From IMG/VR virus record IMGVR_UViG_3300047491_000255, positions 60,819 through 124,818 of that record: 64,000 nucleotides of DNA. One strand, written 5' to 3'. The translations under genes were made by a program, and so were the position numbers. Of this stretch, positions 1 to 64,000 are shown piece after piece; the stretch's first letter is position 1, and each line of letters begins with the position of its first letter. Below the pieces are notes generated by a model. That model did no database searches and was not told the DNA's origin. It worked only from the letters and a program-made list of their open reading frames with translations. This DNA comes from a virus.

Positions 1-99
1 TTGCCTGTTAGTGTTTTTCAGGAAAGATTTACGAGGCCAACCTGAGTCCTCGGCATGTCATCAGGTTTCAACACCACACGTCGAATACCTTACGCCCCC
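1..99 (-). ncRNA. ssrA: tmRNA (SsrA), 5' part, cut by the window edge
   Basis: On the minus strand the sequence starts with GGGGGCGTAAGG followed by ATTCGACG, the signature of the tRNA-like 5' end of bacterial tmRNA. It continues with GAAACC, then CATGCCGAGG, then GGCCTCGTAAA, matching the conserved 5' pairing region in the right order. The last four bases (positions 4-1) read GCAA, and GCA is the usual resume codon of the tag, so the tag frame begins exactly at the window edge. tmRNA with SmpB rescues stalled ribosomes. The tag, pseudoknots and 3' acceptor half are outside the window. Seen directly: the conserved blocks; inferred: function. Confidence 0.9.
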
Positions 100-100
100 A

Positions 101-113
101 TTATCAAAGAACA
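101..113 (-). promoter_or_regulatory. boxA-like antitermination site before tmRNA
   Basis: Minus strand reads TGTTCTTTGATAA, very close to the boxA of bacterial rRNA leaders (TGTTCTTTGAAAA type). It sits 1-2 nt before the tmRNA 5' end. Near-identical sites precede two structured-RNA segments at 3982-3994 and 3534-3547, which argues against chance. Known role of boxA: loading of the NusB/NusE antitermination complex; use by this phage is inferred. Confidence 0.55.
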
Positions 114-319
114 GTCGGGCTTTCATGCACCCGATGAGAGGTTTCGGACTAAGCCTACTTCCAGCAGATTGTTACGTCACTTCTTTATACTCGGTTGGCA
201 ACCAGAACAATCAACAGTTTCGCCGACGATTACCGAGTTGAACATCGCTCCTACCTTGCAGCAGCTAGGCAACCTGCATCATCGAGCGGAATACCGATGT
301 CCATCTATCCACTCGTCAT
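114..319 (-). other. leader region of the tmRNA transcript, no gene seen
   Basis: Between the promoter-like motif and the boxA there is no convincing reading frame on either strand. The minus strand has several inverted repeats, for example GGTTGCC with GGCAACC-type pairing around positions 195-275, so a folded leader or processing region is plausible. No tRNA-like T-loop was found. Confidence 0.35.
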
Positions 320-348
320 CATTACATTACCAGATTCCTTCCAGAATA
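320..348 (-). promoter_or_regulatory. 29-bp promoter-like motif, copy 1 (before tmRNA)
   Basis: Minus strand: TATTC, 12 nt, then GGTAATGTAATG, with a T-rich stretch upstream. Same spacing as six other copies. It lies about 220 nt before the tmRNA 5' end with no gene between, so it probably drives the tmRNA. The first of the repeated GTAATG units replaces the usual GTATGG end. Confidence 0.55.
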
Positions 349-405
349 CAATAAAAAATTTTTGGTGACCTCTCCCTCCCGTCAAGCAGTACCAGAAGCA
401 TCTGG

Positions 406-603
406 CTACTTTAGCCCTAAGTTGGGTGTATCGTCGTCCGCAAAGAAAACGTCATGGCATTCCCACGCTGGAGGCCCGCAGTGGTAGCAGTTGGTTTTAG
501 GATCGTCTGGGTCTTGGTTCCTGTCGGAACACGTCTTGCATGGGTCAGGAACACCCAGCAAGGCGTCCGATGCTACCTTCATCTGCTCGATTCGCTCACT
601 CAT
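406..603 (-). CDS. small cysteine-rich protein, 65 aa
   Basis: Unrecognised small protein with two CxxC pairs (CKTC and CYHC) and further Cys and His near the C-terminus, compatible with a small zinc-binding fold. Its N-terminus (MSERIEQMKVASDALL) is nearly the same as that of the Lar-like protein at 56078-56374, showing that the two genes share a common 5' cassette; the CxxC core then differs. It starts inside the end of the upstream gene (8-bp overlap), after the repeated GAGGCTCCGAA ribosome-binding sequence. It is the last gene before the tmRNA promoter region. Confidence 0.7.
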   Translation of the reverse strand: MSERIEQMKVASDALLGVPDPCKTCSDRNQDPDDPKTNCYHCGPPAWECHDVFFADDDTPNLGLK

Positions 604-871
604 TTCGGAGCCTCAACCTTGTGTTCTGTATGTACTCTTCGAGATACGCTTGGCAGATTCGACGCATTTCCATCCAAGACTGGCGGCCTGCCTTGCGACC
701 GTACATGAGCCGTAGTTGCACGTTCGGAGGCGCGGCCAAGAACATGCGTTGATATGGGTGCAGAACCATTTGCTCCTCCGTATGCCGGGGAGTGGCAGGC
801 GTTTCAGGTGCGGTCATTTCGGTTCTCCTCGCTCCCCGGAAACGGAGAGCACGGTGTTCGGCGCTACTCAT
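596..871 (-). CDS. hypothetical small protein, 91 aa
   Basis: Start chosen at 871, where ATGA overlaps the stop of the upstream membrane protein gene; an internal ATG for MTAPETP gives a 72-aa alternative. The C-terminal 55 residues (from EEQMVLHPYQRMFL) look most protein-like, with a predicted amphipathic helix WMEMRRICQAYLEEYIQ. No family recognised. The N-terminal 18 residues are Arg-rich and may not be translated. Confidence 0.55.
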   Translation of the reverse strand: MSSAEHRALRFRGARRTEMTAPETPATPRHTEEQMVLHPYQRMFLAAPPNVQLRLMYGRKAGRQSWMEMRRICQAYLEEYIQNTRLRLRNE

Positions 872-1053
872 TTCGGCATCACTCGCAATTCGGACCACAG
901 TGCGTCCCAATAGGTCGCCTTCGGTCCGCTGGTGAACTTGTTGAACGCCCTCGCCTCTAAATAGGGCTGCATGAGCAACAACAGCGACGGCCCGACAACC
1001 AGCAGCGCAAGCACGATGAATACAAAACTTATCTTCACATCTTCCTTGTTCAT
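868..1053 (-). CDS. single-pass small membrane protein, 61 aa
   Basis: Residues 8-28 (ISFVFIVLALLVVGPSLLLL) form one clear transmembrane helix, followed by a short soluble tail. A good ribosome-binding site (GAAAGGAA) lies 5-8 nt before the ATG. It is coupled to the next gene by an ATGA overlap. Size and topology resemble small phage envelope-interacting proteins, but no specific function can be assigned. Confidence 0.65.
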   Translation of the reverse strand: MNKEDVKISFVFIVLALLVVGPSLLLLMQPYLEARAFNKFTSGPKATYWDALWSELRVMPK

Positions 1054-1100
1054 CGTCGTTTCCTTTCAAAGCGGAGCGCCAACAAGGCGCTCCAGTTGAC

Positions 1101-1328
1101 TCACTTCGCTTGCAACTGAGTTTTGTCGTTCGGCGTCACGAGTACTTGCGTGACCTTGCCACGTCCTTCCGCCTCGGCACGCTTGTAGTGGTCTGGCGAG
1201 CACATGCGGACGACCAACTCAGACGGGTACAGGTGGCGATATTCGCTTTTCTCGGCGTCCCACCACGCCCACAGAACCGCCGAACCAGGCGTTTGAGGGC
1301 TACCTTCATTCTTCGCTTCGCTCGTCAT
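1101..1328 (-). CDS. hypothetical small protein, 75 aa
   Basis: A compact soluble protein with conserved-looking core VLWAWWDAEKSEYRHLYPS and VVRMCSPDHYKRAEAEGRG. ATGA overlap with the upstream gene. Its first codons derive from the same DNA cassette as the genes at 603 and 56374 but in a different frame. No family recognised. Confidence 0.6.
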   Translation of the reverse strand: MTSEAKNEGSPQTPGSAVLWAWWDAEKSEYRHLYPSELVVRMCSPDHYKRAEAEGRGKVTQVLVTPNDKTQLQAK

Positions 1329-1612
1329 TTCGGAGCCTCAACTCTCTCGTAGGGCGAAACCACGACGCGCTCAGTACGCTCGATGATCCGATGCCGATAC
1401 GTTTCGCCATGTCCGCGATTTGTTTCACATTCATGTCTCAGTTTGTGAATAGCTTCTTGCAGCGCCTTGCACTCTGGGATGTCCGGGTCGGCATACCATC
1501 CATCGCGGCAGTCGGGTCTTGCCTCTTGGACGACGAATCGCCGAACCAAGCGGTCCAGCGGATGAGCGCCAACGGCGTCATTCGCAAATGGTGGCTTTGT
1601 GGTGGCGCTCAT
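1325..1612 (-). CDS. hypothetical small protein, 95 aa
   Basis: Rich in Arg, Glu and His. Residues around CKALQEAIHKLRHECETN look helical. It ends in VEAPK, as does the gene at 56371-56667, because both 3' ends fall in the repeated junction sequence that supplies the ribosome-binding site of the next gene. Overlaps both neighbours by 4 bp. Function unknown. Confidence 0.6.
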   Translation of the reverse strand: MSATTKPPFANDAVGAHPLDRLVRRFVVQEARPDCRDGWYADPDIPECKALQEAIHKLRHECETNRGHGETYRHRIIERTERVVVSPYERVEAPK

Positions 1613-1833
1613 CGCTGACCTTTCTCGTTCGGCAACTCAATGCACGCGCCTATGGCGTTCCCGCCTGGTGTCGGAAACGTGTCGCCGCAAAACCACTTCC
1701 ACCCGTCTCGGATTCGCGTCCAGTGCCCACCGTTGAAGGCGTGCGCTTTGGTGCCAATCGGGTAGTCGTTCCAGTCACGATCCTTCCACAGTCTGGCCGA
1801 ACCAGACGGTTGAAAAAATTCACTACCGCTCAA
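1609..1833 (-). CDS. hypothetical small protein, 74 aa
   Basis: Soluble protein rich in Trp and Gly (YPIGTKAHAFNGGHWTRIRDGW, split by TK). The pattern of a basic strand, Gly-Gly-His-Trp and a Cys-containing loop recurs in small phage accessory proteins, but I cannot name a family. ATGA overlap with the downstream gene. Confidence 0.6.
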   Translation of the reverse strand: MSGSEFFQPSGSARLWKDRDWNDYPIGTKAHAFNGGHWTRIRDGWKWFCGDTFPTPGGNAIGACIELPNEKGQR

Positions 1834-1854
1834 TGCTTACCTCCTTGTTCTCAA

Positions 1855-2061
1855 TCATAGCCACAGCCGCACCGCCTTTCCGTGTCTCGGATGCTGTTCA
1901 TTGACTCGCACAGTTTCAACGGTTGTCTCGAATACGTTTGGCACGCCGCAGGTCATATTCGAGTCTTGATCTGGCAATGTGCTACCAGTACAGGTCACTT
2001 CGATGTTCCCGTGTTCTTTGCGGACGCGCCGCAGTTCTTCGATCAGTTGGTCAATCTTCAT
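1855..2061 (-). CDS. small phage accessory protein, 68 aa
   Basis: Start chosen at 2061 because GGAGGACAGC precedes that ATG; an in-frame ATG 12 nt upstream lacks a site. The N-terminus MKIDQLIEELRRVRKEHGNI followed by EVTC matches a common pattern of small prophage and phage proteins (helix, then a beta strand after HGNIEV). Function of that group is unknown. Confidence 0.65.
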   Translation of the reverse strand: MKIDQLIEELRRVRKEHGNIEVTCTGSTLPDQDSNMTCGVPNVFETTVETVRVNEQHPRHGKAVRLWL

Positions 2062-2091
2062 GCTGTCCTCCATTTGTTGCGAACAACCGCG

Positions 2092-2424
2092 TCACTCTTC
2101 CACCTGGTACATCGTCTTCCCGTTGCTTTGCATGCGCATTTCAACGACCCCCGCGCCCATTACCGCGATGTACTCGCGGCCGGTGTCCACGTCGCGCAGC
2201 ACAAGGATGTCGCGGCTATGCCCTTCAGCGTCGTTGATGACCTGAGCAGACGTGACGTTGAACCTTCCGCTCTGCTCGGCCTTCAGCTTCTCGTTGCTCA
2301 CTGGCGTCGGGTCGGAACACCCGGCCAACAAGGCGCTGGTAACTACGGCGATAGTACACCCGGTAAACAAGGCGCTGGTAACTACGGCGATAGTACACCC
2401 AGCAAACGTGATTCTCCTGTTCAT
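2092..2424 (-). CDS. lipoprotein-like protein with duplicated signal region, 110 aa
   Basis: N-terminal hydrophobic segment ends in a lipobox (LLAGC, Cys36), predicting export and lipidation by signal peptidase II. A 13-residue unit (GCTIAVVTSALFT) is present twice in a row because of a 39-bp DNA duplication at 2327-2404, so two possible lipobox cysteines exist. The mature part (about 75 aa) contains VLRDVDTGREYIAVMGAG, similar in style to small xylanase/DUF lipoproteins but not recognised. Good ribosome-binding site AGAAAGGAA. Possible role at the host envelope is inferred. Confidence 0.7.
   Translation of the reverse strand: MNRRITFAGCTIAVVTSALFTGCTIAVVTSALLAGCSDPTPVSNEKLKAEQSGRFNVTSAQVINDAEGHSRDILVLRDVDTGREYIAVMGAGVVEMRMQSNGKTMYQVEE
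2327..2404. repeat. tandem duplication, two 39-bp units
   Basis: The sequence beginning AACAAGGCGCTGGTAACTAC is repeated at 2327 and 2366 with almost no change. It lies in the signal-peptide region of the lipoprotein gene and keeps the frame (13 codons). Confidence 0.9.
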
Positions 2425-2439
2425 GCGTTCCTTTCTGGC

Positions 2440-3533
2440 GTCTGCCGCCGAGTTTCAGCTTTGTCGTTACAGATCGAGCCTTCCGTCCGCTTGTTAGCGG
2501 GGTCATAGTGGAAAACCTAGCGTACAGACCTTTCGGCCACTCCCGCAGGTAAATCAAATGACTGTCTCTCCAGCCTGTCACCGATCTCCTTTATCTCGAC
2601 TGGCTACCTTACAGTGCTACGGTCGCCGTCACCAGTCAAAGTCCGATTTCCACAGACGCCCTTTCAGGTCGAACACGACTGACGGAATACCTTTTCAGTC
2701 TTTGGGAGCTTTTCATTCCCGTTTCCGTCATCGGGTTCGGGACAATCGATTTCCCCTCTAGGGAAATCGACTACCTCCCCACCATCCAATCATCGGGATT
2801 CTCTGCTATATTCGTTTTAGGTTCGTATTGATAAAGACCAGCATATCCTTCCCGATTTCGTGAGCCATTAGCGACCTCTTCTACCTAACTAATCTCAGGA
2901 AGGGATCATCTCCCCCCTGATTTAGCTTCGACCTGCTCACAGGCGGGCTTGGAACCGCCTTGCCGCATTACTGGCCCGACATTGCCTCTTCCGGGTGTTA
3001 CTCCGGACGTACAGTCGGCCAGTCCTCTGCGATTACTGACAACCAATAAGGTGTCAGTCACCTCAAGATTAAAAACTGGCAGGACGGATTCTCGCCGTCG
3101 CACTTGTCTCCCTCATCCTCATCCGCCTCCAAAAAACAGCCTTTTATTTGAGAAGCCATTAACTTAGAGGTCTTACTGATGTTTTTTGAGATCATCGACT
3201 CTTTTTTTATTTTGCCCAAGAGGACGAACCTCCATGTTTACTATTGCACCCGACAAGAGGCATCGTTAGCCTTGCCCAAATTTCCCCCCGCTTCACCACC
3301 CTTGTTCCCTACGACTTGCGCCCGGATTGCTCCGTGTCACAGTCTCGGAGGGGGTGTGGCAGCCATTCAGGTTCCTTCGAGACCCTGTAGCCTTTTACTA
3401 CCCTTGCCTGTGTGTGCCGCCTGTTTTCAGACGGCTGACCGTGTTTCGGAATTACCCTACTTTGCGGATTTTTAGCGCATTGGGACTTCATGCGCAGACA
3501 CGTTAAATGCCGTGTCACTACCAGTAAAAATCA
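2440..3533 (-). ncRNA. candidate large structured RNA, segment 2 (downstream of second boxA)
   Basis: About 1.1 kb with no convincing protein gene. On the minus strand it has many strong hairpins: 3497-3516 (GACACG/CGTGTC), 3475-3495 (GCGCAT/ATGCGC), 3416-3435 (AGCCGtCTG/CAGgCGGC), 2746-2770 (10-bp perfect stem), and a nested pairing of 2850-2856 with 2792-2798 (TCGGGA type, 7 bp) enclosing further pairs. Other stems include GACTGG/CCAGTC near 2590-2630. It begins right after a boxA-like site. Large ornate phage RNAs such as ROOL and GOLLD are known next to phage tRNA genes; membership of either is only a hypothesis. It may be more than one RNA. Confidence 0.5.
2746..2770 (-). other. perfect 10-bp hairpin
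   Basis: TCGATTTCCC and GGGAAATCGA flank a 5-nt loop. It lies within the structured-RNA segment and has no T-run after it on the minus strand, so it is a structural stem rather than a terminator. Confidence 0.7.
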
Positions 3534-3547
3534 GTTTTCAAAGAGCA
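3534..3547 (-). promoter_or_regulatory. boxA-like site before structured RNA segment 2
   Basis: Minus strand TGCTCTTTGAAAAC, which is almost exactly the rRNA-leader boxA of Firmicutes-type operons. One of three such sites in noncoding minus-strand leaders here. Confidence 0.5.
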
Positions 3548-3981
3548 TCGAGCGTCTCGGGTCCAATTTCATAACCCGACTTGAGCCGCTTCTCAGTCCA
3601 ATCGGTTTCCCGATCTTAGCTCCACGGCTGATACTCGAAAGGACTTTGTGATGGCGTGCTGTTACGCCAAAGAATCCACCATGCGGTTGAGTATGGCCTA
3701 CGTCAAAATCGCGGTCCGCACGAACATTTTTGACGCCGGGAGCCGCAACCTCCTTCGCCACACAACAGGGCAGTACACTCTACCGCACCCCCGATGGCTC
3801 CGGCATGATCTTTCGATCTTCCGTCTCTTCGAGATGCAAGACATCCGGTTCCGTCCGGCCTACCCAATCCCCGTTGCGCCACTCCGAATAGCCGCTATTC
3901 CAACGGCACTCACGTAGTGATTCTCAGCGATGCACTCATTAAGGTGGCTGCCTCTAAGCCCACCACCATCACTAGTCCAAA
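3548..3981 (-). ncRNA. candidate structured RNA, segment 1, with a 23S GTPase-centre-like 5' domain
   Basis: Noncoding segment that starts after a boxA-like site. Near its 5' end the minus strand reads GGCTTAGAGGCAGCCACC, one base different from helix 43 of bacterial 23S rRNA (GGCTTAGAAGCAGCCACC type), followed by TTAA and GAGTGC, also as in 23S. TAGTGAT and ATCACTA (7 bp) close this region, like helix 42. Downstream are stems capped by GNRA loops: GATC-GAAA-GATC at 3808-3819 and ATCGG-GAAA-CCGAT at 3601-3614. Not RNase P or a group I intron as far as I can see. Role unknown; ribosome-factor mimicry is a hypothesis. Confidence 0.5.
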
Positions 3982-3994
3982 TTGTCAAAGAACA
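3982..3994 (-). promoter_or_regulatory. boxA-like site before structured RNA segment 1
   Basis: Minus strand TGTTCTTTGACAA, differing by one base from the site before the tmRNA. Immediately upstream of the 23S-like domain. Confidence 0.55.
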
Positions 3995-4040
3995 TGTGAA
4001 GCCACGATCCATACCGTCCCAGGTTCGGGCTGACCCTACT

Positions 4041-4197
4041 ACTGACTGGAATTGAACCAGCTTTGTCGCCTCACACTCAGATTCTCTATTGAGGATTCTG
4101 GATGGCCGCTAAACCCTTCTCCATCGCCTCACTCTCCTGTCTTGTTGACCGCTAAGCCAATGACTCGGTTTGCTATGGCAACGCCAAAATCCTCAGT
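4041..4197 (-). ncRNA. tRNA-like element of about 157 nt
   Basis: The 5' heptamer CTACTGA (4197-4191) is perfectly complementary to TCAGTAG, which directly follows a canonical T-arm (CTGG, TTCAATT, CCAG). The distance is twice that of a tRNA and no anticodon arm is evident; two related inner segments (TTAGCGGTC... and TTAGCGGCC..., each ending near GAGTG...AGGCGA) suggest an internal duplication. Could be an intron-bearing or decayed tRNA, or a tRNA-like domain of the structured RNA. No CCA is encoded. Confidence 0.3.
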
Positions 4198-4212
4198 AGA
4201 ACATCCTCACAT

Positions 4213-4241
4213 CCATACATTACCGATTCTTTTTCAGAATA
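4213..4241 (-). promoter_or_regulatory. 29-bp promoter-like motif, copy 2 (before structured RNA locus)
   Basis: Minus strand TATTC, 12 nt, GGTAATGTATGG, preceded by a T-run. It overlaps the last codons of the gene at 4220-4687 and points into the noncoding locus, so it is the likely promoter of the structured RNAs. Confidence 0.6.
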
Positions 4242-4687
4242 CGGGAAAAAAATGTTTTTTTCTTTTGAGTCTCTTCGACGTTCTCGTCGATGGTGACGAC
4301 ATTGTCCGGTCCCCGTTCAGACTCCACAGTAGGCTCAATCTCTAGGTCTGCCGCCTTCACACCATCTTCGATCTTGTCTGGAGCTGTGCCCTTCGGCTTC
4401 GATCCTGCGATATTCAAAATCAGCTCTCCAAGCTTTGTATCGATCACACGACCCGGAACGATCTCCTCGCCATCCTGACGCCGCTTCTCCGTGTCTATCT
4501 TATGAGCTTCGATCTGATGCCTGTAAGACCAATTACGAACCCCTTCCTTCCATTCCCCATCAATCAGGACATCCAGACGATACCTCTTATCAGGATTGTT
4601 TCTCTGAATGTTTCGCTTCTTCCGAATCGCATTGGCACGAGCTTGCTTTTTCTGCCACCTCTTACGCTCTACTCTTGTCTGACCCAT
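4220..4687 (-). CDS. hypothetical basic protein, 155 aa
   Basis: The N-terminal 35 residues are very basic (KRWQKKQARANAIRKKRNIQ), suggesting nucleic-acid contact, followed by a short beta-rich segment (YRLDVLIDGEWKEG) and an acidic tail ending in a basic peptide. Ribosome-binding site GGAGGATGGCAAT precedes the ATG. A sigma70-like -10 (TATAAT) lies upstream at 4743-4748. The 3' end contains promoter-like motif copy 2. No family recognised. Confidence 0.65.
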   Translation of the reverse strand: MGQTRVERKRWQKKQARANAIRKKRNIQRNNPDKRYRLDVLIDGEWKEGVRNWSYRHQIEAHKIDTEKRRQDGEEIVPGRVIDTKLGELILNIAGSKPKGTAPDKIEDGVKAADLEIEPTVESERGPDNVVTIDENVEETQKKKTFFSRILKKNR

Positions 4688-4742
4688 ATTGCCATCCTCC
4701 TAGATAATTCGTTCGAGATTGACTATATCAACCAACACGAAC

Positions 4743-4748
4743 ATTATA
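4743..4748 (-). promoter_or_regulatory. sigma70-like -10 element
   Basis: CGCGTATAATG on the minus strand with a weak -35 (TTCAAA) 17 nt upstream. The GCGTATAAT context recurs at 13076 and 47296. It would drive the gene at 4220-4687. Confidence 0.4.
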
Positions 4749-4819
4749 CGCGGAAGGCAAAATATTTTGAAATAAAAATCTACCACTCTTTTTGCGGTCC
4801 TCTTATCCGACCATATATT

Positions 4820-5158
4820 TTATCGGAGTTGAGATATTCCGCTTTCAGTAAGCCGTCTTTCGATCTCTGGTGTCATTGGAAGATCGGCAATTCCTGTTGC
4901 AAACACGGAACCGTCTCCATTTCCTCCCATAAACACACCAGATGATATGACGTTGCCCATACGACCAGCTTCCCTGCGAGCAAATGTACTCGCTCGATCT
5001 GCCAACTTATTAGACCGAGAAACATTCAAAGCCGTCTTTGCAGATTCAGGAATGATTGCTAATACATATACCTTAGCCTCATCTTCATTCCGAACCCAAC
5101 ACAATTTTACTCCCGACATAGCACAAGATAATGAAGACATCATATTTTTCACAGTCAT
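4820..5158 (-). CDS. hypothetical protein, 112 aa
   Basis: Start chosen at 5158, where GGAGGGCAAT gives a ribosome-binding site. The protein has a beta-strand-rich start (VKLCWVRNEDEAKVYVLAI), a central segment with ARREAGRMG and a Gly/Asn-rich loop. I recognise no family. It follows directly after the gene at 5179-6171 in the same transcription unit. Confidence 0.6.
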   Translation of the reverse strand: MTVKNMMSSLSCAMSGVKLCWVRNEDEAKVYVLAIIPESAKTALNVSRSNKLADRASTFARREAGRMGNVISSGVFMGGNGDGSVFATGIADLPMTPEIERRLTESGISQLR

Positions 5159-5178
5159 ATTGCCCTCCTTCCATTTCT

Positions 5179-6171
5179 TCAATTCATCATGCCACGTTCA
5201 AAACACTCATGAATATCAAGCTTGAACTTCGTATGCTTTCGATCTTCCAGCTCAATGTCTGTGTAATTGTCCTTAGCCTTTGGAGATTCTTTCCATCCAT
5301 TCCCTCCACAAGTCTCTCCAACCTGTTTACCCGTTGTAAAGACGAGATCATTCCTGCCCGCTCCAACATGAAGCACACTGTCCTGATTGTACTTATTTCC
5401 GAGTTCTTCAAGCATTTTCCGGCGACTCTTGCTTTCATCACCATCCTTGTGATGAACCATCAAGGACTTTTGTGTTTTTGGCGTTAGCTCGGTATCGTCA
5501 TGAAACACTAGGAACGTGCTCTCTGGACCACCATAATGACCTACAACCTCGGTGTATGGAAGACCAGCCCTCTCTAAATCAATTCTAAGTTTTTCATGTC
5601 TCTTGTGGAAAAACTCATCATCAGGTGCCATACCTGCTTCCTTTGGAAAATTCTTGTTTCTGCCAGCAGAAATAAGCGTGAAATGACCCTTTGTGAGAGT
5701 ATCTACTAGCTTCGGCTTGCTTAACGGAATATACGCCTTGTATTGAATTCTCTTCTTTGGCTTAGGATCAGCCGTCTCATCCTTCTTCGTTGGCATCGTC
5801 ACTTTAGACTTATTTTGTTGTGCGTCAGGAGATTTCCCCTCTGGAGGAGCCTTGCGATTCACCACTTTCAGTTTCGTGTCTTTCCTAACATCATGCTCTC
5901 TTTGATATTTATTAAGAGCGTCCTGTGTTGGGAAATCGATACCAACAAATACCCTAGCCACTCGATCAGCTAAAAAGCTCTCGACAATCCTAGATGAAAT
6001 AGCCGCAGTTCTTGAAGCCTTAAAATCCTTAATCAAATCATCAACATACCAAGTATTAACCATATTGTGTGGATCAAGATGATACTTCTCACGATTGTCC
6101 AATGCGTATTCCACAAAATCATCCACATTGAATCTATGATTCTTCGCAACAGTTTCTAATGTATTCCACAT
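5179..6171 (-). CDS. two-domain protein with FPTQDA motif and DUF3293-like C-terminal domain, 330 aa
   Basis: Residues 75-105 contain GIDFPTQDALNKYQREH, a helical module that recurs in the genes at 19222 and 19992. A Lys/Pro-rich linker follows. Residues 165-300 (FTLISAGRNKNFPKEA, then VVGHYGGPESTFLVFHDD, then VLHVGAGRNDLVFTTG) have the pattern of the DUF3293-type domain found in phages, whose role is unknown. The repeated module in putative head genes suggests a virion or head-associated protein, but this copy sits apart from them. Confidence 0.6.
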   Translation of the reverse strand: MWNTLETVAKNHRFNVDDFVEYALDNREKYHLDPHNMVNTWYVDDLIKDFKASRTAAISSRIVESFLADRVARVFVGIDFPTQDALNKYQREHDVRKDTKLKVVNRKAPPEGKSPDAQQNKSKVTMPTKKDETADPKPKKRIQYKAYIPLSKPKLVDTLTKGHFTLISAGRNKNFPKEAGMAPDDEFFHKRHEKLRIDLERAGLPYTEVVGHYGGPESTFLVFHDDTELTPKTQKSLMVHHKDGDESKSRRKMLEELGNKYNQDSVLHVGAGRNDLVFTTGKQVGETCGGNGWKESPKAKDNYTDIELEDRKHTKFKLDIHECFERGMMN

Positions 6172-6193
6172 AATAGTTATTCACCTTTCATTC

Positions 6194-6934
6194 TCATGAC
6201 CATCCATCTATCGCTAAAGCATCATGTAAATCATCAATCTGTTGCCGACATCTCAGTTCTAACGCACTTGACTCAGCATGAGCCTTAGAGTAGGGAACAC
6301 CTTGTTCCATGAGATTCCTCTCGTGAATTTCATGTAGGATTACGAATCCACGTTCTTGCCAATTCAAATCGTTATCAATCCACACATCCATAGGCGGGAT
6401 ATACTCATAAACATACTCGTGACCGCCTTGAGTAAAATCTATATGCAAAACACTGCGAACAAGTCGTCCATTGACAACCCATACCTTGACTCCGCTTTCC
6501 AGCGTCTTGATGAGTTTTATTCTGAATAACTTAGGATCAACTATTTTCCGAATGGGATCAATCACTTGTTTAATATCCCCATCCTTCCGACGAATATTCT
6601 TCTCGACCTGATCTGCCTCTACAATGGCTTCCGCATAGGATTTTCCATTGCGCATCAAAGACCATTCTATTTTGAGATGCTCGATGTAATAACTGGACTC
6701 ATCATTTGAGCTTTCCTTGTCCAGCCAAAACTCTGTCTCAGGAATAAACGGGAAACGATAGTGCTGACCAAAATTGGTGAATTCCTCATCGATGTAGGTG
6801 CGAATATATTCGCCATCCACGACCCATACCTTGATTTCCGTATCCTGTGCTTTAGCAGTATCCTTCAATTCGAGACGAGGATATTCCACAGAGGCAACGG
6901 AATCAGCCAATCTTAGAATTCGAGCATTGTCCAT
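6194..6934 (-). CDS. tandem-duplicated phage domain protein, 246 aa
   Basis: Two copies of one domain lie head to tail: KVWVVDGEYIRTYIDEEF...EFWLDKE...EHLKIEWSLM..GKSYAEA and KVWVVNGRLVRSVLHIDF...DVWIDND...LHEIHERNLM..GVPYSKAHAES. The second copy has the typical LHExHExxLM...Y..AH signature of a protein family common in large phages; the first has lost the HEIHE core. Function unknown; the HxxH residues could bind metal. Start set at the ATG with GGAGGAGATC upstream; two earlier in-frame ATGs exist. Confidence 0.6.
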   Translation of the reverse strand: MDNARILRLADSVASVEYPRLELKDTAKAQDTEIKVWVVDGEYIRTYIDEEFTNFGQHYRFPFIPETEFWLDKESSNDESSYYIEHLKIEWSLMRNGKSYAEAIVEADQVEKNIRRKDGDIKQVIDPIRKIVDPKLFRIKLIKTLESGVKVWVVNGRLVRSVLHIDFTQGGHEYVYEYIPPMDVWIDNDLNWQERGFVILHEIHERNLMEQGVPYSKAHAESSALELRCRQQIDDLHDALAIDGWS

Positions 6935-7014
6935 TCTTATGATCTCCTCCATTAAGGGAAGAAATATCAATAAAAAATGACAATTAGCGCAGATTATGAT
7001 CTTGCGGTAATCAT

Positions 7015-7128
7015 CTACCCTTGGGTCCGCACTTCTTGAAGTGATCCGGCGGAACCTTCTCTGTTGAACGATGTTGCCCGTTTGGATGCCAGAATCAGAG
7101 CTTCACGACAAGTGCGGGCAACTGCCAT
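7015..7128 (-). CDS. possible small or decayed gene, 37 aa
   Basis: The frame reads MAVARTCREALILASKRA and ends in QEVRTQG, and the codons upstream (GPNDGLDRDSKLV) also look coding but end at a stop with no start codon. Part of it resembles the C-terminus of the neighbouring 300-aa protein (SLVLAVAGNYCRVL). No ribosome-binding site. It may be a remnant of a duplicated 3' end. Confidence 0.25.
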   Translation of the reverse strand: MAVARTCREALILASKRATSFNREGSAGSLQEVRTQG

Positions 7129-7187
7129 GACGAGTTTCGAATCCCTGTCAAGACCATCATTAGGACCGATCTGTTAATATGCTGCCT

Positions 7188-8090
7188 TCATGCTGCAATT
7201 CCATTCGCTTTGGCTGTTTCATACCAATCAATTTGTCCGACCTTAGCCAGGACACGGCAATAATTGCCGGCTACCGCCAGAACTAAACTCTTGACAGCCC
7301 CGGTGTAATCCGTGCTCCACTTCTTCAGACACTCATCGCCATGAGGCAGCATGGTCCTCTTAGAGCGACGATTGACGCTGACGACATTGCCCTCTTTCTC
7401 TTCAAAACCAGGAAGAAACTTCACAACCGGGCACTTGCCATCTTCGGCCAACTTGGCGATTTTCTCAACCAGACCCTTCGACGCACGAGCCGCCAACTGA
7501 TTCCAGCGAGTTTCATCTCCCAGCGGCTGCACTACCATCGGCTCAAACGGCGAGTTGCGAACAGCAACCTCAGCGATCTTCTTGAGGTCAGACAAATTGT
7601 GGTTGACCGCAATCGTCGTATTGATATTCAGCCAGTCCGTCCAACCATTCGCCGTTCCACCACTCACATTGAACGTCACCTTGACGCCGTTGATCTCTGC
7701 AGGGATGTAGGAGTATCCCTTTTCAGGAAGCATCTTGATAGCAGTCCGAGGAATCACGAAGTAGAAATCCATACCAGCTTTCGCCGTCCAGAACTTACTC
7801 CCACTACAGCGATAGTGTTTGAACTCATGGACCACCTTGCCGGAAGCAGCCACATTCGGATGGCTAAACCGAGCCGACGGCTTGTTGACAGTCGCCCCAG
7901 CCCGAACGATCAGATAGTCTCCCGGAGCAATCTCGATCTGATACTGCTCGCCAGGAGTGCCGTCCACGACCAACAGCGTCCCACACTCACTCAGGAGCTT
8001 GGGTTCTGTCATCTTGACCCCGGTAGGGGGAGTAGATTTATCATTCGCATCAATCAGTTTTTGAATGTCGTTCATCATAGTGTCACCCAT
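7188..8090 (-). CDS. hypothetical protein, 300 aa
   Basis: Beta-rich N-terminal half (GTLLVVDGTPGEQYQIEIA, GDYLIVRAGATV) and a helical C-terminal half with LKKIAEVAVRNSPFEP and SLVLAVAGNYCRVLA. No family recognised. The ATG at 8090 lacks a clear ribosome-binding site; a second ATG at 8078 follows GGGTGA and may be the true start. It follows 3 bp after the gene at 8094-8273, so the two are co-transcribed from the motif at 8288. Confidence 0.65.
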   Translation of the reverse strand: MGDTMMNDIQKLIDANDKSTPPTGVKMTEPKLLSECGTLLVVDGTPGEQYQIEIAPGDYLIVRAGATVNKPSARFSHPNVAASGKVVHEFKHYRCSGSKFWTAKAGMDFYFVIPRTAIKMLPEKGYSYIPAEINGVKVTFNVSGGTANGWTDWLNINTTIAVNHNLSDLKKIAEVAVRNSPFEPMVVQPLGDETRWNQLAARASKGLVEKIAKLAEDGKCPVVKFLPGFEEKEGNVVSVNRRSKRTMLPHGDECLKKWSTDYTGAVKSLVLAVAGNYCRVLAKVGQIDWYETAKANGIAA

Positions 8091-8093
8091 TCT

Positions 8094-8273
8094 TTACCGA
8101 TAAAATCCAATGATCCACCACGCAGGACAAATCTCATACTTTCCTCCCGAAGCCTGTCGAAACAGATCGTCACAAGCGGCCTTCACATCAAACCACTGAT
8201 CTTCCGGGATAACCTTGACAGCCTGTTCCTTGATTCCGTTAAGGAAATACCACACATCAATAAGATTTTCCAT
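8094..8273 (-). CDS. small hypothetical protein, 59 aa
   Basis: Start at 8273 chosen because GAAGGGG precedes that ATG; an in-frame ATG at 8291 lies inside the promoter-like motif and is unlikely to be used. Acidic/aromatic protein (ENLIDVWYFLNGIKEQAVKV, ICPAWWIIGFYR). First gene after motif copy 3. No family recognised. Confidence 0.6.
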   Translation of the reverse strand: MENLIDVWYFLNGIKEQAVKVIPEDQWFDVKAACDDLFRQASGGKYEICPAWWIIGFYR

Positions 8274-8287
8274 ATCATCCCCTTCAC

Positions 8288-8316
8288 CCATACATTACCG
8301 AAATGGAGCTAGAATA
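8288..8316 (-). promoter_or_regulatory. 29-bp promoter-like motif, copy 3
   Basis: TATTC, 12 nt, GGTAATGTATGG on the minus strand, just upstream of the genes at 8094-8273 and 7188-8090. The ribosome-binding site GAAGGGG follows 3-4 nt after the motif, as expected if transcription starts at or just after it. Confidence 0.6.
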
Positions 8317-8325
8317 AGGGAGTAA

Positions 8326-9066
8326 TCAAGAGATTTTCCTAAAAATTCGATTATGCATAACTGCCATAACTTCCTTCCAGTCTGGCTTTCCTTCGATTCT
8401 GTCCTTTACCGCACGAGATACATCCTCAATACCGGGGAATGATCCCCAATACATATTCAGAAAGTTGCTGGCATCATCCACAACGAGATAGCCTCCTCGC
8501 CTCACCATGTTCCCATAAACATCTAAATCCTTGACAGCAAAATCATATTCGTGACATCCATCCACGTAAACTATATCGAACGGTCCTTTAGGCAATACCC
8601 GAGTCCAAGTATCCGGGGAGTTAGAATCTCCACGCACGATCTGATCTTCTGAAAACGGAAGACAGAAATGAGCATGCAAGTTCTTGATGTGTTGCATGTA
8701 GTCCTCATCCGGAAACTTGTCAAATTTGTTGGTGACACCAGAAAATGAACTAAGTGGAGTGACACCCGTGATACTACAAGGCTTATTGAGCCTATCAGCC
8801 AGCATTCTGACAAGCGAAACAATCTGTCCCTTGAAGACTCCGATCTCCAAGAACCGAAAATTCGCAGGCATATCATCAATCAATAATTTCCACATCCATT
8901 GAAAGGAACGATCCCCAAATCCATAACAATGCTTTTCAACAAAGTCTCTGTGTTCCTTCAACCACGGCGTCTGATTGACAAAATTCGTAAAAGTATCGAC
9001 CACATGACGGTGTGCTTTTTCCGCATCACAGTATACTGCTTCCCATTCTCTTATCTTCCTATTCAT
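8326..9066 (-). CDS. SAM-dependent methyltransferase, 246 aa
   Basis: Class I methyltransferase of the Methyltransf_24 type: motif I FRFLEIGVFKGQIVSL (about residues 70-85), acidic motif around FDIVYVDGCHEYDFAVKD and the post-motif GGYLVVDD. It follows two glycosyltransferases and another methyltransferase of the same type, so it probably modifies a glycan on the virion or a nucleotide sugar rather than DNA; the substrate is unknown. Start at 9066 chosen for AGGAGATTG upstream; it overlaps the upstream gene by 4 bp. Confidence 0.8.
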   Translation of the reverse strand: MNRKIREWEAVYCDAEKAHRHVVDTFTNFVNQTPWLKEHRDFVEKHCYGFGDRSFQWMWKLLIDDMPANFRFLEIGVFKGQIVSLVRMLADRLNKPCSITGVTPLSSFSGVTNKFDKFPDEDYMQHIKNLHAHFCLPFSEDQIVRGDSNSPDTWTRVLPKGPFDIVYVDGCHEYDFAVKDLDVYGNMVRRGGYLVVDDASNFLNMYWGSFPGIEDVSRAVKDRIEGKPDWKEVMAVMHNRIFRKIS

Positions 9067-9710
9067 TGCCACAATCTCCTGGCATTCTCATCACGAATAT
9101 CCGCTCCGCCATGATGATGCGCCACAATTGGTTTAGTTCCAGTTAAAGTATTTGACAACTTCTTATTTTCAACCGATAGATGTTGCCAACTCCCTAACAA
9201 GGACTGAAACATCACACACTGAGTATCCAATCGTATCGCTGAAGTATCCTTAAGATAAACATCCGTGAACCATCTCTGATCATAAACCGTCGGGTCAAGA
9301 GGTCCATGCTTCTCGAAAAAATCCTTGAGGTATTCTCTCTCTGCAAGATAAGCCCCCGAATTGAGAAATCTCCAAGGAGTGTCACACGCAGGATACCTAT
9401 CAGCCTTCTCAGCATCCGGCCAACAATTCACCTCCGATTGACAAACGAATGGATGACCAAATCCAACAAAGCGTTCAAGCAACTCCTCCTCAGATGCCAT
9501 GACTACAACATCATAGGCATCAATGAGCATGATATGAGTATATTGAGTCATTGACTTGGCTGATTCGTAAGCCACAACCAATTTCTCTCCAAATCCTCTC
9601 CATCTTTCGAACTCATGATAAGAAAGCCCTCTCTCATTCAAAATGTTTCTAACAACAGGCAGTCTAGGGTCCTGCTTATTCGATGCAATCATAATAACAC
9701 CAAGATGCAT
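9063..9710 (-). CDS. PLOD-like glycosyltransferase, 215 aa
   Basis: The stretch MLIDAYDVVVMASEEELLER corresponds to the acidic metal-binding motif of the lysyl-hydroxylase-type (PLOD/collagen) glycosyltransferase domain, in which a D-x-Y/F-D motif is followed by a run before EELL. Also present are FLNSGAYLAE, DQRWFTDVYL and IRLDTQCVMFQSL, all in the expected order. The family transfers glucose or galactose in eukaryotes; relatives occur in large viruses and bacteria. Here it likely glycosylates a virion protein or host polysaccharide (inference). Strong site AAGGAGG before the ATG. Confidence 0.75.
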   Translation of the reverse strand: MHLGVIMIASNKQDPRLPVVRNILNERGLSYHEFERWRGFGEKLVVAYESAKSMTQYTHIMLIDAYDVVVMASEEELLERFVGFGHPFVCQSEVNCWPDAEKADRYPACDTPWRFLNSGAYLAEREYLKDFFEKHGPLDPTVYDQRWFTDVYLKDTSAIRLDTQCVMFQSLLGSWQHLSVENKKLSNTLTGTKPIVAHHHGGADIRDENARRLWQ

Positions 9711-9818
9711 AGAACCTCCTTTTTCAAATTCCGTTAGATTCGACCTTTTTAAATAGCGTATGGCTTTCTCCAAAATTCTTTATTGCATACCAAGCAATTA
9801 AAAATGCGCCTTGCCTTC

Positions 9819-10562
9819 TTATGGAATATCCAAAACACATAAAGAATTGATGCCCAAGTTTTGAACGATATCCCCATCCTTTATTCCTATCTCCCTGCGA
9901 ACTGCGGCAATCTTGGAATAAGTTTCCTCATAAGGCATCGATGGCGTATAAACCAACAATCCATTCTGATCCAAGTATCTAAACAGAGAAATAGCATCGC
10001 CATGTGCAGGAGTCCTAATCATGAAGATGTCGTGAATAGCGATCTTTCCACCATTACGCACCTTCGGGAAAAACAGCGGAACAAACCAATCACAAAAACT
10101 ATCCGTATGTTCCGAATCCATCAGAAGAAAATCAATTTTTGAAGGAACGTCATTCAAACGTTCGTGAATATCCCCTTGAAAGAACATCCACCTCCCGTCC
10201 GTCAAATCATGAGGCAAGTTTCTCTTTGCCGTATCCACGACATCGTAAGAAGTCAGTATGCCGAACCCATTATCCCTGAGTGCCCTCAATGTCCATGATG
10301 TGCTCCATCCACTACCACTAGAAATCTCACACGAAACATCAGGACGAAGGTCGCGAACAATCAAGTACATCACCTCCGCCTCCACATCGTCGAAGAAGAG
10401 ATAACCCTGCATCTGATTTCGAAGTTGCTTTTGCTCCTCTCTAACCTTGATCAAGTCCGATGCAAATCGCCGATATAGTTCGCACAGATAATCTGTCCGA
10501 TCACACACCCACAACATGCTGCCAATATCATTCTGATTCATAGTCGCTGTGATTCTACTCAT
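9819..10562 (-). CDS. SAM-dependent methyltransferase, 247 aa
   Basis: Class I fold: DVSCEISSGSGWSTSWTL is motif I, SYDVVDTAKRNL a motif II position, WMFFQGDIHERLND and IDFLLMDSEHTDSFCDWFV follow, then GGKIAIHDIFM. Similar in plan to the gene at 8326. Overlaps the upstream glycosyltransferase gene by 4 bp, forming one operon of two glycosyltransferases and two methyltransferases. Substrate unknown. Confidence 0.75.
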   Translation of the reverse strand: MSRITATMNQNDIGSMLWVCDRTDYLCELYRRFASDLIKVREEQKQLRNQMQGYLFFDDVEAEVMYLIVRDLRPDVSCEISSGSGWSTSWTLRALRDNGFGILTSYDVVDTAKRNLPHDLTDGRWMFFQGDIHERLNDVPSKIDFLLMDSEHTDSFCDWFVPLFFPKVRNGGKIAIHDIFMIRTPAHGDAISLFRYLDQNGLLVYTPSMPYEETYSKIAAVRREIGIKDGDIVQNLGINSLCVLDIP

Positions 10563-11365
10563 TTTACATCCTTCTCGCTATTAATCTGATCTCTCCAAAA
10601 TGGAGACCTTTGCCCTGAAACCAATTCAAACCTAACCTGGTTGAATCTCGACATCCACCTTCCAGCCGACTCAGCCTTTTCAGTCGTATGCGCCGTTCCT
10701 CCATGATCAATATGATCGATTGGGATATGAGGAAGAAACACAGTCTTGAATCCAAGAATATGAGCACGCACACAAGCCAATCCATCATCATAGCCATAGA
10801 GATTTCCCTCATCCTGCATCTGATAAAGACCGCCAAACACATCCAACATCGCACTATTAAACGCCGTGCATGTTCCCATAATATCTGTTGCTTCTTCAAC
10901 AACAACCCATCTTTCTCCATGGTTGTGAGGCAACATCCTTAAAGTGCTCTTATACCAAGGATTTGTATTATCTGGATGTTGAGCAAGATCAGGTCTTTTA
11001 AGACCCACTATTCCTATGGATGAATCACATTCAAATACTCTTTCCATCTCGTCAGCCCAATGCGAGTGATTTATCACGACATCATTGTCCATCTTGACCG
11101 TATGCTCTCCCGGATTACGAAGACTCCATCCTATATTGACTGCCCTTGCCGTTCCAAGATTTTCTCCATTCTTGATAACGGCAAGTGGGAACAATTCTCC
11201 CATTTCCTCATACACCTTTTGAGTCTCGTCACATGAGCCATTGTCCGAAACGACGATCCTGTGCCTATCCATATTGACCCGCTTAGAGATAGACTCCAAT
11301 GTTCTTCGAGTCATCTCAGTGCGCTTATTCTCAACCGTATCAAACACCGCCATAACTATAAGCAT
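10559..11365 (-). CDS. family 2 glycosyltransferase, 268 aa
   Basis: GT-A fold signature: IVVSDNGSCDETQKVYEEM, NLGTARAVNIGW, and the metal-binding D-x-D variant VKMDNDVVI, followed by GYDDGLACVRAHILGFKT. These match GT2 enzymes that use nucleotide-activated sugars. Start at 11365 chosen for GATAGGAGAAATAG upstream. It begins 10 bp after RecQ ends. Confidence 0.85.
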   Translation of the reverse strand: MLIVMAVFDTVENKRTEMTRRTLESISKRVNMDRHRIVVSDNGSCDETQKVYEEMGELFPLAVIKNGENLGTARAVNIGWSLRNPGEHTVKMDNDVVINHSHWADEMERVFECDSSIGIVGLKRPDLAQHPDNTNPWYKSTLRMLPHNHGERWVVVEEATDIMGTCTAFNSAMLDVFGGLYQMQDEGNLYGYDDGLACVRAHILGFKTVFLPHIPIDHIDHGGTAHTTEKAESAGRWMSRFNQVRFELVSGQRSPFWRDQINSEKDVK

Positions 11366-11375
11366 TCTATTTCTC

Positions 11376-12932
11376 CTATCTCGTGCAATTATCGCACCCG
11401 CCACACTTTCCATCAAATGTAATGTCTCCAAAATACCCACTGAGATATGATGCCCTACAATCCTTGCTCTTATAAAAAGACACAACTTGATTAAGCTTAT
11501 CAATTTTATCATTACGAATCAACTCAAATGGGGATCTTCTTTGAACACGATCCTTGTTTAAGTAGACCGCGTATTTTCCACGACCTAGAGTCGATACGAG
11601 ATGCTCGTTCTTAAGCGCAGCGATGCATCCGCCAACATTCTGGCACCTCGACATATCCGCCATCGCCTTCTGCGTCATGTTCAATTTGGCGGTCTTACTT
11701 CCCGGAACGACTTGGCTTAATGCCGTCTGCCGAATCCAAGTCCAGAAATCATCAATATCCTTGGCACTCGGAGATGTAAGATCAATCAAAAACATCTGTG
11801 TTCGATAGTCGATGGCAAAGTCCCAGAAAGTGACGCAGAACGAATCCTGTCCATCTCGACCTGCTCGACCAATTTCCTGATAATAATCCTCAATACTTTG
11901 AGACAACCCGGAATGAATGACAAACCGGACATCAGGACGATCAATACCCATTCCAAAGGCACATGTGGCAACGATCACTCCTCCATCCTTAGCCCACGCA
12001 TCTTGAATAGATGCACGCTCAGAGTCCTTCAATCCAGCATGATACAGAGTCGATGGGATTCCACTTCTCTTGAAATAACCGCAAATCTCATCAGACTCTT
12101 TTCTAGTAGGTGAATAGACGATCCCTGTCTTCTTGCCTTCTGTCACAAACTTTTTGACGAGCTTCGACATCTCTAAGAATTTATGATTTCCATAACCCTC
12201 AAACATCAGCAACTTCAAATTTGAGCGATGCACCCCACTAACGAACCTCTTGGCTTTTCCAATCCCTAGTATCTTGCAGATGTCATCCTGAACCTTCGGA
12301 GTTGCTGTAGCTGTCAACGCCACAACCTGTCTCGGATTGATTTTCTCGATGACACCACCCAATTCGGCATAAGACGGACGAAAATCATGTCCCCACCGAC
12401 TGATGCAATGACACTCATCCACTGCAAAGACATCAACTTGAATCCCGGAAATCGCCTTCATGAACTCGTCATTGGAAAATCTTTCCGGAGCCACATATAA
12501 AATCTTCACTCCTCCAGTTTGTACCTCCAACAACGCCATCTTTACATCACTCATCGGAACCGTAGAATTAATGAAGACCGCATTGATTCCAAGACTTTGA
12601 AGACGACTCACCTGATCCCTCATCAAGGAAATCAAGGGACTGACAACAATCGTGAGTTTGCCCGTGATTAAAGAAGGAATTTGGAAAATAATACTCTTGC
12701 CGTAGCCTGTCGGAAAGACTGCCAGAACTCCGTCCTTGCCATCCATGACCGCCTGTAGAACTTCTTCCTGCCCCTTCCTAAAGGAAGTATATCCAAAAAC
12801 AGCAAGTGCCTCCTTAGCCGTCATACATGCGTGAGAATCGACTACAGGGATTTCTTTGACTACTGACTCCACCACAGGAGATTGCTCCATGGCGGACTTG
12901 ATCTTTCTATAGCGTTCCAATATCGAACCCAT
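11376..12932 (-). CDS. recQ: RecQ-family ATP-dependent DNA helicase, 518 aa
   Basis: SF2 motifs in order: FPTGYGKSIIFQIPS (Walker A), FAVDECHCISRWGHDFRPSY (DEVH-type box and the RecQ aromatic loop), ALTATATPKV, VYSPTRKESDEI, and CAFGMGIDRPDVRFVIHSG with YYQEIGRAGRDGQ. The C-terminus has the RecQ zinc site (CRASYLSGYFG...CGGCDNC). The HRDC domain is absent, so it is about 90 residues shorter than E. coli RecQ. Start taken at 12932, with GGAG 9 nt upstream; an ATG 15 nt earlier is possible. It unwinds 3'-5' during recombination or replication. Confidence 0.93.
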   Translation of the reverse strand: MGSILERYRKIKSAMEQSPVVESVVKEIPVVDSHACMTAKEALAVFGYTSFRKGQEEVLQAVMDGKDGVLAVFPTGYGKSIIFQIPSLITGKLTIVVSPLISLMRDQVSRLQSLGINAVFINSTVPMSDVKMALLEVQTGGVKILYVAPERFSNDEFMKAISGIQVDVFAVDECHCISRWGHDFRPSYAELGGVIEKINPRQVVALTATATPKVQDDICKILGIGKAKRFVSGVHRSNLKLLMFEGYGNHKFLEMSKLVKKFVTEGKKTGIVYSPTRKESDEICGYFKRSGIPSTLYHAGLKDSERASIQDAWAKDGGVIVATCAFGMGIDRPDVRFVIHSGLSQSIEDYYQEIGRAGRDGQDSFCVTFWDFAIDYRTQMFLIDLTSPSAKDIDDFWTWIRQTALSQVVPGSKTAKLNMTQKAMADMSRCQNVGGCIAALKNEHLVSTLGRGKYAVYLNKDRVQRRSPFELIRNDKIDKLNQVVSFYKSKDCRASYLSGYFGDITFDGKCGGCDNCTR

Positions 12933-12958
12933 TTGATTGTTCTCCATCTGACCAATGG

Positions 12959-13054
12959 TTAATACGCACATCCAGCACATCCGAATACAAGCCCATGATA
13001 GCCTCTTGGCGTCGCAACCTTCTCCGCCACTACACTCGCTTTATATGGTTTCAC
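12959..13054 (-). CDS. small peptide, 31 aa, GTG start
   Basis: GTG start preceded by AGAAAGGATCAGAT. The frame encodes VKPYKASVVAEKVATPRGYH and ends in LVFGCAGCAY, with a CxxC pair at the end. It lies between a TATAAT promoter and recQ, in the leader of the recQ transcript. No family recognised; could be a small gene or a leader peptide. Confidence 0.4.
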   Translation of the reverse strand: MKPYKASVVAEKVATPRGYHGLVFGCAGCAY

Positions 13055-13075
13055 ATCTGATCCTTTCTAATCTCT

Positions 13076-13081
13076 ATTATA
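13076..13081 (-). promoter_or_regulatory. sigma70-like -10 element before recQ
   Basis: GGCGTATAATAGAGAT on the minus strand, the same context as at 47296 and, in part, 63556. No good -35 is visible. It lies 22 nt before the small GTG gene and 144 nt before recQ. Confidence 0.4.
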
Positions 13082-13231
13082 CGCCCGGAAACGGATTCTT
13101 ATCCGCAAACAGCTAATATCTCTTATCGAGTACGATTTTCAGCTTTATCTATGAAACATTTGCTGCCTTCCCGATATTCTGCTCTTCTATCCAGTCTTGA
13201 ACCGCCTGATATACACCCTTCTCAAAAAGAA
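13082..13231 (-). other. intergenic region between capsid terminator and recQ promoter
   Basis: No complete gene. One minus-strand frame (LFEKGVYQAVQDWIEEQNI then GKAANVS and a stop) looks protein-like but has no start codon and runs out of the terminator stem; it is probably a remnant. Confidence 0.3.
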
Positions 13232-13262
13232 AAGCCTCGGGAGTTCATCACTCCCGAGGCTT
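13232..13262 (-). terminator. rho-independent terminator after the capsid gene
   Basis: AAGCCTCGGGAGT and ACTCCCGAGGCTT form a 13-bp perfect stem with a 5-nt loop. On the minus strand it is followed by TTCTTTTTG. It lies 25 nt after the major capsid gene stop and ends the head-gene transcript. Confidence 0.92.
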
Positions 13263-13287
13263 CCTTGCTTTCTATCGAACCGCGTGG

Positions 13288-14148
13288 TTAGACGCGAGTG
13301 ATGGAAAGTACTTGGAGTGCAAAGGGATTATACGCCCCAATGCCTATTTGCTCGAAGATCGAGAATCCGATCAGACGGTTCTTAGGATCGTCGGCGGACA
13401 GGACCGTCAACTCCGTGCGAACCGGGATACGACCGAAGAACTCTGCTTCGCCGCACACGTAGACCGTACCTTCCGGCACGATACGTGACACGATGAGCTT
13501 TGCTCCCCAGAGCGTCGCCATCAGACCCGTCTTCAACAGAATCGCCTGAGTCTCGATGTCCAGCGTGTCCCGATCCCACTTACGCAGGTCGGCATAGTCC
13601 TTGGCATTCAGGAACACGGTAGCGACACGAATGTCGGTACGCTCCACGTTTGCGAAGGCGTCAGCCAATGCGTTTGCGGTCAGGTTGCCAGTCACCGGAA
13701 TGACAGGATTCGGATTCGTCGGGTCAGCAGCCAGAGCGTCCATGACTGCGAAAACCTTGCGGTCCTCCTCAGCCTGAATCTCCGCCTTACCCAAGTCAAC
13801 CGAACGTTCGATCAGGTCGAACCGACGTTGCTTGATCTCCGTGAGCTGGATTTCCGGGTTCGAGGCGATCTCGAACAGAGGGAACAGCACACGCTTCGGC
13901 TTTGCAACCGCCACGATGTTTTCGCCCTCTTCGCCAACGACGTATGCCGTGACGTTCGGGTCCTTGTCGTAGATCGGCAGTGCGCCATCGGGGAGAGCTT
14001 CCACGAAGAACCCCTTACGACCAACCGACATGTAGTCTCTCCGGCGACGGAGAGGCTGGATCATGCTCGCTGCCAAACGCTGACGCCCTGCGGCGGTGCG
14101 AATGTACTGAGAGATGATGTCTTGCTTCATTTGATTGTCTACAGCCAT
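13288..14148 (-). CDS. major capsid protein, HK97-type, 286 aa
   Basis: Recognised by overall pattern: helical N-terminal region (MKQDIISQYIRTAAGRQRL), an extended E-loop-like segment, the spine-helix-like EIKQRRFDLIERSVDLGK followed by EIQAEEDRKVFAVMDALAAD, a P/A domain with VFLNAKDYADLRKWDRD, LLKTGLMATLWGAKLIVS and the final strand IGIGAYNPFALQVLSITRV. Very strong ribosome-binding site (AAGGAGGATATC) and a strong terminator downstream, as expected for the most abundant protein. Length is typical. I cannot assign a named subfamily. Confidence 0.78.
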   Translation of the reverse strand: MAVDNQMKQDIISQYIRTAAGRQRLAASMIQPLRRRRDYMSVGRKGFFVEALPDGALPIYDKDPNVTAYVVGEEGENIVAVAKPKRVLFPLFEIASNPEIQLTEIKQRRFDLIERSVDLGKAEIQAEEDRKVFAVMDALAADPTNPNPVIPVTGNLTANALADAFANVERTDIRVATVFLNAKDYADLRKWDRDTLDIETQAILLKTGLMATLWGAKLIVSRIVPEGTVYVCGEAEFFGRIPVRTELTVLSADDPKNRLIGFSIFEQIGIGAYNPFALQVLSITRV

Positions 14149-14161
14149 GGTGATATCCTCC

Positions 14162-14656
14162 TTATAGCCTCATGTCCAATCCCAAGGTAGGGCTTGAGGT
14201 TGATGGGGCCTTGGTGACTACCCCGATCAACACAGACGACGCCGTGGTTTCCTTCGTCAGGAAGCCCTGGGCCGAACCGTACAGGAGATCGCCAACAGCA
14301 TAAACCAAGTCTGCGTTTGCGGCCGCATTCCTAGTCTCATACACGTCGACTTCCACCGATGCATGAGCCTTCATAACGGCTACTTTACCACTAGCTACCG
14401 CCGGGCTGTTCTCGAACGCTGCGCCCGCAGCGTCATTGACGAACAATCCAACAGGTTGCAGAGCGGTCGTCATCGGAACAACTGTGTAATCCAGTCCAGC
14501 GCTGACCGCTGCAACAGAACCACCCAATACGCCCCGAGGAGTATTGACACTCAACGTCGTATTCGTGTTCACGCCGTAGTTGCTTTTGGTAAAGCAAGCG
14601 TCCGACAGAACAGGAATAGAGTTAAGTTGCCCACGAATTAGGATAGTCAGTGACAT
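14162..14656 (-). CDS. candidate capsid decoration protein, 164 aa
   Basis: Beta-rich, Ala/Thr/Val-rich protein of low charge with strands such as GLDYTVVPMTTALQPVGLFV and VLIGVVTKAPS. Its place 13 bp upstream of the major capsid gene, the usual spot for head decoration or stabilisation proteins, and its composition support that role. No direct family match, so the assignment rests on context. Confidence 0.5.
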   Translation of the reverse strand: MSLTILIRGQLNSIPVLSDACFTKSNYGVNTNTTLSVNTPRGVLGGSVAAVSAGLDYTVVPMTTALQPVGLFVNDAAGAAFENSPAVASGKVAVMKAHASVEVDVYETRNAAANADLVYAVGDLLYGSAQGFLTKETTASSVLIGVVTKAPSTSSPTLGLDMRL

Positions 14657-14742
14657 TCTTAATTCCCTCTTTCCTTTTTTGATTCAACAAACGGCTATTA
14701 CTTGTTTCAAACTCACGCCCCGTGAGGGGCGTGAGGCATTCA

Positions 14743-15918
14743 TTACTTGAACGCTTCGCTGACATCTGGAGCCGACTGCCAGATGGAGCTAATGTCGACG
14801 CCTTCCGCACCAGCGGAGGCGACTCTCGGCTGCCCGCCGAGTTTCGATATGCCGGCCTTCTTCTGTGAAGCCTCGACCTTGCGGTCTGAGGTCACCGCTG
14901 TCATCCCTTCGGAGAACAGCACAGAAGCCAACCGTTCGTCTGCTTCAGGGTCAGGAGCAACCTCATCCTCCATCGCAGCGCTAAGCTCGATGTCGAACTC
15001 ATTCATTCCCTTCCTCGTTGCAGAAGCTTTCTTCTCGTCGACCTTATCGCCGACCTTCTCGTCAATCTTCTCGCCATCAGCGGCAACCTTGGGCTGCTCA
15101 TCTGAACCAGGCTTTTCGATAACAGGCTTGAGTTGAGACTCGGTAGCAGCCTTCTTCTCTTCGGTCTTTTCGACCTTGTCTTCGACCTTCTCATCTGCTG
15201 CTTTCTTCTCTTTCTTCTCGTCCTTCTCGTCTACCTTCTTCTGGATGAAGTCGGGGAGAGCGGCTTTGATAGCTTCAGAGACGATAGCGGCAATCATCGC
15301 CTTCATATCCTTGCCATCATCCTTCTCCTCAACCTTTTCATCGGCTGCTGCCTTCTTATCTTCTACCTTCTCCTCAACCTTTTCATCGGCTGCTGCCTTC
15401 TTATCATCCTTCTCCTCAACCTTTTCGTCGGCTGCTACCTTCTTATCTTCTACCTTCTCATCAGCCGCCTTCTTCTCATCAGCCGCATCCTCGTCCTTTT
15501 CGTCGACCTTCTCATCTTCGGCATAAAGCTTCTGCGTATCGGCGAAACGCTGAAGTGTGCGATCCATTGCCTGAGGACCCATAGCCATAAAGTCATGAGC
15601 CTGTGCCTCAACTACATCGTCGTCGACCTTCTCGCCGAGCAACAACATAGCCACACGAACTGCTTTATTGGCAGCGACACGCACAGAAGCGACAGTCGGG
15701 GACCGACCCCACACCTCTGGCACGCCAAAACCAATATCATCACGGCTGTCATCCTGCCACTGATGGCGCATGTCAGGAAGTTCGTGATTCACCTGCTGCT
15801 TGAAAGTGTGATACTGATCCCAACTTGGGTCCCTGCGGTCAGGCTGGTTGACATTGCCGGGATAAGGGGTTTGATCTGCCGCTGACCGGACACGGGATGT
15901 AAGTCTAACTCTATTCAT
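14743..15918 (-). CDS. K/E/D-rich prohead core or scaffold-like protein, 391 aa
   Basis: Start at 15918 after AAGGAGGATAG. Residues 90-320 are low-complexity, with repeated VEDKKAAADEKVEEK-type units interrupted by one helical block (MIAAIVSEAIKAALPDFIQK). The N-terminus (MNRVRLTSRVRSAADQTPYPGN) carries the basic helix plus Ala-Ala pattern shared by several head-locus proteins. Highly charged helical proteins next to the capsid gene are typical of scaffolding or core proteins that the maturation protease removes. Family not recognised. Confidence 0.6.
   Translation of the reverse strand: MNRVRLTSRVRSAADQTPYPGNVNQPDRRDPSWDQYHTFKQQVNHELPDMRHQWQDDSRDDIGFGVPEVWGRSPTVASVRVAANKAVRVAMLLLGEKVDDDVVEAQAHDFMAMGPQAMDRTLQRFADTQKLYAEDEKVDEKDEDAADEKKAADEKVEDKKVAADEKVEEKDDKKAAADEKVEEKVEDKKAAADEKVEEKDDGKDMKAMIAAIVSEAIKAALPDFIQKKVDEKDEKKEKKAADEKVEDKVEKTEEKKAATESQLKPVIEKPGSDEQPKVAADGEKIDEKVGDKVDEKKASATRKGMNEFDIELSAAMEDEVAPDPEADERLASVLFSEGMTAVTSDRKVEASQKKAGISKLGGQPRVASAGAEGVDISSIWQSAPDVSEAFK
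15176..15530. repeat. degenerate tandem repeats within the scaffold-like gene
   Basis: Units built on the codons for ADEKVEEK and DKKAAADEK are repeated many times with small changes; on the plus strand they read as TTC/CTT/CTC-rich sequence. A similar short tract occurs in the neighbouring gene near 16215-16290. Confidence 0.75.
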
Positions 15919-15946
15919 GTTTTCTATCCTCCTTGTGTGATACTTC

Positions 15947-16447
15947 TTATGATTTTGATTCGAACTTAGCCACACGAGCGTCAATCGAATCGGCGATCCT
16001 GTCGATACGCAGAGCCATTGCCGTCCGTCCAGACTTCTCAAGATATTCCGCCACAGCATCCAACCGGGCAGACGCACTCTTCAGCCGAGCCACATAACCC
16101 GTCGGAGCTGCATCCAACATTGAATCGTCGGTTGTCAGTTCCGTTCCGTGTTCGAGGTCCTCAACTTCGGTAAGAGATTTCTGCGTGATCTGTTCCTCCA
16201 CGCCATCCGGGTCAACCAAGGACGCCTTCTTCTCGTCCTTCTCGTCAACCTTCTCGTCAATCTCCTCGTCATCAGAATCATCAGCAGCTTTGAGCTTCAA
16301 CTCAAGCGCTTCGATCTGAGCCGCAAGAACCTGACGCTCGCTCGCTTCCTTCTTGTCGGCTTCATCTGCCGAATCATCCTTGTCAGCAGCGAAACGACTC
16401 TCAAGTGCGGCAACTCTCCGTGCCAAGTTTGTCATGTCTATGCTCAT
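15947..16447 (-). CDS. acidic coiled-coil head-locus protein, 166 aa
   Basis: N-terminal helix with LARRVAALESRFAADKD, a coiled-coil stretch (RQVLAAQIEALELKLKAADD), an acidic DEKVDEKDEKK tract like that of the downstream gene, and a C-terminal helix RLDAVAEYLEKSGRTAMALR followed by IDRIADSID. The last pattern recurs in phage head-associated proteins. Candidate core or scaffold component by context. Confidence 0.55.
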   Translation of the reverse strand: MSIDMTNLARRVAALESRFAADKDDSADEADKKEASERQVLAAQIEALELKLKAADDSDDEEIDEKVDEKDEKKASLVDPDGVEEQITQKSLTEVEDLEHGTELTTDDSMLDAAPTGYVARLKSASARLDAVAEYLEKSGRTAMALRIDRIADSIDARVAKFESKS

Positions 16448-16509
16448 TCAAATTCCTCCGTTTTTTCTTCACTTCCGAATATGGAAGCAGCACACTGCTT
16501 ACAACCATA

Positions 16510-16526
16510 TACAAAATATAAAGAAA
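16510..16526 (-). promoter_or_regulatory. AT-rich promoter-like element upstream of head genes
   Basis: Minus strand TTTCTTTATATTTTGTA. A near copy (15 of 17 bases) lies at 24110-24126 upstream of another head-locus gene. Position and similarity suggest a late promoter; this is inference. Confidence 0.35.
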
Positions 16527-16548
16527 TTATTACAGTTTGAGTTGTTAA

Positions 16549-16851
16549 TTATTCGCCGAGAAGTTCACGGGCGAGTGTTACGAGCTTCTTCGCAACCTTC
16601 ACCTTGTCCGCCTCGGAAACCGGCCAATTGTTATTCGCCTTGGCATTCTGATCGCCCTGATCTTTGAGATCAGCAGCGCCAGCAGGACGGCTCTCATTCA
16701 CCGTCTCCTTATCTTCCTTTGCCGCCTTGTCCGCCTCGCTAACCAGACCAGCATCATCAATTGCCTTCACAGACTTCTCTAAGCCTTCAACGGCTGCGAG
16801 AACTCCAGCAACGACGGTATCATCCCTACTTGTCATTCTGTCTCTGCTCAT
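16549..16851 (-). CDS. small acidic head-locus protein, 100 aa
   Basis: Helical, Lys/Glu/Ala-rich (VLAAVEGLEKSVKAIDDAGL, DKVKVAKKLVTLARELLGE) with a low-complexity middle. The C-terminal VAKKLVTLARELLG resembles the amphipathic helices at the start of other proteins here. No family recognised. Confidence 0.55.
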   Translation of the reverse strand: MSRDRMTSRDDTVVAGVLAAVEGLEKSVKAIDDAGLVSEADKAAKEDKETVNESRPAGAADLKDQGDQNAKANNNWPVSEADKVKVAKKLVTLARELLGE

Positions 16852-16924
16852 TTCTTCATCCTTCTTTCTGCGGTTTATAACCGCCGTTGTTTTAACACTC
16901 GCCCCCTTTTAAGGGAGCGAGACT

Positions 16925-17467
16925 CTATATGTGAACAGCAGGATTCATTAAGTTGATTCCTGCTTTCGCAAATAAATCATCCCAATCTGTGTAACCAGAA
17001 AATAACTTCCCATTCGCCGTAATATCGAGCCTTCCGAAAGTCTCTCCATTACTAGCAGTCGTCCGAGTGATTGTAGCAGACCAAACAACACCATTTGTTA
17101 CACCACTGGCAACTTGCCCTTTTGCTCTCCCACCATATCTAGCAGCAACCTTCTGCATGATCCGGCGAACCTTCGACAAGAACTCTGATTGAGGCATACC
17201 AGCCGCTGCTTGCCTTTCATATGCCTTCTTCATGCCCTTCTCGTTCGTATTCAGCCTGTGACGAGTCTTAGGATTTATAACCACATACCGCCTATCTCCA
17301 AGATAATCATCATAATCTCCGATAGCCCAAACATCTGTATAGCCCGGAAGACCTTCAACAACTACCTTATCTCCATGCTTAAACTTCGGCTTAGGTCCTC
17401 CAGGAGCCGCAAGTCCAAAACCGGCTACGACCCTCTCAGCAATTCTCATCTCATTAAGTGGATTCAT
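16925..17467 (-). CDS. head-locus protein with targeting-like N-terminus, 180 aa
   Basis: Begins MNPLNEMRIAERVVAGFGLA, matching the RIAxRVxxxF pattern of other genes in this block. An SH3/KOW-like segment (FKHGDKVVVEGLPGYTDVW) follows, then a basic region and a beta-rich C-terminus (GRLDITANGKLFSGYTDWDD). Start chosen for the AGGGGAATCG site. Function unknown; probably a virion protein by context. Confidence 0.55.
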   Translation of the reverse strand: MNPLNEMRIAERVVAGFGLAAPGGPKPKFKHGDKVVVEGLPGYTDVWAIGDYDDYLGDRRYVVINPKTRHRLNTNEKGMKKAYERQAAAGMPQSEFLSKVRRIMQKVAARYGGRAKGQVASGVTNGVVWSATITRTTASNGETFGRLDITANGKLFSGYTDWDDLFAKAGINLMNPAVHI

Positions 17468-17480
17468 CGATTCCCCTTTT

Positions 17481-17643
17481 TCACACTGAACCATTTTCCT
17501 TTGCGAACTTCTCGATCTTAGCCCAACTAACTTCCATCCAACCAGCCGCCTCGACTCCCTGCCCCTGCATTGATTGCCAACTAAACACTGTTATCACATT
17601 TGATCCATGAAGCGATAGAAATCAATTCTCTGGCTATATTCAT
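17481..17643 (-). pseudogene. small gene interrupted by a frameshift
   Basis: ATGA-coupled start at 17643 gives MNIARELISIASWIKCDNSV and a stop. The next frame continues with convincing coding sequence (SNVITVFSWQSMQGQGVEAA, then WMEVSWAKIEKFAKENGSV) to a stop at 17481. A single-base shift near 17605-17615 would join them into one protein of about 53 aa whose start resembles the other N-terminal helices of this block. Could be a real mutation, an assembly error or recoding; no slippery site is obvious. Confidence 0.5.
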
Positions 17644-18230
17644 AGATACCCAATCACCAAGTCTCGAACTACAATATCGCCCGATCCATGAGTCGCACCC
17701 TTTTTATTTACAATGGCGATGGTCTTACCATTACGAGTCTTAATCATCCAACACATGTAGTCGCCACTATCATCTAGAGTCACCTTGCCGATATTCATCC
17801 TCTCCAATGGATGACGCAATGACAAGAAGCTGTTGTTTCTCACAACACCCGCAACTACCTCAAGATCAACATCAGCCGCCGTCTTATCCTCTGATGCCAC
17901 AATCGGATGACGAATCCCTTCATCTGTAATGATGAAGCATTTTCTTCCGGACGTCACGACATAGCCTCCTTCTGAAGGCTTCGGAACGTCCTTGAAGAAT
18001 TTATCCTTCCACCCAACAGGAAACTCGGCACCATGTATGTAGACAAAGACAGCATCTCCGTAACCTAATCCACCAAATCCAATCGTCTTGGCAGAAAGAG
18101 ACTGGTATTTGATTCCAGCCTTGGACAAACGAGAGATAACATCTCTCTTCGCCTTTGAGACAAGTCCAGGATCGCCTGCTGCCGAAACCATACGAGAGAT
18201 GATTCTATCAATTATGAGTGATTCATTCAT
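17640..18230 (-). CDS. head-locus protein with targeting-like N-terminus, 196 aa
   Basis: Starts MNESLIIDRIISRMVSAAGD, an amphipathic helix ending in Ala-Ala like its neighbours. A beta-rich domain with YGDAVFVYIHGAEFPVGWKD and GKTIAIVNKKGATHGSGDIV follows. ATGA overlaps at both ends place it in the same operon as the protease candidate. Family not recognised. Confidence 0.55.
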   Translation of the reverse strand: MNESLIIDRIISRMVSAAGDPGLVSKAKRDVISRLSKAGIKYQSLSAKTIGFGGLGYGDAVFVYIHGAEFPVGWKDKFFKDVPKPSEGGYVVTSGRKCFIITDEGIRHPIVASEDKTAADVDLEVVAGVVRNNSFLSLRHPLERMNIGKVTLDDSGDYMCWMIKTRNGKTIAIVNKKGATHGSGDIVVRDLVIGYL

Positions 18231-19225
18231 ACCAATCTCCCTGCAATTTTCCACAAACGATCTTCGCGCATGCGCCGGGCAATCTCAGCCTGAGCCACCC
18301 TCAATACAATCATCCCGCTCTTGTCTGCCACGCGCAACTTAAAAATGTCTTCCATCGCAATATGCAGCTTCTCAGTCGGGAATTCCAAGATGTTGGATGC
18401 AAACTTAGGAAGTTCGCTCACGTAATGATTTAGAACTGCTCCGTAGAAGGCGGGACGCTCAACCCATGACGCCTCGATGAACTTCACCGACTTGGGATCC
18501 CCAACCCTCTTCCCATACTTATCAACAATCGTGCGTCCGCATAACTCTGCTACAACACGTTCAACACCCTGTTTGTCTATGAACTTCGCCAACAACTCAT
18601 GGTCAAGGTGACGACAATTCGGGGTATTGTCCCCCATGACCTTGCCGCAACGGGAGCATGTCACCCAGTCCGCCAAGCAGCCCATGCTCATTGTTGTCAG
18701 TTCGCCACTGGCAATCTTCTTGACGAGCCGGTCATGCTTGCGATCCGTTGCGACAAGGATGTCGCAATAGAAGATATTCGCCGTCCGACCTTCCTTGTCG
18801 ATATAAGTCAGTGGACGAAGCACCGCATCCAACAACTTGCCCTTGGATAACTCAGGAACCTGAACGTGTTCGAGATAGTTTTCACCACCGACAAAAGTTC
18901 TGAACGTAGCCAGCAATACTTCATTGGTCCAAGCATTACCATTATTATTCACCAATTCATTACATGCCGGCTTGATGAGATAACCATTATCTTCTGTCTC
19001 TACCGAGGCGACAATGGTAACATGAGTAAATAAATACTTGTCTGCGGAGAACTTACTCCAGTCTACTTCCAAGTTCCTAGCGACTCGCATCCGCCCACAA
19101 CCAGATGCAAGACGACTCCACTCCTGACGAGGGTTCATCAGGACAGTGGCAATAGGCATATCGAGAGACACTGATCGTGCTCCCGCCGCCGCCAAACAAC
19201 TATCGCCCGTGCATCTTCTGTTCAT
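18227..19225 (-). CDS. candidate prohead maturation protease with zinc motif, 332 aa
   Basis: Central region contains FVGGENYLEHVQ (candidate catalytic His), DILVATDRKHDRLVKKIASG and LTTMSMGC, where the S-x-G is the expected nucleophile region of HK97/herpes-type prohead proteases. A CSRCGKV...NCRHL zinc-like motif is inserted after it, followed by ELCGRTIV and FIEASWVERPAFYGAVL. The layout matches prohead proteases of large phages as I know them. It lies with internal proteins that carry short N-terminal helices ending in Ala-Ala, possible substrates. Start at the ATGA overlap. Confidence 0.62.
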   Translation of the reverse strand: MNRRCTGDSCLAAAGARSVSLDMPIATVLMNPRQEWSRLASGCGRMRVARNLEVDWSKFSADKYLFTHVTIVASVETEDNGYLIKPACNELVNNNGNAWTNEVLLATFRTFVGGENYLEHVQVPELSKGKLLDAVLRPLTYIDKEGRTANIFYCDILVATDRKHDRLVKKIASGELTTMSMGCLADWVTCSRCGKVMGDNTPNCRHLDHELLAKFIDKQGVERVVAELCGRTIVDKYGKRVGDPKSVKFIEASWVERPAFYGAVLNHYVSELPKFASNILEFPTEKLHIAMEDIFKLRVADKSGMIVLRVAQAEIARRMREDRLWKIAGRLV

Positions 19226-19971
19226 TTCTTGAATGCCTTTAAGTCGGGGTGAGTGCCATTCTCCGTCATCTGCTTCCACTTCTCAATATCCGCTCCGAAA
19301 GCTCCCGGATGAGTGCTCTTCACCCCCATTTCATGTCTCATCTGATGGTACGAATACGAATACTCGGCCATCTCACGTATAGGCTTATCCGCGTACTCAC
19401 GAGCCATTTGTCTCGATGTCTCGCTCGCTTCATCCATCCACTTCTTGTCCTTGACAGTCTTCTGTCCCCATGCCTTCTGAGCCTTGGCCATCTCAACACA
19501 GGCTCCCCAAGCCTTCTCGTTAGTCGGCTTGCCTCCGATACTATCGGGAGCCTTCAACTCATCACTCTTCTTTGTCTCATATTTCTTGGCAGGAGAATCT
19601 TTCTTATCAGTCTTCACAACCTTATGATTAGATCGATTTGCGTCAGGATGCTCTTTCATGTACTTGTCAAAAGCGTCTTGGGTAGGGAAGTCCATACCGA
19701 GGACTTCCTTAGCAAGAAAAAGCAACTCTTTTGCTAATTTGCTGTTGTCCATTCCACTTCTCCACTTCTTGAACTGTTCGATCTCTACTTCTTCAAGAGA
19801 CACCTTCCGTCCAACCTTACGCTCCAGAGTCGCCCATTCCCGCATGATCTGACGGTAACGCATCTGAACCTGTGCTTTGGAGATTTCTCCATCACAATGC
19901 AAATTCTCTGGGCTTAGACGATTTGCCAGCCCAAAGAACTGCTTCATGATGTTTTGATGACTTTCTGCCAT
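19222..19971 (-). CDS. FPTQDAF-module protein, 249 aa
   Basis: Residues 74-115 (MDNSKLAKELLFLAKEVLGM followed by DFPTQDAFDKYMKEHPDANR) are nearly identical, in protein and DNA, to part of the gene at 19992. The N-terminal 70 residues are helical and charged; the C-terminal part contains KAWGACVEMAKAQKAWG. Probably an internal head or virion-associated protein by context. The MDNSKLAK segment may once have been a gene start, now fused to an upstream frame. Confidence 0.55.
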   Translation of the reverse strand: MAESHQNIMKQFFGLANRLSPENLHCDGEISKAQVQMRYRQIMREWATLERKVGRKVSLEEVEIEQFKKWRSGMDNSKLAKELLFLAKEVLGMDFPTQDAFDKYMKEHPDANRSNHKVVKTDKKDSPAKKYETKKSDELKAPDSIGGKPTNEKAWGACVEMAKAQKAWGQKTVKDKKWMDEASETSRQMAREYADKPIREMAEYSYSYHQMRHEMGVKSTHPGAFGADIEKWKQMTENGTHPDLKAFKK

Positions 19972-19991
19972 GACTTCTCCAATTTCCTGAA

Positions 19992-20999
19992 TTAGCTGCC
20001 GCTACTCTTCAAACGATCCTCGATGTGCTTCCGAGTCTCCGGGCTTAACGAGTTCCACTTGACTGGCTTGCCAAGATGACTCCCCTCTTTGCCCTCACCC
20101 CATTGAGAAACTCCACGCCCACCCTCACTTAAAGTCAGCATTGGAACCGAACCCTTGCTCACAGACGATTCCCAATCTTTGCCCTCTACGACAACCGCAT
20201 ACCTATCCAAAGTATCTCCACCACCATCGTAAACCCTGATCTTGGTATCATCCTTGTCGCCTTTGGACATCTTCCCGAAACTGTGAGTATGCTCTGATTT
20301 TGGAATTGACGTTTGCTTGGGAGCATCATTCATCTGATTGAATTTGACAATCTCATCGTTCGTCAAATCATTCGGGTCTTTCTTGTAGTGCTTCCCTATC
20401 TCCTTCATCTTCTGCTTATTCTTGCGCCGCTGCATCAAATTCATCGGATGAGTCTCAGGCTTGCCAGAATTAGTCTTCACAACTTTGTGATGGCTCCTGT
20501 TAGCGTCAGGATGCTCTTTCATGTACTTGTCAAAAGCGTCTTGGGTAGGGAAGTCCATACCGAGGACTTCCTTAGCAAGAAAAAGCAACTGTGAAGCTAT
20601 CTTGCTCGTATTCATAGTTGTCCTCACTGATGCTTCACGGTAATTCACCAAGGATATGAAAGCATTCGCTATCGAATCCACAATGGCCTTCGCGTCGAAT
20701 GGCTGCCGATCCTGAACCGGGACTGGATGTCGGGCAGGCCCGAAGTGAGCATCCACCAGAACCTTGCCGGGGTAGTAACTCCCCTCGTAAAGTTCGATTT
20801 CCAATGGAATCGAATGAAGCATGTCCAAAACGAATTTCGGAGCCCTGATTCTTCCACCAGACGCCACAGCCCGCCCACCCCGCCTACTGATCTCTCGAAC
20901 AACCTGCGGAATGAGTTTCTTGATGTCGTCGGAAAGAAACCAGTCCTCGCCCGCCACGAATCTTCGCGCCACTCGTTCGGCAATACGCTTCTCGTTCAT
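19992..20999 (-). CDS. FPTQDAF-module fusion protein, 335 aa
   Basis: Starts MNEKRIAERVARRFVAGED, the clearest example of the shared N-terminal helix. Residues 1-125 form one domain (LDMLHSIPLEIELYEGSYYPG), then an internal MNTSKIASQLLFLAKEVLGM followed by DFPTQDAFDKYMKEHPDANR begins a second unit that looks like a separate gene start fused in frame. The C-terminus has beta strands (RYAVVVEGKDWESSVSKG). The second unit has possible ribosome-binding-like sequence nearby, so internal initiation is possible. Confidence 0.55.
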   Translation of the reverse strand: MNEKRIAERVARRFVAGEDWFLSDDIKKLIPQVVREISRRGGRAVASGGRIRAPKFVLDMLHSIPLEIELYEGSYYPGKVLVDAHFGPARHPVPVQDRQPFDAKAIVDSIANAFISLVNYREASVRTTMNTSKIASQLLFLAKEVLGMDFPTQDAFDKYMKEHPDANRSHHKVVKTNSGKPETHPMNLMQRRKNKQKMKEIGKHYKKDPNDLTNDEIVKFNQMNDAPKQTSIPKSEHTHSFGKMSKGDKDDTKIRVYDGGGDTLDRYAVVVEGKDWESSVSKGSVPMLTLSEGGRGVSQWGEGKEGSHLGKPVKWNSLSPETRKHIEDRLKSSGS

Positions 21000-21078
21000 C
21001 GTTCTTATATCCCTTGTATGATGAAGGGCTGGCGGGCGACGGTGATCGCCCTCGGAAACCAGCCCTCGGGAACCGATC

Positions 21079-21333
21079 TTACGAATGATTGACGGTTGGC
21101 GGACGATAAGCACCCTTGTTGCGCTTCGTGCTTGTCACCCCACCAAGGGCAACATTCTTGCCGACGAACTCGTTCGTGTCTTCCACCACTGTCGGCTGCT
21201 TCTGCCCGCCAACAGAGTTGAAGTTCGTAACCCGAGCCGGAGTCGCAACCTTGTTCTTCCCAAGGAACGTGATTGCCTCGTCCTCACGAACTCGACCAGC
21301 CGTAACTGTCTGATATGCCTTCGAATATACCAT
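21079..21333 (-). CDS. hypothetical small protein, 84 aa
   Basis: Beta-rich, low-complexity protein (AYQTVTAGRVREDEAITFLG, NFNSVGGQKQPTVVED). Good site AGGAGGG before the ATG. In its place before other head genes it may be a minor virion protein. No family recognised. Confidence 0.6.
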   Translation of the reverse strand: MVYSKAYQTVTAGRVREDEAITFLGKNKVATPARVTNFNSVGGQKQPTVVEDTNEFVGKNVALGGVTSTKRNKGAYRPPTVNHS

Positions 21334-21379
21334 CTTCCTACCCTCCTTTTTCTTCCAAAGTTGGAAGATTTTTGTTTCC

Positions 21380-21751
21380 TTATACCACCGTCACATCAGA
21401 TGACGATCTCGCACCTTGCGATCCAAACCTTCTATTATTCGTTGCCGTTACAAGGGCTTCAATCGCAAGTCTCTCGCCGTTATCCTGCACCTGAATCTTC
21501 ATCATGTCCCGACCGATGACCTCGATCTGCCTTCCAAGAACTTGAGGATTGTCACTAGTGACCAATCCTTGCATCTCCTCAGAGTTGCCCAAGAAGTTGT
21601 TCTTGAGCCACGGTCTGCGAGAATACACGTAGGTGTAGAACAGTTCACATGCCGTCAACTCAGCAGAAGGATTCACCGCCGGATTGAGACGAAGCGAACG
21701 TGCGATTGAAATTACCCATTGTGCGTATTCCCAGTTGTTGATACCTATCAT
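21380..21751 (-). CDS. hypothetical head-locus protein, 123 aa
   Basis: N-terminal helices (NWEYAQWVISIARSLRLNPA, AELTACELFYTYVYSRRPWL) and a C-terminal strand-rich half ending in a Ser-rich tail. A ribosome-binding site AAAAGGAGACGC precedes it. I recognise no family. Confidence 0.6.
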   Translation of the reverse strand: MIGINNWEYAQWVISIARSLRLNPAVNPSAELTACELFYTYVYSRRPWLKNNFLGNSEEMQGLVTSDNPQVLGRQIEVIGRDMMKIQVQDNGERLAIEALVTATNNRRFGSQGARSSSDVTVV

Positions 21752-21786
21752 AATGCGTCTCCTTTTCTAAGTTGCAAACTGATTAC

Positions 21787-24090
21787 TTAACCTCTCCTGA
21801 TCCTTCTCTGAAGCTCTTTCTTGATCGCCTTTGCCGTCTCGCCCTTATACGCGGCTGCGTTGGACAAGAAATATGCGACGACGGATATTCCAGAATCCTG
21901 TCCATACATATCACTCACGTTCTGCAACGATGACATGGCCTCCAGATATGGCTTGGCTCCATAATTGACGTTCTTCCAATCTGTGTAGATTAGAGAAGCG
22001 ATCTGACTCAACGTCATTCTGGGAAGGTCTGCCAAATCCTTCGAGTCAACATAAGCGAATCTGCCACGCCGAGTCAACATAACATCACCTGCTTTCCTTT
22101 TTCCACTTTCTGCCTGATCAATCCACTTCTTCGCCATTTCAACACTGGCTGGCACTTCTCCAAACGCCCGATGTCCAGACGAATCTTTAACAAAGAAGTT
22201 GTCGCCAGACTTTTCGATGGTATAGCCCTTGTATTTCTGACCACTCGCTATAACTGCCTCACCTTGCGCTTCCTGACCAGATTCGTTCTTTGTGGTTACG
22301 TCCACCTCGACGCCATCGGGAACCTTGACTTCGATTTTGGTGACAGCCTTGCTAGTCGGAACCTTGAATCCGCAGGTCGGGCAAGTCAAAAGCTTGTCTG
22401 AGCGAGTGAACTTCTCCTTGTTCATCTCTACACGGCACTTAGGACAGGTCGCAGAGCCACTCTCTTGCTCTTGCTGCGTCAGCCTAAAGGTTCTATCAGG
22501 GGCGCACCAATACATCGACCTGCGTGACCGCTGAATGTCACTCATGCTCATCTCGCCAGTCGCCTTGATAGAAGAAGCACTCTGCCCCCTACGATGACAC
22601 AATCCCCGCCGAATCAGTTGCTCGGCTACCCGACCATAACTGCCCTGCAGATGATGAATAGTCCCTGAATCAATCAACTCCTGAAAGAACTCGACGATCT
22701 CGTTCTGATCCATCCCTCCATCCTCATACTGCATGATCTTCTTTACCAAATCAGAATTCAATGCCGTGCGAGAAACTGAAGAAATTTTTTCAATTTCTTC
22801 CTCGACAGTTCTCTGTGCAGAAGGCTCATTGCCAGAAGTTGCCTTCCTCAAAAACAGATTCATTTCACACTCTGGGCAACTAGAAGTGCTCGACTCAAAG
22901 GCAAGCTCCTTCAATCCAGCCTTGATGCTTGCAACACGAGGATTCACATCAGCGAATTCATTGGCCTCATCATACAGTTGATACGCCAAGTCCTTCATCA
23001 CAGATGTTCCACCAGATACAGGAACATACAACCCATGCGTATCCGGCTCCCCACAAAACTGATCCATAGGAGGATTCGTTGCCATTCTTGCCGATGTCTC
23101 TTTATATCCTTTCCTCTTCAATTCTTTCCCACCACTAGCCGTCTTGGCAATAGGACTCCGATCCCGCAAGTCGGTATCGATCATCAGCAAGCCACTTCCG
23201 GTGTCTGCCAGTTGCACCTTCTGATGCAGAGTCAGAGCAGCATCCTCTTCCTCGATCTGCTCGCTCAGGAAGTCCATAACCAGCTTACTAGTCGCCGGGT
23301 TATCCTGTTGCTTTGCCAACTGTCCAATTCTATTCCAGTCCTGAGTCACGCCCATCTCATGATCCAACACAAGACGTGTCAGATCGATGATTTCCATTCC
23401 AGCATCCAGAACAGGTCCGGGAATAGTTGGCAGCACAAGCGTTGAACCCGTGTCCACGAGATAGTTATAGACCTTCATGGCATGGTCAATCTCGTCATCT
23501 CCCTGACTCTCAAACCAGTTCTGGAACCCCACAAGACCCTTGCTCTGACAGATTGCGGCAATCATGTAGTAAAGATATGACGAATAGAACTCTGCTCCGA
23601 CCTGCCGATTCAACAAAACTTCCATGTCCTCTGGAACAAAATCGGTCTGGGCTGCTGAGTCAGCCGACTCTTCCACTACTTCGACGCCGATTTCTGGCAC
23701 ATCAACGATGTCAGAAACGTCTGCCCGCATACGACGACCTAGATCAGAACCGCTCTTACGAACTCCAACGCCTTCTTGCAGCTTTCTGCGCCTCTCTTCT
23801 TCACGCTTCTGAGATTCTGTTTTGATAGGCATAAATGATGATGTTTTGGCAGCATCTTTGTTCCCACCGAAAAACGGCATAGGCATGATCTCGTCGGGAT
23901 CGTGTTGGCTTTCTGGACCACCACCCCACGCAACTGTAATCTTATTCGTCTTGGTATCAACGTCCCTGACAACGCCAGTAAACATTTGGTCTGTAACCAC
24001 TACTGGCTTGACCACGTCGCCTGGCTTATACATCAGAATCGCATCACCGTAAATCGTGCCATTCAAAAGACTACTACGTCTGCTTTTCAT
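21787..24090 (-). CDS. 767-aa head-locus protein with embedded ferritin domain and zinc ribbons
   Basis: Residues about 15-70 form an SH3/KOW-like domain (YKPGDVVKPVVVTDQMFTGV). Residues 155-308 are a bacterial ferritin: LLNRQVGAEFYSSYLYYMIA, QNWFESQGDDEIDHAMKVYN, LDHEMGVTQDWNRI, FLSEQIEEEDAALTLHQKV. Ferroxidase-site residues corresponding to E. coli FtnA Glu17, Glu50, His53, Glu94 and Gln127/Glu130 all appear conserved (Glu167, Glu200, His203, Glu245, Gln278 and a following Glu). The C-terminal half has Cys pairs (CPECEMN, CPKCRVEM...CPTCGF). Start chosen for GGAGGGCTCGAT. Gene lies among head genes, so a virion-associated iron-binding or oxidising role is possible. Confidence 0.82.
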   Translation of the reverse strand: MKSRRSSLLNGTIYGDAILMYKPGDVVKPVVVTDQMFTGVVRDVDTKTNKITVAWGGGPESQHDPDEIMPMPFFGGNKDAAKTSSFMPIKTESQKREEERRRKLQEGVGVRKSGSDLGRRMRADVSDIVDVPEIGVEVVEESADSAAQTDFVPEDMEVLLNRQVGAEFYSSYLYYMIAAICQSKGLVGFQNWFESQGDDEIDHAMKVYNYLVDTGSTLVLPTIPGPVLDAGMEIIDLTRLVLDHEMGVTQDWNRIGQLAKQQDNPATSKLVMDFLSEQIEEEDAALTLHQKVQLADTGSGLLMIDTDLRDRSPIAKTASGGKELKRKGYKETSARMATNPPMDQFCGEPDTHGLYVPVSGGTSVMKDLAYQLYDEANEFADVNPRVASIKAGLKELAFESSTSSCPECEMNLFLRKATSGNEPSAQRTVEEEIEKISSVSRTALNSDLVKKIMQYEDGGMDQNEIVEFFQELIDSGTIHHLQGSYGRVAEQLIRRGLCHRRGQSASSIKATGEMSMSDIQRSRRSMYWCAPDRTFRLTQQEQESGSATCPKCRVEMNKEKFTRSDKLLTCPTCGFKVPTSKAVTKIEVKVPDGVEVDVTTKNESGQEAQGEAVIASGQKYKGYTIEKSGDNFFVKDSSGHRAFGEVPASVEMAKKWIDQAESGKRKAGDVMLTRRGRFAYVDSKDLADLPRMTLSQIASLIYTDWKNVNYGAKPYLEAMSSLQNVSDMYGQDSGISVVAYFLSNAAAYKGETAKAIKKELQRRIRRG

Positions 24091-24109
24091 ATCGAGCCCT
24101 CCACTTGTG

Positions 24110-24126
24110 TACATAATATAAAGAAA
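24110..24126 (-). promoter_or_regulatory. AT-rich promoter-like element upstream of the ferritin-domain gene
   Basis: Minus strand TTTCTTTATATTATGTA, matching the element at 16510-16526 at 15 of 17 positions. It sits about 20 nt before the start codon. Confidence 0.35.
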
Positions 24127-24155
24127 AAATCACAATAACTACCATCTGAATCGTC

Positions 24156-24560
24156 TTAGAATTCTATAGGCCACATAGGTCTAAATCGCCTATCAGTCAA
24201 AGCGACCTTCTTGATGTTCCCTATGACAAAACCCTTGATGTGTTTGTCATCCATATCATAGGCAAAAAGCAGCTTCTTAATTCCAGACTTCAACCTTCTA
24301 TATCTCAGACTATAGGGGCAAACAATATACCTCTTCGTTTCCCCGGTTGTTTCCTTCTTGTAGATGATGATGATCTGAACCACCCTCAATGCTGCCTCTC
24401 GAATCGCCATCCGAGTATTTCTCAAGGCATACAGAGTCCCATAAGCGGGAGTCTTCCCGACCCTCTTAGGTTTCCTTTTGGGTGCCTTCTTTTCCTGTTC
24501 GGAGATAAAAGTCAGCCGACTAATATCATTCTTTAGTGCTTCTGCAAAAGAAAGTGGCAT
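24156..24560 (-). CDS. WYL-like domain protein, 134 aa
   Basis: The C-terminal 80 residues (IIIIYKKETTGETKRYIVCP, YSLRYRRLKSG, LLFAYDMDDKHIKGFVIGNI) have the order of strands and spacing of WYL domains, which bind nucleic acid or small ligands in bacterial regulators. No HTH accompanies it. Stand-alone short WYL-like proteins occur in phages; its job is unknown. Placed between a head gene and a Cys-rich gene. Confidence 0.55.
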   Translation of the reverse strand: MPLSFAEALKNDISRLTFISEQEKKAPKRKPKRVGKTPAYGTLYALRNTRMAIREAALRVVQIIIIYKKETTGETKRYIVCPYSLRYRRLKSGIKKLLFAYDMDDKHIKGFVIGNIKKVALTDRRFRPMWPIEF

Positions 24561-24561
24561 T

Positions 24562-24879
24562 TTATGGCTCCCTGTTTGATGCCGTCACCGCATCCGTTAA
24601 TCCACATCTATCTGCCTCAGAGCCGGTTCCGTGGATATAAATATAGTCTGCCTCGTCCAAATCGTCTTCAGTTGGTGTGGTCTTGACTTGATCTGCCATG
24701 TTATTAGACCATGAAGCACACTGAATTCCATTATGATCGTCAATCGTCCTAGCCTCGACTCCATATCTTGCAAGCCAATACATTCCAGGACAATAGGTGC
24801 GATGAACACAAGATTTACATCCCTGACCTACTGGTCTTTTAACAGCACCCATTGATGGATACGAAAATGAGAAAGCCAC
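24562..24879 (-). CDS. small cysteine-motif protein, 105 aa
   Basis: Contains GCKSCVHRTYCPGMYWLARY and GIQCASWS: four Cys in a C-x2-C-x5-C...C pattern with a YW-x2-RY segment, suggestive of a small metal- or Fe-S-binding fold. The same arrangement is seen in other phage proteins of unknown role. Acidic C-terminal tail. Confidence 0.6.
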   Translation of the reverse strand: MAFSFSYPSMGAVKRPVGQGCKSCVHRTYCPGMYWLARYGVEARTIDDHNGIQCASWSNNMADQVKTTPTEDDLDEADYIYIHGTGSEADRCGLTDAVTASNREP

Positions 24880-24895
24880 ATCTTACCTCTTTTGA

Positions 24896-27800
24896 CTAAT
24901 CAACAATTCGTCCAGACCACCAGTTATCCGCACCACTCCCTAGCATGACTTGTCCGGCTTTATCCGATGTTACAAATACCTCATAAAAATCAGAAGCGGT
25001 CGTTGTCATATCTACATAGTTGTACGGCATTGCCCAGTCATCGTTGTTGCTGGATACATATCTGGTTGCCATTGTGCTCTTCAAACTCCCGTTCTTATAC
25101 AGTTTGATCTGGAAAAGCACTGGCTGGCTCGCACCATTCACGCTCATAGCACCATCAATCCTTACCATGACGTTTGAAACGCCGGGTATCCATCTTGCAA
25201 TAGTGGATGAGTTAGAGTATGTTCCTCCGAAATTGAATACGACATTAGTATACAGAACTTGTGCTGTGGCGCTTCCAAAAGTTTGATTGGCTGTTACACC
25301 AACATTCGCCAAGAACTTTCGACTAGGAGTCGATGCTGTGTTCCATACGTTTGACCTGTCCTCAAGTCCTTTAATCCTGTTGGTGGATAAATTGATCTGA
25401 GTCTGAACATTTGTGTTGATGATGTTCTGATTGATGACAATGGTTGCCTCTGCCACGATTGCCCTATTAGTTTCAGCCGTGATACGAGAACCAAGATTTG
25501 TGTTCACTGTGTTCAAGTTGGAAGTCAATACACCTTCAGCCACGATTGCCCTATTAGTTTCAGATATGACTTGTGCTTGGAGGTTGGTATCACCTGCAAC
25601 CCTATTGGAAATCTCTGTTCTGAGCTCAGTTGATGATGCATAAACTCCTGTCAAAGGTCCAGTAAGTACAATACGAGTTAAGTAGCCATCCTGAGAAAGA
25701 GCCCTGATTGTGTCTCCTGCCCAACCAGAAATAAGACGGGTACGAAATAACATGATTCTATTTTCATCATTTATCATAACATCATTGGTAACAGAAATAC
25801 CAAGATCGTATGAGTGGATAGACCGATCTCTCATGATATGAACTAACTCACCATCAAATCTCTGAACAAGAGTTGTCTGGTCACTCTCATAGATGTAAAG
25901 TGTTCCTTGGATAACGCAGTCGTTTGTGCTTGTCGTCTCTAGGTTGTTGTGGATATAAACCATACCCTTTGTCAATGTTCTTGGACTCTCATTGGTGGAA
26001 ACGCTTAACCCACCAAGGAACTGACCATTCGTAACACTAAGGTAGGTGTTGGTTCTTACGGACTCAGCCGAAGGGCTGGCAATCTGAGCTAAACGGGAGA
26101 TTGGGTTAGTGTAAGGTCCAGTAAGGCTTCCCCAAACGTAGTAGGTAATAGTCTGTGCGACAAGCTGTTCCTTTGTAAGTCCACCAACGGTAAGGGCATT
26201 AACGGTATTGGTGTTGCTTGATGACCATGCAACGGTTGACGATGAAAGGAAGTCAGCTTCCCATATCTGTATGCTCAACAATCCGTTAGTAGATGACGTA
26301 TGAACCCAACCAACAAGCTGTTTAATCCCTGTCGTAGGGGCGACGTTAGTAAGCACGCCATCAGATACCGCACTCACATACAGATTGTCGCCAGAAGCGA
26401 ATGGGGCTGTATTGAAATAGGATTCTGTACGTCCGTAGAACATGACACGACCAACACCGCCGTTTGTGATTCCTCCCTGTTGGACAACGATACCCGAACA
26501 AGGCATCTTGGCTGGGTCACTTGCATTACACCTTCCGACTATAGGAGTAGCCATAGGAGATAGTCCAGACATACGGTAAACAGGTGTTCCAACAGGCATT
26601 GTAGTTCCGCTACTGTTGTATCCATTAAACACTGAGTCTCTGCCAATACGCAACTTGTTGCCGCTTGAGTCCTTGAAGTAAGGTTGTTCTAGTCCGGCAT
26701 AGGGACTAGCGTATATCTTGACATGTCCAGATTGAGGATTAACACCTGTGTCAACCGCAGACAAGTCAAGTCCACCACCAAGTAGAAGATCACCAGATGC
26801 GTGTTGAATCACATAACCCAAAACACCAGCAGAGCCATCACTCGTATAGCGCTGTGGATAAGCCGTAGCGAATTTACCCAACTGCGAATTCACTACATCA
26901 GCCTTGTCAGAAGCTGTTGCCGATGAACCATAGTATAGATGGTCAACTTTAATATTAGGAACGATAATAGTGCTGCTGTGTAAATTAACATGAGAGGTTG
27001 AAACACTTCCAGTAGAGCTGACAGCGATAACTTCACAATCGTTTGTGGCTGAAAGATTCACGTCAATAACACTTGAATCGATGTATGACTCGGACGATGC
27101 TTGCTTGTGGGCCACAGTAATAATCTTGTTCACATGGTTTGTGCTGTCAGCCAAATGCATAATGGTAGCATCGTTCTTGGAAGCAAAGAAGCTTTCAGTT
27201 GTGGCGTTACAGTAAACCATCATCACCGTATCATTCAAGTCAGCAATACGCATTACATGGCTTGATGAGAAGGCGTTAATGAGGTACTTGCCCACATTAG
27301 CTCCATCGGTTGTAAGATAATACAAACAAGATGGCTTCTGGGATGCAATATCCGCTGAAATCAACTCAATCCAACAGCTTGCGTACAGCTCTGCGTTTCC
27401 ACGGCTAATCTGAACTACACTCTTGACAGCAACATCAACTGTATAAGTGGAGTACAAGGCACAAGAACGTAATCCAATATAAGACGCATCTGAGCCAGCA
27501 TTTATCACACATGCAGGCGCATTGGTCATTGTAACCGTAATGATCTGAAGTTCCGTACCTTTGGTATCAACGTATGTGGCTGGCCAAGAAACCTGACCTT
27601 CGATAATTGTTGCCTCTATATCCAGACCACGTAAAGAGATAAAAGGCTTCATTGTCACGTTCTCTTTGTAAGTTCCGATACTACAAAGAACCAAGAAACG
27701 TCTTGTATCAGATGCTACGACGGCACAAGCGTTGATCGCAGCCTGAATTGTCTTGAATGGCAGACTTCCCTTCTCGATCCTTCCGGTTACATCATCGCCA

Positions 27801-29122
27801 TTCACAGGATCAACATAGGCCGTCCCGGTGCTTGCCTTGTTCCTTATCGAATCTACATAGCCCTTGCTTGCACCCTGATCATCTGTAACCGGGTTTCCCA
27901 TTCCTGACGGGAGTATGCCTCCTGTCCCTGCACCAGCCAACAAAACTTGAGAAAGCGTAGGCGTATTACCACCACCTACACCTCCTGATGTGATTGCTCC
28001 TCTACGAATCATAAACCTTCGATCTAGCCAGTATGTCGAATTAGTCCTAAGCGACGTATCATTTCCCTTGAATACATAAGCAGTCGTCAATGGGATATAA
28101 GGCGTAAAACCAGGAGGCAGATCAGGGTCATTGCCGGCAATTGCTTGTGTGTCATTCGTGTAGCTACGATCTGGAGTTATCCACGTCAATTGTCCAGAGC
28201 CAGCAATTGATACAAATACTCCACGATACCAACTTGAAGTATTGCACGGCACAATATTTGTACCATTATCCCATCTGCCCACAGGAAATTTATTTGTCAC
28301 AATCCTAGTCCACACACCTCCGACATGTCCATAATACGACATGGAATTCGATACTGAAAAATCAATTCTTGTATGATCCAATCTATCAGCCATGTTATGA
28401 TATTCGATACCAGAATCAGACACGATATTTGTTAGATTTGTGCCAGTCGGATATACCAACAAACCTTCCGTAATTATCGACGGCATAATATTGGCAAACG
28501 CAACATCTCCTGAAAGTGATTCGTCTCCAACCGGCATAGCGGTTCCAACATGAATAATCCTGCCTAATGATGTCACAAATGTTGCCAGATAGATATTGCC
28601 TTCTGCTCTTGGTCTTGACCCTGTCGTCCATTGAACAAGTGTGGTATCATTAGTAGACCAATAAGCATAGTTCACCGCATTATCCGTCAAGCCGTGTGTT
28701 CCGGGATCAAGATGAAAATACCCTCGAATCGGCTCATATACATCACCATTTGAATATGATACTGTCAGATTTGTCGAGTTATATGAAAACACAGGCAAAT
28801 CACGAGCCAGACCACGATCCGCTGTATCCTCGATAAACTCCTCTAATGTGTATCCTCCTAAAGCTCCTATCTTGCGAATGCCTTCCGATCCGGGAGTCGT
28901 ATCTCCAATATATCCAATCGTCACAGCCGAAGCCGAACTCGTGGACGAACCCGTCATTAAGAAATTAGATGCTGTGACCGAAACAAGATTTGTGAAACTT
29001 GATCTGTTTCCATCAGCATCACCAATCAATTTCAGACTTTGGATAGGAGTAGACCCTGCTCCAAGAACTGAAACGACACACCCCATCAAAAACGATACAG
29101 CCAATACAATTTTATTTCTCAT
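24896..29122 (-). CDS. exported giant fibre or adhesin with pectin-lyase-like region, 1408 aa
   Basis: Start at 29122 gives a Sec signal peptide (MRNKIVLAVSFLMGCVVSVL, cut after LGA). Residues about 430-620 resemble a right-handed beta-helix of the pectin-lyase fold (AYVDPVNGDDVTG, PFKTIQAAINACAVV, GTYKENVTMKPFISLRGLD). Residues about 1165-1255 form heptad coiled coils with two SETNRAIVAEG-type repeats, and a beta-rich C-terminal domain follows. Thr/Asn/Ser-rich throughout. The composition is that of a receptor-binding fibre or tailspike, yet a signal peptide is unusual for one. It could be a cell-surface adhesin made during infection. Confidence 0.75.
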   Translation of the reverse strand: MRNKIVLAVSFLMGCVVSVLGAGSTPIQSLKLIGDADGNRSSFTNLVSVTASNFLMTGSSTSSASAVTIGYIGDTTPGSEGIRKIGALGGYTLEEFIEDTADRGLARDLPVFSYNSTNLTVSYSNGDVYEPIRGYFHLDPGTHGLTDNAVNYAYWSTNDTTLVQWTTGSRPRAEGNIYLATFVTSLGRIIHVGTAMPVGDESLSGDVAFANIMPSIITEGLLVYPTGTNLTNIVSDSGIEYHNMADRLDHTRIDFSVSNSMSYYGHVGGVWTRIVTNKFPVGRWDNGTNIVPCNTSSWYRGVFVSIAGSGQLTWITPDRSYTNDTQAIAGNDPDLPPGFTPYIPLTTAYVFKGNDTSLRTNSTYWLDRRFMIRRGAITSGGVGGGNTPTLSQVLLAGAGTGGILPSGMGNPVTDDQGASKGYVDSIRNKASTGTAYVDPVNGDDVTGRIEKGSLPFKTIQAAINACAVVASDTRRFLVLCSIGTYKENVTMKPFISLRGLDIEATIIEGQVSWPATYVDTKGTELQIITVTMTNAPACVINAGSDASYIGLRSCALYSTYTVDVAVKSVVQISRGNAELYASCWIELISADIASQKPSCLYYLTTDGANVGKYLINAFSSSHVMRIADLNDTVMMVYCNATTESFFASKNDATIMHLADSTNHVNKIITVAHKQASSESYIDSSVIDVNLSATNDCEVIAVSSTGSVSTSHVNLHSSTIIVPNIKVDHLYYGSSATASDKADVVNSQLGKFATAYPQRYTSDGSAGVLGYVIQHASGDLLLGGGLDLSAVDTGVNPQSGHVKIYASPYAGLEQPYFKDSSGNKLRIGRDSVFNGYNSSGTTMPVGTPVYRMSGLSPMATPIVGRCNASDPAKMPCSGIVVQQGGITNGGVGRVMFYGRTESYFNTAPFASGDNLYVSAVSDGVLTNVAPTTGIKQLVGWVHTSSTNGLLSIQIWEADFLSSSTVAWSSSNTNTVNALTVGGLTKEQLVAQTITYYVWGSLTGPYTNPISRLAQIASPSAESVRTNTYLSVTNGQFLGGLSVSTNESPRTLTKGMVYIHNNLETTSTNDCVIQGTLYIYESDQTTLVQRFDGELVHIMRDRSIHSYDLGISVTNDVMINDENRIMLFRTRLISGWAGDTIRALSQDGYLTRIVLTGPLTGVYASSTELRTEISNRVAGDTNLQAQVISETNRAIVAEGVLTSNLNTVNTNLGSRITAETNRAIVAEATIVINQNIINTNVQTQINLSTNRIKGLEDRSNVWNTASTPSRKFLANVGVTANQTFGSATAQVLYTNVVFNFGGTYSNSSTIARWIPGVSNVMVRIDGAMSVNGASQPVLFQIKLYKNGSLKSTMATRYVSSNNDDWAMPYNYVDMTTTASDFYEVFVTSDKAGQVMLGSGADNWWSGRIVD

Positions 29123-29127
29123 ACTCT

Positions 29128-29583
29128 TTACTCCACCGCTATGAACCATAATTTATATCCCGAACTTGATGCCGGAGCTGATAAGTCAGCCGCAAATCCA
29201 CTTGCTGTGATAGTTGATTCTCTTACCGTTGCAAACAGATTATCTCCCCCGTCAGGTTTCGTGACGACTACTGCAATCTTGGTTGGAACAAATCCCCATG
29301 ATGCAGAAACATTCACATAATTATTGCCAGAAGTGATCGCCATCGATCCGCCTTGAATATTCGACACACCTGGAATAGATGGATCAGTGATAATCCCAAC
29401 AAATTGAAGATATGCCTCTCCATCCACCGATTCTACCCAATCCCAAAATGCTTGGTTTGAATACTGGACACCATCAATCAGAACACTCGTCCTAGATTCG
29501 ATCTTCCCTACCGTATCAGACACATGAAGTCTAATTCCAAGCACTGGACTGGAGAACTCGTTTGTAACAACAAATACTCTCAT
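29128..29583 (-). CDS. candidate fibre-associated protein, 151 aa
   Basis: Beta-rich protein with FGIRL-like strands (LGIRLHVSDTVGKIESRTSV), NVSASWGFVPTKIAVVVTKP and a C-terminal SSGYKLWFIAVE. The plan (variable strands, Ser/Gly-rich end) resembles short fibre or tailspike head proteins. It sits directly upstream of the giant fibre gene with a 5-bp gap. Confidence 0.5.
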   Translation of the reverse strand: MRVFVVTNEFSSPVLGIRLHVSDTVGKIESRTSVLIDGVQYSNQAFWDWVESVDGEAYLQFVGIITDPSIPGVSNIQGGSMAITSGNNYVNVSASWGFVPTKIAVVVTKPDGGDNLFATVRESTITASGFAADLSAPASSSGYKLWFIAVE

Positions 29584-29585
29584 GA

Positions 29586-29984
29586 TTATGCCCCTTCGAT
29601 ATTGTCATTTCCAGCCTGACGCTCACGATTGGCAAGATTGACAGGATTGACAGTATCCTGTGTGCTATTAGCACCAGAAACACCCTCTTCCGTCCGAGTC
29701 TCGACCCTCGTTCCAGTCACTACCGGAGCAATAACAGTCTGATCTGATATGATATTCCTGCCCAGTTTTACAACACGAGTACGATCCATCTTCACTGGAC
29801 CAGCCGCCTCGCCATCAAAGGCGGGCGTTCCTGTGGGGATGCGATGATCCTTGGGCCAGTTCATGTCACCCGCTAATCCAGTCGCCTTGCCCGGCGTAAA
29901 ATTGACTCTAGAAGCCTGTGACGGAGCAAGTTGCCCTACAGAAATATCACCAGAAACTATTGCTACTCTATCATTCGTTGCCAT
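29586..29984 (-). CDS. hypothetical virion-locus protein, 132 aa
   Basis: Start at 29984 after GAAGGAGGATTG. The protein is Asp/Thr/Val-rich with little predicted helix, including RVVKLGRNIISDQTVIAPVV. No family recognised; position between a fibre-type gene and head genes suggests a structural role. Confidence 0.5.
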   Translation of the reverse strand: MATNDRVAIVSGDISVGQLAPSQASRVNFTPGKATGLAGDMNWPKDHRIPTGTPAFDGEAAGPVKMDRTRVVKLGRNIISDQTVIAPVVTGTRVETRTEEGVSGANSTQDTVNPVNLANRERQAGNDNIEGA

Positions 29985-29997
29985 AATCAATCCTCCT

Positions 29998-30300
29998 TCA
30001 TTTTCCAAAAACCTGCATCACCTTGAGAATATCTGCTAGGTAAGGCTTAATAGCAGTCTCCATCAAGTCTTTCACTGCATCCACACCAGCCTGTTCTGGC
30101 ACACTTGCCGCCTTAATCTGTGGCAAATTTTCATCAATAACTGCCACAGCCGCTATGAAGGTATCTAGTGCCTGATCTACATTCGCCAGAGCCACATCCT
30201 CATCTGGAGAAACCACTGCCGTCCTAACATGTGAAACCGAATCGCCTGTCATCTCAGCCGCCACATTATCAGTCATTTTAGCTATCCTTCTATCATTCAT
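29998..30300 (-). CDS. small helical protein with targeting-like N-terminus, 100 aa
   Basis: Begins MNDRRIAKMTDNVAAEMTGD, again the basic helix pattern of the head block. The rest is helical (VDQALDTFIAAVAVIDENLP, ILKVMQVFGK). Overlaps the CCA-enzyme gene by 4 bp. Function unknown. Confidence 0.55.
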   Translation of the reverse strand: MNDRRIAKMTDNVAAEMTGDSVSHVRTAVVSPDEDVALANVDQALDTFIAAVAVIDENLPQIKAASVPEQAGVDAVKDLMETAIKPYLADILKVMQVFGK

Positions 30301-31775
30301 GAAAACTTCTCCCGGAGTAATTGCTCGGCATCCTTTTCTGTCATCTCTCCACCTACCTGCTCAATATCAAACTTTTTATCCCTCAAGAACTTCATGGCCT
30401 CTCCTACTTGCTTGCCAGGCTTGATACCCAAAATCCTCTGTATATCCAACCCATCCACCGGCAATTCCTCTGCCTTCTCAACATGAACTTTCAAGGCTTC
30501 AATAGCTTTTCTCAGGTCAGGGACCATGTTTTGAACCGGATAATTACCTAACTCATCTGCCTCTGCCAAATCCAGCACCGCATCTACCAGTTCGCCCCCA
30601 ACTTCTCGAATGAACCTTCGTAAAGCAGAAGGTCCGACTTTCTCATTCCGAGTCAACATGTGAGGCCGCATATGATTTTCAACTATTTTCCTCACCCGCA
30701 TCACTGTAGCCGAATCAAACTTCAAACGTCGCATGATTCCCTCGGCTATCTCCCCACCCACCTTCTCATGCCCTATGAACCGAATTAGACCATCTATGAC
30801 TTCCTGAGACTCTGGCTTGCCCACATCATGCAATAGAGCCGCAAGCTGATTATCAACTCCCGGCTTGGCATTCTGAAGAACCAATAAAGTATGACGTAGA
30901 ACAGAGCCCTCTTGATGTTTTCCACGAGAATACTCATGCTCCACTCCCTGCATGGCCTGAATCTCCGGGAACACATACTGCAACAACCCAACAGCCTTCA
31001 TCAACTTAATAGCCTGAGCTAGTTTGCCGATCTCCATTATCTTAACCAGCTCTCCCCGAATCCTCTCCGCTGAAACAATGTTGATCCTCGAAGCATTTCT
31101 GCGAACCGCCTTCAATACTTCCATTGGGATGTTCCATCCATACTTTGCCTGAAAACGAATCAGCCGAATCATCCGAAGTGGGTCATCTCTCAATATCTTG
31201 TCAAAATCCACACCGGGATGCCCCCGGAGAACACCATTCTTCAAGTCTTTCACGCTTGTGCCTGTCAAGTCCAGTATCTCTCCGGTTGTCAAATCCTTGA
31301 GAAGCATATTGACGGTAAAGTCTCGACGCTCGACGTCTTCTTCGAGTGTTCCGTATTCCACTGTGCGTTGCCGACTATCTGGATCAGGAAACATTTCCTT
31401 CTGCGTGTCTGCAAATTCGATCACAGCCCCACTTGTAGCAAATTGATCCCCATCATACTCAATGTCTTCTTTGAACGTAATTTGCCAAATCGGATAACCA
31501 GCACCCAACTGATGAGGATTCGTCGTCTCATTCGGGAATATCCGATGAATCCAAGCCGTCAATTTCTCGGCACCACCCTTCATTTCAACAACTACGTCTA
31601 GGTCCTTAGCGTCCAATCCTAAAAGCTCATCACGAACATATCCTCCGACCCCATGCACTTTATTTGAAAATGGAGTTCCACGAAGAATGATCTTAAGAAG
31701 ACGCTCTACTTCCTTCTCGGCGTTAGATGCCCGAAGTTCCTTTGCCATAGACATAATCTCTGCGATGATGTTCAT
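30297..31775 (-). CDS. cca: CCA-adding tRNA nucleotidyltransferase with HD domain, 492 aa
   Basis: Class II nucleotidyltransferase: VGGYVRDELLGLDAKDLDVV gives the GG motif, VRD and the D-x-D catalytic pair; RRDFTVNMLLKDLTTGEILD and DPLRMIRLIRFQAKYGW are the B/C motifs, and AERIRGELVKIM follows. A C-terminal HD domain (AALLHDVGKPES, FIGHEKVG, ENHMRPH) matches the bacterial CCA enzymes with phosphatase activity. It repairs or adds the CCA end of tRNAs. Start MNIIAEIMSMAKELRASN also resembles the short N-terminal helices of the block. Confidence 0.9.
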   Translation of the reverse strand: MNIIAEIMSMAKELRASNAEKEVERLLKIILRGTPFSNKVHGVGGYVRDELLGLDAKDLDVVVEMKGGAEKLTAWIHRIFPNETTNPHQLGAGYPIWQITFKEDIEYDGDQFATSGAVIEFADTQKEMFPDPDSRQRTVEYGTLEEDVERRDFTVNMLLKDLTTGEILDLTGTSVKDLKNGVLRGHPGVDFDKILRDDPLRMIRLIRFQAKYGWNIPMEVLKAVRRNASRINIVSAERIRGELVKIMEIGKLAQAIKLMKAVGLLQYVFPEIQAMQGVEHEYSRGKHQEGSVLRHTLLVLQNAKPGVDNQLAALLHDVGKPESQEVIDGLIRFIGHEKVGGEIAEGIMRRLKFDSATVMRVRKIVENHMRPHMLTRNEKVGPSALRRFIREVGGELVDAVLDLAEADELGNYPVQNMVPDLRKAIEALKVHVEKAEELPVDGLDIQRILGIKPGKQVGEAMKFLRDKKFDIEQVGGEMTEKDAEQLLREKFS

Positions 31776-31869
31776 CTCACACCTCTACTTTAACCGGAAT
31801 CAATCTGTTCGGTACAATCTTTTGCATCATCCAATGCTCACTATATTTGTCAATCTTTGCAAATCCATT

Positions 31870-34842
31870 TCAGCTCCTACTCATAGCTTCTCGGAGCGTT
31901 CTAGGAGACCTTGCCAGTTCAGACTTAGCCATAGACACGAAACTAGCCGTCTTCCCCTTCACCACCATCTCGAAGTAAAGTCCCTCGGCACACATCTCTG
32001 GTCTTGCCCCGACATCAATGAATGTCTGAATCATCTCTTCTCCCTTTGGCATACGAATCAGTTGATCTGCCGATTTTTGCAATTCTTCCATACCAACAAA
32101 GTTCTTTTCAGATACTTTCTGGATGTCCGCCATAATATTCACCAAACTGTGTAAGACCTGACGATGATAGTTTTCCTCTGGGAGCATGAGTCCGAACATA
32201 CCCGGCACATTAAAGTCCAATGGATGCACTTCCGGCATAGAAGCCTTAACATCTATATCAGGGTCACGTTCTTCGGGAGTCTTGTCCTTCGTCCGATACC
32301 GATCAATGGAATCAGAACGAGAGGGCTTCTGTTCTGGCTCACGCCGTCTTCCCTTAGATACTCCACCAGTATCTGTCATCAAATCCTTGTCCTTCCTCCG
32401 GGTCTGTTGTCCCCTTGCCGCCGTAACATCTCTCTCATTGAACTCCCGATCCACACAGACATCTTCCTGTAGCGTAGTATCTCCGAGAAATGCTTTGGCT
32501 ATCTTATCTGCCAATGCCGCAATAACCAGTCTACGAACGATCCTTGAAGATGCCGTCTTACCAGTCAGGAATGACATCTCCGATTGAAGTAAAGGCCACA
32601 TTCCTAGTTGTTTTGCCAATGCCCCCGGATCACCGGCACCATCATCGAATGCCTTCATAAGTTTCTTCCACTCCTCTTTGGAGAACTTCTCCTTAGCTGG
32701 CTCAATCGCCTTTTTGGCCTTTGATATGTCCTTCTCACTAGCCGGGGGAGGCGGATACATAAGCATAGAGGCACGACGCAATTCCGTTCTGGCCGTCTTA
32801 TTTGCAAAGTCACGCATTGCTGCCGTCTGAGGATCGTCCTCCTCGGCGAAACCGTCGATGTTTAATTGAAATGCGGGTTTTCCAGTATCCTTGCTCTTGA
32901 ATATGGTATTCCCCCTCTTCCCTCGAACGGGTTGTCCGTCCAGCCCGTCTGCCATCTTATCGAACTGCCTGCATGCCACTTCATCCCCAAACAACTGATC
33001 CACCATCTGTCCCTCAGACGAATATCTCATGTGGACAATCATCATCTTCTTGTCGGCATCGTATTTGAAGCCATCCAACTTACCACTGAAGCGACTCAAG
33101 ATGTCAGTTGTCGTGCTGAACTTACCTTCGCTCATCTCGTCGATTTGCGCATGAAGCGACTCCCTATCAGCCTCGTCGAACTCATCCCCGTCAACTACTT
33201 CGTGCATCTGATCCTTGATGTCATCTTGCAATTTTTTGTCGTCCGGCTTGGTTTGAGCGGCCAAATGTAACTTGCACGCCAATTCAGTGGCCTTTGGACT
33301 TCTCAAGAACAAATCCTGCACCTTGTCATTACCAAAGAGAGAAGTATTGTCTGCAAGCCTAACCGCCGAAGAGACGGGATCACTCTCCCATTCGTAATTC
33401 TGATCATCATGTGTGGCAATCATAGCACGAATCTTGTCACCATCTTCTCTTCCGAAGATCGTATCCATGCGTTCCTTCTCCTGACCGACCAGATTAACAG
33501 AATTCTCCTTATGCTTCTTGCCAATTGAGATGTTTGTTCCTACCTCTCCAACTGTATAGCCAATGTCGTGATCCACCATCGCTGCCAAAGCCATTAGCTT
33601 CTGCTTACCTGTGATCTTCATTCCACTGCCTTGAAGTTCTTTGAGCATATTCATTATGCTTTGGCAGTTTCCAGCGACATGCCGGATACCATGATCCCCC
33701 AACGACCTACGTCGAGCTTCAAGCTCCTGATGTAAGACCCTCTTGATACTCTCACGAACGAACTCGTCCAAGTCCCTCTGCTTGACATTTCCCATGGAAC
33801 CATCACGAACTGCCTCGGCAATGGAATCCGAAATGCTGTCTACAAGCTTTTCTGCCATCGGACGAGAAACCGAACTCATAACCTTCCCATACTTCTTTAA
33901 AACAGTCCTTCCATTCTCCCTCAATCTAGAAGTAAACTCTCCCATATTTCCCTTGGAGATGACATCTTCGCTATCATTTTTCGATTCTTCCACATCTTGA
34001 TTATCATAAATATCCAAACTTGCCTTCATATTGTATTGCAGGGTAGCCGGAGAGACAGTGGTATAATCAAGCAATCCCTTGGAAGCAGCCAAACCTTCCG
34101 AAACGGCCCTGTCAACTCGACCCTTCTCGTCTGGAGAAAGTTGACCATACTTCTTTGCAGTCCCGTCAGGGAACTTGATTGTCACACCTTGCGTAAGTTG
34201 CGACTTGTCCAGTTTGTGAACCTTCCAGTCCTTTGCATCAGTTCCAAACTCATCAATCAACCGATCTTTAATGGCAACCTGACGACTCGGTCCTGCTGGA
34301 ACACGGGCAGGATGAGAATGCTCAAGAGGTTCTCCCGGCTCACGCTTCTCCTTCTTGTCCTCAGACACATTCTTGTCATCAGGCTTCTTCACATCTTTTT
34401 GTTTGTCGGGAGCCTTTACCGGAGGAGTTCCCTTCTCTACCTTTTGAGGCTTCCCCTTTTTCTCATCCGGCTTATTTGATGGAACCTTTGAATTGTCTTC
34501 GTCCTTGTCAGGACCACGCTTCTTGCCGTCATCCTTCTTGCTTTTACCCTTTCCATCATCCAAGATTTTAACCCTGGTTGTAGGCCTCATATCCACTGTC
34601 TGCTTATACTTCTCCAACTCATTACGGGTCATCTCCATTTCAGCAACCATACTACGGGAATGATCTGAGGCATCAAAGAGGTAGACAGTTCCATCCTTGT
34701 TGTCATCTTCTGACTGTTCATCGGCGGAATCCGACTGCTCGGTGTCAGAATTCTTCTGTTGCAGGAGTTTTTTGACCCTATCCCTGATCTGCTTCTTGAC
34801 CTTTTCGTCAAGCTGTGCCCTCCGTAGAACCATTTTACTCAT
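31870..34842 (-). CDS. 990-aa head-locus protein with an HD domain
   Basis: Residues 1-170 are charged and low in complexity. Residues 380-510 form a metal-dependent HD domain: GIRHV (His388), MVDHDIGYT (His425-Asp426), IATHDDQ (His478) and VRLADNT (Asp498), in the right order and spacing. HD enzymes hydrolyse phosphates of nucleotides or cyclic nucleotides. A second targeting-like helix (SSRIVRRLVIAALADKIAKA) occurs near residue 775. It lies immediately after the portal gene, 2 bp apart, the position of head-morphogenesis or minor head proteins. Start has a good site AGGAGGATAGGC. Confidence 0.7.
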   Translation of the reverse strand: MSKMVLRRAQLDEKVKKQIRDRVKKLLQQKNSDTEQSDSADEQSEDDNKDGTVYLFDASDHSRSMVAEMEMTRNELEKYKQTVDMRPTTRVKILDDGKGKSKKDDGKKRGPDKDEDNSKVPSNKPDEKKGKPQKVEKGTPPVKAPDKQKDVKKPDDKNVSEDKKEKREPGEPLEHSHPARVPAGPSRQVAIKDRLIDEFGTDAKDWKVHKLDKSQLTQGVTIKFPDGTAKKYGQLSPDEKGRVDRAVSEGLAASKGLLDYTTVSPATLQYNMKASLDIYDNQDVEESKNDSEDVISKGNMGEFTSRLRENGRTVLKKYGKVMSSVSRPMAEKLVDSISDSIAEAVRDGSMGNVKQRDLDEFVRESIKRVLHQELEARRRSLGDHGIRHVAGNCQSIMNMLKELQGSGMKITGKQKLMALAAMVDHDIGYTVGEVGTNISIGKKHKENSVNLVGQEKERMDTIFGREDGDKIRAMIATHDDQNYEWESDPVSSAVRLADNTSLFGNDKVQDLFLRSPKATELACKLHLAAQTKPDDKKLQDDIKDQMHEVVDGDEFDEADRESLHAQIDEMSEGKFSTTTDILSRFSGKLDGFKYDADKKMMIVHMRYSSEGQMVDQLFGDEVACRQFDKMADGLDGQPVRGKRGNTIFKSKDTGKPAFQLNIDGFAEEDDPQTAAMRDFANKTARTELRRASMLMYPPPPASEKDISKAKKAIEPAKEKFSKEEWKKLMKAFDDGAGDPGALAKQLGMWPLLQSEMSFLTGKTASSRIVRRLVIAALADKIAKAFLGDTTLQEDVCVDREFNERDVTAARGQQTRRKDKDLMTDTGGVSKGRRREPEQKPSRSDSIDRYRTKDKTPEERDPDIDVKASMPEVHPLDFNVPGMFGLMLPEENYHRQVLHSLVNIMADIQKVSEKNFVGMEELQKSADQLIRMPKGEEMIQTFIDVGARPEMCAEGLYFEMVVKGKTASFVSMAKSELARSPRTLREAMSRS

Positions 34843-34844
34843 GC

Positions 34845-37800
34845 CTATCCTCCTGCTTCATCAGCTACCGCCTGTAACGCCTCATCTATGTCTTGAGGCG
34901 AAGCGTCCGGGGGCAGACTATCTGCCACTTCCTTCGCAACGGCTTCAGGATCGGGCTGGGAGCCCTCTGTCTCAACCCCCTGATCTTGACCCTGATCCGC
35001 TTCTTGCCCCCCGCCTTCGCCCTCTGGAGCCACTCCACCATCAGTCTGAGGCGTCTCTTCTCCCTGTTGTAACTCATCTCCTCCGCCTTCTCCTCCGCCT
35101 TCTTGAGGAGGACCACGGAATTTGAGTCCAAGATACTTCGATACTTTCTCAACAACGTCTGTCTGCTGAACAACCGCTCGACCAACCTCCGTGTTGACTT
35201 CTTCAGTCATCCGATTGAATGTTGAATCATTGGCTGTAAACAAACCAGACAATAATTTCGAATGCATCTCATCGACATTAAGGTTGAACAACTCATATAT
35301 GACTTCAATAGGCAAACTGCCCTTGCTGTAAAGCTGGAACAACGAATCAAATACTTCGGCATTATCCCGGATCGTAAGCCGATTGAAGCCAATCGAAGGA
35401 TACCAATACTTCCTCGCCCCGTTCTGATCCTCCTCGAACCATCCGTGAGCCTCACACACCGGAATGAAAATCTGCTTCTCGATGAAGTTTCTCATAACCT
35501 CACGAGTCAGCAGAAACATCGTATTCAGGATTTCAACAGTAATCTTTGTTCCTGAGAATGCCCCCTCACCAGTCAAAAGCTCCCTTGTGACACCCAAAGC
35601 GGCAAAGACCTGATTTTCGATCTGTTCGTATTCCCGGCTGTAATCAAGCATCCGTTCCTGAACGCCAATCTGTTGCCATGTCACCTCGTAGTTGGTGATA
35701 ACAGAGTATTCCGGGTCCATATACGACAAATCGACCTGAGTCCGCAGATTGTCAAGTTCGTCAGGCATGAGTCCAGGAGCCGTGATAAGATTCTTTGGAG
35801 TCATGTTTCGACTAGCCAGACTGAGCTGCGTATACCGATAATGCTCCTTCTGAAGCATGGGAACCAGCACCCTCTCCAATACAGACGCTCCAAGGTCCAT
35901 ATAGGGCGAACGCCTACGGGCGATATGATGGACGAATGAACCCGTCATTGGGTCCGTATCCATAACGATACAACCCTCCTTCAAGACCATTTCCTTCATC
36001 TCTTTCGGCACACCCTCTACGATCTTCTCATTCATTGCCGAACGATCATAGTCTCCCTTTGGAGTCTCACTTGCCGTTTCACCCTCACCCTGAGACTTGA
36101 TTAGCGAAATCAACCTCTGAGGACGATACTCGACCCGCTTGTTTTCCGAGAATGGATACTGGAATATATAGACTTCCTCTGGCGGAAGCATGACCGCGCG
36201 ACTCCACATCTTCTTCTCGTCATCCCACTCCAGGAACCAGTAAACATTACCTATCATGTTCAATTCCCACAATGTGGATTGACACATCTCGAAGGCATTG
36301 ATAGTTTCAAGTTGATAGGTGCAAAATGCTAAAATCTCCTCACTCAGCTTCTTTGTCAGTTTTCCACCAGCCTTGGGCATATTCAGGGTGAGTTTCGACA
36401 TTGGCAGGTCTGAGAGAAGCTCCAATGCCCGGCCAATGTACGCATCCGTATTGTGAGTAGCCATTCCATAAACAAGGAACGTTCTGTCTTCGTATTTTTC
36501 GCCCTTGGTCTGGAAATTCCAAATCAGTCCACTAAACATCCTATGCGTGATTTTTCTTACAGGGAGCAATAGGTTCCCGATATGGTTGTACTTCCTGTGT
36601 CTGAATTCTTTGTCAGATGAGTCCCACTTGGTATATGCAACAATACTATTGGCAGACAAAGGAGGTAAGAATATCCTCCATCCTTCTCCTATAGGAGTTT
36701 TGGAATCTCCAAACCCATATACTGTGATCTTTCTTTTTGACGGGGTAAGCCCAACACGAACCATCATCAGGTAAAACTGGTGAGCCATATCTGCTGAAAC
36801 CGTTGTTCCGTCGAACTGCCCTTCCGCCTCATCATGGTCTCGGTTTCCATCCCCATTCAGCCACGTTCCAATAATGTGTTTTACAAGCTCATCATCGGCC
36901 TGAAAAACACCACTGGAAAACTTCTTGGTGTGAGAACCAGTTCCACAGTTATCAGAAACCCATGTAGCAAACTCTCGATTCCACAGTCTCAAAGACGTAC
37001 CCGATGGACGATCTGGATAGTTGTATTCAGAAGGCTCTTTTCCGAATTCCCTCACACACAGGTCTTTGATTTCACGGATAATTTCAGTTTCATGTGATCC
37101 TAGAGACCAAGTAACCGCCTCTGGATAACCTTTCTTGTCAAAATTTACATTCCCTTCGGAGACGTAGTATCCAACGAGACGAGCACGTTCTGTTGAAAAG
37201 ACAAGTCCGAATCTATTCTGTGTCTTCGGAACAATCAGACAATCGCCCTCACGAATGTCTTTTGCCTCCAACCATTCGGGCGCAAAGTCAACATCAACAG
37301 ATGTTTGCCTGTGTTCTTTACCATTTTCATCTTTCACTCTGTTGTGATGACGGCAAATATGCTCTGATCTCAATACAAGAAATGGATGTTCGGGTGTTAC
37401 TTCCAAATCATTCCACCTGTTCGCCTCCACATCAAAACGAATAACAGCTCCTTCGTAATGCTGTGTCGTTACTTGTTCTATCTCCGTGTTCTGCCCCTTG
37501 GCATTGATAACCAAATCTCCGGGCTTAAACGACCACAAAGGAGCTTCTGTCCCGTCTGCTTTCGTTATCAATACATTCGGATTAGTGAAACAACGAGCCC
37601 AATATCGATACCACGAATACTTCTCATGCAGGGTGACGGGCCAATACAGCATTCCGCCATTCTGCTCATTCATCTGAACAAAATAAGTTGGGATGTCGTA
37701 TGCGCCCGTGCGATCACTCAGGCCATAGGCATAAGAACTACGATATGCCTCTAACTTGTATCCTGTACTATAGGGAGCCGAAACCTGAGAGGTATCAACC

Positions 37801-37955
37801 AACATACCAGCTTCACGATTCCGACTGTCAAATCCCCCTGTTCCTATCGCTTTTCTCGCAATCCTAGCCCGAACAGGGTCTGCTGGACCGACTGTAACGT
37901 CTGGACGAGACAACCCGGCACTGGAAGCCGTCTTAATTTTCTTAGCATTTGCCAT
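34845..37955 (-). CDS. portal protein interrupted by an intein, 1036 aa
   Basis: Extein (655 aa) fits a dodecameric phage portal: long helices around YTQLSLASRNMTPKNLITAP, PDELDNLRTQVDLSYMDPEY, TNYEVTWQQIGVQERMLDYS, then FAALGVTRELLTGEGAFSGT and an acidic Gln/Glu/Gly-rich tail. Together with the terminase upstream this is the packaging module. Residues 122-502 are an intein with splice junctions at Cys122 and His501-Asn502/Thr503. The host protein must splice to be functional. Confidence 0.85.
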   Translation of the reverse strand: MANAKKIKTASSAGLSRPDVTVGPADPVRARIARKAIGTGGFDSRNREAGMLVDTSQVSAPYSTGYKLEAYRSSYAYGLSDRTGAYDIPTYFVQMNEQNGGMLYWPVTLHEKYSWYRYWARCFTNPNVLITKADGTEAPLWSFKPGDLVINAKGQNTEIEQVTTQHYEGAVIRFDVEANRWNDLEVTPEHPFLVLRSEHICRHHNRVKDENGKEHRQTSVDVDFAPEWLEAKDIREGDCLIVPKTQNRFGLVFSTERARLVGYYVSEGNVNFDKKGYPEAVTWSLGSHETEIIREIKDLCVREFGKEPSEYNYPDRPSGTSLRLWNREFATWVSDNCGTGSHTKKFSSGVFQADDELVKHIIGTWLNGDGNRDHDEAEGQFDGTTVSADMAHQFYLMMVRVGLTPSKRKITVYGFGDSKTPIGEGWRIFLPPLSANSIVAYTKWDSSDKEFRHRKYNHIGNLLLPVRKITHRMFSGLIWNFQTKGEKYEDRTFLVYGMATHNTDAYIGRALELLSDLPMSKLTLNMPKAGGKLTKKLSEEILAFCTYQLETINAFEMCQSTLWELNMIGNVYWFLEWDDEKKMWSRAVMLPPEEVYIFQYPFSENKRVEYRPQRLISLIKSQGEGETASETPKGDYDRSAMNEKIVEGVPKEMKEMVLKEGCIVMDTDPMTGSFVHHIARRRSPYMDLGASVLERVLVPMLQKEHYRYTQLSLASRNMTPKNLITAPGLMPDELDNLRTQVDLSYMDPEYSVITNYEVTWQQIGVQERMLDYSREYEQIENQVFAALGVTRELLTGEGAFSGTKITVEILNTMFLLTREVMRNFIEKQIFIPVCEAHGWFEEDQNGARKYWYPSIGFNRLTIRDNAEVFDSLFQLYSKGSLPIEVIYELFNLNVDEMHSKLLSGLFTANDSTFNRMTEEVNTEVGRAVVQQTDVVEKVSKYLGLKFRGPPQEGGGEGGGDELQQGEETPQTDGGVAPEGEGGGQEADQGQDQGVETEGSQPDPEAVAKEVADSLPPDASPQDIDEALQAVADEAGG
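36450..37592 (-). mobile_element. intein with LAGLIDADG-type endonuclease region, 381 aa
   Basis: Begins CFTNPNVLITKADGT, with a nucleophilic Cys; block B-like TPEHPFLVLR holds the conserved T-x-x-H; block G ends YGMATHN before Thr503. Between them two dodecapeptide-like motifs (LVGYYVSEGNV and IIGTWLNGDGN) mark a DOD homing endonuclease. It splices itself from the portal protein and may spread between phages by homing. Insertion is in a conserved-looking portal stretch (WYRYWAR before, TDAYIGRALELL after). Confidence 0.88.
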
Positions 37956-37958
37956 AAA

Positions 37959-38522
37959 TTATGCCCTCGCCTTTGACAGCCGACTCTCAGACAAACCCCT
38001 CTCAGCCGCAAAAAGCAACCTCTTCAATCTTCCAACCTTCGTTCTACATATAGGATCAATATTCAAGATTCCTTCATTGTCAGACATTATCTTGTAGAGG
38101 TTCTTGATCTCACCCAACGCTCCTGCCAGACCAGAATTCACTTGATCTGCCGCCTCATTTAACCTTTCATTCCTCTCGTCTTCGGCTCGTCTGGCTTCTC
38201 TCCTAGCCACGTCAGCATCAACCCTATGAGCCCTACGAACTACTGAAGCCTTTTTCTGTTCAATATCTTTTTGAATCTGCTGCTGTTCATACCGTTCTTT
38301 AGCAGCTTGCATCGCTCTCAAAAGAGGATGTCCAGGAGGTAGCCCACTCAGGTCCCCTAACATAGCCTTCTGTTTCTCAGCCTCATTCCTCAGAGGATGA
38401 CCTTCAGGAAGTCCCTGTTCAATACTGCGAGCCTCTTCCCTTGCCAGTGAAGCCTCTGCATCCTTAGCTGCCGAAAGCATACTTCCACTCACACCCAATT
38501 TCTTTGCTATTTTGGCACTCAC
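37959..38522 (-). CDS. helical head-locus protein, 187 aa
   Basis: Starts MSAKIAKKLGVSGSMLSAAK, again a short basic helix followed by an Ala pair. Two GLP-x-GHPL repeats (residues 38-45 and about 61-68) and long charged helices (RYEQQQIQKDIEQKKASVVR). It lies between terminase and portal. No family recognised. Confidence 0.55.
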   Translation of the reverse strand: MSAKIAKKLGVSGSMLSAAKDAEASLAREEARSIEQGLPEGHPLRNEAEKQKAMLGDLSGLPPGHPLLRAMQAAKERYEQQQIQKDIEQKKASVVRRAHRVDADVARREARRAEDERNERLNEAADQVNSGLAGALGEIKNLYKIMSDNEGILNIDPICRTKVGRLKRLLFAAERGLSESRLSKARA

Positions 38523-38563
38523 TTGAACTTCTCCTTGTTTTTCATATTGCCCTCCAATTGGAG

Positions 38564-40402
38564 TTACCTTACCATCATAGGCCGACGCCTGCCTATGTTA
38601 TACAGCCCACGAGGATGATCCCCATGCTTTTTAATCCTGTTCACGATAAAAGATGCTTGTGTGTCTGCTCTCCCCATTCCATGAGAAGATACTATTCCAC
38701 CACCTGCTCCGGTAGCGACATTAGCTGGTCTTTCCTTGAAACCATTATAACAGCTCCAAACGGCTCTGCAGTATGCATCAGATAAATCGTCGTGAGCACC
38801 TCGACGAGCAGGGGCACGAACTATCGTCTTACCATTATATCCCTCGCTGTCTGGATTAGACTTTCCCGTCCTCTTTTCTGCCTCCAACGTCAACATCTCT
38901 TTAATCAACACCGGATGATCGTAAAGTTCCAGCAATTGTTCGGCATAAAGCCTTTTGACAACCTGATACACCTCGCTGTTCAGAATATCTGTAAATGTCT
39001 GCATTTCAAACTGAGGAAGATGTTCTGATTTAAACAGTTCCGCCAGACCATAGCCATTACTCTGATCGAAAACCCCACTTTTAGCCGGGAACCATTTCAC
39101 CAATTCTTTGATCTCGTCAACAATGTCTGACATCCTCAGCAAATCAAGATTAGCATACTTATTACAACACTGATAGATGCTACCATCAATCTCCCATACA
39201 TCCGAAGACCCTGAATACCACACACTAGCATGATCAAGGACGATTTTATTAGTATCTTGATCTTTATGAACGATAGCCACAGAACTTCCGTCTTTCTTGA
39301 ATCCAAGATCGATGCCATAGTAATACTGAACATCATGAACGCCACGATTAGGAGCTGGCACATTTAAGACACACCGTTTAAATTCCTCCTCATCATCAAT
39401 CCATGCCGTAATCGTATCCGAGAACTCACCACCGTATTCACACATGAATTTTGTGCGATTAGCCTTACGTGCCGCCTTTAGAATTGCTGGTTCGCACCGT
39501 GGGGCATTCACCATTGTCGAATACATTTTGAATGCCAGCGTGATTTCTGGGTTCTGAAAAGAGTCCTGCCATAACTCATAAAACTTGCCGAACTTGGCAT
39601 ATGGAGAAGAAATGCAGATAACTTTACCATCACGCCTAAAAGTCATTCGAGAAGGTTCAAGAGCGTTGTAAACTTCCGATCCTGAAAACCTACCACTATT
39701 ATCGATAAAGAACGCCATCTCGTCCATGATGATTACAATAGCGTTCTTACCACGAAGAGAGTTTGAAGCACAACCACCAGACAATGACACCAAGCTCGCT
39801 CTTTTTCGACCCTGCAATTTAATGTCCGCATCGGTCTGAATATCAAAATAAGTCATTGTTGACCGCATGACTCTATCCTTGATATATGGACATTTCATCG
39901 CCAGTGTCTGAGCCGTATCGAATAAGTCTCCAGCCTGATCATCTGTTGGAGCTACATTCAAAATAGAGATAGTTGATCCGGGACTCTGATTGTAAAACTT
40001 CGCCGGGTCAGGTTGCCTCAATAAACGATACATCTCATAGTTTGAAATACAAGCTGCCAGGAGCGACTTCCCGCTGCGCCGCCCCCATGCGAGAATTAGG
40101 TTCTGCCAAACCTTTCCTTCTGTTTCCTCTACATTACACCGCTTCTCGGCATACAACCAACGAAGAAACTCTTTTTCCGTAAACCGATAAAGTATACGCT
40201 CATTAACGAGATCAGGAACTTCTATGGTTTTGTATTCCGTATCGAGATGAAGACCATAAAGGCATTTAAGTGTAAACTTCTGAGTAGGGGTTAGTGAAAC
40301 ACTAAGTCCCCATGGTGATTCTACAAACGTGATGATGTCCGCAGTCTCTGCAGTCCCAGTAACAAATTCCTTTGAAATCTCAGAAAGAAGGTTTGTTGGC
40401 AT
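38564..40402 (-). CDS. terL: terminase large subunit, 612 aa
   Basis: ATPase: Walker A AWGRRSGKS (105-113), Walker B VIIMDEMA (Asp227, Glu228) and coupling segment CISSPYAKFGKFY. Nuclease: YYGIDLGFKKDGSS (Asp365 region), GVFDQSNGYG and AHDDLSDAY, the three acidic positions of the RNase H-like domain. It pumps DNA into the prohead through the portal and cuts concatemers. Length is in the usual range for T4-like and large-phage terminases. Confidence 0.95.
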   Translation of the reverse strand: MPTNLLSEISKEFVTGTAETADIITFVESPWGLSVSLTPTQKFTLKCLYGLHLDTEYKTIEVPDLVNERILYRFTEKEFLRWLYAEKRCNVEETEGKVWQNLILAWGRRSGKSLLAACISNYEMYRLLRQPDPAKFYNQSPGSTISILNVAPTDDQAGDLFDTAQTLAMKCPYIKDRVMRSTMTYFDIQTDADIKLQGRKRASLVSLSGGCASNSLRGKNAIVIIMDEMAFFIDNSGRFSGSEVYNALEPSRMTFRRDGKVICISSPYAKFGKFYELWQDSFQNPEITLAFKMYSTMVNAPRCEPAILKAARKANRTKFMCEYGGEFSDTITAWIDDEEEFKRCVLNVPAPNRGVHDVQYYYGIDLGFKKDGSSVAIVHKDQDTNKIVLDHASVWYSGSSDVWEIDGSIYQCCNKYANLDLLRMSDIVDEIKELVKWFPAKSGVFDQSNGYGLAELFKSEHLPQFEMQTFTDILNSEVYQVVKRLYAEQLLELYDHPVLIKEMLTLEAEKRTGKSNPDSEGYNGKTIVRAPARRGAHDDLSDAYCRAVWSCYNGFKERPANVATGAGGGIVSSHGMGRADTQASFIVNRIKKHGDHPRGLYNIGRRRPMMVR

Positions 40403-40409
40403 TTAATCC

Positions 40410-40994
40410 TCACCTCGGAGTCCTCGTTGCATCAAAACTATCCCTCAATTCCTTCTTCCATTCATTTGTAACTTCGCCAAACACCCTGAAAAACAAATCG
40501 TTGATTTCTGGACCTACTCCCATTCTTGTGAAAGTATCTCTCGCCTTCGCCATGAAATACCGAAAAACAATAATCATAGAAGGCGAATCCAGATCAATAC
40601 CACTCTGTTTCTCGAATTGCTGTCTTGTCTGAACTGCCTTGAGAGCCTTCTCTAATACCTCAGCCCTCTTGAATGATATGACGGATGCATCTCTCAAATC
40701 ACCGTTATGCGTCGCAACCAACTGATTTCCAAGTAGATTGTCTGTCTCGGAAAGTATTTCGTCGACCATAGCAACGATCTGAGACTCCAAATCCTCTTTG
40801 CCAGCCGACTTTAATCGAGCTATCAGACTTGGAGCACCTTGATGATATTGTTCAACAAGTTGTTTCCTAAACTTCAACAAATCAGTAGTTGGAGGTAGAG
40901 ACAAAGAATTGCTCTTGGATGGAGCTAGAACCTCCATGCCATTAACTACGCCAGCTTCACTATCGGCTTTGTTGAATTCGTCGTCAATGCTCAC
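40410..40994 (-). CDS. candidate small terminase-like or terminase-associated protein, 194 aa
   Basis: Helical protein (LLKFRKQLVEQYHQGAPSL, VISFKRAEVLEKALKAVQTR, MIIVFRYFMAKARDTFTRMG) placed 7 bp upstream of the large terminase. That position and the long central helices fit a small terminase subunit, but I see no clear DNA-binding HTH, so this is a context call. Confidence 0.45.
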   Translation of the reverse strand: MSIDDEFNKADSEAGVVNGMEVLAPSKSNSLSLPPTTDLLKFRKQLVEQYHQGAPSLIARLKSAGKEDLESQIVAMVDEILSETDNLLGNQLVATHNGDLRDASVISFKRAEVLEKALKAVQTRQQFEKQSGIDLDSPSMIIVFRYFMAKARDTFTRMGVGPEINDLFFRVFGEVTNEWKKELRDSFDATRTPR

Positions 40995-42328
40995 AGTTCA
41001 ATGTCCTGATTTTGAGTCATATCCACATCCAAATCGTCTAGAACACATCCAGGCTGTTCGAGGTCAATCACGTCCGTACCCTCGAATTCCGGCTCCTTGA
41101 ATTGGCTCATCTCAACATCAAGCTGCGGGGAGTCAAACAATTCCACCTCGATCTCTCCAGACCTCTCGTCCAGATCAAGCTGTCCAGGTGCGTGAACATC
41201 ATCTCTCAACTCAAGTTCTGATAGATTTTCACCATCCATCATCTCAACTGGAATCTGATCCTGATCTACAGGACCCATCAGTTCGACATCATCCAAAATA
41301 CCCGGCAATGCCTGTGGACCATCAAAATTCGTCGGAGCGAAACCTTCCGTCTCTATATCTGTTGAAAGTGAAGGGTTTGTTCCATCCACAAACAATTCCG
41401 ACTGAGGTGTCCCCATAAGATCAATCTCATTATCTGCCATGAGAATCTTGAACTCACTCGAATCCACGCCTCCAGCATACCTTGCATCTTCTGCCGCATC
41501 AATCTTCTTATCCAGCCAACGAAATGCAGCACGAGCCTTACCAAGATTACTGATGGACATCGCCGTAACCTGATTGACGACACTCTGTGGAACCGGAGTT
41601 AAATTCATCATCTCGATAAACGTACTGTCGAGCATTGACTTATCCAAATCTCCGGCACCCAAAATAGGCATCATCGTCGAACGACAATGAGAAACTATTT
41701 TAGCTGTGCTCTTTTCACCTGCCAAAAAGTCATCAAAACCGTTTCCAGAAGATGCCTGTACATTGTCGAACAACCCCATATCATTCATCGGCAAATTATG
41801 GGGGTCACCACAATTACATCCATAGACATACTTGATAAACCTCTTATAAGGAGAATTGGATGCTGCCTTCATAGCCGCCTGACAACTCTTATATCCCCTT
41901 GCATCAACCATGATCCTACCTACCAAGCCCTCAAGGGCGAACATGGCACGTAGACCCTTCTGAGCCTTAGCAATCAATACTGGAGGATACTTCCCACGAA
42001 GCGCAGCCGCAACCTGTCTACCACGTAAACCACGATTCATAAGATCACGAGCAAATAGAATGACCGCATCTGCGTCCCCTAGATTCTCTTCCGGGATATT
42101 TCTCTTAACCATCCCTGCTGGCTCATCAAGATCGACATCTGGACCACCCAAACTCCATTCCAACTCAAGTTGAGGCTTGACGTTGTTCGGATTTCGCATG
42201 GACTCGATGTCAAGAATCGGGTCGTCTATACGAGCCAATCCTGTATCCCTCATCCATGAATGATCCACGAGCGAGTGATCTTCCACTGCGGCATCACGCT
42301 TTAAAATAGATGTCAAATCCATACTCAT
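40991..42328 (-). CDS. large-phage conserved protein of unknown function, 445 aa
   Basis: Residues 85-170 contain a conserved-looking domain: VILFARDLMNRGLRGRQVAA, ALEGLVGRIMVDARGYKSCQ, YVYGCNCGDPH. The C-terminal third is very acidic (Asp/Glu/Leu-rich, many ELF/DLD repeats), which suggests a disordered tail or DNA mimic. Overlaps both neighbours by 4 bp in the terminase operon. I recognise the central pattern from large phages but not its function. Confidence 0.55.
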   Translation of the reverse strand: MSMDLTSILKRDAAVEDHSLVDHSWMRDTGLARIDDPILDIESMRNPNNVKPQLELEWSLGGPDVDLDEPAGMVKRNIPEENLGDADAVILFARDLMNRGLRGRQVAAALRGKYPPVLIAKAQKGLRAMFALEGLVGRIMVDARGYKSCQAAMKAASNSPYKRFIKYVYGCNCGDPHNLPMNDMGLFDNVQASSGNGFDDFLAGEKSTAKIVSHCRSTMMPILGAGDLDKSMLDSTFIEMMNLTPVPQSVVNQVTAMSISNLGKARAAFRWLDKKIDAAEDARYAGGVDSSEFKILMADNEIDLMGTPQSELFVDGTNPSLSTDIETEGFAPTNFDGPQALPGILDDVELMGPVDQDQIPVEMMDGENLSELELRDDVHAPGQLDLDERSGEIEVELFDSPQLDVEMSQFKEPEFEGTDVIDLEQPGCVLDDLDVDMTQNQDIEL

Positions 42329-42597
42329 TGAACTACTCCCTCCATTGCTGCCTTCACATCTTCGACAGACAGAACATCTGAACTAAAAGATGGCACAATA
42401 CTCTTCTTATCAGCAGATAATTCCCATAAACACCTAGTCGTCTTATGAATCAGCCTGTTATTACCAGCAGCGATAAACATTCCCATAGCTGCTCTGCTTG
42501 CTGGAATCTTAGTAACAAAAGCCTTATTACCCTCCAAACTAGAGTCTATCCCAATGGAACTATGCCAGCAAAAACCCTCAAAAATATCTTGGCTCAT
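42325..42597 (-). CDS. small protein, 90 aa
   Basis: Contains AGNNRLIHKTTRCLWELSAD and SVEDVKAAMEG. The pattern KTTRCLWEL with a following short helix recurs in large phages. Function unknown. Ribosome-binding site GTAGGAGG before the ATG. Confidence 0.6.
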   Translation of the reverse strand: MSQDIFEGFCWHSSIGIDSSLEGNKAFVTKIPASRAAMGMFIAAGNNRLIHKTTRCLWELSADKKSIVPSFSSDVLSVEDVKAAMEGVVQ

Positions 42598-42639
42598 AAA
42601 TCTGTCCTCCTACCCAATAGACAAAATATCAGAAAAAAC

Positions 42640-43257
42640 TTACAGTATTGAAATGTCTGTCAATCCACAAGAACCCTTATAAACTCTCCGAATAGAATTT
42701 AAATTGTCACGAATAGACATGAAAATCTCTCGAATCTCCCACATCTCATCCTCTTCCTTCTTTCGACCATCTGCCATAAATGATTGTGCAAGAAATCCCA
42801 TACGCCTCAAACATTTATTATAAGCATACCGGGTTCTAACCTGAGAAAAACCCATCATCTCTGCCGTCATAGTGAAACTAGACGTATAAAACATTAGAGT
42901 TAATATCTCCATTTCATCCGGTGTGAAATACCCAGACTTTTCCTCGACGAACCGAACAAAAATATCGAAAACGGAATGAATATAGAAGATATACCGAAGT
43001 CGACGCCGAATCCGCTTAATATCGTAACAAAGAGAAGGCTGAGATCGGTTCAGTATCCTCTGAACATCCTTCTGCTTTTTACGAGAAACGAAAATCAGGT
43101 ACAGGATGTCCCTGTCCTTATCGTTTAGAAAACCGAAAATCGAACGAAAAGCCAGAACTTGCTCGACACTGAAATATGGCAATACCCTATCTTCTATGCC
43201 ACTACCTGTCCTGACATTTTCAACTCGATCCCCTATGTAACTTACCGTGGTGAACAA
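42640..43257 (-). CDS. sigma-factor-like HTH protein, 205 aa, TTG start
   Basis: Residues 43-95 (LNDKDRDILYLIFVSRKKQK, then VQRILNRSQPSLCYDIKRIR) resemble region 4 of sigma70-type factors, with a helix-turn-helix and basic tail; a second HTH-like segment (DEMEILTLMFYTSSFTMTAE then MMGFSQVRTRYAYNKCLRRM) follows. No region 2 is apparent. Starts with TTG after AGGGGCACACA. It could direct host RNA polymerase to phage promoters such as the 29-bp motif (inference), or be a DNA-binding regulator. Confidence 0.55.
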   Translation of the reverse strand: MFTTVSYIGDRVENVRTGSGIEDRVLPYFSVEQVLAFRSIFGFLNDKDRDILYLIFVSRKKQKDVQRILNRSQPSLCYDIKRIRRRLRYIFYIHSVFDIFVRFVEEKSGYFTPDEMEILTLMFYTSSFTMTAEMMGFSQVRTRYAYNKCLRRMGFLAQSFMADGRKKEEDEMWEIREIFMSIRDNLNSIRRVYKGSCGLTDISIL

Positions 43258-43801
43258 TGTGTGCCCCTATTATTACTGGCTTCCCAACACGATCAGGGAT
43301 TTCATACCCAGATACTTTACCAATAAATTCGAGAACTGTCACGCTCAAATCAGTGGAAAATTGCCTAACGTAAAAACTGAAGAAAACTTTTAACTTTTTA
43401 CATGACAGTTCCTTTATGACTATCCCATACAATCCTTTTAGATATCCATCCTTGACTAAAACCACATCTCCGTTTTTAAAAGCACTCTCTTTTGATTCTT
43501 TGTGCCCTGCGGATGACACAAAATCATTGACTTCTTTTGTTGAAAAATGATAAGGAGAATCTCTGGATGGTATTACACTCGTTATGAAATGACACTTATT
43601 GATAGCTTCTATGTGATTCCAATAATTACGACAGTGAACAAAAATAAAATATTCGCCAGATGCCGACATTTGATCATTGCAAGCTATTTTTTGTCCAATT
43701 AAATCATCACCAAAAATGATCTTCAGCTCACGAGATATGGCCTTAACATCATTGTAAGGTAGAGTCCTGCTAACCATGAATCCGACCCAGACCGTATCCA
43801 T
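43220..43801 (-). CDS. NusG-like transcription factor, 193 aa
   Basis: C-terminal KOW motif KNGDVVLVKDGYLKGLYGIV followed by the NusG-type VLE end, and an N-terminal half consistent with an NGN domain (MDTVWVGFMVSRTLPYNDVK, EYFIFVHCRNYWNHIEAINK, then a strand before FSTKEVNDFV). NusG/RfaH/LoaP proteins bind RNA polymerase and promote or prevent termination. With boxA-like sites at 101, 3534, 3982 and 63752 this is a plausible phage antitermination factor. Overlaps the sigma-like gene by 38 bp. Confidence 0.68.
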   Translation of the reverse strand: MDTVWVGFMVSRTLPYNDVKAISRELKIIFGDDLIGQKIACNDQMSASGEYFIFVHCRNYWNHIEAINKCHFITSVIPSRDSPYHFSTKEVNDFVSSAGHKESKESAFKNGDVVLVKDGYLKGLYGIVIKELSCKKLKVFFSFYVRQFSTDLSVTVLEFIGKVSGYEIPDRVGKPVIIGAHIVHHGKLHRGSS

Positions 43802-44251
43802 CTACCACCACCTAAAAGTAATGATCTTCCAGATAGCACTTACAGACATCTTTACTAATTGTCCAAATCGAGAGAACCGACTATGTAATTCTACATCCTG
43901 AAGGAACCAAATCAACATAGCCAATTTGGGATAATCATTTCCACAACGTGATGGTGAAGCCAAAACATCATTGAAGTCTCGCTCAACAGTCTCGTTTGTA
44001 CTTCGACAAGAAAATACGCGGCATCTTGCCGCAGTATCGTCGTCGTTACAAATAAACATCTTATGTGATCCACACTTAGCCAAAATCAGCGAATTTTGAC
44101 AAAAACCTAGATGCCCCTTACCCTTCACACGCAGACGGATATTATGACTACAATTGATTGGTCTTCTACCGAGATATTGATCTTTCCTTTCTGCAAGATA
44201 CCTATCCCTCAACTCTCGAAACTTCTCCAATACGTCTTGTCTATCTTTCAT
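43802..44251 (-). CDS. cysteine-rich large-phage protein, 149 aa
   Basis: Pattern NCSHNIRLRVKGKGHLGFC, then DDDTAARCRVFSCRSTNETV and SPSRCGNDYPKLAMLIWFL. The spaced cysteines could bind zinc or an Fe-S cluster. The same arrangement is familiar from large-phage genomes near transcription-related genes, but its function is not known to me. Directly abuts the NusG-like gene. Confidence 0.55.
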   Translation of the reverse strand: MKDRQDVLEKFRELRDRYLAERKDQYLGRRPINCSHNIRLRVKGKGHLGFCQNSLILAKCGSHKMFICNDDDTAARCRVFSCRSTNETVERDFNDVLASPSRCGNDYPKLAMLIWFLQDVELHSRFSRFGQLVKMSVSAIWKIITFRWW

Positions 44252-44252
44252 A

Positions 44253-44858
44253 TTAACCTTTCATGGACATAACAAAATCGTCCATTTGTTTCTTTCCCCC
44301 GTAGAATGCTATCGCCTCATCCATGCGAAGATTCGAGTCCCTGACCTCAGCCAAGGTAGGAGGTCTTCCAAACCTCCTCATCAGTTTCTTATACTCCACG
44401 AGAAGCATCCTAAGATTCCTTCTTCTTGCTGACTCTATCAAATTCCGATATGAACCAAACTTCTTTTTCACTACGAACCATGAAGGCACAACATCAGGAT
44501 ATTGCTTGCGAACCTCTCTGAATCTCTTCTGGGACCATAGATTAAGTTCCTGAACTGCCTTTATTAGATACTCCGAATTGACATCCACTGCGATCTCCGA
44601 TCCGAATGCCTGTCTAACAGCCTCCGTCCATTTACCAAATACCCTCTTGAAGTCATTGGTGTTAGGATCGTCTGGCTCACGAGTCCTTTCGAGAACAACA
44701 CACGAACGAATACCATGATCCCTTAAATACTGCAACATCTCATCAGGAGACAGCTTCGTCCTTGGATGCCTCTTTTTGTACTTTCTAAAGCGTTTCCTCA
44801 GACGAAGCCGAGCACGTTCAGCCTTCGATGTAGGCAGGATGTCTTCCGCCTTCAACAT
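44253..44858 (-). CDS. HEAR-like DNA-binding repeat protein, 201 aa
   Basis: Basic protein with repeats of the homing-endonuclease-associated type: FKRVFGKWTEAVRQAFGSE, VVKKKFGSYRNLIESARRRN and LMRRFGRPPTLAEVRDSNLR. Such repeats bind DNA in homing endonucleases and phage regulators. No nuclease motif is present. Likely a DNA-binding protein; the target is unknown. Confidence 0.6.
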   Translation of the reverse strand: MLKAEDILPTSKAERARLRLRKRFRKYKKRHPRTKLSPDEMLQYLRDHGIRSCVVLERTREPDDPNTNDFKRVFGKWTEAVRQAFGSEIAVDVNSEYLIKAVQELNLWSQKRFREVRKQYPDVVPSWFVVKKKFGSYRNLIESARRRNLRMLLVEYKKLMRRFGRPPTLAEVRDSNLRMDEAIAFYGGKKQMDDFVMSMKG

Positions 44859-44888
44859 AGCCTCTCCAAACGACTAATTCTTAACAGT

Positions 44889-45398
44889 CTAGTTGGATTT
44901 TCCTTCGGATGGAGGGATGGCCTCAACAACCGGGATAGCATTAACGACCTGATCTGGTGTCTGATCCATCGGGTCCTTCGCCGCAGGATTCTCTTCCCAA
45001 TTCGGAACCCCGCCACTAGCCGCAAACTCCAATGTGAACATCTGAATGTCTGGCTTCTTGACCTTGCCGTATGCCTTACTCTGCTCGTCAAACCCTCCTT
45101 GCGGAATCGCACACATAGTACGAAATACGCTAAGATTCTTCCGCTTCTGATCGAGTCGCTTCCACACAACGTCAAAAGACTCTACAATATACACCTTCGA
45201 CAACCACACATTATTCGGATAGCGGACCTTGTGTAACTTCACGGCAGGACCAGAAACCTTCTTGCCCTTCATCTTAGTGGTGACAAACCCGATCTTTGAA
45301 GGGTCAAATCCCTCAAACATTGTAGGGAAACGTTCGAGATACGCTTCCATAATATCCTGAACTTCACGATCCGAGTAGAAATCAACGAACTTAGCCAT
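44889..45398 (-). CDS. phage metallopeptidase-family-like protein lacking HExxH, 169 aa
   Basis: Overall pattern (VDFYSDREVQDIMEAYLERF, FVTTKMKGKKVSGPAVKLHK, VYIVESFDVVWKRLDQKRKN) follows the putative phage metallopeptidase family, but where HExxH is expected the protein reads VFRTMCAIPQGGFDEQSKAY. The segment FAASGGVPNWEENP follows. It is probably a conserved non-catalytic offshoot with another role. Confidence 0.45.
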   Translation of the reverse strand: MAKFVDFYSDREVQDIMEAYLERFPTMFEGFDPSKIGFVTTKMKGKKVSGPAVKLHKVRYPNNVWLSKVYIVESFDVVWKRLDQKRKNLSVFRTMCAIPQGGFDEQSKAYGKVKKPDIQMFTLEFAASGGVPNWEENPAAKDPMDQTPDQVVNAIPVVEAIPPSEGKSN

Positions 45399-45418
45399 TT
45401 ATCTTGCTCCTTCTTTTG

Positions 45419-45775
45419 TTATTGCCGACCATCCAGTTTACTCAAAACTGCTTTGGATTCTGAATCCAGAGCCTCGATATTCGTTGGCTTACACCACGGA
45501 AGATCGAGAACGATTCCAGACTCTTCCTTCAGAATAATCTTCAGATTCTCCAACATAACTCCGAACGGCGTTGCCGCATCCAGATGCACAACGATCTTCC
45601 GATCTTGACTCCCATCTTGCTCCTTCCACAACCCCTTGATTCCAGACATCACCTTGTCAGCACACTCCTGAATATTATTAGTTGTAGGCTCATAAGGAAC
45701 TTCGACGATGATGTCGTACTCCTCTCCGACATGTTTGTCAATCGAACTTTCAGAAACCACTATCATACTCTTCAT
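45419..45775 (-). CDS. hypothetical protein, 118 aa
   Basis: Start at 45775 chosen for AAAGGAGACAAC. Alpha/beta pattern (SMIVVSESSIDKHVGEEYDI, GSQDRKIVVHLDAATPFGVM, EESGIVLDLPWCKPTNIEAL). The middle resembles small Rossmann-like folds but no family is recognised. Confidence 0.55.
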   Translation of the reverse strand: MKSMIVVSESSIDKHVGEEYDIIVEVPYEPTTNNIQECADKVMSGIKGLWKEQDGSQDRKIVVHLDAATPFGVMLENLKIILKEESGIVLDLPWCKPTNIEALDSESKAVLSKLDGRQ

Positions 45776-45806
45776 GTTGTCTCCTTTCATACTACCAGTT
45801 ACAACA

Positions 45807-47018
45807 CTATGCCGCAACTGCCTTCCCACTGTCAATCTTGATGTATCTACCCCACTTCACAGGATATTGAGCCCTATCCATATCGGAGTGCAATACCCAT
45901 AACGTAGGTATTCTATACCGTTTCTCAATCTTTGGAGCATAAAAATCTGTAAAATAAATCAAAGCATCAAACTTTTCATTCTCAACTTCTTTAAGCACTG
46001 GTTCTAAATCAGTACCACCACGCCCATGCACCTTTCCAGTGAACTTACCCTTGAATGGATACACCGCACAAACCTGACAGTCAGCCTCATAGACAACGAC
46101 TTGAACACCATTCTTCCAAATCCACCTGACTTCATTGAAGAATGTTTTAATCTGTTCATCGCTTATGGACCCGCTCGTATCAATTGCCACAGCAACCCTT
46201 AGAACGTCTTCCTTGCGAGTTCCTGGACGAGTCCCAAACCTTCTACTAACCCGCTTCACGGTGTAATCTAAGGCACTCTCCGCACAAGAGGCGACGAACA
46301 TCCTCAAGACCTTTGCCCAAGGAACAATGGCTTTCTCCCCCTTAAGCAACTCTTCAATCTGAGCCAACACCTCACCAGGTATATTCCCAAAGTTTTTATT
46401 ACACAACTCCTTAGCCTTCCGAATAATATCTTTGGCAAACTCCTTTGCCACAACATCATCAGATACATCATCCCACATCTTATGTGATGACATAACATGA
46501 GACAATACACCACCCACTCCAAACTCTCCATTCGCACATTGCTTTTGATATGTATCATTATTCTGCAGATGAGTGTAATACCAAAACGAAGATTTTTTCC
46601 TTTCAAAACCATACATCTCTGGAGTGAGATATTTACCAGGCAATCCGCCATCAGGAATAATACAATTCACTGATAAATCCATCGCCACATTACCACGAGT
46701 TTTGTCTTGGAATTTGATAAATAAATGTCCTAGAACGATATGCAATATTTCGTGCTCCAGGACGCCAAGCATATAAGTCCATCCCTTCTGCTTCCCATGT
46801 TCCTTGAAGAGATTATGAAATAACTTACGATTCAAATACATCTTGATAAAACGATCACCAGGAATGCGTCCAACCGCCGCAGTCTCTACCGGATGATCAT
46901 CTCCGACAAAGACTCTTTCGAATTGCTGAATAATATGCCCATAAAACTCCTTGTTACGAGCAATATCAACAATACCCTTAATCACCTCTCGATCCACATC
47001 TATAGAATTATCCATCAT
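45807..47018 (-). CDS. HExxH metallopeptidase-like / VWA protein, 403 aa
   Basis: Residues about 86-98 (LEHEILHIVLGHLFI) are a zinc-protease HExxH motif. The C-terminal half has a von Willebrand A domain with metal-ion site AVAIDTSGSISDEQIKTFF and later IYFTDFYAP. This is the DUF2201-type combination, usually found beside a MoxR-family AAA ATPase; none is in the window. Catalytic activity is likely only if the rest of the site is intact. Role in phage biology unknown. Confidence 0.75.
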   Translation of the reverse strand: MMDNSIDVDREVIKGIVDIARNKEFYGHIIQQFERVFVGDDHPVETAAVGRIPGDRFIKMYLNRKLFHNLFKEHGKQKGWTYMLGVLEHEILHIVLGHLFIKFQDKTRGNVAMDLSVNCIIPDGGLPGKYLTPEMYGFERKKSSFWYYTHLQNNDTYQKQCANGEFGVGGVLSHVMSSHKMWDDVSDDVVAKEFAKDIIRKAKELCNKNFGNIPGEVLAQIEELLKGEKAIVPWAKVLRMFVASCAESALDYTVKRVSRRFGTRPGTRKEDVLRVAVAIDTSGSISDEQIKTFFNEVRWIWKNGVQVVVYEADCQVCAVYPFKGKFTGKVHGRGGTDLEPVLKEVENEKFDALIYFTDFYAPKIEKRYRIPTLWVLHSDMDRAQYPVKWGRYIKIDSGKAVAA

Positions 47019-47290
47019 AGATGTTTACTCTCCCGAATCCTATCTTGAATAACCGCCCGGATTCTAAAGTCAGGTTCTTTCATCAACATGTTTGATGCGC
47101 AATCCAATGGGACCATCTCGGCAGCAACCAACCTCTTCGCCACACTCATTGATTCATCAGCAAATATGTCGAATATCAATCTAGGTTCAATGTCAAAATT
47201 GATTACGATCTCATGAAAGTCGGATGCCTCACGAGCTTCATCTGACGTGAACTTCTGACCACGGAAATCAATCCATTTTATCGCTGCCAT
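47015..47290 (-). CDS. hypothetical small protein, 91 aa
   Basis: Helical with a repeated look (SVAKRLVAAEMVPLDCASNM, FRIRAVIQDRIRESKHL). Follows a sigma70-like promoter and overlaps the HExxH/VWA gene by 4 bp. May be a partner of that protein. Family unknown. Confidence 0.6.
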   Translation of the reverse strand: MAAIKWIDFRGQKFTSDEAREASDFHEIVINFDIEPRLIFDIFADESMSVAKRLVAAEMVPLDCASNMLMKEPDFRIRAVIQDRIRESKHL

Positions 47291-47295
47291 GTCCT

Positions 47296-47326
47296 ATTAT
47301 ACGCCATCACGAAAAACATTTGACAA
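47296..47326 (-). promoter_or_regulatory. sigma70-like promoter
   Basis: TTGTCA at 47321-47326 and TATAAT at 47296-47301 (minus strand), spacer 19 nt. The -10 context GGCGTATAATAGGA recurs at 13076. It would drive the unit 47290 to about 42325. Confidence 0.5.
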
Positions 47327-47363
47327 TTTACATCAAATTTATTTTATTCGATTCGTGATTGGC

Positions 47364-48092
47364 TTATCGAATATAAGCATTTCCATAGGAAGACTTTTTA
47401 TAATTAAGTAGATACTGAATCTTGTCTGTATACCGACATACCTTTTGAGCTACCTCCAGAATGCGATCATCACTCGGTCGAATACCACAAAAATCAACAC
47501 CAACAATCCCAAAAACGCTACCGCCTTGTGCTATTCCGCAGATGACACTTGTCTTATTATTCTGTGACTCCAAGTGAAACCGACAATACCCTGACTCCAT
47601 ATCTTCAACATTCAGGACAACAACATGCTTCCCCTCTTTTATGCACTTGGTCTTGAATGGACATACTGGACAATCCTTAACAACTATTCCTGGAACAGAA
47701 GATTGTCCAGTCAACACGGGTGAGATAATATCAGGAATCAGAGACACTAACAATCCCTGAAGTTTTGGAGACTCGAATGTGACACCATGCCTAACTACCT
47801 CGTGAGTGCAAGAGAGCTTCCATGCCGGTTGACTAGGCAAAAACTCCATTCCATTATGAAATCTGAAAACATATGCCCGATCAGATTCGGTTACTGCTCT
47901 CAATTCAACAATTTCGTTGTAGATTCCCCTATTCTTTTCAGCTTCAATCCTGATCGGTGGATGGGTAATACTGAAAAGAATACGAGGCCAAAAACGCTTA
48001 AAAAAAAATACGAATAATATGGCCGTAAGAAATATAAGGAAGTTTTGCCAATAATGATGAAAATCCTTGTATGTTATCCACGCATCTAGCAT
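47364..48092 (-). CDS. membrane-anchored GAF-like sensor domain protein, 242 aa
   Basis: Start at 48092 after AAAGGAGTAGAC. One transmembrane helix (QNFLIFLTAILFVFFF, residues 17-32), then a cytoplasmic-looking domain with ESDRAYVFRFHNGMEFLPSQ, LSCTHEVVRHGV, a CPVCPFKTKC cysteine cluster and VICGIAQGGSVFGIVGVDFC. The FRFHNG and LSCT pattern is that of a GAF-like domain seen in phage membrane proteins. A ligand is unknown. It may sense infection or host state. Confidence 0.6.
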   Translation of the reverse strand: MLDAWITYKDFHHYWQNFLIFLTAILFVFFFKRFWPRILFSITHPPIRIEAEKNRGIYNEIVELRAVTESDRAYVFRFHNGMEFLPSQPAWKLSCTHEVVRHGVTFESPKLQGLLVSLIPDIISPVLTGQSSVPGIVVKDCPVCPFKTKCIKEGKHVVVLNVEDMESGYCRFHLESQNNKTSVICGIAQGGSVFGIVGVDFCGIRPSDDRILEVAQKVCRYTDKIQYLLNYKKSSYGNAYIR

Positions 48093-48094
48093 GT

Positions 48095-48895
48095 CTACTC
48101 CTTTCGAAAGCTGTTTCTCAATTCCTGAGTCTCCAGTTCTTGTAGATAGAGAGCTTCCCAATGTAACTGCCCAGCAGTATCACCAGCCGCTTTCGCTCTC
48201 ATAGCACTGTCGTAGAAAGCAGCAGCCAGACCAGTAGGCCGAACCACATCCGTTACGAAATCCAGTCCGTGTGTCGGCCGTAAAGTGACAAGCTGCCTTG
48301 AGTTGCCATAACCAGACGCGAACGCAGTCCTCGCGTAATCCGGTACGGATGTCACCAGGTGATCGCCTACCGAAGTCCTCATGTAGTCCGGTACGGATGT
48401 CACCAGGTGATCGCCTACCGAAGTCCTCATGTAATCCGGTACGGATGTCACCAGGTGATCGCCTACCGAAGTCCTCATGTAATCCGGCGCTGCTGTCGCT
48501 ACTTGCTTTCCGGCTTCGGTTTTAGCGTAATCCGGCGCTGCTGTAGCTACTTGCTTTCCGGCTTCGGTTTTAGCGTAATCCGGTGCCGATGTAGCTACTT
48601 GCTTTCCGGCTTCGGTTTTAGCGTAATCCGGTGCCGATGTAGCTACTTGCTTTCCTGCTTCGGTCGTCTTATACTCAGGAGTCGTGGAACCGAGTAGCAC
48701 AACAGTCCGTAACGCCGTGAAAAACTGAAAGACCGGCGCATAGGCTATAAGTTGCAATGGTGCACAACTCGGGATCACAAGTGGGTTTGCCGCACTGAGA
48801 GCCGGGCAGTCCGGTATCATAACCGGATCTGCCTGTGGAATATCAGACCGAGCGACGCCAGCCAGCAAGATAACTGTCAGCAGGGCGATCCTCAT
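48095..48895 (-). CDS. exported repeat protein, 266 aa
   Basis: Sec signal peptide (MRIALLTVILLAGVARSD). After a Pro/Cys-rich spacer there are seven 16-residue repeats of two kinds, DYAKTEAGKQVATSAP and DYMRTSVGDHLVTSVP, then a helical C-terminus. Repeats are almost identical at DNA level. The upstream neighbour is also exported. Presumably extracellular or envelope-bound; role unknown. Confidence 0.7.
   Translation of the reverse strand: MRIALLTVILLAGVARSDIPQADPVMIPDCPALSAANPLVIPSCAPLQLIAYAPVFQFFTALRTVVLLGSTTPEYKTTEAGKQVATSAPDYAKTEAGKQVATSAPDYAKTEAGKQVATAAPDYAKTEAGKQVATAAPDYMRTSVGDHLVTSVPDYMRTSVGDHLVTSVPDYMRTSVGDHLVTSVPDYARTAFASGYGNSRQLVTLRPTHGLDFVTDVVRPTGLAAAFYDSAMRAKAAGDTAGQLHWEALYLQELETQELRNSFRKE
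48329..48668. repeat. 48-bp tandem repeats, seven units
   Basis: Two repeat families occur in adjacent blocks: units containing GTACGGATGTCACCAGGTGA and units containing GCTACTTGCTTTCCGGCTTC. All keep frame with the 16-residue protein repeat. Not a CRISPR array: no spacers. Confidence 0.9.
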
Positions 48896-48897
48896 TT

Positions 48898-49797
48898 TCA
48901 GTTCTCCCCGTTGTACTGCTTTATCATCAAGTTGTATTCAACCACACCCAGTGATACCTTCAGTGCAGCTAGGTAAGGAGCTTGCTTTTCGGGTGCAACA
49001 TCACCGTCCAAGATGACATTCTTCCATCCAGTAGACACAGCCTCCATTGATTCACGAGCACTGTTCTGATTGGGGATTGTGATCCCGCACCCAGCCAGCG
49101 CACTCTCAAGACCAACCATCAGCGGTGCGTTCAACGCATCAACGACGGGACTGAGTAGCGGTGTTAATGGATTGACCCCATCCTTGACAACGAAGCTCTT
49201 ACCTTCGGACCGCAGCTTCTTCTTGGCCTCAGCCGTCGCCTTCTCCAGGATCATAGGCGCTTCGTCGAAGACACGCAACTCGGGCGCAAGCCTCAAAGCT
49301 ACCAGATCGCTGACAGTAGCGTTTTGCAGCAACGCGGACGGAGGGACCGTAATCACACGGTATGCAACGGACGAAGAACTCTCGTTCGATATTGCCAGCC
49401 GCACGAGAATAGAAGCGCGCTTAGGCGGGATAAACTCTTTTGCAGCTTGTAAGCACCCGGCCAAAAACTGTGCTCGAACTGGCATTGGTGCTAAGTGTGC
49501 TGTGTGAAACGCCAATGCTGGTTTGTCGCTAACAGAGGCAAGCCATTTCGTAGCGAACGACTCGCTCATACCGCCATCGACCCGAGCAACCCATGACAGG
49601 AGCGGTACGGCGTCTTGCGATGCTTCCCCCACCTCGGCGATGACCGCATCATCGCTGAAACCAGCAGCGACAAGCCGGTTGATGACATTACTCATTGAAC
49701 CCTTCACGCCGCTTGCTGCAGCGATGCGGGTCGCCGGATCAGCCGAAGCGATACCGACAACCATTGAGATAAGTGAGACGATAACCAACTTTTTCAT
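48898..49797 (-). CDS. exported protein, 299 aa
   Basis: Start at 49797 after AAGGAGTATCAG. Signal peptide MKKLVIVSLISMVVGIASAD. The mature protein is helical with repeated Ala/Leu patterns (SNVINRLVAAGFSDDAVIAE, LLSWVARVDGGMSESFATKW). I see no known domain. Part of an exported-protein cluster with its two neighbours. Confidence 0.65.
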   Translation of the reverse strand: MKKLVIVSLISMVVGIASADPATRIAAASGVKGSMSNVINRLVAAGFSDDAVIAEVGEASQDAVPLLSWVARVDGGMSESFATKWLASVSDKPALAFHTAHLAPMPVRAQFLAGCLQAAKEFIPPKRASILVRLAISNESSSSVAYRVITVPPSALLQNATVSDLVALRLAPELRVFDEAPMILEKATAEAKKKLRSEGKSFVVKDGVNPLTPLLSPVVDALNAPLMVGLESALAGCGITIPNQNSARESMEAVSTGWKNVILDGDVAPEKQAPYLAALKVSLGVVEYNLMIKQYNGEN

Positions 49798-49865
49798 CTG
49801 ATACTCCTTCGGGCCGTTTAGTTTCAGTCGGGTTCTGCCCAGAAACCCAAACTGTTTTTGAAACA

Positions 49866-51539
49866 TCAAGGAACAATGAGTGGGACTCCGTTAGAGTTCC
49901 AGAGAGCACCGCTCGGAAGAGGATACGTCGTGGTCGGTAGAATGTCAATATCGGTCAGATACATATAACCTCCTACACCTGTTTTCCATTTGGCGCGCTC
50001 TGCTGATGTGGATGCGCCAATCCAAGAATTGTATGAAGCTGTGTCCAGATCAATAGAGTAGTTGGTGTTTGTTGTGTTATAGGCAAACCCAGTCTCGAAC
50101 AAGACATTGTGCCAGCGTGCTCGAAGAAGGGTCGAGGTACTGACCGGTTTCAGGTTTAAGCCTCCGCTGATCATCGTGGACTGGAGATTGTACGGACACA
50201 CGCTGCCGATCAACGGTCCTATCCCACTGCCAGCAGGCCCACCGCCTTGATGACCACCACCCCATCCGTAGGCAAAAAGATACGCTGTCCAGTCGTTGGT
50301 CGCAACAATAGGCCCGACCATCGCATCACGCAGGAAAATGTGCGCCAAATGAATTGTAGAAGTCGATTGCAGTGACGCTTGGCCTTGATAGGTCACCCCT
50401 CCACGAATACCAGCCTGGATGACGTGGAGCTCGTTGAACGGGGGCATGTCCGAGCCTTCAACGAGTTGGAAAGTTACTTTACCGGACACGCCAACGTAGC
50501 TGTGATTACCGTCCGCATACCCGGACCGCAGAGAGTCTCCCTTTATTACTACAGTGGTGCACCTTGGATCTCCACCACCATCAGGTATCATGTTGAAGGC
50601 GTTAGTCCTAACAAGATTACCTGCAATCAACGCTGATGAAAGTTCGATAGTCAGGTAAGGACGCCACGGAATAACCACATTCTCTGGATACACGCCTGGC
50701 ATCACTTTTACTGTGTAATATCGTTCGGAGTTGCTGTTTCTCCAGTCATTCACAGATGTCTCGTCACCAATAGCAGACATGGCCGCTGACACTGTCCGGA
50801 AAGGACGCATGATTGTTCCGTCTGACGTGAAGGAGTCCGTACGTTGATTATCCACATAGAGGATATGACTGGCTGCGTACAGCGAGTTCACGTAGCTCGT
50901 AGAGGCGAGACCATTAGTAGCCTTAACTAAGTCACTTGTCTTGGCAAGACCATTAGTGGCACTAATTAAGTCGCTTGTCTTGACGAGACCATTAGTAGCA
51001 CTAATTAAGTCACTTGTCTTGACGAGACCATTAGTAGCCTTAACTAAGTCACTTGTCTTGGCAAGACCATTAGTGGCACTAATTAAGTCGCTTGTCTTGA
51101 CGAGACCATTAGTAGCACTAACCAACTCACTTGTCTTGACGAGACCATTAGTAGCACTAACCAACTCACTTGTCTTGACGAGACCATTAGTAGCCTTAAC
51201 TAAGTCACTTGTCTTGGCAAGACCATTAGTGGCACTAACCAACTCACTTGTCTTGACGAGACCATTAGTAGCACTAATTAAGTCACTTGTCTTGACGAGA
51301 CCGTTAGTGGCCTTAACTAAGTCGCTTGTCTTGGCAAGACCGTTAGTGGCATTAATTAAGTCACTTACCAGAGCGAGTCCATTGCTACTGGCAAAAACCG
51401 CAACTGGTGGGTAGACCAACTTCTTCGTAGTATTACTGACTGTCACTGCCGAAGTAGCAATTGGAGGCACTGGACTAGTAGGAGCAGAATAAACTGTCCA
51501 CGCCGAGATCATCATCAATGTTATGAAAAATTTTCTCAT
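49866..51539 (-). CDS. exported repeat fibre with beta-helix-like region, 557 aa
   Basis: Start at 51539 with GGGGAGG 7 nt upstream; an ATG two codons earlier is possible. Signal peptide MRKFFITLMMISAWTVYSAP. Residues about 50-211 are twelve 13-residue units ending in ATNGL (KTSDLVKATNGLV type). From about 215, VDNQRTDSFTSDGTIMRPFR and YYTVKVMPGVYPENVVIPWR suggest a pectin-lyase-like beta-helix, as in the 1408-aa gene. Likely a receptor-binding or surface fibre. Confidence 0.72.
   Translation of the reverse strand: MRKFFITLMMISAWTVYSAPTSPVPPIATSAVTVSNTTKKLVYPPVAVFASSNGLALVSDLINATNGLAKTSDLVKATNGLVKTSDLISATNGLVKTSELVSATNGLAKTSDLVKATNGLVKTSELVSATNGLVKTSELVSATNGLVKTSDLISATNGLAKTSDLVKATNGLVKTSDLISATNGLVKTSDLISATNGLAKTSDLVKATNGLASTSYVNSLYAASHILYVDNQRTDSFTSDGTIMRPFRTVSAAMSAIGDETSVNDWRNSNSERYYTVKVMPGVYPENVVIPWRPYLTIELSSALIAGNLVRTNAFNMIPDGGGDPRCTTVVIKGDSLRSGYADGNHSYVGVSGKVTFQLVEGSDMPPFNELHVIQAGIRGGVTYQGQASLQSTSTIHLAHIFLRDAMVGPIVATNDWTAYLFAYGWGGGHQGGGPAGSGIGPLIGSVCPYNLQSTMISGGLNLKPVSTSTLLRARWHNVLFETGFAYNTTNTNYSIDLDTASYNSWIGASTSAERAKWKTGVGGYMYLTDIDILPTTTYPLPSGALWNSNGVPLIVP
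50916..51380. repeat. 39-bp tandem repeats, about twelve units
   Basis: Units such as CTTGTCTTGGCAAGACCATT recur every 39 bp within the fibre gene. Variants alternate in a higher-order pattern (KATNGLV, SATNGLV, SATNGLA), implying that blocks of about three units were duplicated together. Confidence 0.9.
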
Positions 51540-51541
51540 AC

Positions 51542-52075
51542 TCATGCCTCCCCGGCTGACCAACCCAATACACCATTCGACAACACCGGAGTATGCCATA
51601 AATTGTCTCCATAATCCCAAAACTGTATCGTCCCATCAGCCTTCTGTCTTACATTATTATTACCGAGATCGTTTAGAAACGGTATATTGGTCAATACTCC
51701 AAGAGTTCCATTTCCTCCAGATGTCGTAACCAATCCATTACTAGTCAAATTCGATATGCTGGTTATCGTAATTGCCGGACTGTTGATAATAACATTGCCG
51801 TATTCATCCTCTGGCACTGTTGATATTTTCTCGAATATGTCCCCGGTAAAAGAACCCGTCGGAGGAGGCTCCACTCCATAAAACCACTTCACCAACTGGG
51901 GGTCTTCGTACACTATGCCATCTCTAAGAATGATGTCGAGAGTAACGGCACCATTTGGGTCATAATTTACGACAAGACGAATCGCATTCTCGTATCGGGC
52001 AATGGTCGCACCGACCGGAATATATCGACCTAAAGCCGAGCAAAGAAAACGTGATTTACACCGATAGACTATCAT
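51542..52075 (-). CDS. candidate fibre-associated protein, 177 aa
   Basis: Beta-rich, Asn/Gly-rich protein (YDPNGAVTLDIILRDGIVY, SPAITITSISNLTSNGLVTT, DGTIQFWDYGDNLWHTPVLS). It ends in codons overlapping the fibre start region. By position (upstream of the exported fibre, as 29128 is to its fibre) it may be the matching partner. Confidence 0.5.
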   Translation of the reverse strand: MIVYRCKSRFLCSALGRYIPVGATIARYENAIRLVVNYDPNGAVTLDIILRDGIVYEDPQLVKWFYGVEPPPTGSFTGDIFEKISTVPEDEYGNVIINSPAITITSISNLTSNGLVTTSGGNGTLGVLTNIPFLNDLGNNNVRQKADGTIQFWDYGDNLWHTPVLSNGVLGWSAGEA

Positions 52076-52318
52076 CTATTATCCTGTTTGTTTTAATTCC
52101 AGCCCCGTTAAGAGCGAGACATCAAACCAATCTACTCTCGCATTTTTGTTCCTACACTATCGACTACACCTTATCGATAAAATATCAACAAAAAAACACT
52201 CTTCTACACAGGAAGGGAATATCAAACAATTATCACGATTCAACTTCCATGACGATACTGAAGATTTTTGCGATTTCTGCAATGTCTACCTACGCATGAA
52301 CAATTTCATACGGCTTTT
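52076..52318 (-). other. intergenic spacer, no gene seen
   Basis: No frame with start and ribosome-binding site on either strand. The minus strand is AT-rich with a GTTTTTTTG run near 52185-52195 that is not preceded by a strong stem. A small promoter here is possible but not clear. Confidence 0.3.
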
Positions 52319-52582
52319 TCATGCTAGGATCGAACGCTTCTGATTTTTCGGGAGTTGCTTGATTGAATATTCGAGCCGTAGAGCCTCTCCGTGCCCCATG
52401 CCGCCCTTTTGAGCGATCAATCTGACTGGAAGCCGAGACCTGACATACCGTGAACCCTTGCCCATCTGGTGCTGTCTTAAACGCCTATCCAGATTGGTTG
52501 TGCAACCACAGTAAAGTTCTCCACCTCTGCACTCAAGGAGATAGACCGTCCATGCCTTCCCAACTGAATATTGAAGTTCCAT
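52319..52582 (-). CDS. GIY-YIG nuclease-domain protein, 87 aa
   Basis: WTVYLLECRGGELYCGCTTN corresponds to the GIY-YIG strand pair (VYLL...LYCG), followed by LDRRLRQHQMGKGSRYVRSR and the Glu-containing GEALRLEYSIKQLPKNQK. This is the short YhbQ/UPF0213-type form with one domain. It is likely a nuclease or mobile-element relic; the active-site Glu and Arg are present. It sits 5 bp from a tRNA gene. Confidence 0.82.
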   Translation of the reverse strand: MELQYSVGKAWTVYLLECRGGELYCGCTTNLDRRLRQHQMGKGSRYVRSRLPVRLIAQKGGMGHGEALRLEYSIKQLPKNQKRSILA

Positions 52583-52586
52583 TTTT

Positions 52587-52673
52587 TGGTGGGAAAAGAG
52601 GGACTCGAACCCTCACACCCTTTCGGGCACAAGCTCCTAAGGCTTGCGTGTCTGCCAATTCCACCACTCTCCC
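52587..52673 (-). tRNA. tRNA-Leu (TAG)
   Basis: Minus strand: acceptor GGGAGAG pairs with TTTTCCC, then A-CCA encoded at 52587-52590. Anticodon stem CAAGC/GCTTG with loop CTTAGGA, anticodon TAG. Long variable arm and TTCGAGT T-loop. Confidence 0.93.
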
Positions 52674-52683
52674 GGAATCTATT

Positions 52684-52995
52684 TTAGCCCTGCGGTCCCT
52701 GAATCCCGCCTTGTGGTCCCTGAATCCCGCCTTGTGGTCCAACCACCGGAGGATTCTTCACTTCTGGCTCAATAGGCTGTCCATTGTCATCCTTCGACTT
52801 GTGGAAGTATGACATAAATACCATTGTGATGACAGCAAAGATAGCCTCCACACTCACAGGGAGAGGTTTGTCTGGATATTTCATATATGCTTGAAAATCC
52901 AGCAGAGTCATCAAAAGCAAACATGTTCCAGCAATGATTGTTAATAGCCAACGCCCGCTCGAAACCTGCACTACGACTCGATCAGTATTCTTCAT
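52684..52995 (-). CDS. small two-helix membrane protein, holin-like, 103 aa
   Basis: Two transmembrane helices (LLTIIAGTCLLLMTLLDF and SVEAIFAVITMVFMSYF) separated by a short loop, then a basic/acidic tail ending in repeated GIQGPQG. The DNA encoding the tail has 21-bp repeats. Topology and size fit a holin or spanin-type protein, but no lysis genes flank it, so this is uncertain. Overlaps the ThyX-like gene by 4 bp. Confidence 0.5.
   Translation of the reverse strand: MKNTDRVVVQVSSGRWLLTIIAGTCLLLMTLLDFQAYMKYPDKPLPVSVEAIFAVITMVFMSYFHKSKDDNGQPIEPEVKNPPVVGPQGGIQGPQGGIQGPQG
52687..52740. repeat. 21-bp repeats at the end of the membrane protein gene
   Basis: The plus strand has GGTCCCTGAATCCCGCCTTGT repeated twice and part of a third time. 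They encode the IQGPQGG units of the C-terminal tail. Confidence 0.85.
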
Positions 52996-53501
52996 ATGAT
53001 ACTCCTTTTAACACACATTCCACATGATTTCATCTCGTGACAGAAACCTCCCCTATACTCGCACTCTGGAACCAGAAACATCACCAAATCAGAATCAACC
53101 CACTTCATTTCATCCTTGATTGCCAACATGACATCCCGAGTCTCCTTGTGAGACTTGGAACAAAGTCTCTTCCGAGCCATATTGATAAGCGTCTGAGCAT
53201 TGACCAACATTCCATGATCCACAGGAGTTTTCCGATTCACATCCCCTGTACCACCACGATCATCCCTATTGGTCTGAATAAAATGTTCAGCACCAATCTT
53301 ATGCCGAACGAAATGTGTGCTTACAAACGAGGGAATCCCAGTCATCTCAATCCAAAAAACTTGGGTCCTACAAGGACTGTGTTCGCAATCATAGATTTCT
53401 TTCAACGTCATCTTGGAAGGTTTGCCATTCCCCCTCCATGTCATCTCACAAGCTCGTCTCATCAGAGACTCATCCGTCAATTTCTTAATAACAATCTTCA
53501 T
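52992..53501 (-). CDS. ThyX-like thymidylate synthase family protein, 169 aa
   Basis: STHFVRHKIGAEHFIQTNRD resembles the ThyX signature (RHRxxSxNExSxRY region) and NAQTLINMARKRLCSKSHKE with VPECEYRGGFC is typical of short phage ThyX-like proteins. FAD-dependent ThyX makes dTMP from dUMP. The canonical motif is altered here, so catalytic activity is uncertain; it may be a divergent or inactive member. Promoter TTGACT/TATAAT lies 23 bp upstream. Confidence 0.68.
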   Translation of the reverse strand: MKIVIKKLTDESLMRRACEMTWRGNGKPSKMTLKEIYDCEHSPCRTQVFWIEMTGIPSFVSTHFVRHKIGAEHFIQTNRDDRGGTGDVNRKTPVDHGMLVNAQTLINMARKRLCSKSHKETRDVMLAIKDEMKWVDSDLVMFLVPECEYRGGFCHEMKSCGMCVKRSII

Positions 53502-53523
53502 GCTGGCTCCTTTTTACGCCATC

Positions 53524-53553
53524 ATTATATTCAAAGTGAGGCATCGGAGTCAA
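53524..53553 (-). promoter_or_regulatory. sigma70-like promoter for the ThyX-like gene
   Basis: Minus strand TTGACT (53548-53553), 18-nt spacer, TATAAT (53524-53529). It lies just after tRNA-Leu(GAG). Confidence 0.7.
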
Positions 53554-53571
53554 CTGTTTGTGAAATATTAA

Positions 53572-53661
53572 TGGTGCCAGAGGTGGGATTTGAACCCACA
53601 ATCCCCTTGCGGAGAAACAGCGCTCTCGGCGCTGCGTGTTTGCCAATTTCACCACTCCGAC
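53572..53661 (-). tRNA. tRNA-Leu (GAG)
   Basis: Acceptor GTCGGAG with CTCTGGC, encoded ACCA. Anticodon stem CAGCG/CGCTG, loop CCGAGAG, anticodon GAG. Long variable arm (TCTCC-GCAA-GGGG) and TTCAAAT loop. Confidence 0.92.
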
Positions 53662-53964
53662 TAAAACATCAGCCTAATCATTCCGCATGGCGGGCTGCGA
53701 CCTTCTCTTACGTGTTCTCATGCGGCACCGTTGTATGATCTCCCGCCACTAACGGCTTATCCGCTCCTCTGGACAACTGAAATAGTCGGACATGCCGTGT
53801 TCATCACAGAGTTGAACGGGCATCTCAGTCTCACGGTTCCCCGTCTAAATCCACCGATGTTTAACTCTGGACTGTTTCAACAACCAAAGGCAACTTCGCC
53901 GTTCAGGATTCCATCAGTCGCTTCCAACTGACTCTGCCTGCGTCTAATTCCGCCACATGTCCTT
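53662..53964 (-). other. unassigned spacer with tRNA-like halves
   Basis: No convincing gene. The minus strand begins GGACATG followed by TGGCGGAATTAGACGC, a tRNA-Leu-like acceptor and D-arm (from 53962), and CATGTCC, the perfect complement of the first seven bases, occurs at 53788-53794. No anticodon or T-arm fits a normal tRNA between them. A related GGTGGATTTAGACGGGG occurs in the middle. Perhaps decayed tRNAs or an RNA of unknown kind. Confidence 0.35.
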
Positions 53965-54049
53965 TGGTAGAGGTAGAGGGATTTCAACCCCCACGTCTTT
54001 CGACACTTCCTTTTGAGGGAAGCGTGTCTGGCAATTCCACCATACCTCC
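53965..54049 (-). tRNA. tRNA-Leu (CAA)
   Basis: Acceptor GGAGGTA with TACCTCT (one G-U pair), encoded ACCA. Anticodon stem CTTCC/GGAAG, loop CTCAAAA, anticodon CAA. Variable arm present. T-loop TTGAAAT departs from the usual TTCAAAT, so this copy may be slightly degenerate. Confidence 0.85.
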
Positions 54050-54145
54050 AAAAATCAAAACTTGAACTTCTACAACCTTTCGAGTTTCTTTTCCATCCCA
54101 CGCATATCCTTCAAACGACCTTCTTTATCTAGCCTCCTGACTCAA

Positions 54146-55366
54146 TCAACCCTGTTTACAAAGCCTATTCCAAGCCATTTCCGAAACTTTTCGGTAAAGA
54201 GCCTCCACCTTTTCCAGACTAATCTTCTCCGGCAGTTTGCACGACTTCTCTACCTCACGCAATTCCTTCATCTTCTCTTCCGCCATTGAAACCAATCTTT
54301 CATAGTCTGTGGTCTTGCCCGTTCGGATGTCCATGACCTGTTCTAGCGATTTTCCAGAAAGCCGAACCATTGGCTCTCCATACTTTGCCAGATGGAGTCC
54401 AGACAAAAGCAGCCTCATACAATGAGCCATATTTTTGGCATTGATGTGGCGTTTTCCGTCTTCATGTCCGGCATACCGCTCCTGATTACGCTCCCGAAAC
54501 CATGTCCAGTAAGACTGCCACAGCTTGACAGCTCTTTCATACTCATGCTCGTCATAAATCAAGATTCCAGCGAATCTGGTGTGTTCGTCGTCTATTGGGA
54601 TTGACTCGCAGACAAGCATATCGTCGCCTCGAAAGACACCCTTGCATTGAGGGTCTCCCAAGTAGCAATACAGACGATAGGCGTTTTGCATGTGCTCAAC
54701 AGCCGCCACATGGTAGTCTTTGAGGTTGATCCAAGGCATGTCCTTAATTAGGATTGGTCGAAATGGCATCCTTGGAGAAGGCATATCTGGATGAGTCCAC
54801 GCTTCGGCTCCTGGAATGCACGGAATAATCCTGCAGAAGTCTAGCTTTTTTGGACGTTCTACTGGTTCTGGATGGTTAGATTTCCTCGTAGTGCTATCAG
54901 CACGCTTGAACTGACCAATGGCATAACCACAATGTCTCGTTATACACTCCTTGGAGATAAAAATATCTCGATTGGCAATAACCTCCTGAAACTCTGGTGA
55001 CGAGCTAACAACACAGTCCTCTGGGACCCAAAGAGATTCAAGAACATTGGGAGCGGCCACTTTCAACAGGTCAAAAAATCTATGCAGGGTGTATGCAATG
55101 TCGTCGTTTTTCTTTTTCTCTACAGTCTCCCTTTGATCCGATATTTGCTCAATGGGAGCTCTGATTGACAAATAATGTGACATGGGAAGACAAAAAATAG
55201 AACGAACATCACGATCACTTGTTGGCAAATTGGTGCCATAACAATGACTACCTCCGACATACTCATAAAGCATGAACCCAGACTGCCTGACGAGATTAAG
55301 ACGGACCTCTGGATCATATTCCGTATGACATACTGCGTCTTCCAAAAGTTTTAAATTAACGTCCAT
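54146..55366 (-). CDS. RlaP-like nucleotidyltransferase, 406 aa
   Basis: Polymerase-beta-type motif YVGGSHCYGTNLPTSDRDVR (GS...D-x-D), followed by a long helical region with HRFFDLLKVAAPNVLESLWV and CMRLLLSGLHLAKYGEPMVR. This is the COG3541/RlaP family, named for association with RNA repair pathways. With tRNAs and a CCA enzyme in the same phage, RNA end repair is a plausible role, but substrate is not known. No ligase or kinase partner is in the window. Confidence 0.75.
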   Translation of the reverse strand: MDVNLKLLEDAVCHTEYDPEVRLNLVRQSGFMLYEYVGGSHCYGTNLPTSDRDVRSIFCLPMSHYLSIRAPIEQISDQRETVEKKKNDDIAYTLHRFFDLLKVAAPNVLESLWVPEDCVVSSSPEFQEVIANRDIFISKECITRHCGYAIGQFKRADSTTRKSNHPEPVERPKKLDFCRIIPCIPGAEAWTHPDMPSPRMPFRPILIKDMPWINLKDYHVAAVEHMQNAYRLYCYLGDPQCKGVFRGDDMLVCESIPIDDEHTRFAGILIYDEHEYERAVKLWQSYWTWFRERNQERYAGHEDGKRHINAKNMAHCMRLLLSGLHLAKYGEPMVRLSGKSLEQVMDIRTGKTTDYERLVSMAEEKMKELREVEKSCKLPEKISLEKVEALYRKVSEMAWNRLCKQG

Positions 55367-55374
55367 TTTCTCTC

Positions 55375-55546
55375 CTATCTGATTGCATAGTCGGCGCAGT
55401 AGTAAACGGATCGATCCTTCGTCAGGCCGAACGTGTCCGCCTCGACTCTGGCCAGCCGTGCCTTGTCATTGATGCCGTCATTCCCTCGGATCACCTCGAT
55501 AAGTGCTGCAAGCGGTTCACACGCGGCCCACGTTGTCCTGATTCAT
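55375..55546 (-). pseudogene. small gene interrupted by a frameshift
   Basis: GGAG precedes ATG at 55546, which gives MNQDNVGRV and a stop. The neighbouring frame continues with clear coding sequence (CEPLAALIEVIRGNDGINDK then ARLARVEADTFGLTKDRSVY and YCADYAIR) to a stop at 55375, but has no start of its own. One base lost or gained near 55515-55525 would give a protein of about 57 aa. No ribosomal slippery site visible. Confidence 0.55.
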
Positions 55547-55596
55547 ACGGTCTCCTTTGTGGTCCGCCGGAGTCTGACCGGCGGCGTTCTGTTTAC

Positions 55597-55794
55597 TCAT
55601 TGCATCGTCCCTCGCTTGAGATAGTGCAGCATCCACTTCATTTCGTCCGTAGGGATCATTCCTCCAGCCGCGTGACTGTATCGCATCATCCCTAGATCAC
55701 CTGCACGGCGGTCAATCGTGCGTGGCAGAATCGCGTAGTGGTACAAGACTGCGCCTGCCGCAAGGCCGACAAGAAACAGAACAATCTCCTTCAC
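55597..55794 (-). CDS. small single-pass membrane protein, 65 aa, GTG start
   Basis: GTG start after AAAGGAGAATACC, overlapping the stop of the upstream gene. Residues 2-20 (KEIVLFLVGLAAGAVLYHY) form a transmembrane helix; the rest is soluble (GMIPTDEMKWMLHYLKRG). Function unknown. Confidence 0.6.
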   Translation of the reverse strand: MKEIVLFLVGLAAGAVLYHYAILPRTIDRRAGDLGMMRYSHAAGGMIPTDEMKWMLHYLKRGTMQ

Positions 55795-56075
55795 GGTATT
55801 CTCCTTTCGTCGTGCCTGACCTGTTCGTTGGTGATACGCAATGCCGCGACTTCGGCCTCCAATTCGGCAATCCGCTTCATCGCTTCTTGCAGCTTGTACC
55901 ACGGCTGGTGTTTCTTTCTCTCTTCATACCGTTGGTCTGATAATTCACGGCGAGCCTTCACGCTGTCTGGGTGGTGTTGCTTGCACCATCCATCTTTCCA
56001 TTCCTTGCGGTTGCACTGGCTTTGCCTTGACCAGGGACCGCTAGAGACCAATGCCTTGCATTTTGTTTCGTCCAT
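55791..56075 (-). CDS. small zinc-binding protein, 94 aa
   Basis: N-terminal TKCKALVSSGPWSRQSQCNR and KDGWCKQHHP give a C-x(n)-C-x(n)-C-x2-H motif typical of small DUF5763-like zinc proteins; a coiled-coil helix (LQEAMKRIAELEAEVAALRI) follows. Start at 56075 after GGGGGAATGACA. Accessory role unknown. Confidence 0.65.
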   Translation of the reverse strand: MDETKCKALVSSGPWSRQSQCNRKEWKDGWCKQHHPDSVKARRELSDQRYEERKKHQPWYKLQEAMKRIAELEAEVAALRITNEQVRHDERRIP

Positions 56076-56077
56076 TG

Positions 56078-56374
56078 TCATTCCCCCTTCAATTCGGACG
56101 CACCATCAACCGCGTCCAGACTAGTTCCGATTCGCTCCGCAATCTGACGCGGCTGTTGTTTGGGGTGACGGCGGTTCCACCTCGCGGAAACAATTGCCGT
56201 CGCCGGTTCGCGGATCAGGAAGTCGCATGCATTGACTTTCATGCGTGCAGAACACCCCGTACAATAGACGCTGGCCGACCTTGCACGCCCGACAAGCCTT
56301 GCCGACGCGCCGCAGAATGGGCACGCCAACAAGGCATCCGAGGCTACCTTCATCCGCTCGCTTCGCTCACTCAT
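56078..56374 (-). CDS. Lar-like zinc protein, 98 aa
   Basis: LLACPFCGASARLVGRARS, then VYCTGCSARMKV, then IVSARWNRR: two CxxC pairs and the C-terminal W-N-x-R typical of the Lar (restriction alleviation) family. Original Lar enhances methylation of host sites and protects phage DNA; for most relatives the role is untested. Shares its N-terminal 16 codons with the gene at 406 by DNA duplication. Confidence 0.72.
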   Translation of the reverse strand: MSERSERMKVASDALLACPFCGASARLVGRARSASVYCTGCSARMKVNACDFLIREPATAIVSARWNRRHPKQQPRQIAERIGTSLDAVDGASELKGE

Positions 56375-56667
56375 TTCGGAGCCTCAACTTTCTCGTTGGG
56401 CAGATACAGATTCTCGATTGGCAACTTGCCGGTTACTCGGAACATGACGCTGTTCCACAGGCCACGCACGCCAGAGAGTTTGAGCGATGTCATGCACTGG
56501 CTCGAACTCCCTCCAGTGACGCGATACCGCTTGCCGAGTTCAAGCGTGCTTCTGGCGCGCATGTTCTCTGCAGGGTATCCACCGCGTCCGTGGAACACTG
56601 CCCAACAAGCCTGTGCAGCCCTACGGCTGGCCCGCGACGGTTTCTGGTTATTCTTCGTTGTTCTCAT
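56371..56667 (-). CDS. hypothetical small protein, 98 aa
   Basis: Basic N-terminus, then an SH3-like strand pattern (TLELGKRYRVTGGSSSQCMT, GLWNSVMFRVTGKLPIENLY). Ends NEKVEAPK in the repeated junction sequence that carries the ribosome-binding site of the next gene. Unknown function. Confidence 0.55.
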   Translation of the reverse strand: MRTTKNNQKPSRASRRAAQACWAVFHGRGGYPAENMRARSTLELGKRYRVTGGSSSQCMTSLKLSGVRGLWNSVMFRVTGKLPIENLYLPNEKVEAPK

Positions 56668-57113
56668 GGCCCCTCTTTTATTGGAGGGTCGGGCTGTTCA
56701 GCCTTGGGGAACGTCGCCCCTAGCGATTCAAGCCACGCCTGTTCCTGGATGTTCAGACCGAGGACGACGGCAAGTTTCTGACAGACATGGAAGATCATCT
56801 TCCGGTCGGCTTCTGGTACTCGATCAGCCGAACCATAGGAGGCGGGTGGCTTGGCTGGTTCGGCTGGCTGTTTTGGCCTACGTGTCCGCCACACTGGCGG
56901 GTAGAACGGATAAGCCACATCAGCGGGGGTCGCATCTCGTCCTGTCTGGCACCATTGGCTGTCGTCGCGGTGCCATTTGTATTCGTCGAGCCATTGCGGC
57001 AGCTCGACGCTCGGGTCGAACTCGCGCCAAGACCCAACAAGGGGCTGCTGGTCAACAACAGTCTTCATGTTTTCCTTTCCAACCAGCCGAGGCTGACCGG
57101 CGTCGATCTTCAT
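56664..57113 (-). CDS. hypothetical protein, 149 aa
   Basis: Trp- and Pro-rich middle (LPQWLDEYKWHRDDSQWCQT, YPFYPPVWRTRRPKQPAEPA) and helical C-terminus (RKMIFHVCQKLAVVLGLNIQ). Start at 57113 by ATGA overlap with GGAG upstream; an ATG at 57068 with a stronger GGAAAGGAA site gives 134 aa. No family recognised. Confidence 0.5.
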   Translation of the reverse strand: MKIDAGQPRLVGKENMKTVVDQQPLVGSWREFDPSVELPQWLDEYKWHRDDSQWCQTGRDATPADVAYPFYPPVWRTRRPKQPAEPAKPPASYGSADRVPEADRKMIFHVCQKLAVVLGLNIQEQAWLESLGATFPKAEQPDPPIKEGP

Positions 57114-57313
57114 TGCTCGTCTCCGAAGGCCACCACTCGGTTGGAATCAACACAAGCAACCTCGTCATACCGAACAGTCACTGTCACGACCCCGAGACCG
57201 TTCTGATATGCCCACAAGTCCTTGACCGGGTAAACATTCATCGTCTCTTCTTGAGTGTTGTCAGACCACACAACCATCTTCCGCCCATCCTTCAATAAAC
57301 AATATGTGTGCAT
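57110..57313 (-). CDS. hypothetical small protein, 67 aa
   Basis: Beta-rich, about the size of a small SH3-like fold (MHTYCLLKDGRKMVVWSDNT, LGVVTVTVRYDEVACVDSNR). No family recognised. ATGA overlap with the downstream gene. Confidence 0.55.
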   Translation of the reverse strand: MHTYCLLKDGRKMVVWSDNTQEETMNVYPVKDLWAYQNGLGVVTVTVRYDEVACVDSNRVVAFGDEQ

Positions 57314-57319
57314 GTTTCC

Positions 57320-57419
57320 TCACTTCCAGAACTTCGACAGCACCCGGAGATACACCCAACTCGGATGCTCTCCAACCTTCTCGCCGACCTGAGTTGACCG
57401 TTTAAACGAATCCCCTTGA
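57320..57419 (-). pseudogene. start-less gene fragment
   Basis: A minus-strand frame encodes KRSTQVGEKVGEHPSWVYLR and VLSKFWK before a stop at 57320, with the feel of a real domain end, but a stop precedes it and no ATG, GTG or TTG start fits. Probably a remnant left by recombination. Confidence 0.3.
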
Positions 57420-57426
57420 AATTATT

Positions 57427-57630
57427 CTAGCGAAAGCATCCATCGAGTTCCCGCAGTTTCGTTGCGAGCTTTGCCGCTTCAGAGAGCAGTTCCCGCAGCA
57501 TGATTTCGAGCACGGGGTCGTCAACACAGGCCGCTTTGTGTGCCTGTCGGATGTCGATGGCGAGCATGTCAGCGCATTGCGCCGCCTTTGTGATTGCTTC
57601 TTCTTTGTCTTTGGATTTGGCTGTTGTCAT
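57427..57630 (-). CDS. small helical protein, 67 aa
   Basis: Lys/Glu/Ala-rich helices (EEAITKAAQCADMLAIDIRQ, LLSEAAKLATKLRELDGCF). Start at 57630 after AGAAAGGCAAC; an ATG at 57648 is an alternative. Accessory protein of unknown role. Confidence 0.55.
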   Translation of the reverse strand: MTTAKSKDKEEAITKAAQCADMLAIDIRQAHKAACVDDPVLEIMLRELLSEAAKLATKLRELDGCFR

Positions 57631-57668
57631 GTTGCCTTTCTGGTTCATTCAGCGCCGAACCATGCGCT

Positions 57669-57878
57669 TCAGTGAGCGGTTGTGCCGTGACGGTAATCCC
57701 ACGCAGAAACCTGAGCAGGGACGCCGACGATCCAATGATATTCCTGCCCGTCATAGAGGTAGCAGAGTGTGGTATGCTTCACCCGGTAGTTTCCGTTGTA
57801 GAACTCAGGGACGGCCCCACAGAACGGGCACGCCAACAAGCCCGTCGAGGGCACGGCTCGATCCGCGTCGTTGCCCAT
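57669..57878 (-). CDS. Lar-like zinc protein, 69 aa
   Basis: LLACPFCGAVPEFYNGNYRV gives the first CxxC of a Lar-type fold; the second metal site is weak (TTLCYLYDGQEYHW) and the end reads SAWDYRHG instead of W-N-x-R. A diverged paralogue of 56078-56374, sharing the LACPFCG block. Possibly degenerate. Confidence 0.5.
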   Translation of the reverse strand: MGNDADRAVPSTGLLACPFCGAVPEFYNGNYRVKHTTLCYLYDGQEYHWIVGVPAQVSAWDYRHGTTAH

Positions 57879-57879
57879 G

Positions 57880-58128
57880 TCATGCCTCGCTTTCTCGCCG
57901 AGACCCCTCACGGGCGGCGTTCGGCAATGACGGAGGCACAAGCGGACCGACGAACAGGCCAACCTTGTCTGTCTGTGGCCCCTCAAGCATTACGGACCAG
58001 TACCTACCGTCCGTCTTGCCTTCATCGAGAAAGCATTTCGGAAGCCACCACCAGTACCCTTGTCGTGTTGGCCTTACCAGAGGTCCGACCGTATCCTCAT
58101 TCCGCTTCGCTTCATTCGTCACTGTCAA
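57880..58128 (-). CDS. hypothetical small protein, 82 aa
   Basis: First gene after motif copy 4, with a strong AAGGAGG site. TRQGYWWWLPKCFLDEGKTD and RYWSVMLEGPQTDKVGLFVG suggest an aromatic beta domain of the kind seen in small accessory proteins. No family recognised. Confidence 0.6.
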   Translation of the reverse strand: MTVTNEAKRNEDTVGPLVRPTRQGYWWWLPKCFLDEGKTDGRYWSVMLEGPQTDKVGLFVGPLVPPSLPNAAREGSRRESEA

Positions 58129-58143
58129 CCTCCTTGTTTACAC

Positions 58144-58172
58144 CCATACATTACCGAAAGACGATTGAAATA
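58144..58172 (-). promoter_or_regulatory. 29-bp promoter-like motif, copy 4
   Basis: TATTT, 12 nt, GGTAATGTATGG on the minus strand. The ribosome-binding site AAGGAGG and ATG of the gene at 57880-58128 follow within 20 nt. Confidence 0.6.
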
Positions 58173-58176
58173 AGGA

Positions 58177-58773
58177 TTATTTCTTCTTTTGTTTTGTCAC
58201 AAACAGGAATAGATCATGTGAATCCTTCCTGAGCTTCTCCAAGTCCATGGGCACAACCTTCCTGTCCAGCCATGCCTTCGGCGTCTTATAGCCATCAAGA
58301 TTGAACCAGTGATCGAATTTGAGACTCCGAACGACATAAGGACTGTGCGTGATGACCAGACACCCCAGAGTCCCCTTGATCCTCTCCCGGAGATGCTCAT
58401 TCACCCACGTCACGACACCCATGATGGTTTCCTCAGAGCACCCCACCTCGATCTCGTCCAGAACCAGATAGCTGCCATAGACGGCATTGGATGCACAATT
58501 GAGAAAGTTGATCGTATTGACGCTAGTAGGGTCCCAGTCCGTATCTCTGGTAAAGATGCTCGCAACCCCATGATCCTGTGTTCTCAGACTCATCGAAATA
58601 TGAACCACCCTCTTGCCGAGCTTCTCCACCTCTTTTCGAAAGTTGAGTTGCTGTCGGATCAAGCTCTTTCCAGAGCCATTGCTACCCGTCAGCATGGATA
58701 TGGAGCCGTCCATCGGAATCTTCGAGTAGATGCTCACGATCCGGTCAAATTGTTTTTCAACAGTTACATTCAT
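58177..58773 (-). CDS. ABC/SMC-like ATPase, 198 aa
   Basis: Walker A LTGSNGSGKS (about 30-39), Walker B SYLVLDEIEV with a following ETIMGVVTWVNEHLRERI segment, and the H-loop LVITHSPYVV. A short stand-alone P-loop ATPase of the ABC/RecF/SMC type, with the usual signature motif weakly seen. Roles of such phage ATPases range from DNA repair to anti-defence; none is indicated here. Confidence 0.75.
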   Translation of the reverse strand: MNVTVEKQFDRIVSIYSKIPMDGSISMLTGSNGSGKSLIRQQLNFRKEVEKLGKRVVHISMSLRTQDHGVASIFTRDTDWDPTSVNTINFLNCASNAVYGSYLVLDEIEVGCSEETIMGVVTWVNEHLRERIKGTLGCLVITHSPYVVRSLKFDHWFNLDGYKTPKAWLDRKVVPMDLEKLRKDSHDLFLFVTKQKKK

Positions 58774-58775
58774 GT

Positions 58776-58804
58776 TTATACATTACCCAATCGGATTCAG
58801 AATC
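58776..58804 (-). promoter_or_regulatory. 29-bp promoter-like motif, copy 5
   Basis: GATTC, 12 nt, GGTAATGTATAA on the minus strand, 3 nt before the start codon of the ATPase gene. If transcription starts where the other copies suggest, this mRNA would be nearly leaderless. Confidence 0.5.
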
Positions 58805-58885
58805 ATTTTCTTTTGTCGCAAACTCAGAGCACTTCGCCCCAGACAACCTATCATCTTTGCAGTTAGGACTGCCAAAGACCCGATT

Positions 58886-58975
58886 TCATCTGCCAAGGGA
58901 ATTCTCCAATTTGGCACAGGCTTTAACAGATCGCTCGCACTGGTGGCAACACGTATCTTCACAACCGATCTTCAT
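58886..58975 (-). CDS. cysteine-rich small gene, 29 codons then in-frame TGA
   Basis: AAAGGATCAAG precedes ATG at 58975. The peptide MKIGCEDTCCHQCERSVKAC continues to AKLENSLGR and a TGA. Downstream in the same frame the codons remain protein-like (NRVFGSPNCKDDRLSGAKCS then EFATKEN), with more cysteines, so the TGA may be a nonsense mutation inside a formerly longer metal-binding protein. The +1 frame is also open, which weakens the case. Confidence 0.35.
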   Translation of the reverse strand: MKIGCEDTCCHQCERSVKACAKLENSLGR

Positions 58976-59144
58976 CTTGATCCTTTCATACTCTTTTAAA
59001 AAATGGCGTTCGATTCGGGCTTTTACCGCTTTCTTCCCACGAGTCTCGCACTACAACTCGTGAGCTTTCTGTGCCCCCTTGGCAGACGATATGAGATTGC
59101 ACTTGGCTCTCCACCATATCGGGGTAGCCATCCCCGGCACATTT
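58976..59144 (-). other. leader between tRNA-Ser(GCT) and the Cys-rich gene
   Basis: No gene supported; a 62-aa frame overlapping the tRNA is an accidental frame. Confidence 0.3.
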
Positions 59145-59230
59145 TGGCGGAAGCGAGAGGGGTCGAACCTCCATATCCTTTCGGACGACGGTTTAGCAAA
59201 CCGTACCCTTACCATTCGGGACACGCTTCC
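59145..59230 (-). tRNA. tRNA-Ser (GCT)
   Basis: Acceptor GGAAGCG with CGCTTCC, encoded GCCA. Anticodon stem ACGGT/ACCGT, loop TTGCTAA, anticodon GCT. Long variable arm (TCCGAAAGGA). Reads AGC/AGU. Confidence 0.93.
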
Positions 59231-59236
59231 AGAAAT

Positions 59237-59539
59237 CTACAAGAATCCAACCACCTTCATTTTCTGAGCGAGCAACCAGACACCTCCCTGAGACGCTGGT
59301 CTCTTCAACTCAACAAAGTCTTCCACCTCTACTCTCATCCACACTCGACCCTTCATCGAAAGGTGTGGAGCACATGCAGTCAGGGTGACATGCCATCCCG
59401 GACGATGAGCATAGCCCTTCCGATGATGATCCTCTGCATCCATCCAGACTCCTAGTTGGATGACCTGCTTACGATTGATGAATAATGGTCCAATCGTTCC
59501 ATTACGCCGCATCCTCAACAACTTGAACGCTTTGACCAT
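59237..59539 (-). CDS. conserved phage protein with HRPGWH motif, 100 aa
   Basis: RKGYAHRPGWHVTLTACAPH and LSMKGRVWMRVEVEDFVELK are hallmarks of a family of small phage proteins of unknown function. Strong site AAGGAGG before the ATG. It sits between two tRNA genes and follows the truncated endonuclease gene. Confidence 0.65.
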   Translation of the reverse strand: MVKAFKLLRMRRNGTIGPLFINRKQVIQLGVWMDAEDHHRKGYAHRPGWHVTLTACAPHLSMKGRVWMRVEVEDFVELKRPASQGGVWLLAQKMKVVGFL

Positions 59540-59581
59540 TAATCCTCCTTGAACGTTGTTGTCTTGAACTTTCCTAAGTAT

Positions 59582-59719
59582 TCAGTCAATTTCAACAACC
59601 AAATCGTAGTCTTGACTATCCGTCAAATGGACACATACCGTATGCCCTTGCGATGTAAACCACCCTATCGCCAGACCAACATCACCCTGCTTCTTCGTAT
59701 TCTTGTGACCAGTCAACAT
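59582..59719 (-). pseudogene. truncated PD-(D/E)XK-like endonuclease, 45 aa
   Basis: GGAGGTAGAAT before ATG. The frame MLTGHKNTKKQGDVGLAIGW, FTSQGHTVCVHLTDSQDYDL, VVEID matches the start of Holliday-junction-resolvase-like or intron-associated PD-(D/E)XK nucleases, where the D of YDL is catalytic. A TGA follows EID, where such proteins usually have a Gly; the same frame continues ILRKVQ into the next gene's ribosome-binding site. About 100 residues are missing, so this is a remnant. Confidence 0.5.
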
Positions 59720-59743
59720 ATTCTACCTCCCTTCCTGTCAAAA

Positions 59744-59831
59744 TGGTGTGAGCAGAGGGAATTAAACCCACTCGGATCCAAAGATGCGAGATTTACAGTC
59801 TCGCCCGCCTATCTTAGCGGTCTATGCTCAC
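59744..59831 (-). tRNA. tRNA-Tyr (GTA)
   Basis: Acceptor GTGAGCA with TGCTCAC, encoded ACCA. Anticodon stem CGAGA/TCTCG, loop CTGTAAA, anticodon GTA. Long variable arm as in bacterial tRNA-Tyr. T-loop TTTAATT is slightly unusual. Confidence 0.9.
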
Positions 59832-59888
59832 ATAAAGATACAGACTCCTGCCTTCGCCTCTAGGCATACCGACCCTTAAACAGATTTC

Positions 59889-59965
59889 TGGAGAGGAGTA
59901 TCGGACTCGAACCGATGAAATGCGGGTTTGCAATCCGCCGCCTTGACCAACTCAGCCAACTCCTC
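59889..59965 (-). tRNA. tRNA-Cys (GCA)
   Basis: Acceptor GAGGAGT with ACTCCTC, discriminator T as in bacterial tRNA-Cys, encoded CCA. Loop TTGCAAA, anticodon GCA; one mismatch (A-C) at the base of the anticodon stem. Confidence 0.9.
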
Positions 59966-59973
59966 AAAGATTC

Positions 59974-60063
59974 TTACTTCGCCCGACACCGAGCATTCTG
60001 CTTGGCAGTCGCAGAACCGATGTTACCAGAACTCCTCTTCGTCCTAGTGCATCCGTTCTTAAT
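59974..60063 (-). CDS. possible very small gene, 29 aa, ATT start
   Basis: The frame KNGCTRTKRSSGNIGSATAK then QNARCRAK looks coding and basic. The only start that fits is ATT overlapping the stop of the gene at 60059-60424. Weak. Confidence 0.25.
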   Translation of the reverse strand: MKNGCTRTKRSSGNIGSATAKQNARCRAK

Positions 60064-60424
60064 CTTCGTCGATTTTCGATGAACTTGCTCGTTTCGGAAT
60101 CCCTTCATTCAACTTCTTCCGGATCTTGAAATATTTCTTCGTCCATTCCGGGTCTTTGGGATCGAACCCCCATCCACTGATCTTGCACTGCTGTAAAACG
60201 CAAAGCTGCCTGAAGTGTGGAGGCACGATACACTTGCCGTCAACCACGAATGTCTTCCCGAATGGCATCTTCGGAAATGGATAACCTGCCTCAGTCATCG
60301 CATCTGCGGCAATCTGACAATATTCCGTCGAGCAGCATTGCCCAACCTGACGACAGACATCCTGACACTTTGCATTTGTCAGGTCTGCCATCTCCTGCCA
60401 CAGAGCCTCTTGTTCTTTTGTCAT
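60059..60424 (-). CDS. cysteine-rich protein, 121 aa
   Basis: Many cysteines: CQDVCRQVGQCCSTEYCQIA and PPHFRQLCVLQQCKISGWGF. Resembles small proteins that bind an Fe-S cluster or zinc and that recur in phages; no family name. Start by ATGA overlap with the methyltransferase-like gene upstream. Confidence 0.6.
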   Translation of the reverse strand: MTKEQEALWQEMADLTNAKCQDVCRQVGQCCSTEYCQIAADAMTEAGYPFPKMPFGKTFVVDGKCIVPPHFRQLCVLQQCKISGWGFDPKDPEWTKKYFKIRKKLNEGIPKRASSSKIDED

Positions 60425-60969
60425 ACTTGCTTTCTCCACTTCCACAAAAACCTGCGCCTGTAACTACCACTCCCGAAAGTAACATCCATCTTCATGTCCA
60501 GATCGTATCCAGCCTTCCGAATACCATCCTCGATCTCTGTCGTCCTCGCCTTCTCGCAAATCTCCTGAGCCGCCTCAAAGAGAACCACCCTTGGATGATG
60601 CTCCCCGATAATCCGCATGAACGTCTTGATGTCCGTACAGGATTCCGGGTTTGGCCCCCAATGAATCACCGCTCCACAAGCCCCAATGAACATCAGGACA
60701 TCCACCCGATCCACCCTTACGTCCTTGTCATCCTTCAACTCAAAGAGTGCCTTCCGTCCGAGTCTCTTTGCCTGCAACTCCTCTATGAAGTCCGGCTGAA
60801 CATCATTCCCGTAATAGAAAGCGTACCCTTCAAGGTATTCAAACACCGGAGCCTTGCCGCAGTTGAGATCAAGAACATGAGCACCTAATGCGTCATTCCC
60901 GATGACAGCCGCATAGAGTCTGCCCCTGCCGTCACTGAGTTCATTGAGATGTTTCCAGTAATCTGTCAT
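60421..60969 (-). CDS. methyltransferase-like protein, 182 aa
   Basis: HVLDLNCGKAPVFEYLEGYA is a motif-I-like segment, then FYYGNDVQPDFIEELQAKRL and MFIGACGAVIHWGPNPESCT. Compact class I Rossmann-type fold, paired head-to-tail by ATGA overlap with a second methyltransferase gene. Substrate unknown. Confidence 0.55.
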   Translation of the reverse strand: MTDYWKHLNELSDGRGRLYAAVIGNDALGAHVLDLNCGKAPVFEYLEGYAFYYGNDVQPDFIEELQAKRLGRKALFELKDDKDVRVDRVDVLMFIGACGAVIHWGPNPESCTDIKTFMRIIGEHHPRVVLFEAAQEICEKARTTEIEDGIRKAGYDLDMKMDVTFGSGSYRRRFLWKWRKQV

Positions 60970-61517
60970 ACCACACACTCGAACCAATGAAGCGTCCTGA
61001 CACCCTTGAAATGAGGGAAGACTCCATGAACCACATTTCGGAACGTCCGGTTCAACGATCCCAAGAACTTCGCCTCTGAGAAGTAGTATTGTCGGTACTG
61101 CCCCGTCGGATCGAAATGACTTCCATCCTCCCTCTCGTAATCGCATGGATCAGCACTCACCCACACAACGATGTACACGACGCCCCCATCCTTCGTCACC
61201 CGGACATACTCATCTAGTGCTACCTGATAGTCGAACATATGATCGATGGTGCTCAGATCAACCAGCATGTCGAATATCTTGTTCTCGTAAGGCATCGCCC
61301 TTATATCCCCGACTGTTGCAACAAGACCAGGAAACTTGGATTGAGCCCTCCGAACACAATCGGAATCAATCTCAACACACTCCGCTCCAATGACATTGGC
61401 GATAGGCGTATCCCCATCAGCTTCGTTCCAGCAATCGGTTTTCAGGATTCTCTTGGGTTGATACCTACGAACCAAATCCTGAACTGCTGTCAGGTAATCT
61501 TCATGTATATGAGGCAT
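60966..61517 (-). CDS. SAM-dependent methyltransferase, 183 aa
   Basis: CVEIDSDCVRRAQSKFPGLV and VGDIRAMPYENKIFDMLVDL match class I motifs II-IV; YVRVTKDGGVVYIVVWVSAD the post-motif strand. Motif I is degenerate (RILKTDCWNEADGD). Start at 61517 after GGAAAGGAAGAGG. Substrate unknown. Lies just after tRNA-Asn. Confidence 0.68.
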   Translation of the reverse strand: MPHIHEDYLTAVQDLVRRYQPKRILKTDCWNEADGDTPIANVIGAECVEIDSDCVRRAQSKFPGLVATVGDIRAMPYENKIFDMLVDLSTIDHMFDYQVALDEYVRVTKDGGVVYIVVWVSADPCDYEREDGSHFDPTGQYRQYYFSEAKFLGSLNRTFRNVVHGVFPHFKGVRTLHWFECVV

Positions 61518-61537
61518 AGCCTCTTCCTTTCCTTTTT

Positions 61538-61613
61538 TGGCTGCTGGGACAGGACTCGAACCTGCAACGTCTTGATTAACAGTCAAGCGAACTACCAGTT
61601 GTTCTACCCAGCA
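61538..61613 (-). tRNA. tRNA-Asn (GTT)
   Basis: Acceptor TGCTGGG with CCCAGCA, encoded GCCA. Anticodon stem CTTGA/TCAAG, loop CTGTTAA, anticodon GTT. Standard T-loop TTCGAGT. Confidence 0.94.
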
Positions 61614-61723
61614 ATCTTCTCATCATCCCACACGAAAATCGCACTACCGACATTCGCACCCGTAGGTCCGTAACGATTCTTCACGATCACTCCATCCACA
61701 ATCACGACGTTGTAATTGAGCAC
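61604..61723 (-). CDS. possible small protein, 39 aa, GTG start
   Basis: GAGGAAG precedes GTG. The peptide VLNYNVVIVDGVIVKNRYGP then TGANVGSAIFVWDDEKIAG is beta-rich and looks real; its stop overlaps the 5' end of tRNA-Asn by 10 bp. The frame extends upstream into tRNA-Ser(CGA), which is accidental. Confidence 0.45.
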   Translation of the reverse strand: MLNYNVVIVDGVIVKNRYGPTGANVGSAIFVWDDEKIAG

Positions 61724-61770
61724 CTTCCTCAGATTCAACTCATTCTGCGTCGTATGCCAAACTTCCCGAC

Positions 61771-61864
61771 TGGCGGAAGGAGAGGGATTTGAACCCCCGG
61801 TCGCTTTTTCGAACGACTCTCGATCTCGAATCGAGTGCGATAAACCAAACTCTGCCATCCTTCC
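61771..61864 (-). tRNA. tRNA-Ser (CGA)
   Basis: Acceptor GGAAGGA with TCCTTCC, encoded GCCA. Anticodon stem CTCGA/TCGAG, loop TTCGAGA, anticodon CGA (reads UCG). Long variable arm. Its first base overlaps the stop codon of the HTH gene. Confidence 0.92.
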
Positions 61865-62244
61865 TATACCTCGCTCTCTTTCGGCTCCCTGAAGTTGTCA
61901 TCGTGATAACCCCAATGAACCCTTCCCTTTCGATCCACCACCGCCACATGTCCCGGCATCTGCTTGATCTCTCCCAGATACAGGAGCGACTCTCCCGCCT
62001 TCCACGGATACCGCCACTTCTTCTCCGTTGCCTTCCCGATCACAAGCTGCATCGGCTTGAAAGTCGCCTGCGGCTTTTTCCGGCATATCATCCCGCGAAT
62101 CGCATCCTCGTACTTCCGATGAATCGCACAATGTCCCCGCTCCCAACGATTCACTGTCGCAAACGCCACATTCAAAGCCTTGGCGAACTGATTCTGTGTC
62201 AGCCCGACAGATTCCCGAATCATCTTGAGTTCATGCCGCGTCAT
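61864..62244 (-). CDS. HTH transcriptional regulator, 126 aa
   Basis: Residues 5-38 (LKMIRESVGLTQNQFAKALN, VAFATVNRWERG) are a classic Cro/cI-type HTH. The C-terminal part (YPWKAGESLLYLGEIKQMPG, VAVVDRKGRVHWGYHDDNF) is a beta domain of unknown role. Overlaps the next upstream gene by 4 bp. It may regulate phage or host promoters; no operator is identified. Confidence 0.75.
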   Translation of the reverse strand: MTRHELKMIRESVGLTQNQFAKALNVAFATVNRWERGHCAIHRKYEDAIRGMICRKKPQATFKPMQLVIGKATEKKWRYPWKAGESLLYLGEIKQMPGHVAVVDRKGRVHWGYHDDNFREPKESEV

Positions 62245-62540
62245 ACCTTCTCCTCAAAATGCGAACCAAAGATGTCAATCCCTCCCGGCACAAAGGCCAG
62301 AACCGCAACCGCATGAGCCGTCCGATTGAACTGATCGGCACATTCGCCCTTCTTGCCGCCGCCGAACAACAGGATGTCTCCACGCTCTCCGAGGATTTGA
62401 GATGTCTCCTGAGCCTTCTTCCGATCCTCTGCATCTGGTCCACCCTTAGCCTTGATCCTCTCAATCCAGAGCGGAATCGCCAATTGAAGCGCATTGCCGA
62501 GATTGGTCCCCGAAGAAGCTGATTCAGTTTTCTTTTCCAT
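62241..62540 (-). CDS. conserved phage protein, 99 aa
   Basis: Helical start, then GERGDILLFGGGKKGECADQ and NRTAHAVAVLAFVPGGIDIF with GSHFE. The NxxAHAxAxLAFxPGGxxxFGxHFE signature is a recurrent phage family of unknown function. First gene after motif copy 6; GGAG 4 nt before ATG. Confidence 0.65.
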   Translation of the reverse strand: MEKKTESASSGTNLGNALQLAIPLWIERIKAKGGPDAEDRKKAQETSQILGERGDILLFGGGKKGECADQFNRTAHAVAVLAFVPGGIDIFGSHFEEKV

Positions 62541-62542
62541 AA

Positions 62543-62571
62543 CTCCACATTACCGATCCTGTCCGATAATA
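62543..62571 (-). promoter_or_regulatory. 29-bp promoter-like motif, copy 6
   Basis: TATTA, 12 nt, GGTAATGTGGAG on the minus strand. The last four bases (GGAG) double as the ribosome-binding site of the gene starting at 62540. Confidence 0.5.
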
Positions 62572-62587
62572 CGAAAAAAGAATTTTT

Positions 62588-62672
62588 GGTGCCAGAGAAG
62601 GGATTCGAACCCTCAATCCTTTCGGCAACGGTTTTTAAGACCGTTTTGTATTCCAATTCCAACACCCTGGCA
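62588..62672 (-). tRNA. tRNA-Leu (TAA)
   Basis: Acceptor GCCAGGG with CTCTGGC, encoded ACCA. Anticodon stem ACGGT/ACCGT, loop CTTAAAA, anticodon TAA. Variable arm and TTCGAAT T-loop. Confidence 0.93.
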
Positions 62673-62698
62673 TTAAAATCTGATTTCACACCACATTT

Positions 62699-62869
62699 TT
62701 ACTTGATTCCAGAGCTCCCCAATACCATCATGCCAGTCGCCTTATCATTGATAAAATCGCAGCAGTAGATACCGGCGGGGATTACATTCTCACCTGCATA
62801 CTCCTTCATCCACCGCATCTTCTCCTGGTCGTTGTGCAGTCCCCTTGGACCGACCACTTGACAGATCAC
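62699..62869 (-). CDS. small protein, 56 aa, GTG start
   Basis: GTG start after AAGAGGCGA. The sequence VICQVVGPRGLHNDQEKMRW then MKEYAGENVIPAGIYCCDFI looks coding throughout and ends at 62699. It overlaps the 3' end of the next gene by about 80 bp in another frame, an unusually long overlap; the gene pair may once have been joined by a frameshift. Confidence 0.5.
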   Translation of the reverse strand: MICQVVGPRGLHNDQEKMRWMKEYAGENVIPAGIYCCDFINDKATGMMVLGSSGIK

Positions 62870-63011
62870 TCGCCTCTTCGTCGGCTATCTCATCCTTTGA
62901 TGCCCGACGCTCAGCCTTGGCTGCGCTGCGCTTGGCAACTGGACGCAGATGCTTCCACCACGAAGCATACCGAATCCTTCCAACCAACGTATCTTTACGA
63001 ACATGTGCCAT
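62790..63011 (-). CDS. small basic protein, 73 aa
   Basis: MAHVRKDTLVGRIRYASWWK then HLRPVAKRSAAKAERRASKD matches a frequent type of small basic phage protein (R-x-DT...WxKHLRxxxKR...ERR). The C-terminal 27 residues overlap a GTG gene in another frame and may be non-native. GAGGATTTAGAAA precedes ATG. Confidence 0.6.
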   Translation of the reverse strand: MAHVRKDTLVGRIRYASWWKHLRPVAKRSAAKAERRASKDEIADEEASDLSSGRSKGTAQRPGEDAVDEGVCR

Positions 63012-63095
63012 TTTCTAAATCCTCTCTACCCACGATGAGTGAGCTTCTACTACAATGACTGACAGAATACGAAAAACAGACCTTACATTTTTTTT

Positions 63096-63172
63096 TGGTG
63101 GGCGGTGAGAGACTCGAACTCCCAACATTCTGGGTGTAGACCAGATGCTCTAGCCAATTGAGCTAACCGCCC
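63096..63172 (-). tRNA. tRNA-Val (TAC)
   Basis: Acceptor GGGCGGT with ACCGCCC, encoded ACCA. Anticodon stem TCTGG/CCAGA, loop TCTACAC, anticodon TAC. Standard TTCGAGT T-loop. Confidence 0.94.
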
Positions 63173-63272
63173 ATGGGTGAGTGACCCGTGTCACCCACCT
63201 GAAACTTCAATATTCAGTTTTCAATGAACTCGGACAAATATCCAGACGAAATGTCCGGATTAACGTCCTCAT
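63173..63272 (-). other. spacer with two hairpins
   Basis: TGGGTGA/TCACCCA next to tRNA-Val and CGGACA/TGTCCG near 63230-63260. No gene. They may be processing or pausing signals in the polycistronic tRNA transcript. Confidence 0.35.
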
Positions 63273-63360
63273 TGGCGGAAGGAGAGGGATTTGAACCCCC
63301 GACCCCTTTCGGGGTTTCGGTTTTCAAGACCGATGCTATAAGCCGCTCTGCCATCCTTCC
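63273..63360 (-). tRNA. tRNA-Ser (TGA)
   Basis: Acceptor GGAAGGA with TCCTTCC, encoded GCCA, the same acceptor as tRNA-Ser(CGA). Anticodon stem TCGGT/ACCGA, loop CTTGAAA, anticodon TGA. Long variable arm. Confidence 0.94.
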
Positions 63361-63396
63361 ATACGACGGGCGCATTCAACCGTGCTCTGCCACTCG

Positions 63397-63455
63397 TCCC
63401 GAAGGACAAGGAGGGATTTGAACCCCCGAGGCCACCCGAAGGTGCCCTACCCGTC
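63397..63455 (-). pseudogene. tRNA remnant (variable arm and T-arm only)
   Basis: Minus strand GGCACCTTCGGGTGGCC resembles a long variable arm and GGGGGTTCAAATCCCTC is a T-arm, but no matching 5' acceptor, D-arm or anticodon arm precedes it and the sequence after it lacks CCA. Looks like the 3' half of a former class II tRNA. Confidence 0.5.
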
Positions 63456-63457
63456 TC

Positions 63458-63544
63458 TGGTGCTCGAAAGAGGACTTGAACCTCCAAGGGATTTCTCCCC
63501 ACCAGTACCTGAAACTGGCGTGTCTGCCATTCCACCATTCGAGC
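63458..63544 (-). tRNA. tRNA-Leu (CAG)
   Basis: Acceptor GCTCGAA with TTCGAGC, encoded ACCA. Anticodon stem CCAGT/ACTGG, loop TTCAGGT, anticodon CAG. Variable arm present. With the other four it completes the Leu codon set. Confidence 0.93.
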
Positions 63545-63562
63545 GTCATCTCTATTATACTC

Positions 63563-63638
63563 TGGTGGGCACTCTCGGGATCGAACCGAGTTCTCAGGTT
63601 TTTCAAACCAGTGTAATTACCAAACCTACGCAATGCCC
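63563..63638 (-). tRNA. tRNA-Phe (GAA)
   Basis: Acceptor GGGCATT with AGTGCCC, encoded ACCA. Loop TTGAAAA, anticodon GAA; the anticodon stem CTGGT/ACCTG has one T-T mismatch. First tRNA of the array. Confidence 0.9.
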
Positions 63639-63650
63639 GTATAAACAAAA

Positions 63651-63680
63651 AGCCCCGTCTCCTTTTCCGGGAGAGGGGCT
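63651..63680 (-). terminator. rho-independent terminator or attenuator before the tRNA array
   Basis: AGCCCCTCTC and GAGACGGGGCT pair with one bulge, loop CCGGAAAAG; on the minus strand TTTTTGTTT follows. The plus strand also has a T-run (TTCTTTTT), so it can work both ways. It lies between the promoter at 63830 and the first tRNA, suggesting attenuation or antitermination. Confidence 0.85.
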
Positions 63681-63829
63681 TCTTTTTCGACTCATCCTGT
63701 GAATCAGATCAGAGCAGACCCCTCCAGTAATTGCTATTGGAATAGCAACTTACATTAAAGAGACTGACTGACAATAACTGCTTCACTTCATCTACTCCTG
63801 TTTTTCAAACCAATTCACGCAACACAGAT
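63681..63829 (-). other. leader before the tRNA array, no gene seen
   Basis: Contains a perfect hairpin TTGCTATT/AATAGCAA at 63731-63748 and a boxA-like site just upstream. The minus strand has TGAAGTGAAG and short frames only. Confidence 0.4.
63752..63764 (-). promoter_or_regulatory. boxA-like site in the tRNA-array leader
   Basis: Minus strand GTCTCTTTAATGT resembles the E. coli-type boxA (TGCTCTTTAACA). It is followed by a perfect 8-bp hairpin, as boxB/boxA leaders often are, and lies upstream of the terminator at 63651. Weaker match than the three TGTTCTTTGA-type sites. Confidence 0.35.
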
Positions 63830-63859
63830 ACTATACTCCATAACCCCGAATCACGTCAA
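63830..63859 (-). promoter_or_regulatory. sigma70-like promoter of the tRNA array
   Basis: TTGACG (63854-63859), 18-nt spacer, TATAGT (63830-63835) on the minus strand. Good match to the consensus. Confidence 0.7.
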
Positions 63860-63886
63860 CGCTTTTCTCAAACTTTTTTCTTACGT

Positions 63887-63915
63887 CCATACATTACCGA
63901 TTCTTGGCTTGAATA
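63887..63915 (-). promoter_or_regulatory. 29-bp promoter-like motif, copy 7
   Basis: TATTC, 12 nt, GGTAATGTATGG on the minus strand, with TTTTTATCCA upstream. It lies upstream of the sigma70-like promoter, so the tRNA array may have two promoters. Confidence 0.6.
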
Positions 63916-64000
63916 TGGATAAAAAGTTTTTTGTTCAAAACGTTGCATCAATCAAACAGATCGGTTAAGAACCCCTTTTCAGTCAGGTCTTCCTTGTTCT

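Follow-up and report, generated by a model that had tools for sequence, protein, structure and literature searches.

The gene at positions 21787..24090 (minus strand) of the window, a 64,000-nucleotide stretch of virus record IMGVR_UViG_3300047491_000255, encodes a 767-aa protein with an embedded FtnA-like ferritin. More aptly, it is a conserved phage head-locus protein with KOW and zinc-ribbon domains that has acquired the ferritin and other modules. Phage Dps proteins are already known; what appears to be new is a maxi-ferritin fused into a head-locus protein, with its ferroxidase site intact across diverged large phages. The fusion suggests that viruses carrying it handle iron in the course of particle assembly or within it, and we put at about 50% the probability that the ferritin becomes an internal head protein and guards the DNA against iron and peroxide damage. 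Whether antioxidant iron proteins reside inside the capsid of some large phages thus becomes a testable question.

The open frame is complete, and its start was placed at the ATG at 24090 because a GGAGG lies a few bases upstream and the homologues begin at the same M-K-x-R-R; the in-frame ATG at 24114 would give 775 aa. The interval 23167-23628, which the first-pass annotation had marked as ferritin, covers precisely aa 308-155 when read on the minus strand in the 767-aa frame. The AT-rich promoter that had also been claimed was not supported, as the upstream gap measures 65 bp and none of the promoter-like sites (7, versus 5.2+/-2.2 in shuffles) falls within it.

Residues 149-311 (23158..23646, minus strand) make up the ferritin module with helices A-E. 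Numbered in the 775-aa frame, aa 167-301 matched PF00210 with E=1.7e-23 and 83.5 bits (curated cut-off 24.5), and the top solved relative in the PDB sequence comparison was the Archaeoglobus ferritin 3kx9 (E=5.9e-23). An alignment of 10 phage proteins underlies the AlphaFold model, which places helices A-E at aa 154-183, 187-213, 234-261, 265-294 and 299-310 with pLDDT mostly 85-95, and shows a four-helix bundle plus helix E; outside the module the confidence is lower or mixed, with long low-confidence linkers. On superposition by Foldseek, the module overlays the solved ferritins of E. coli, Vibrio and Archaeoglobus with TM scores of 0.89-0.94 and an rmsd of about 1.3-1.6 A; with Pyrococcus included, the TM scores (target) are mostly 0.88-0.94. 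The family match, the five-helix model and the PDB matches hence agree with the ferritin domain first proposed at residues about 155-308. A chance or low-complexity match is ruled out by the E-values, the fold and the conservation of the ligands. No second PF00210 match was found elsewhere in the known part of the window's genome.

When aligned with E. coli FtnA (L191), the module is identical at E17, Y24, E50, H53, E94, E126, Q127, E129 and E130, and the same nine residues are unchanged in 4/4 ferritin-bearing relatives, that is, in 5/5 phage proteins. The metal-site role of each aligned position, including E49 as site C, we take to be as in FtnA. The accessory E49 is D in the window protein and G in contig L005, so the diiron centre, first described as fully conserved, is identical in the ligands of sites A and B and altered at site C. 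Thus the module shares with FtnA (PF00210) the five-helix fold, the A/B ferroxidase ligands, Y24 and Q127, while it differs in being one part of a larger, 767-aa phage protein with several domains, in forming its own clade and in the replacement of site-C E49 by D or G. Because it scored 60.5 bits against the NCBIfam non-heme ferritin equivalog NF007638, far below the cut-off of 178, the module is taken to hold a ferritin domain and is not filed as an FtnA orthologue. The module very probably binds and oxidises Fe(II), and a real iron function is likely because the ferritin is conserved in four further contigs.

Those four contigs (L005, L006, L011 and L046) were identified in IMG/VR searches and have this gene with the ferritin at the equivalent position; all of them exceed the PF00210 cut-off. 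Their modules show 74, 72, 53 and 47% identity to that of the window, respectively, close to the core-domain identity of the same gene, as would be expected if ferritin and core domains were inherited together. The nine ligands are kept across phage proteins diverged down to 45% identity. Between the window and L005, dN/dS is 0.045, but in every pair dS is close to or at saturation, and the value therefore indicates purifying selection only roughly. The five phage modules grouped as a single clade (SH-aLRT 100) when placed in a tree together with 80 cellular ferritins. The cellular genes in this tree are all (80/80) 162-246 aa long, and hence none of them is a fusion of the window type. Recent capture from bacteria was rejected, as no cellular ferritin in the scan exceeded about 39% identity and the 80 fetched cellular ORFs were unfused. 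Host contamination or an assembly artefact was likewise rejected, since IMG/VR lists the sequence as a virus and the fusion recurs, with its synteny conserved, in four other contigs. Two further viral contigs, L015 and L016, encode a free-standing 168-aa ferritin that groups with cellular ferritins.

Most relatives lack the ferritin in this gene, which indicates that it is dispensable in the lineage, although these absences are not firm because the records are often fragments. On the poorly resolved core-gene tree, ferritin presence requires 4 changes, and its history may be a single old gain followed by losses, or transfers. No full-length match to the protein was found among 50,697 phage records (cultured relatives). 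Single modules matched there in actinophages (the DUF7417 region and the C-terminal domain), and ferritin-only matches came from unannotated records.

The conserved core of the protein consists of a KOW/SH3-like domain and a zinc ribbon, to which a 'GDPDTHG' block and a helical domain at the C-terminus are often added. The KOW/SH3-like N-terminal domain (aa 1-76; 23863..24090, minus strand) has invariant columns among 8-12 homologues. An SH3/KOW-like domain next to the ferritin, as proposed in the first-pass annotation, is weakly supported by fold: the region forms a beta-barrel in the models and gives weak Foldseek matches to Spt5/NusG KOW, PWWP and Tudor domains (E about 0.005-0.1). Uncharacterised Gordonia phage proteins were also matched in the fold search with the core protein. 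The Cys-rich part described after the ferritin was found to contain one zinc-ribbon domain (CPxC...CPxC; aa ~521-593; 22312..22530, minus strand) with invariant Cys residues; the family model built in this analysis matches it at aa 529-601 of the 775-aa frame. Between ferritin and zinc ribbon lie the 'GDPDTHG...GGxSxM' block (aa ~338-380; 22951..23079, minus strand), common to most homologues including ferritin-less ones, and a DUF7417 module (aa ~447-503; 22582..22752, minus strand; PF24192, E=2.6e-14). In the scan of relatives, this DUF7417 insertion was found in the window only and the other homologues gave no match. The C-terminal helical domain (21793..22056, minus strand) matched phrog_13953 with E=2.6e-20 and is a separate, tagged gene in L002 (L002:3086-3415). 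Modules of the core protein are gained and lost between relatives, the ferritin being present in five and DUF7417 in the window alone. Both the DUF7417 and C-terminal modules match small actinophage hypothetical proteins, one set of which adjoins an HNH endonuclease gene.

The placement of the gene among head genes is well supported by synteny with the portal, protease, scaffold-like and major capsid protein genes, all on the minus strand. Directly upstream are genes for a 134-aa protein (24156..24560), found upstream of the core gene in 11/11 related loci tabulated, and a Cys-rich 105-aa protein (24562..24879) with conserved synteny. Further upstream in the window are the portal gene (34845..37955; phrog_16240, E=4.6e-16 on aa 500-841), apparently interrupted by an intein as judged by eye, and the terminase large subunit gene (38564..40402; phrog_2, E=2.7e-26). 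On the other side lie the prohead (head maturation) protease (18227..19279; phrog_18299, E=6.6e-12, and synteny) and a scaffold-like E/K-rich protein with [KR]xAS sites (14743..16077), assigned by composition and position and conserved in relatives. The major capsid protein is encoded by a separate 286-aa gene without ferritin (13288..14148; weak PF05065, tblastn). Read as far as each available stretch extends, the order in the 11 related loci is 105-aa protein, 134-aa protein, core gene, protease, scaffold-like, decoration-like and major capsid protein. The major capsid protein of the window shares 94% identity with its L002 counterpart and about 70% with the one from an uncultured 485-kb phage, in which a short ferritin-less core protein lies between portal and protease. 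By tblastn, it shows 48.6% identity to the annotated major head protein of Tunturiibacter phage Tunturi_5 and 38.1% to that of Bacillus phage G. The host gene belongs to large tailed phages distantly related to Bacillus phage G. Two neighbouring genes in this locus, 19222-19971 and 19992-21113, have a near-identical internal block FLAKEVLGMDFPTQDAFDKYMKEHPDANRS in common, pointing to a putative module duplication.

Two short motifs speak for an internal head protein. 'KTAS'-like motifs were first spotted post hoc beside the ferritin module, and the general form [KR]xAS was therefore tested statistically. The head genes of the window contain 21 copies versus 6.4 expected, a count reached in 0/300 per-protein shuffles, while the other genes of the window's genome contain 20 versus 18.7 expected. 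In 13 loci unused in the discovery, genes upstream through the capsid gene contain 79 versus 22 expected and those downstream of the capsid gene 36 versus 21; scrambled control motifs showed no excess in these loci. When each homologous family is represented by a single protein, the excess upstream drops to about 2.4-fold, and some draws fail to reach significance. Within the window the motif occurs across 13288-42328 (minus strand), in proteins including the portal N-terminus, the scaffold-like protein and a 990-aa protein. An exact [KR]xAS precedes the ferritin module in L005, L006, L011 and L046, and another follows it by a few residues in the window, L011 and L046; that of the window is KTAS at aa 316-319 (23134..23145, minus strand), a candidate prohead-protease site directly after the module. 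The simplest reading of the enrichment is that [KR]xAS would be the recognition site of the prohead protease of this phage family.

The second motif, [IV]AxELLxIAK, is located at a terminus, or close to one, in numerous small head-locus proteins without obvious relationship (27 versus 0.9 expected). It is amphipathic and was seen in L002, L010, L049, L011 and L005 as well as in the window genes 16549-16851, 19222-19971 and 19992-21113. Where the zinc-ribbon and C-terminal domains are separate genes, they carry it too (L049:2477-2710 and L002:3086-3415, respectively). The N-terminus of the 767-aa protein itself (MKSRRSSLL) lacks [IV]AxELLxIAK, which sits on sibling genes and split-off modules. 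T4 internal proteins reach the prohead via N-terminal capsid-targeting sequences of 10-20 residues, and the longer propeptides of SPN3US head proteins are thought to target the prohead likewise (PMC5694885). By analogy, [IV]AxELLxIAK is a candidate capsid-targeting tag, and both the core protein and the parts split off from it may act as internal proteins of the head. T4 Alt and the internal proteins, like the SPN3US proteins, resemble the present case in being encoded by head-locus genes, and the window's family has candidates for both a targeting peptide (on siblings) and a protease motif. The T4 and SPN3US cleavage sites, however, end in E, unlike the candidate [KR]xAS. Moreover, we know of no ferritin among internal or ejection head proteins of the T4/SPN3US type.

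A mechanism can be proposed. An FtnA-like ferritin, probably catalytically competent and presumably oligomeric, is built into the conserved KOW/zinc-ribbon protein of the head-assembly locus. This protein would be made alongside the capsid genes, presumably late, and most likely enter the prohead as an internal protein, possibly with trimming by the prohead protease. In the prohead, or in the next host after ejection, the ferroxidase site would oxidise and sequester Fe(II) using O2 or H2O2, and this sequestration would shield the genome from Fenton damage. Against this reading stand the absence of [IV]AxELLxIAK from the protein's own N-terminus, the lack of ferritin in most relatives, the actinophage matches of the DUF7417 and C-terminal modules, and the smaller [KR]xAS excess after reducing each family to one protein; virion proteomics were found for none of the relatives.

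The main rival to an internal head protein is an intracellular, non-virion role. Here a late protein would sequester iron in the infected cell, and thereby lessen oxidative damage in late replication or alter the iron supply to the host, with its position in the head operon serving timing only. We consider this possible, at clearly lower odds than entry into the head. Precedents exist in Lactobacillus phages, which encode a Dps near replication genes that is taken as host protection (PMC6669764), and in Gratiaviridae phages, whose Dps and Mn-catalase are tied to oxidative-stress tolerance (PMC8008677). These are also ferritin-superfamily proteins in tailed phages, although the genes concerned are Dps or Mn-catalase and the window has a maxi-ferritin module inside a head-locus protein. 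The open-access literature searched offered nothing nearer than such Dps genes and yielded no description of a maxi-ferritin within a head-locus protein of a phage. Some of the non-ferritin modules, moreover, match actinophage hypothetical proteins that carry no structural annotation. However, there is no need for a ferritin acting in the cell to be fused to a conserved core protein of the head locus, its position is fixed between the portal and protease genes, and the locus contains a targeting-like peptide and [KR]xAS motifs.

A more elaborate version of the internal-protein reading is that the 767-aa protein is a modular precursor, cut at [KR]xAS by the prohead protease, which would free the ferritin in the capsid and make the head an iron-handling compartment. 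This we regard as rather doubtful. If true, it would be a viral counterpart of ferritin-loaded encapsulins, in which an HK97-type shell holds an encapsulated ferritin cargo. The likeness, an HK97-type shell gene together with a ferritin, is an analogy only, as the ferritin of the window is unfused to the capsid protein and belongs to a genome-packaging phage, not a protein compartment.

It is improbable that the ferritin fold serves mainly as a self-assembling structural scaffold, such as a 24-mer platform within the prohead core, and not for iron chemistry. The module does sit within a multidomain assembly-locus protein, and helix E, which makes four-fold contacts in ferritin cages, is conserved; yet retention of all nine metal-site residues at only 45% identity is unexpected for a purely structural role. 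Least likely is that the next host receives the ferritin iron or has it presented to it. A ferritin is able to store iron, and a Ferrojan horse hypothesis has been put forward for phages; tails and siderophore receptors are its subject, however, whereas this gene lies in the head locus, and the analysis yielded no direct support for such a role.

Other members of the ferritin superfamily occur in the same phage family. Among 43 records searched with PF00210, which are often fragments, the strong matches within the family were the four fusions and L001. In the core-gene tree, L001 groups with the window, L005 and L006 (clade support 100/97), and its core gene lacks the ferritin. It encodes instead a separate DPSL-type ferritin (L001:14509-15147; PF00210 E=9.7e-20; best PDB match 2vzb, E=6e-39) two genes downstream of the prohead protease start, and the C-terminal tail of this protein resembles that of the window protein 16925-17494. 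Weak PF00210 matches in L104, L105, L106 and L107 (up to 618,736 bp) are Dps-like genes whose H/H/D/E ferroxidase residues are intact; in these four huge relatives they lie about 20 kb upstream of the capsid gene. DPSL (2vzb, bacterioferritin-related) and Dps thus resemble the module of the window in lying close to genes for the head or for packaging in related phages, and differ from it in being other ferritin families encoded by separate genes. That three ferritin-superfamily types (FtnA-like, DPSL and Dps) occur near head or packaging genes within a single phage family points to repeated selection for control of iron or oxidants near the genome as it is packaged.

Some further features of these loci were also observed. 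The prohead protease of L001 (L001:10706-14020) contains two Hint/LAGLIDADG (intein-like) insertions. Inside the head locus of the window, 30297-31775 encodes a tRNA nucleotidyltransferase (phrog_2244, E=8.6e-57) with the tag-like N-terminus MNIIAEIMSMAKEL. The right end of the window (52587-63638) carries thirteen minus-strand tRNA genes.

Follow-up and report, generated by a model that had tools for sequence, protein, structure and literature searches.

A predicted promoter class of uncultured jumbo phages, often with putatively leaderless transcripts

Introduction

A motif of two blocks, TATTC and GGTAATGTATGG, separated by 12 nt, recurs on the minus strand of the 64,000-nucleotide stretch of phage DNA analyzed here (the window; G000:C1:60819-124818, G000 being the whole virus record of 124,818 bp). 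A preliminary description had listed seven copies and read them as promoters belonging to a single transcription programme. The question is whether the motif is indeed a promoter and, if so, where transcription would start, which genes it serves and which polymerase reads it.

A second record, G001 (143,854 bp), overlaps G000 over 61,995 bp at 99.9-100% identity in reverse orientation, and each extends past the overlap at one end. On this basis we take the two records to come from a single phage with a genome of about 207 kb or more. Nearly all of its larger genes lie on one strand, and its GC content is 47%. The nearest named relatives of its TerL are those of LR745208 (485 kb, 32%) and Tunturiibacter phage Tunturi_5 (309 kb, 27%), which places it in a jumbo-phage lineage; a TerL search of genome_contigs found no relative. 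The TerL of G009 is 64% identical in the best segment, and L133 repeats G009 at 99.99% and is not independent of it. The TerL gene of G003 (L018:13024-16107) is split by about 1.2 kb, perhaps by an intron or an inserted endonuclease, with residues 1-53 and 35-612 matching separately.

Seven copies of the motif in the window

All seven copies were found on the minus strand, which is the gene strand, at 320, 4213, 8288, 58144, 58776, 62543 and 63887. The motif and its constant spacing are real, but the exact string occurs only in three of them (4213, 8288 and 63887); 58144 has one mismatch, 320 two, 58776 three and 62543, the weakest, four (counted by hand). The invariant core, present in 7/7 sites at constant spacing, is ATT plus GGTAATGT. 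Allowing up to three mismatches gave six matches; 100 dinucleotide shuffles averaged 0.13, and six was not attained in any of them. When a weight matrix built from the seven sites was run over the whole 124.8-kb record, the seven scored 27.1-36.4 bits and the next-best place 15.6; thus, random copies of the motif in coding DNA were not seen. Further, the stretch from 8.3 to 58.1 kb, which holds the late genes, contains no site.

We call the sites class B and number positions with the ATG position (see below) as +1, so that each predicted promoter covers -36 to +1, all on the minus strand. Promoter 1 (63884..63920), identified by the exact motif and the alignment, has its predicted +1 at 63884 (G), and tRNA-Phe and the tRNA array follow about 250 nt downstream. 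Promoter 2 (62540..62576) lies just 3' of tRNA-Leu(taa), and its predicted +1, 62540, is the A of the ATG of a 99-aa ORF (62241-62540) predicted to be leaderless. The same holds for promoter 3 (58773..58809; predicted +1 58773), whose 198-aa ORF (58177-58773) has a P-loop-like GSNGSGKS, read by eye. Promoter 4 (58141..58177) is followed by AAGGAGG 8-14 nt past the motif, a Shine-Dalgarno (SD) site for an 80-aa ORF with a GTG start (57880-58122), and promoter 5 (8285..8321) by an SD-like AAGGGG and a 59-aa ORF from 8273. Promoter 6 (4210..4246) is upstream of a structured RNA region and promoter 7 (317..353) about 220 nt upstream of tmRNA; their counterparts in G009 are at 51205 and 53288, respectively.

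Sites in related records

When seven records were searched with up to three mismatches, five had a match (G000 6, G001 12, G003 10, G005 1 and G006 1); none was found in G002 and G004, and the reversed pattern, used as a control, matched nowhere in the seven. The single sites of G005 and G006 were left out of the site set. Refined matrices gave 7, 12 and 21 sites above 17 bits in G000, G001 and G003, where reversed sequence scored at most 14.3, 14.0 and 9.8, respectively. Three sites near the control ceiling were added for their strand and context (G001 139723, 13.7; G003 19301, 14.8; G003 71766, 14.7). We left out G000 68905 and 8109 (14.3 and 13.3), which are on the gene strand but have a broken AATGT core, and four places on the opposite strand (G001 96909; G003 113188, 83122 and 82954; 13.4-13.8). 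The set comprised 19 sites of G000 and G001, with one common site counted once, and 23 of G003, 42 in all.

In the more distant relative G009, CC.TAT-N15-G[CT]AATGT has five copies, which share one strand; the reversed control had none. One copy is upstream of tmRNA and two are upstream of an RNA that matches the window RNA at 72%, and thus the orthologous placement ahead of tmRNA and structured RNA is kept. When dyads were counted de novo in the gaps of G003 and G001, the motif was recovered above shuffles. A positional 6-mer search upstream of ATGs recovered it in G003 only, and not in G000, G001, G007 and G010. Class B was found neither by dyad searches nor by a relaxed pattern in G002, G004, G007, G008 and G010; fragments among these records may be missing the early region. 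In viral_contigs, the G003-type pattern had no match and the exact motif occurred in eight stretches. Two of these (L014 and L015) are G001, and the other six (L009-L013 and L016) apparently match by chance, as none has a second good site.

Of 53 proteins encoded outside the shared part of G001, 3 match in G003; the promoter class has been kept while the genes downstream of it changed. The isolation of the sites, their spacing, their strand and their orthologous conservation strongly support the reading as a promoter class that serves one transcription programme, and we consider it very likely, on sequence grounds, that the motif is a promoter.

Anatomy of the predicted promoter

The alignment of the 42 sites displayed TTCC[G/T]TATT near -36..-28, [T/C]AATGT at -12..-7 and, at -1/+1, a pyrimidine followed by a purine; the sequence upstream of the motif is A/T-rich. 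In G003, TTCCGTAT is nearly invariant from -36 to -29 and G-13 C-12 A-11 A-10 T-9 G-8 T-7, the GCAATGT variant, is found in 23/23 sites. G000 and G001 have a looser CC.TATTC, GGTAATGT in 19/19 sites, and TAATGT followed by A in 16/19 and T in 15/19. The -10 letters are thus CAATGT in 23/23 sites of G003 versus TAATGT in 19/19 of G000 and G001, a clade-coherent difference that suggests a co-evolving recognizer. A pyrimidine occupies -1 in 22/23 (G003) and 18/19 (G000 and G001) sites, and a purine +1 in 23/23 and 17/19.

The spacing between the two blocks had been considered too short for a -35/-10 pair. This was a mis-parse: the -35-like element, TTCC.TATT, begins 5 nt earlier and the -10 element is TAATGT, with 18 nt between TTCCGT and CAATGT in G003. 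The wider alignment ruled out TATTC and GGTAATGTATGG as -35 and -10. A reading with TATRG as the -10 element and initiation downstream of it was also rejected, since in 20 sites transcription would then begin past the ATG. The sites do not have the canonical sigma70 arrangement TTGACA-N16..18-TATAAT; the elements present are TTCCGT-like and [T/C]AATGT.

Predicted transcription start and leaderless genes

In 20/42 sites, an ORF of 45 or more codons begins with an ATG at +1, 2 nt past the motif, a coincidence at about half of the sites that the preliminary description had missed. Other ATG offsets from -40 to +120 occurred on average 0.42 times and at most three times. Of the 22 sites lacking this ATG, 19 had the pyrimidine-purine step at -1/+1, compared with 0 to 11 at other shifts; the site-finding matrices did not use these positions. 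Dropping the three near-ceiling sites left 19/39 for the ATG and 18/20 for the step.

Since the predicted +1 is the A of the ATG in 20/42 sites, the mRNAs would be leaderless, and we regard this as likely for about half of the class B sites. By sequence context, 20 sites were classed as leaderless, 15 as SD-led, 4 as weak and 3 as without an ORF. None of the 20 genes with ATG at +1 has an SD of four or more letters. SD tetramers precede 58-76% of genes of at least 100 aa, as counted with a simple caller that is itself biased to SD starts. One of these genes supports the ATG at +1 as the true start: it encodes a 747-aa protein of G003 whose residue 92 aligned to position 90 of phrog_1576. Counting against the leaderless reading, 3 of the 20 genes contain an SD-led start downstream in the same frame.

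The fixed-distance ATG would also be expected if the motif were a translation-initiation or mRNA-leader element and no promoter. We regard this as highly unlikely, because tmRNA, structured RNA, the tRNA array and genes that have an SD themselves are all preceded by the motif, and because base conservation extends to 36 nt upstream with the spacing unchanged.

Leaderless phage messages have precedents. PMC3594737 reports leaderless middle/late mRNAs for a phage that its table identifies as phiYS40, and in PMC5312081 the AR9 authors describe phage transcripts as often leaderless. The present phages would resemble the Thermus phage phiYS40 in having an mRNA class without leaders. Unlike in phiYS40, the predicted leaderless genes are tied to a distinct promoter motif, belong to a phage of 47% GC and are mixed with SD-led and RNA genes. 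We met no report of the class B motif in those parts of the literature on leaderless phage promoters that were covered, which is not proof of absence.

Genes and RNAs downstream of the sites

Sites without ATG at +1 mostly precede SD starts, tRNA, tmRNA or structured RNA. Targets in G003 and G001 include CobT-like and porphyrin-biosynthesis-like proteins, an NAD-dependent DNA ligase, an RNA ligase and a helicase, the last identified from the first 252 of its 649 residues. Of 20 downstream proteins searched, nine had some PHROG match (several weak or functionless) and 11 had none. The suggestion of a stable-RNA promoter class was not borne out as such, because the sites in the relatives mostly drive protein genes.

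Late genes carry a separate motif, TTTGATATT. In the form GTAATAATTnTTTGATATT, with 16 sites as seed and 49 for refinement, its counts, which include the training sites, were 10 in G000, 8 in G001, 4 in G003, 4 in G007, 11 in G009, 9 in G008, 5 in G002 and 7 in G004, on one strand in each record and with 0 in the reversed control. The 14 matches in AT-rich G010 mean little against 7 in the control. This second promoter-like class, common to most relatives, lies in the late region of the window at 6952-6981, 16504-16533, 24104-24133, 42614-42643, 52170-52199 and 52207-52236 (minus strand).

Taken as a whole, the best explanation, which we consider probable, is that class B sites are promoters specific to the phage and used by an RNA polymerase of bacterial type, often giving leaderless transcripts. 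The -35-like TTCC[G/T]TATT(C) would be followed by about 15 variable bases and the -10 element G[T/C]AATGT, and initiation would occur on a purine 7 nt past the latter. At about half of the sites this purine would be the A of the start codon; at the others the transcript would carry a leader with an SD, or the product would be tRNA, tmRNA or another structured RNA. Non-structural genes would be served, with the late cluster under another motif. The timing, which like promoter status and the exact start we infer, would be early or middle. Such a sequence rule predicts transcription starts, leaderless genes and a non-late regulon in uncultured jumbo phages, and makes testable whether phages couple promoter choice to leaderless translation.

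Recognition of the predicted promoter

No RNA polymerase beta-subunit match was found in G000, G001 and G003 (controls, 14/14 positive), and therefore the core enzyme is likely that of the host. A search with PF00940 was silent in the three records and in the controls alike and so carries no weight. A T7-type single-subunit phage polymerase would account for TATAGG near the start in G003, which we take to be T7-like; the motif is, however, bipartite and longer than a T7 promoter, and this explanation seems very improbable.

A dedicated phage sigma is plausible, and we tentatively suggest that host core polymerase with a phage-specified sigma could be the reader. Most simply, the candidate for class B would be a 320-aa protein with sigma region 2, encoded outside the window (G000:17566-18525), which has relatives in G007 and G010. 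Its structure model is poor (mean pLDDT 46.1). No region 2 match was found in the 151.8 kb available of G003; 0/40 proteins from the sigma-bearing half of G000 match in G003, so that the corresponding part may be missing from these 151.8 kb. The protein at 42640 (42640..43257, minus strand), earlier called sigma-like, does contain two sigma-region-4-like helix-turn-helix units (PF04545, 3.7e-6, and a second, weak region 4 match), but had no region 2 match. Its model was moderate (63.5), and sigma-region-4 domains were among the structure matches, none with an E-value below 0.3. Sequence searches of solved structures with both proteins gave nothing firm. The gene adjoins one matching a phage transcription antiterminator family (43220-43801, minus strand; phrog_6386, 2.8e-6).

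Alternatively, a primary or alternative host sigma, with or without a phage activator, may read class B as an immediate-early promoter whose variants reflect different hosts. We consider this possible but doubtful. It is consistent with the lack of a beta-subunit match in these three records, with a -10 that fits TAnnnT in G000 and G001 and with upstream A/T-rich tracts resembling UP elements. However, host promoters are usually far less tightly conserved than class B, and separate GAGTATAAT sites in the same genomes look more sigma70-like. These GAGTATAAT repeats (G001 36485, 41065, 54832, 76199, 124366 and 125874, with counterparts in G000) are perhaps host-type promoters; TGCAAG or TTTCACA precedes several of them by about 17 nt.

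Phage-sigma recognition has a partial parallel in phiEco32, whose sigma, gp36, uses the element tAATGTAtA according to PMC8948821, PMC4281155 and PMC4331800. The -10 letters are the same in G000 and G001 (TAATGTAT) and differ in G003 (CAATGT); tAATGTAtA-type copies are also present in the phiEco32 genome. Both systems have several copies per genome upstream of gene groups and a phage-encoded sigma. In contrast, phiEco32 promoters were published as single-element, whereas class B has the conserved -35-like TTCC.TATT at -36..-28. The phiEco32 start lies 6-8 bp past the element, and that of class B is predicted, from the ATG and the pyrimidine-purine step, 4 nt past the same nine letters. Further, the phiEco32 element serves middle and late genes, whereas class B is absent from late genes and often starts on an ATG. 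The two sigmas are not recognizably homologous: the Smith-Waterman score of 34 compares with a shuffle mean of 31.4, without detectable similarity, and both touch phrog_1740, the sigma considered here only at E 0.015. The promoters of gp47 of phage 7-11, GTAAtg-(16)-aCTA, are likewise bipartite, and the phage sigma that reads them has region 4, but they have other letters and serve late genes. Class B works like the phiEco32-type and phiYS40-type systems and is filed as a member of neither; its parts resemble known phage promoter elements, and the combination looks new.

Structured RNAs behind the predicted promoters

Thirteen tRNAs lie at 52587-63638 of the window, with the same anticodon order in G003 (L061, L062). 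The G003 array has further tRNAs at either end and differs in where small ORFs and class B sites fall between the tRNAs. The 5' part of tmRNA (1..99, minus strand) runs off the left edge of the window; the whole gene is at L008:510-917, with the tag AHLQNARVSTTSG, and tRNA-Met comes after it.

The RNA downstream of promoter 6 (3880..3995, minus strand) contains a boxA-like TGTTCTTTGACA and then GGCTTAGAGGCAGCC, which resembles helix 43 of 23S rRNA. The order of a boxA-like GTTCTTTGACA, ~20 nt, and GGCTTAGARGCAGCCA as in helix 43 is found in the window, L119:11660-11800 and L132:488-536. Against one E. coli 23S rRNA, the G009 copy matched over 31 nt at 90% and scored 38.3 bits, where 100 shuffles gave at most 32.6; L132 matched over 32 nt at 94%. 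The window copy matched the same 23S place over 19 nt at 89%, within the shuffle range. Folding of the 96-nt 23S-like stretch of the window was no better than that of shuffles (z -0.59), and z was -1.80 over 593 nt. An rRNA mimic behind the promoter at 4213 is possible. One might go on to suppose that a sigma-run leaderless regulon, together with tRNAs, tmRNA and a boxA-led mimic of the 23S GTPase-associated centre, forms a programme reshaping the host ribosome towards leaderless messages, a speculation that we think improbable.

A Type-P5 twister ribozyme was also detected at 2943-3031 of the window (minus strand, 48.6 bits), in the noncoding stretch between the structured RNA and tmRNA, and in G009 at L119:12831-12907 (38.0).
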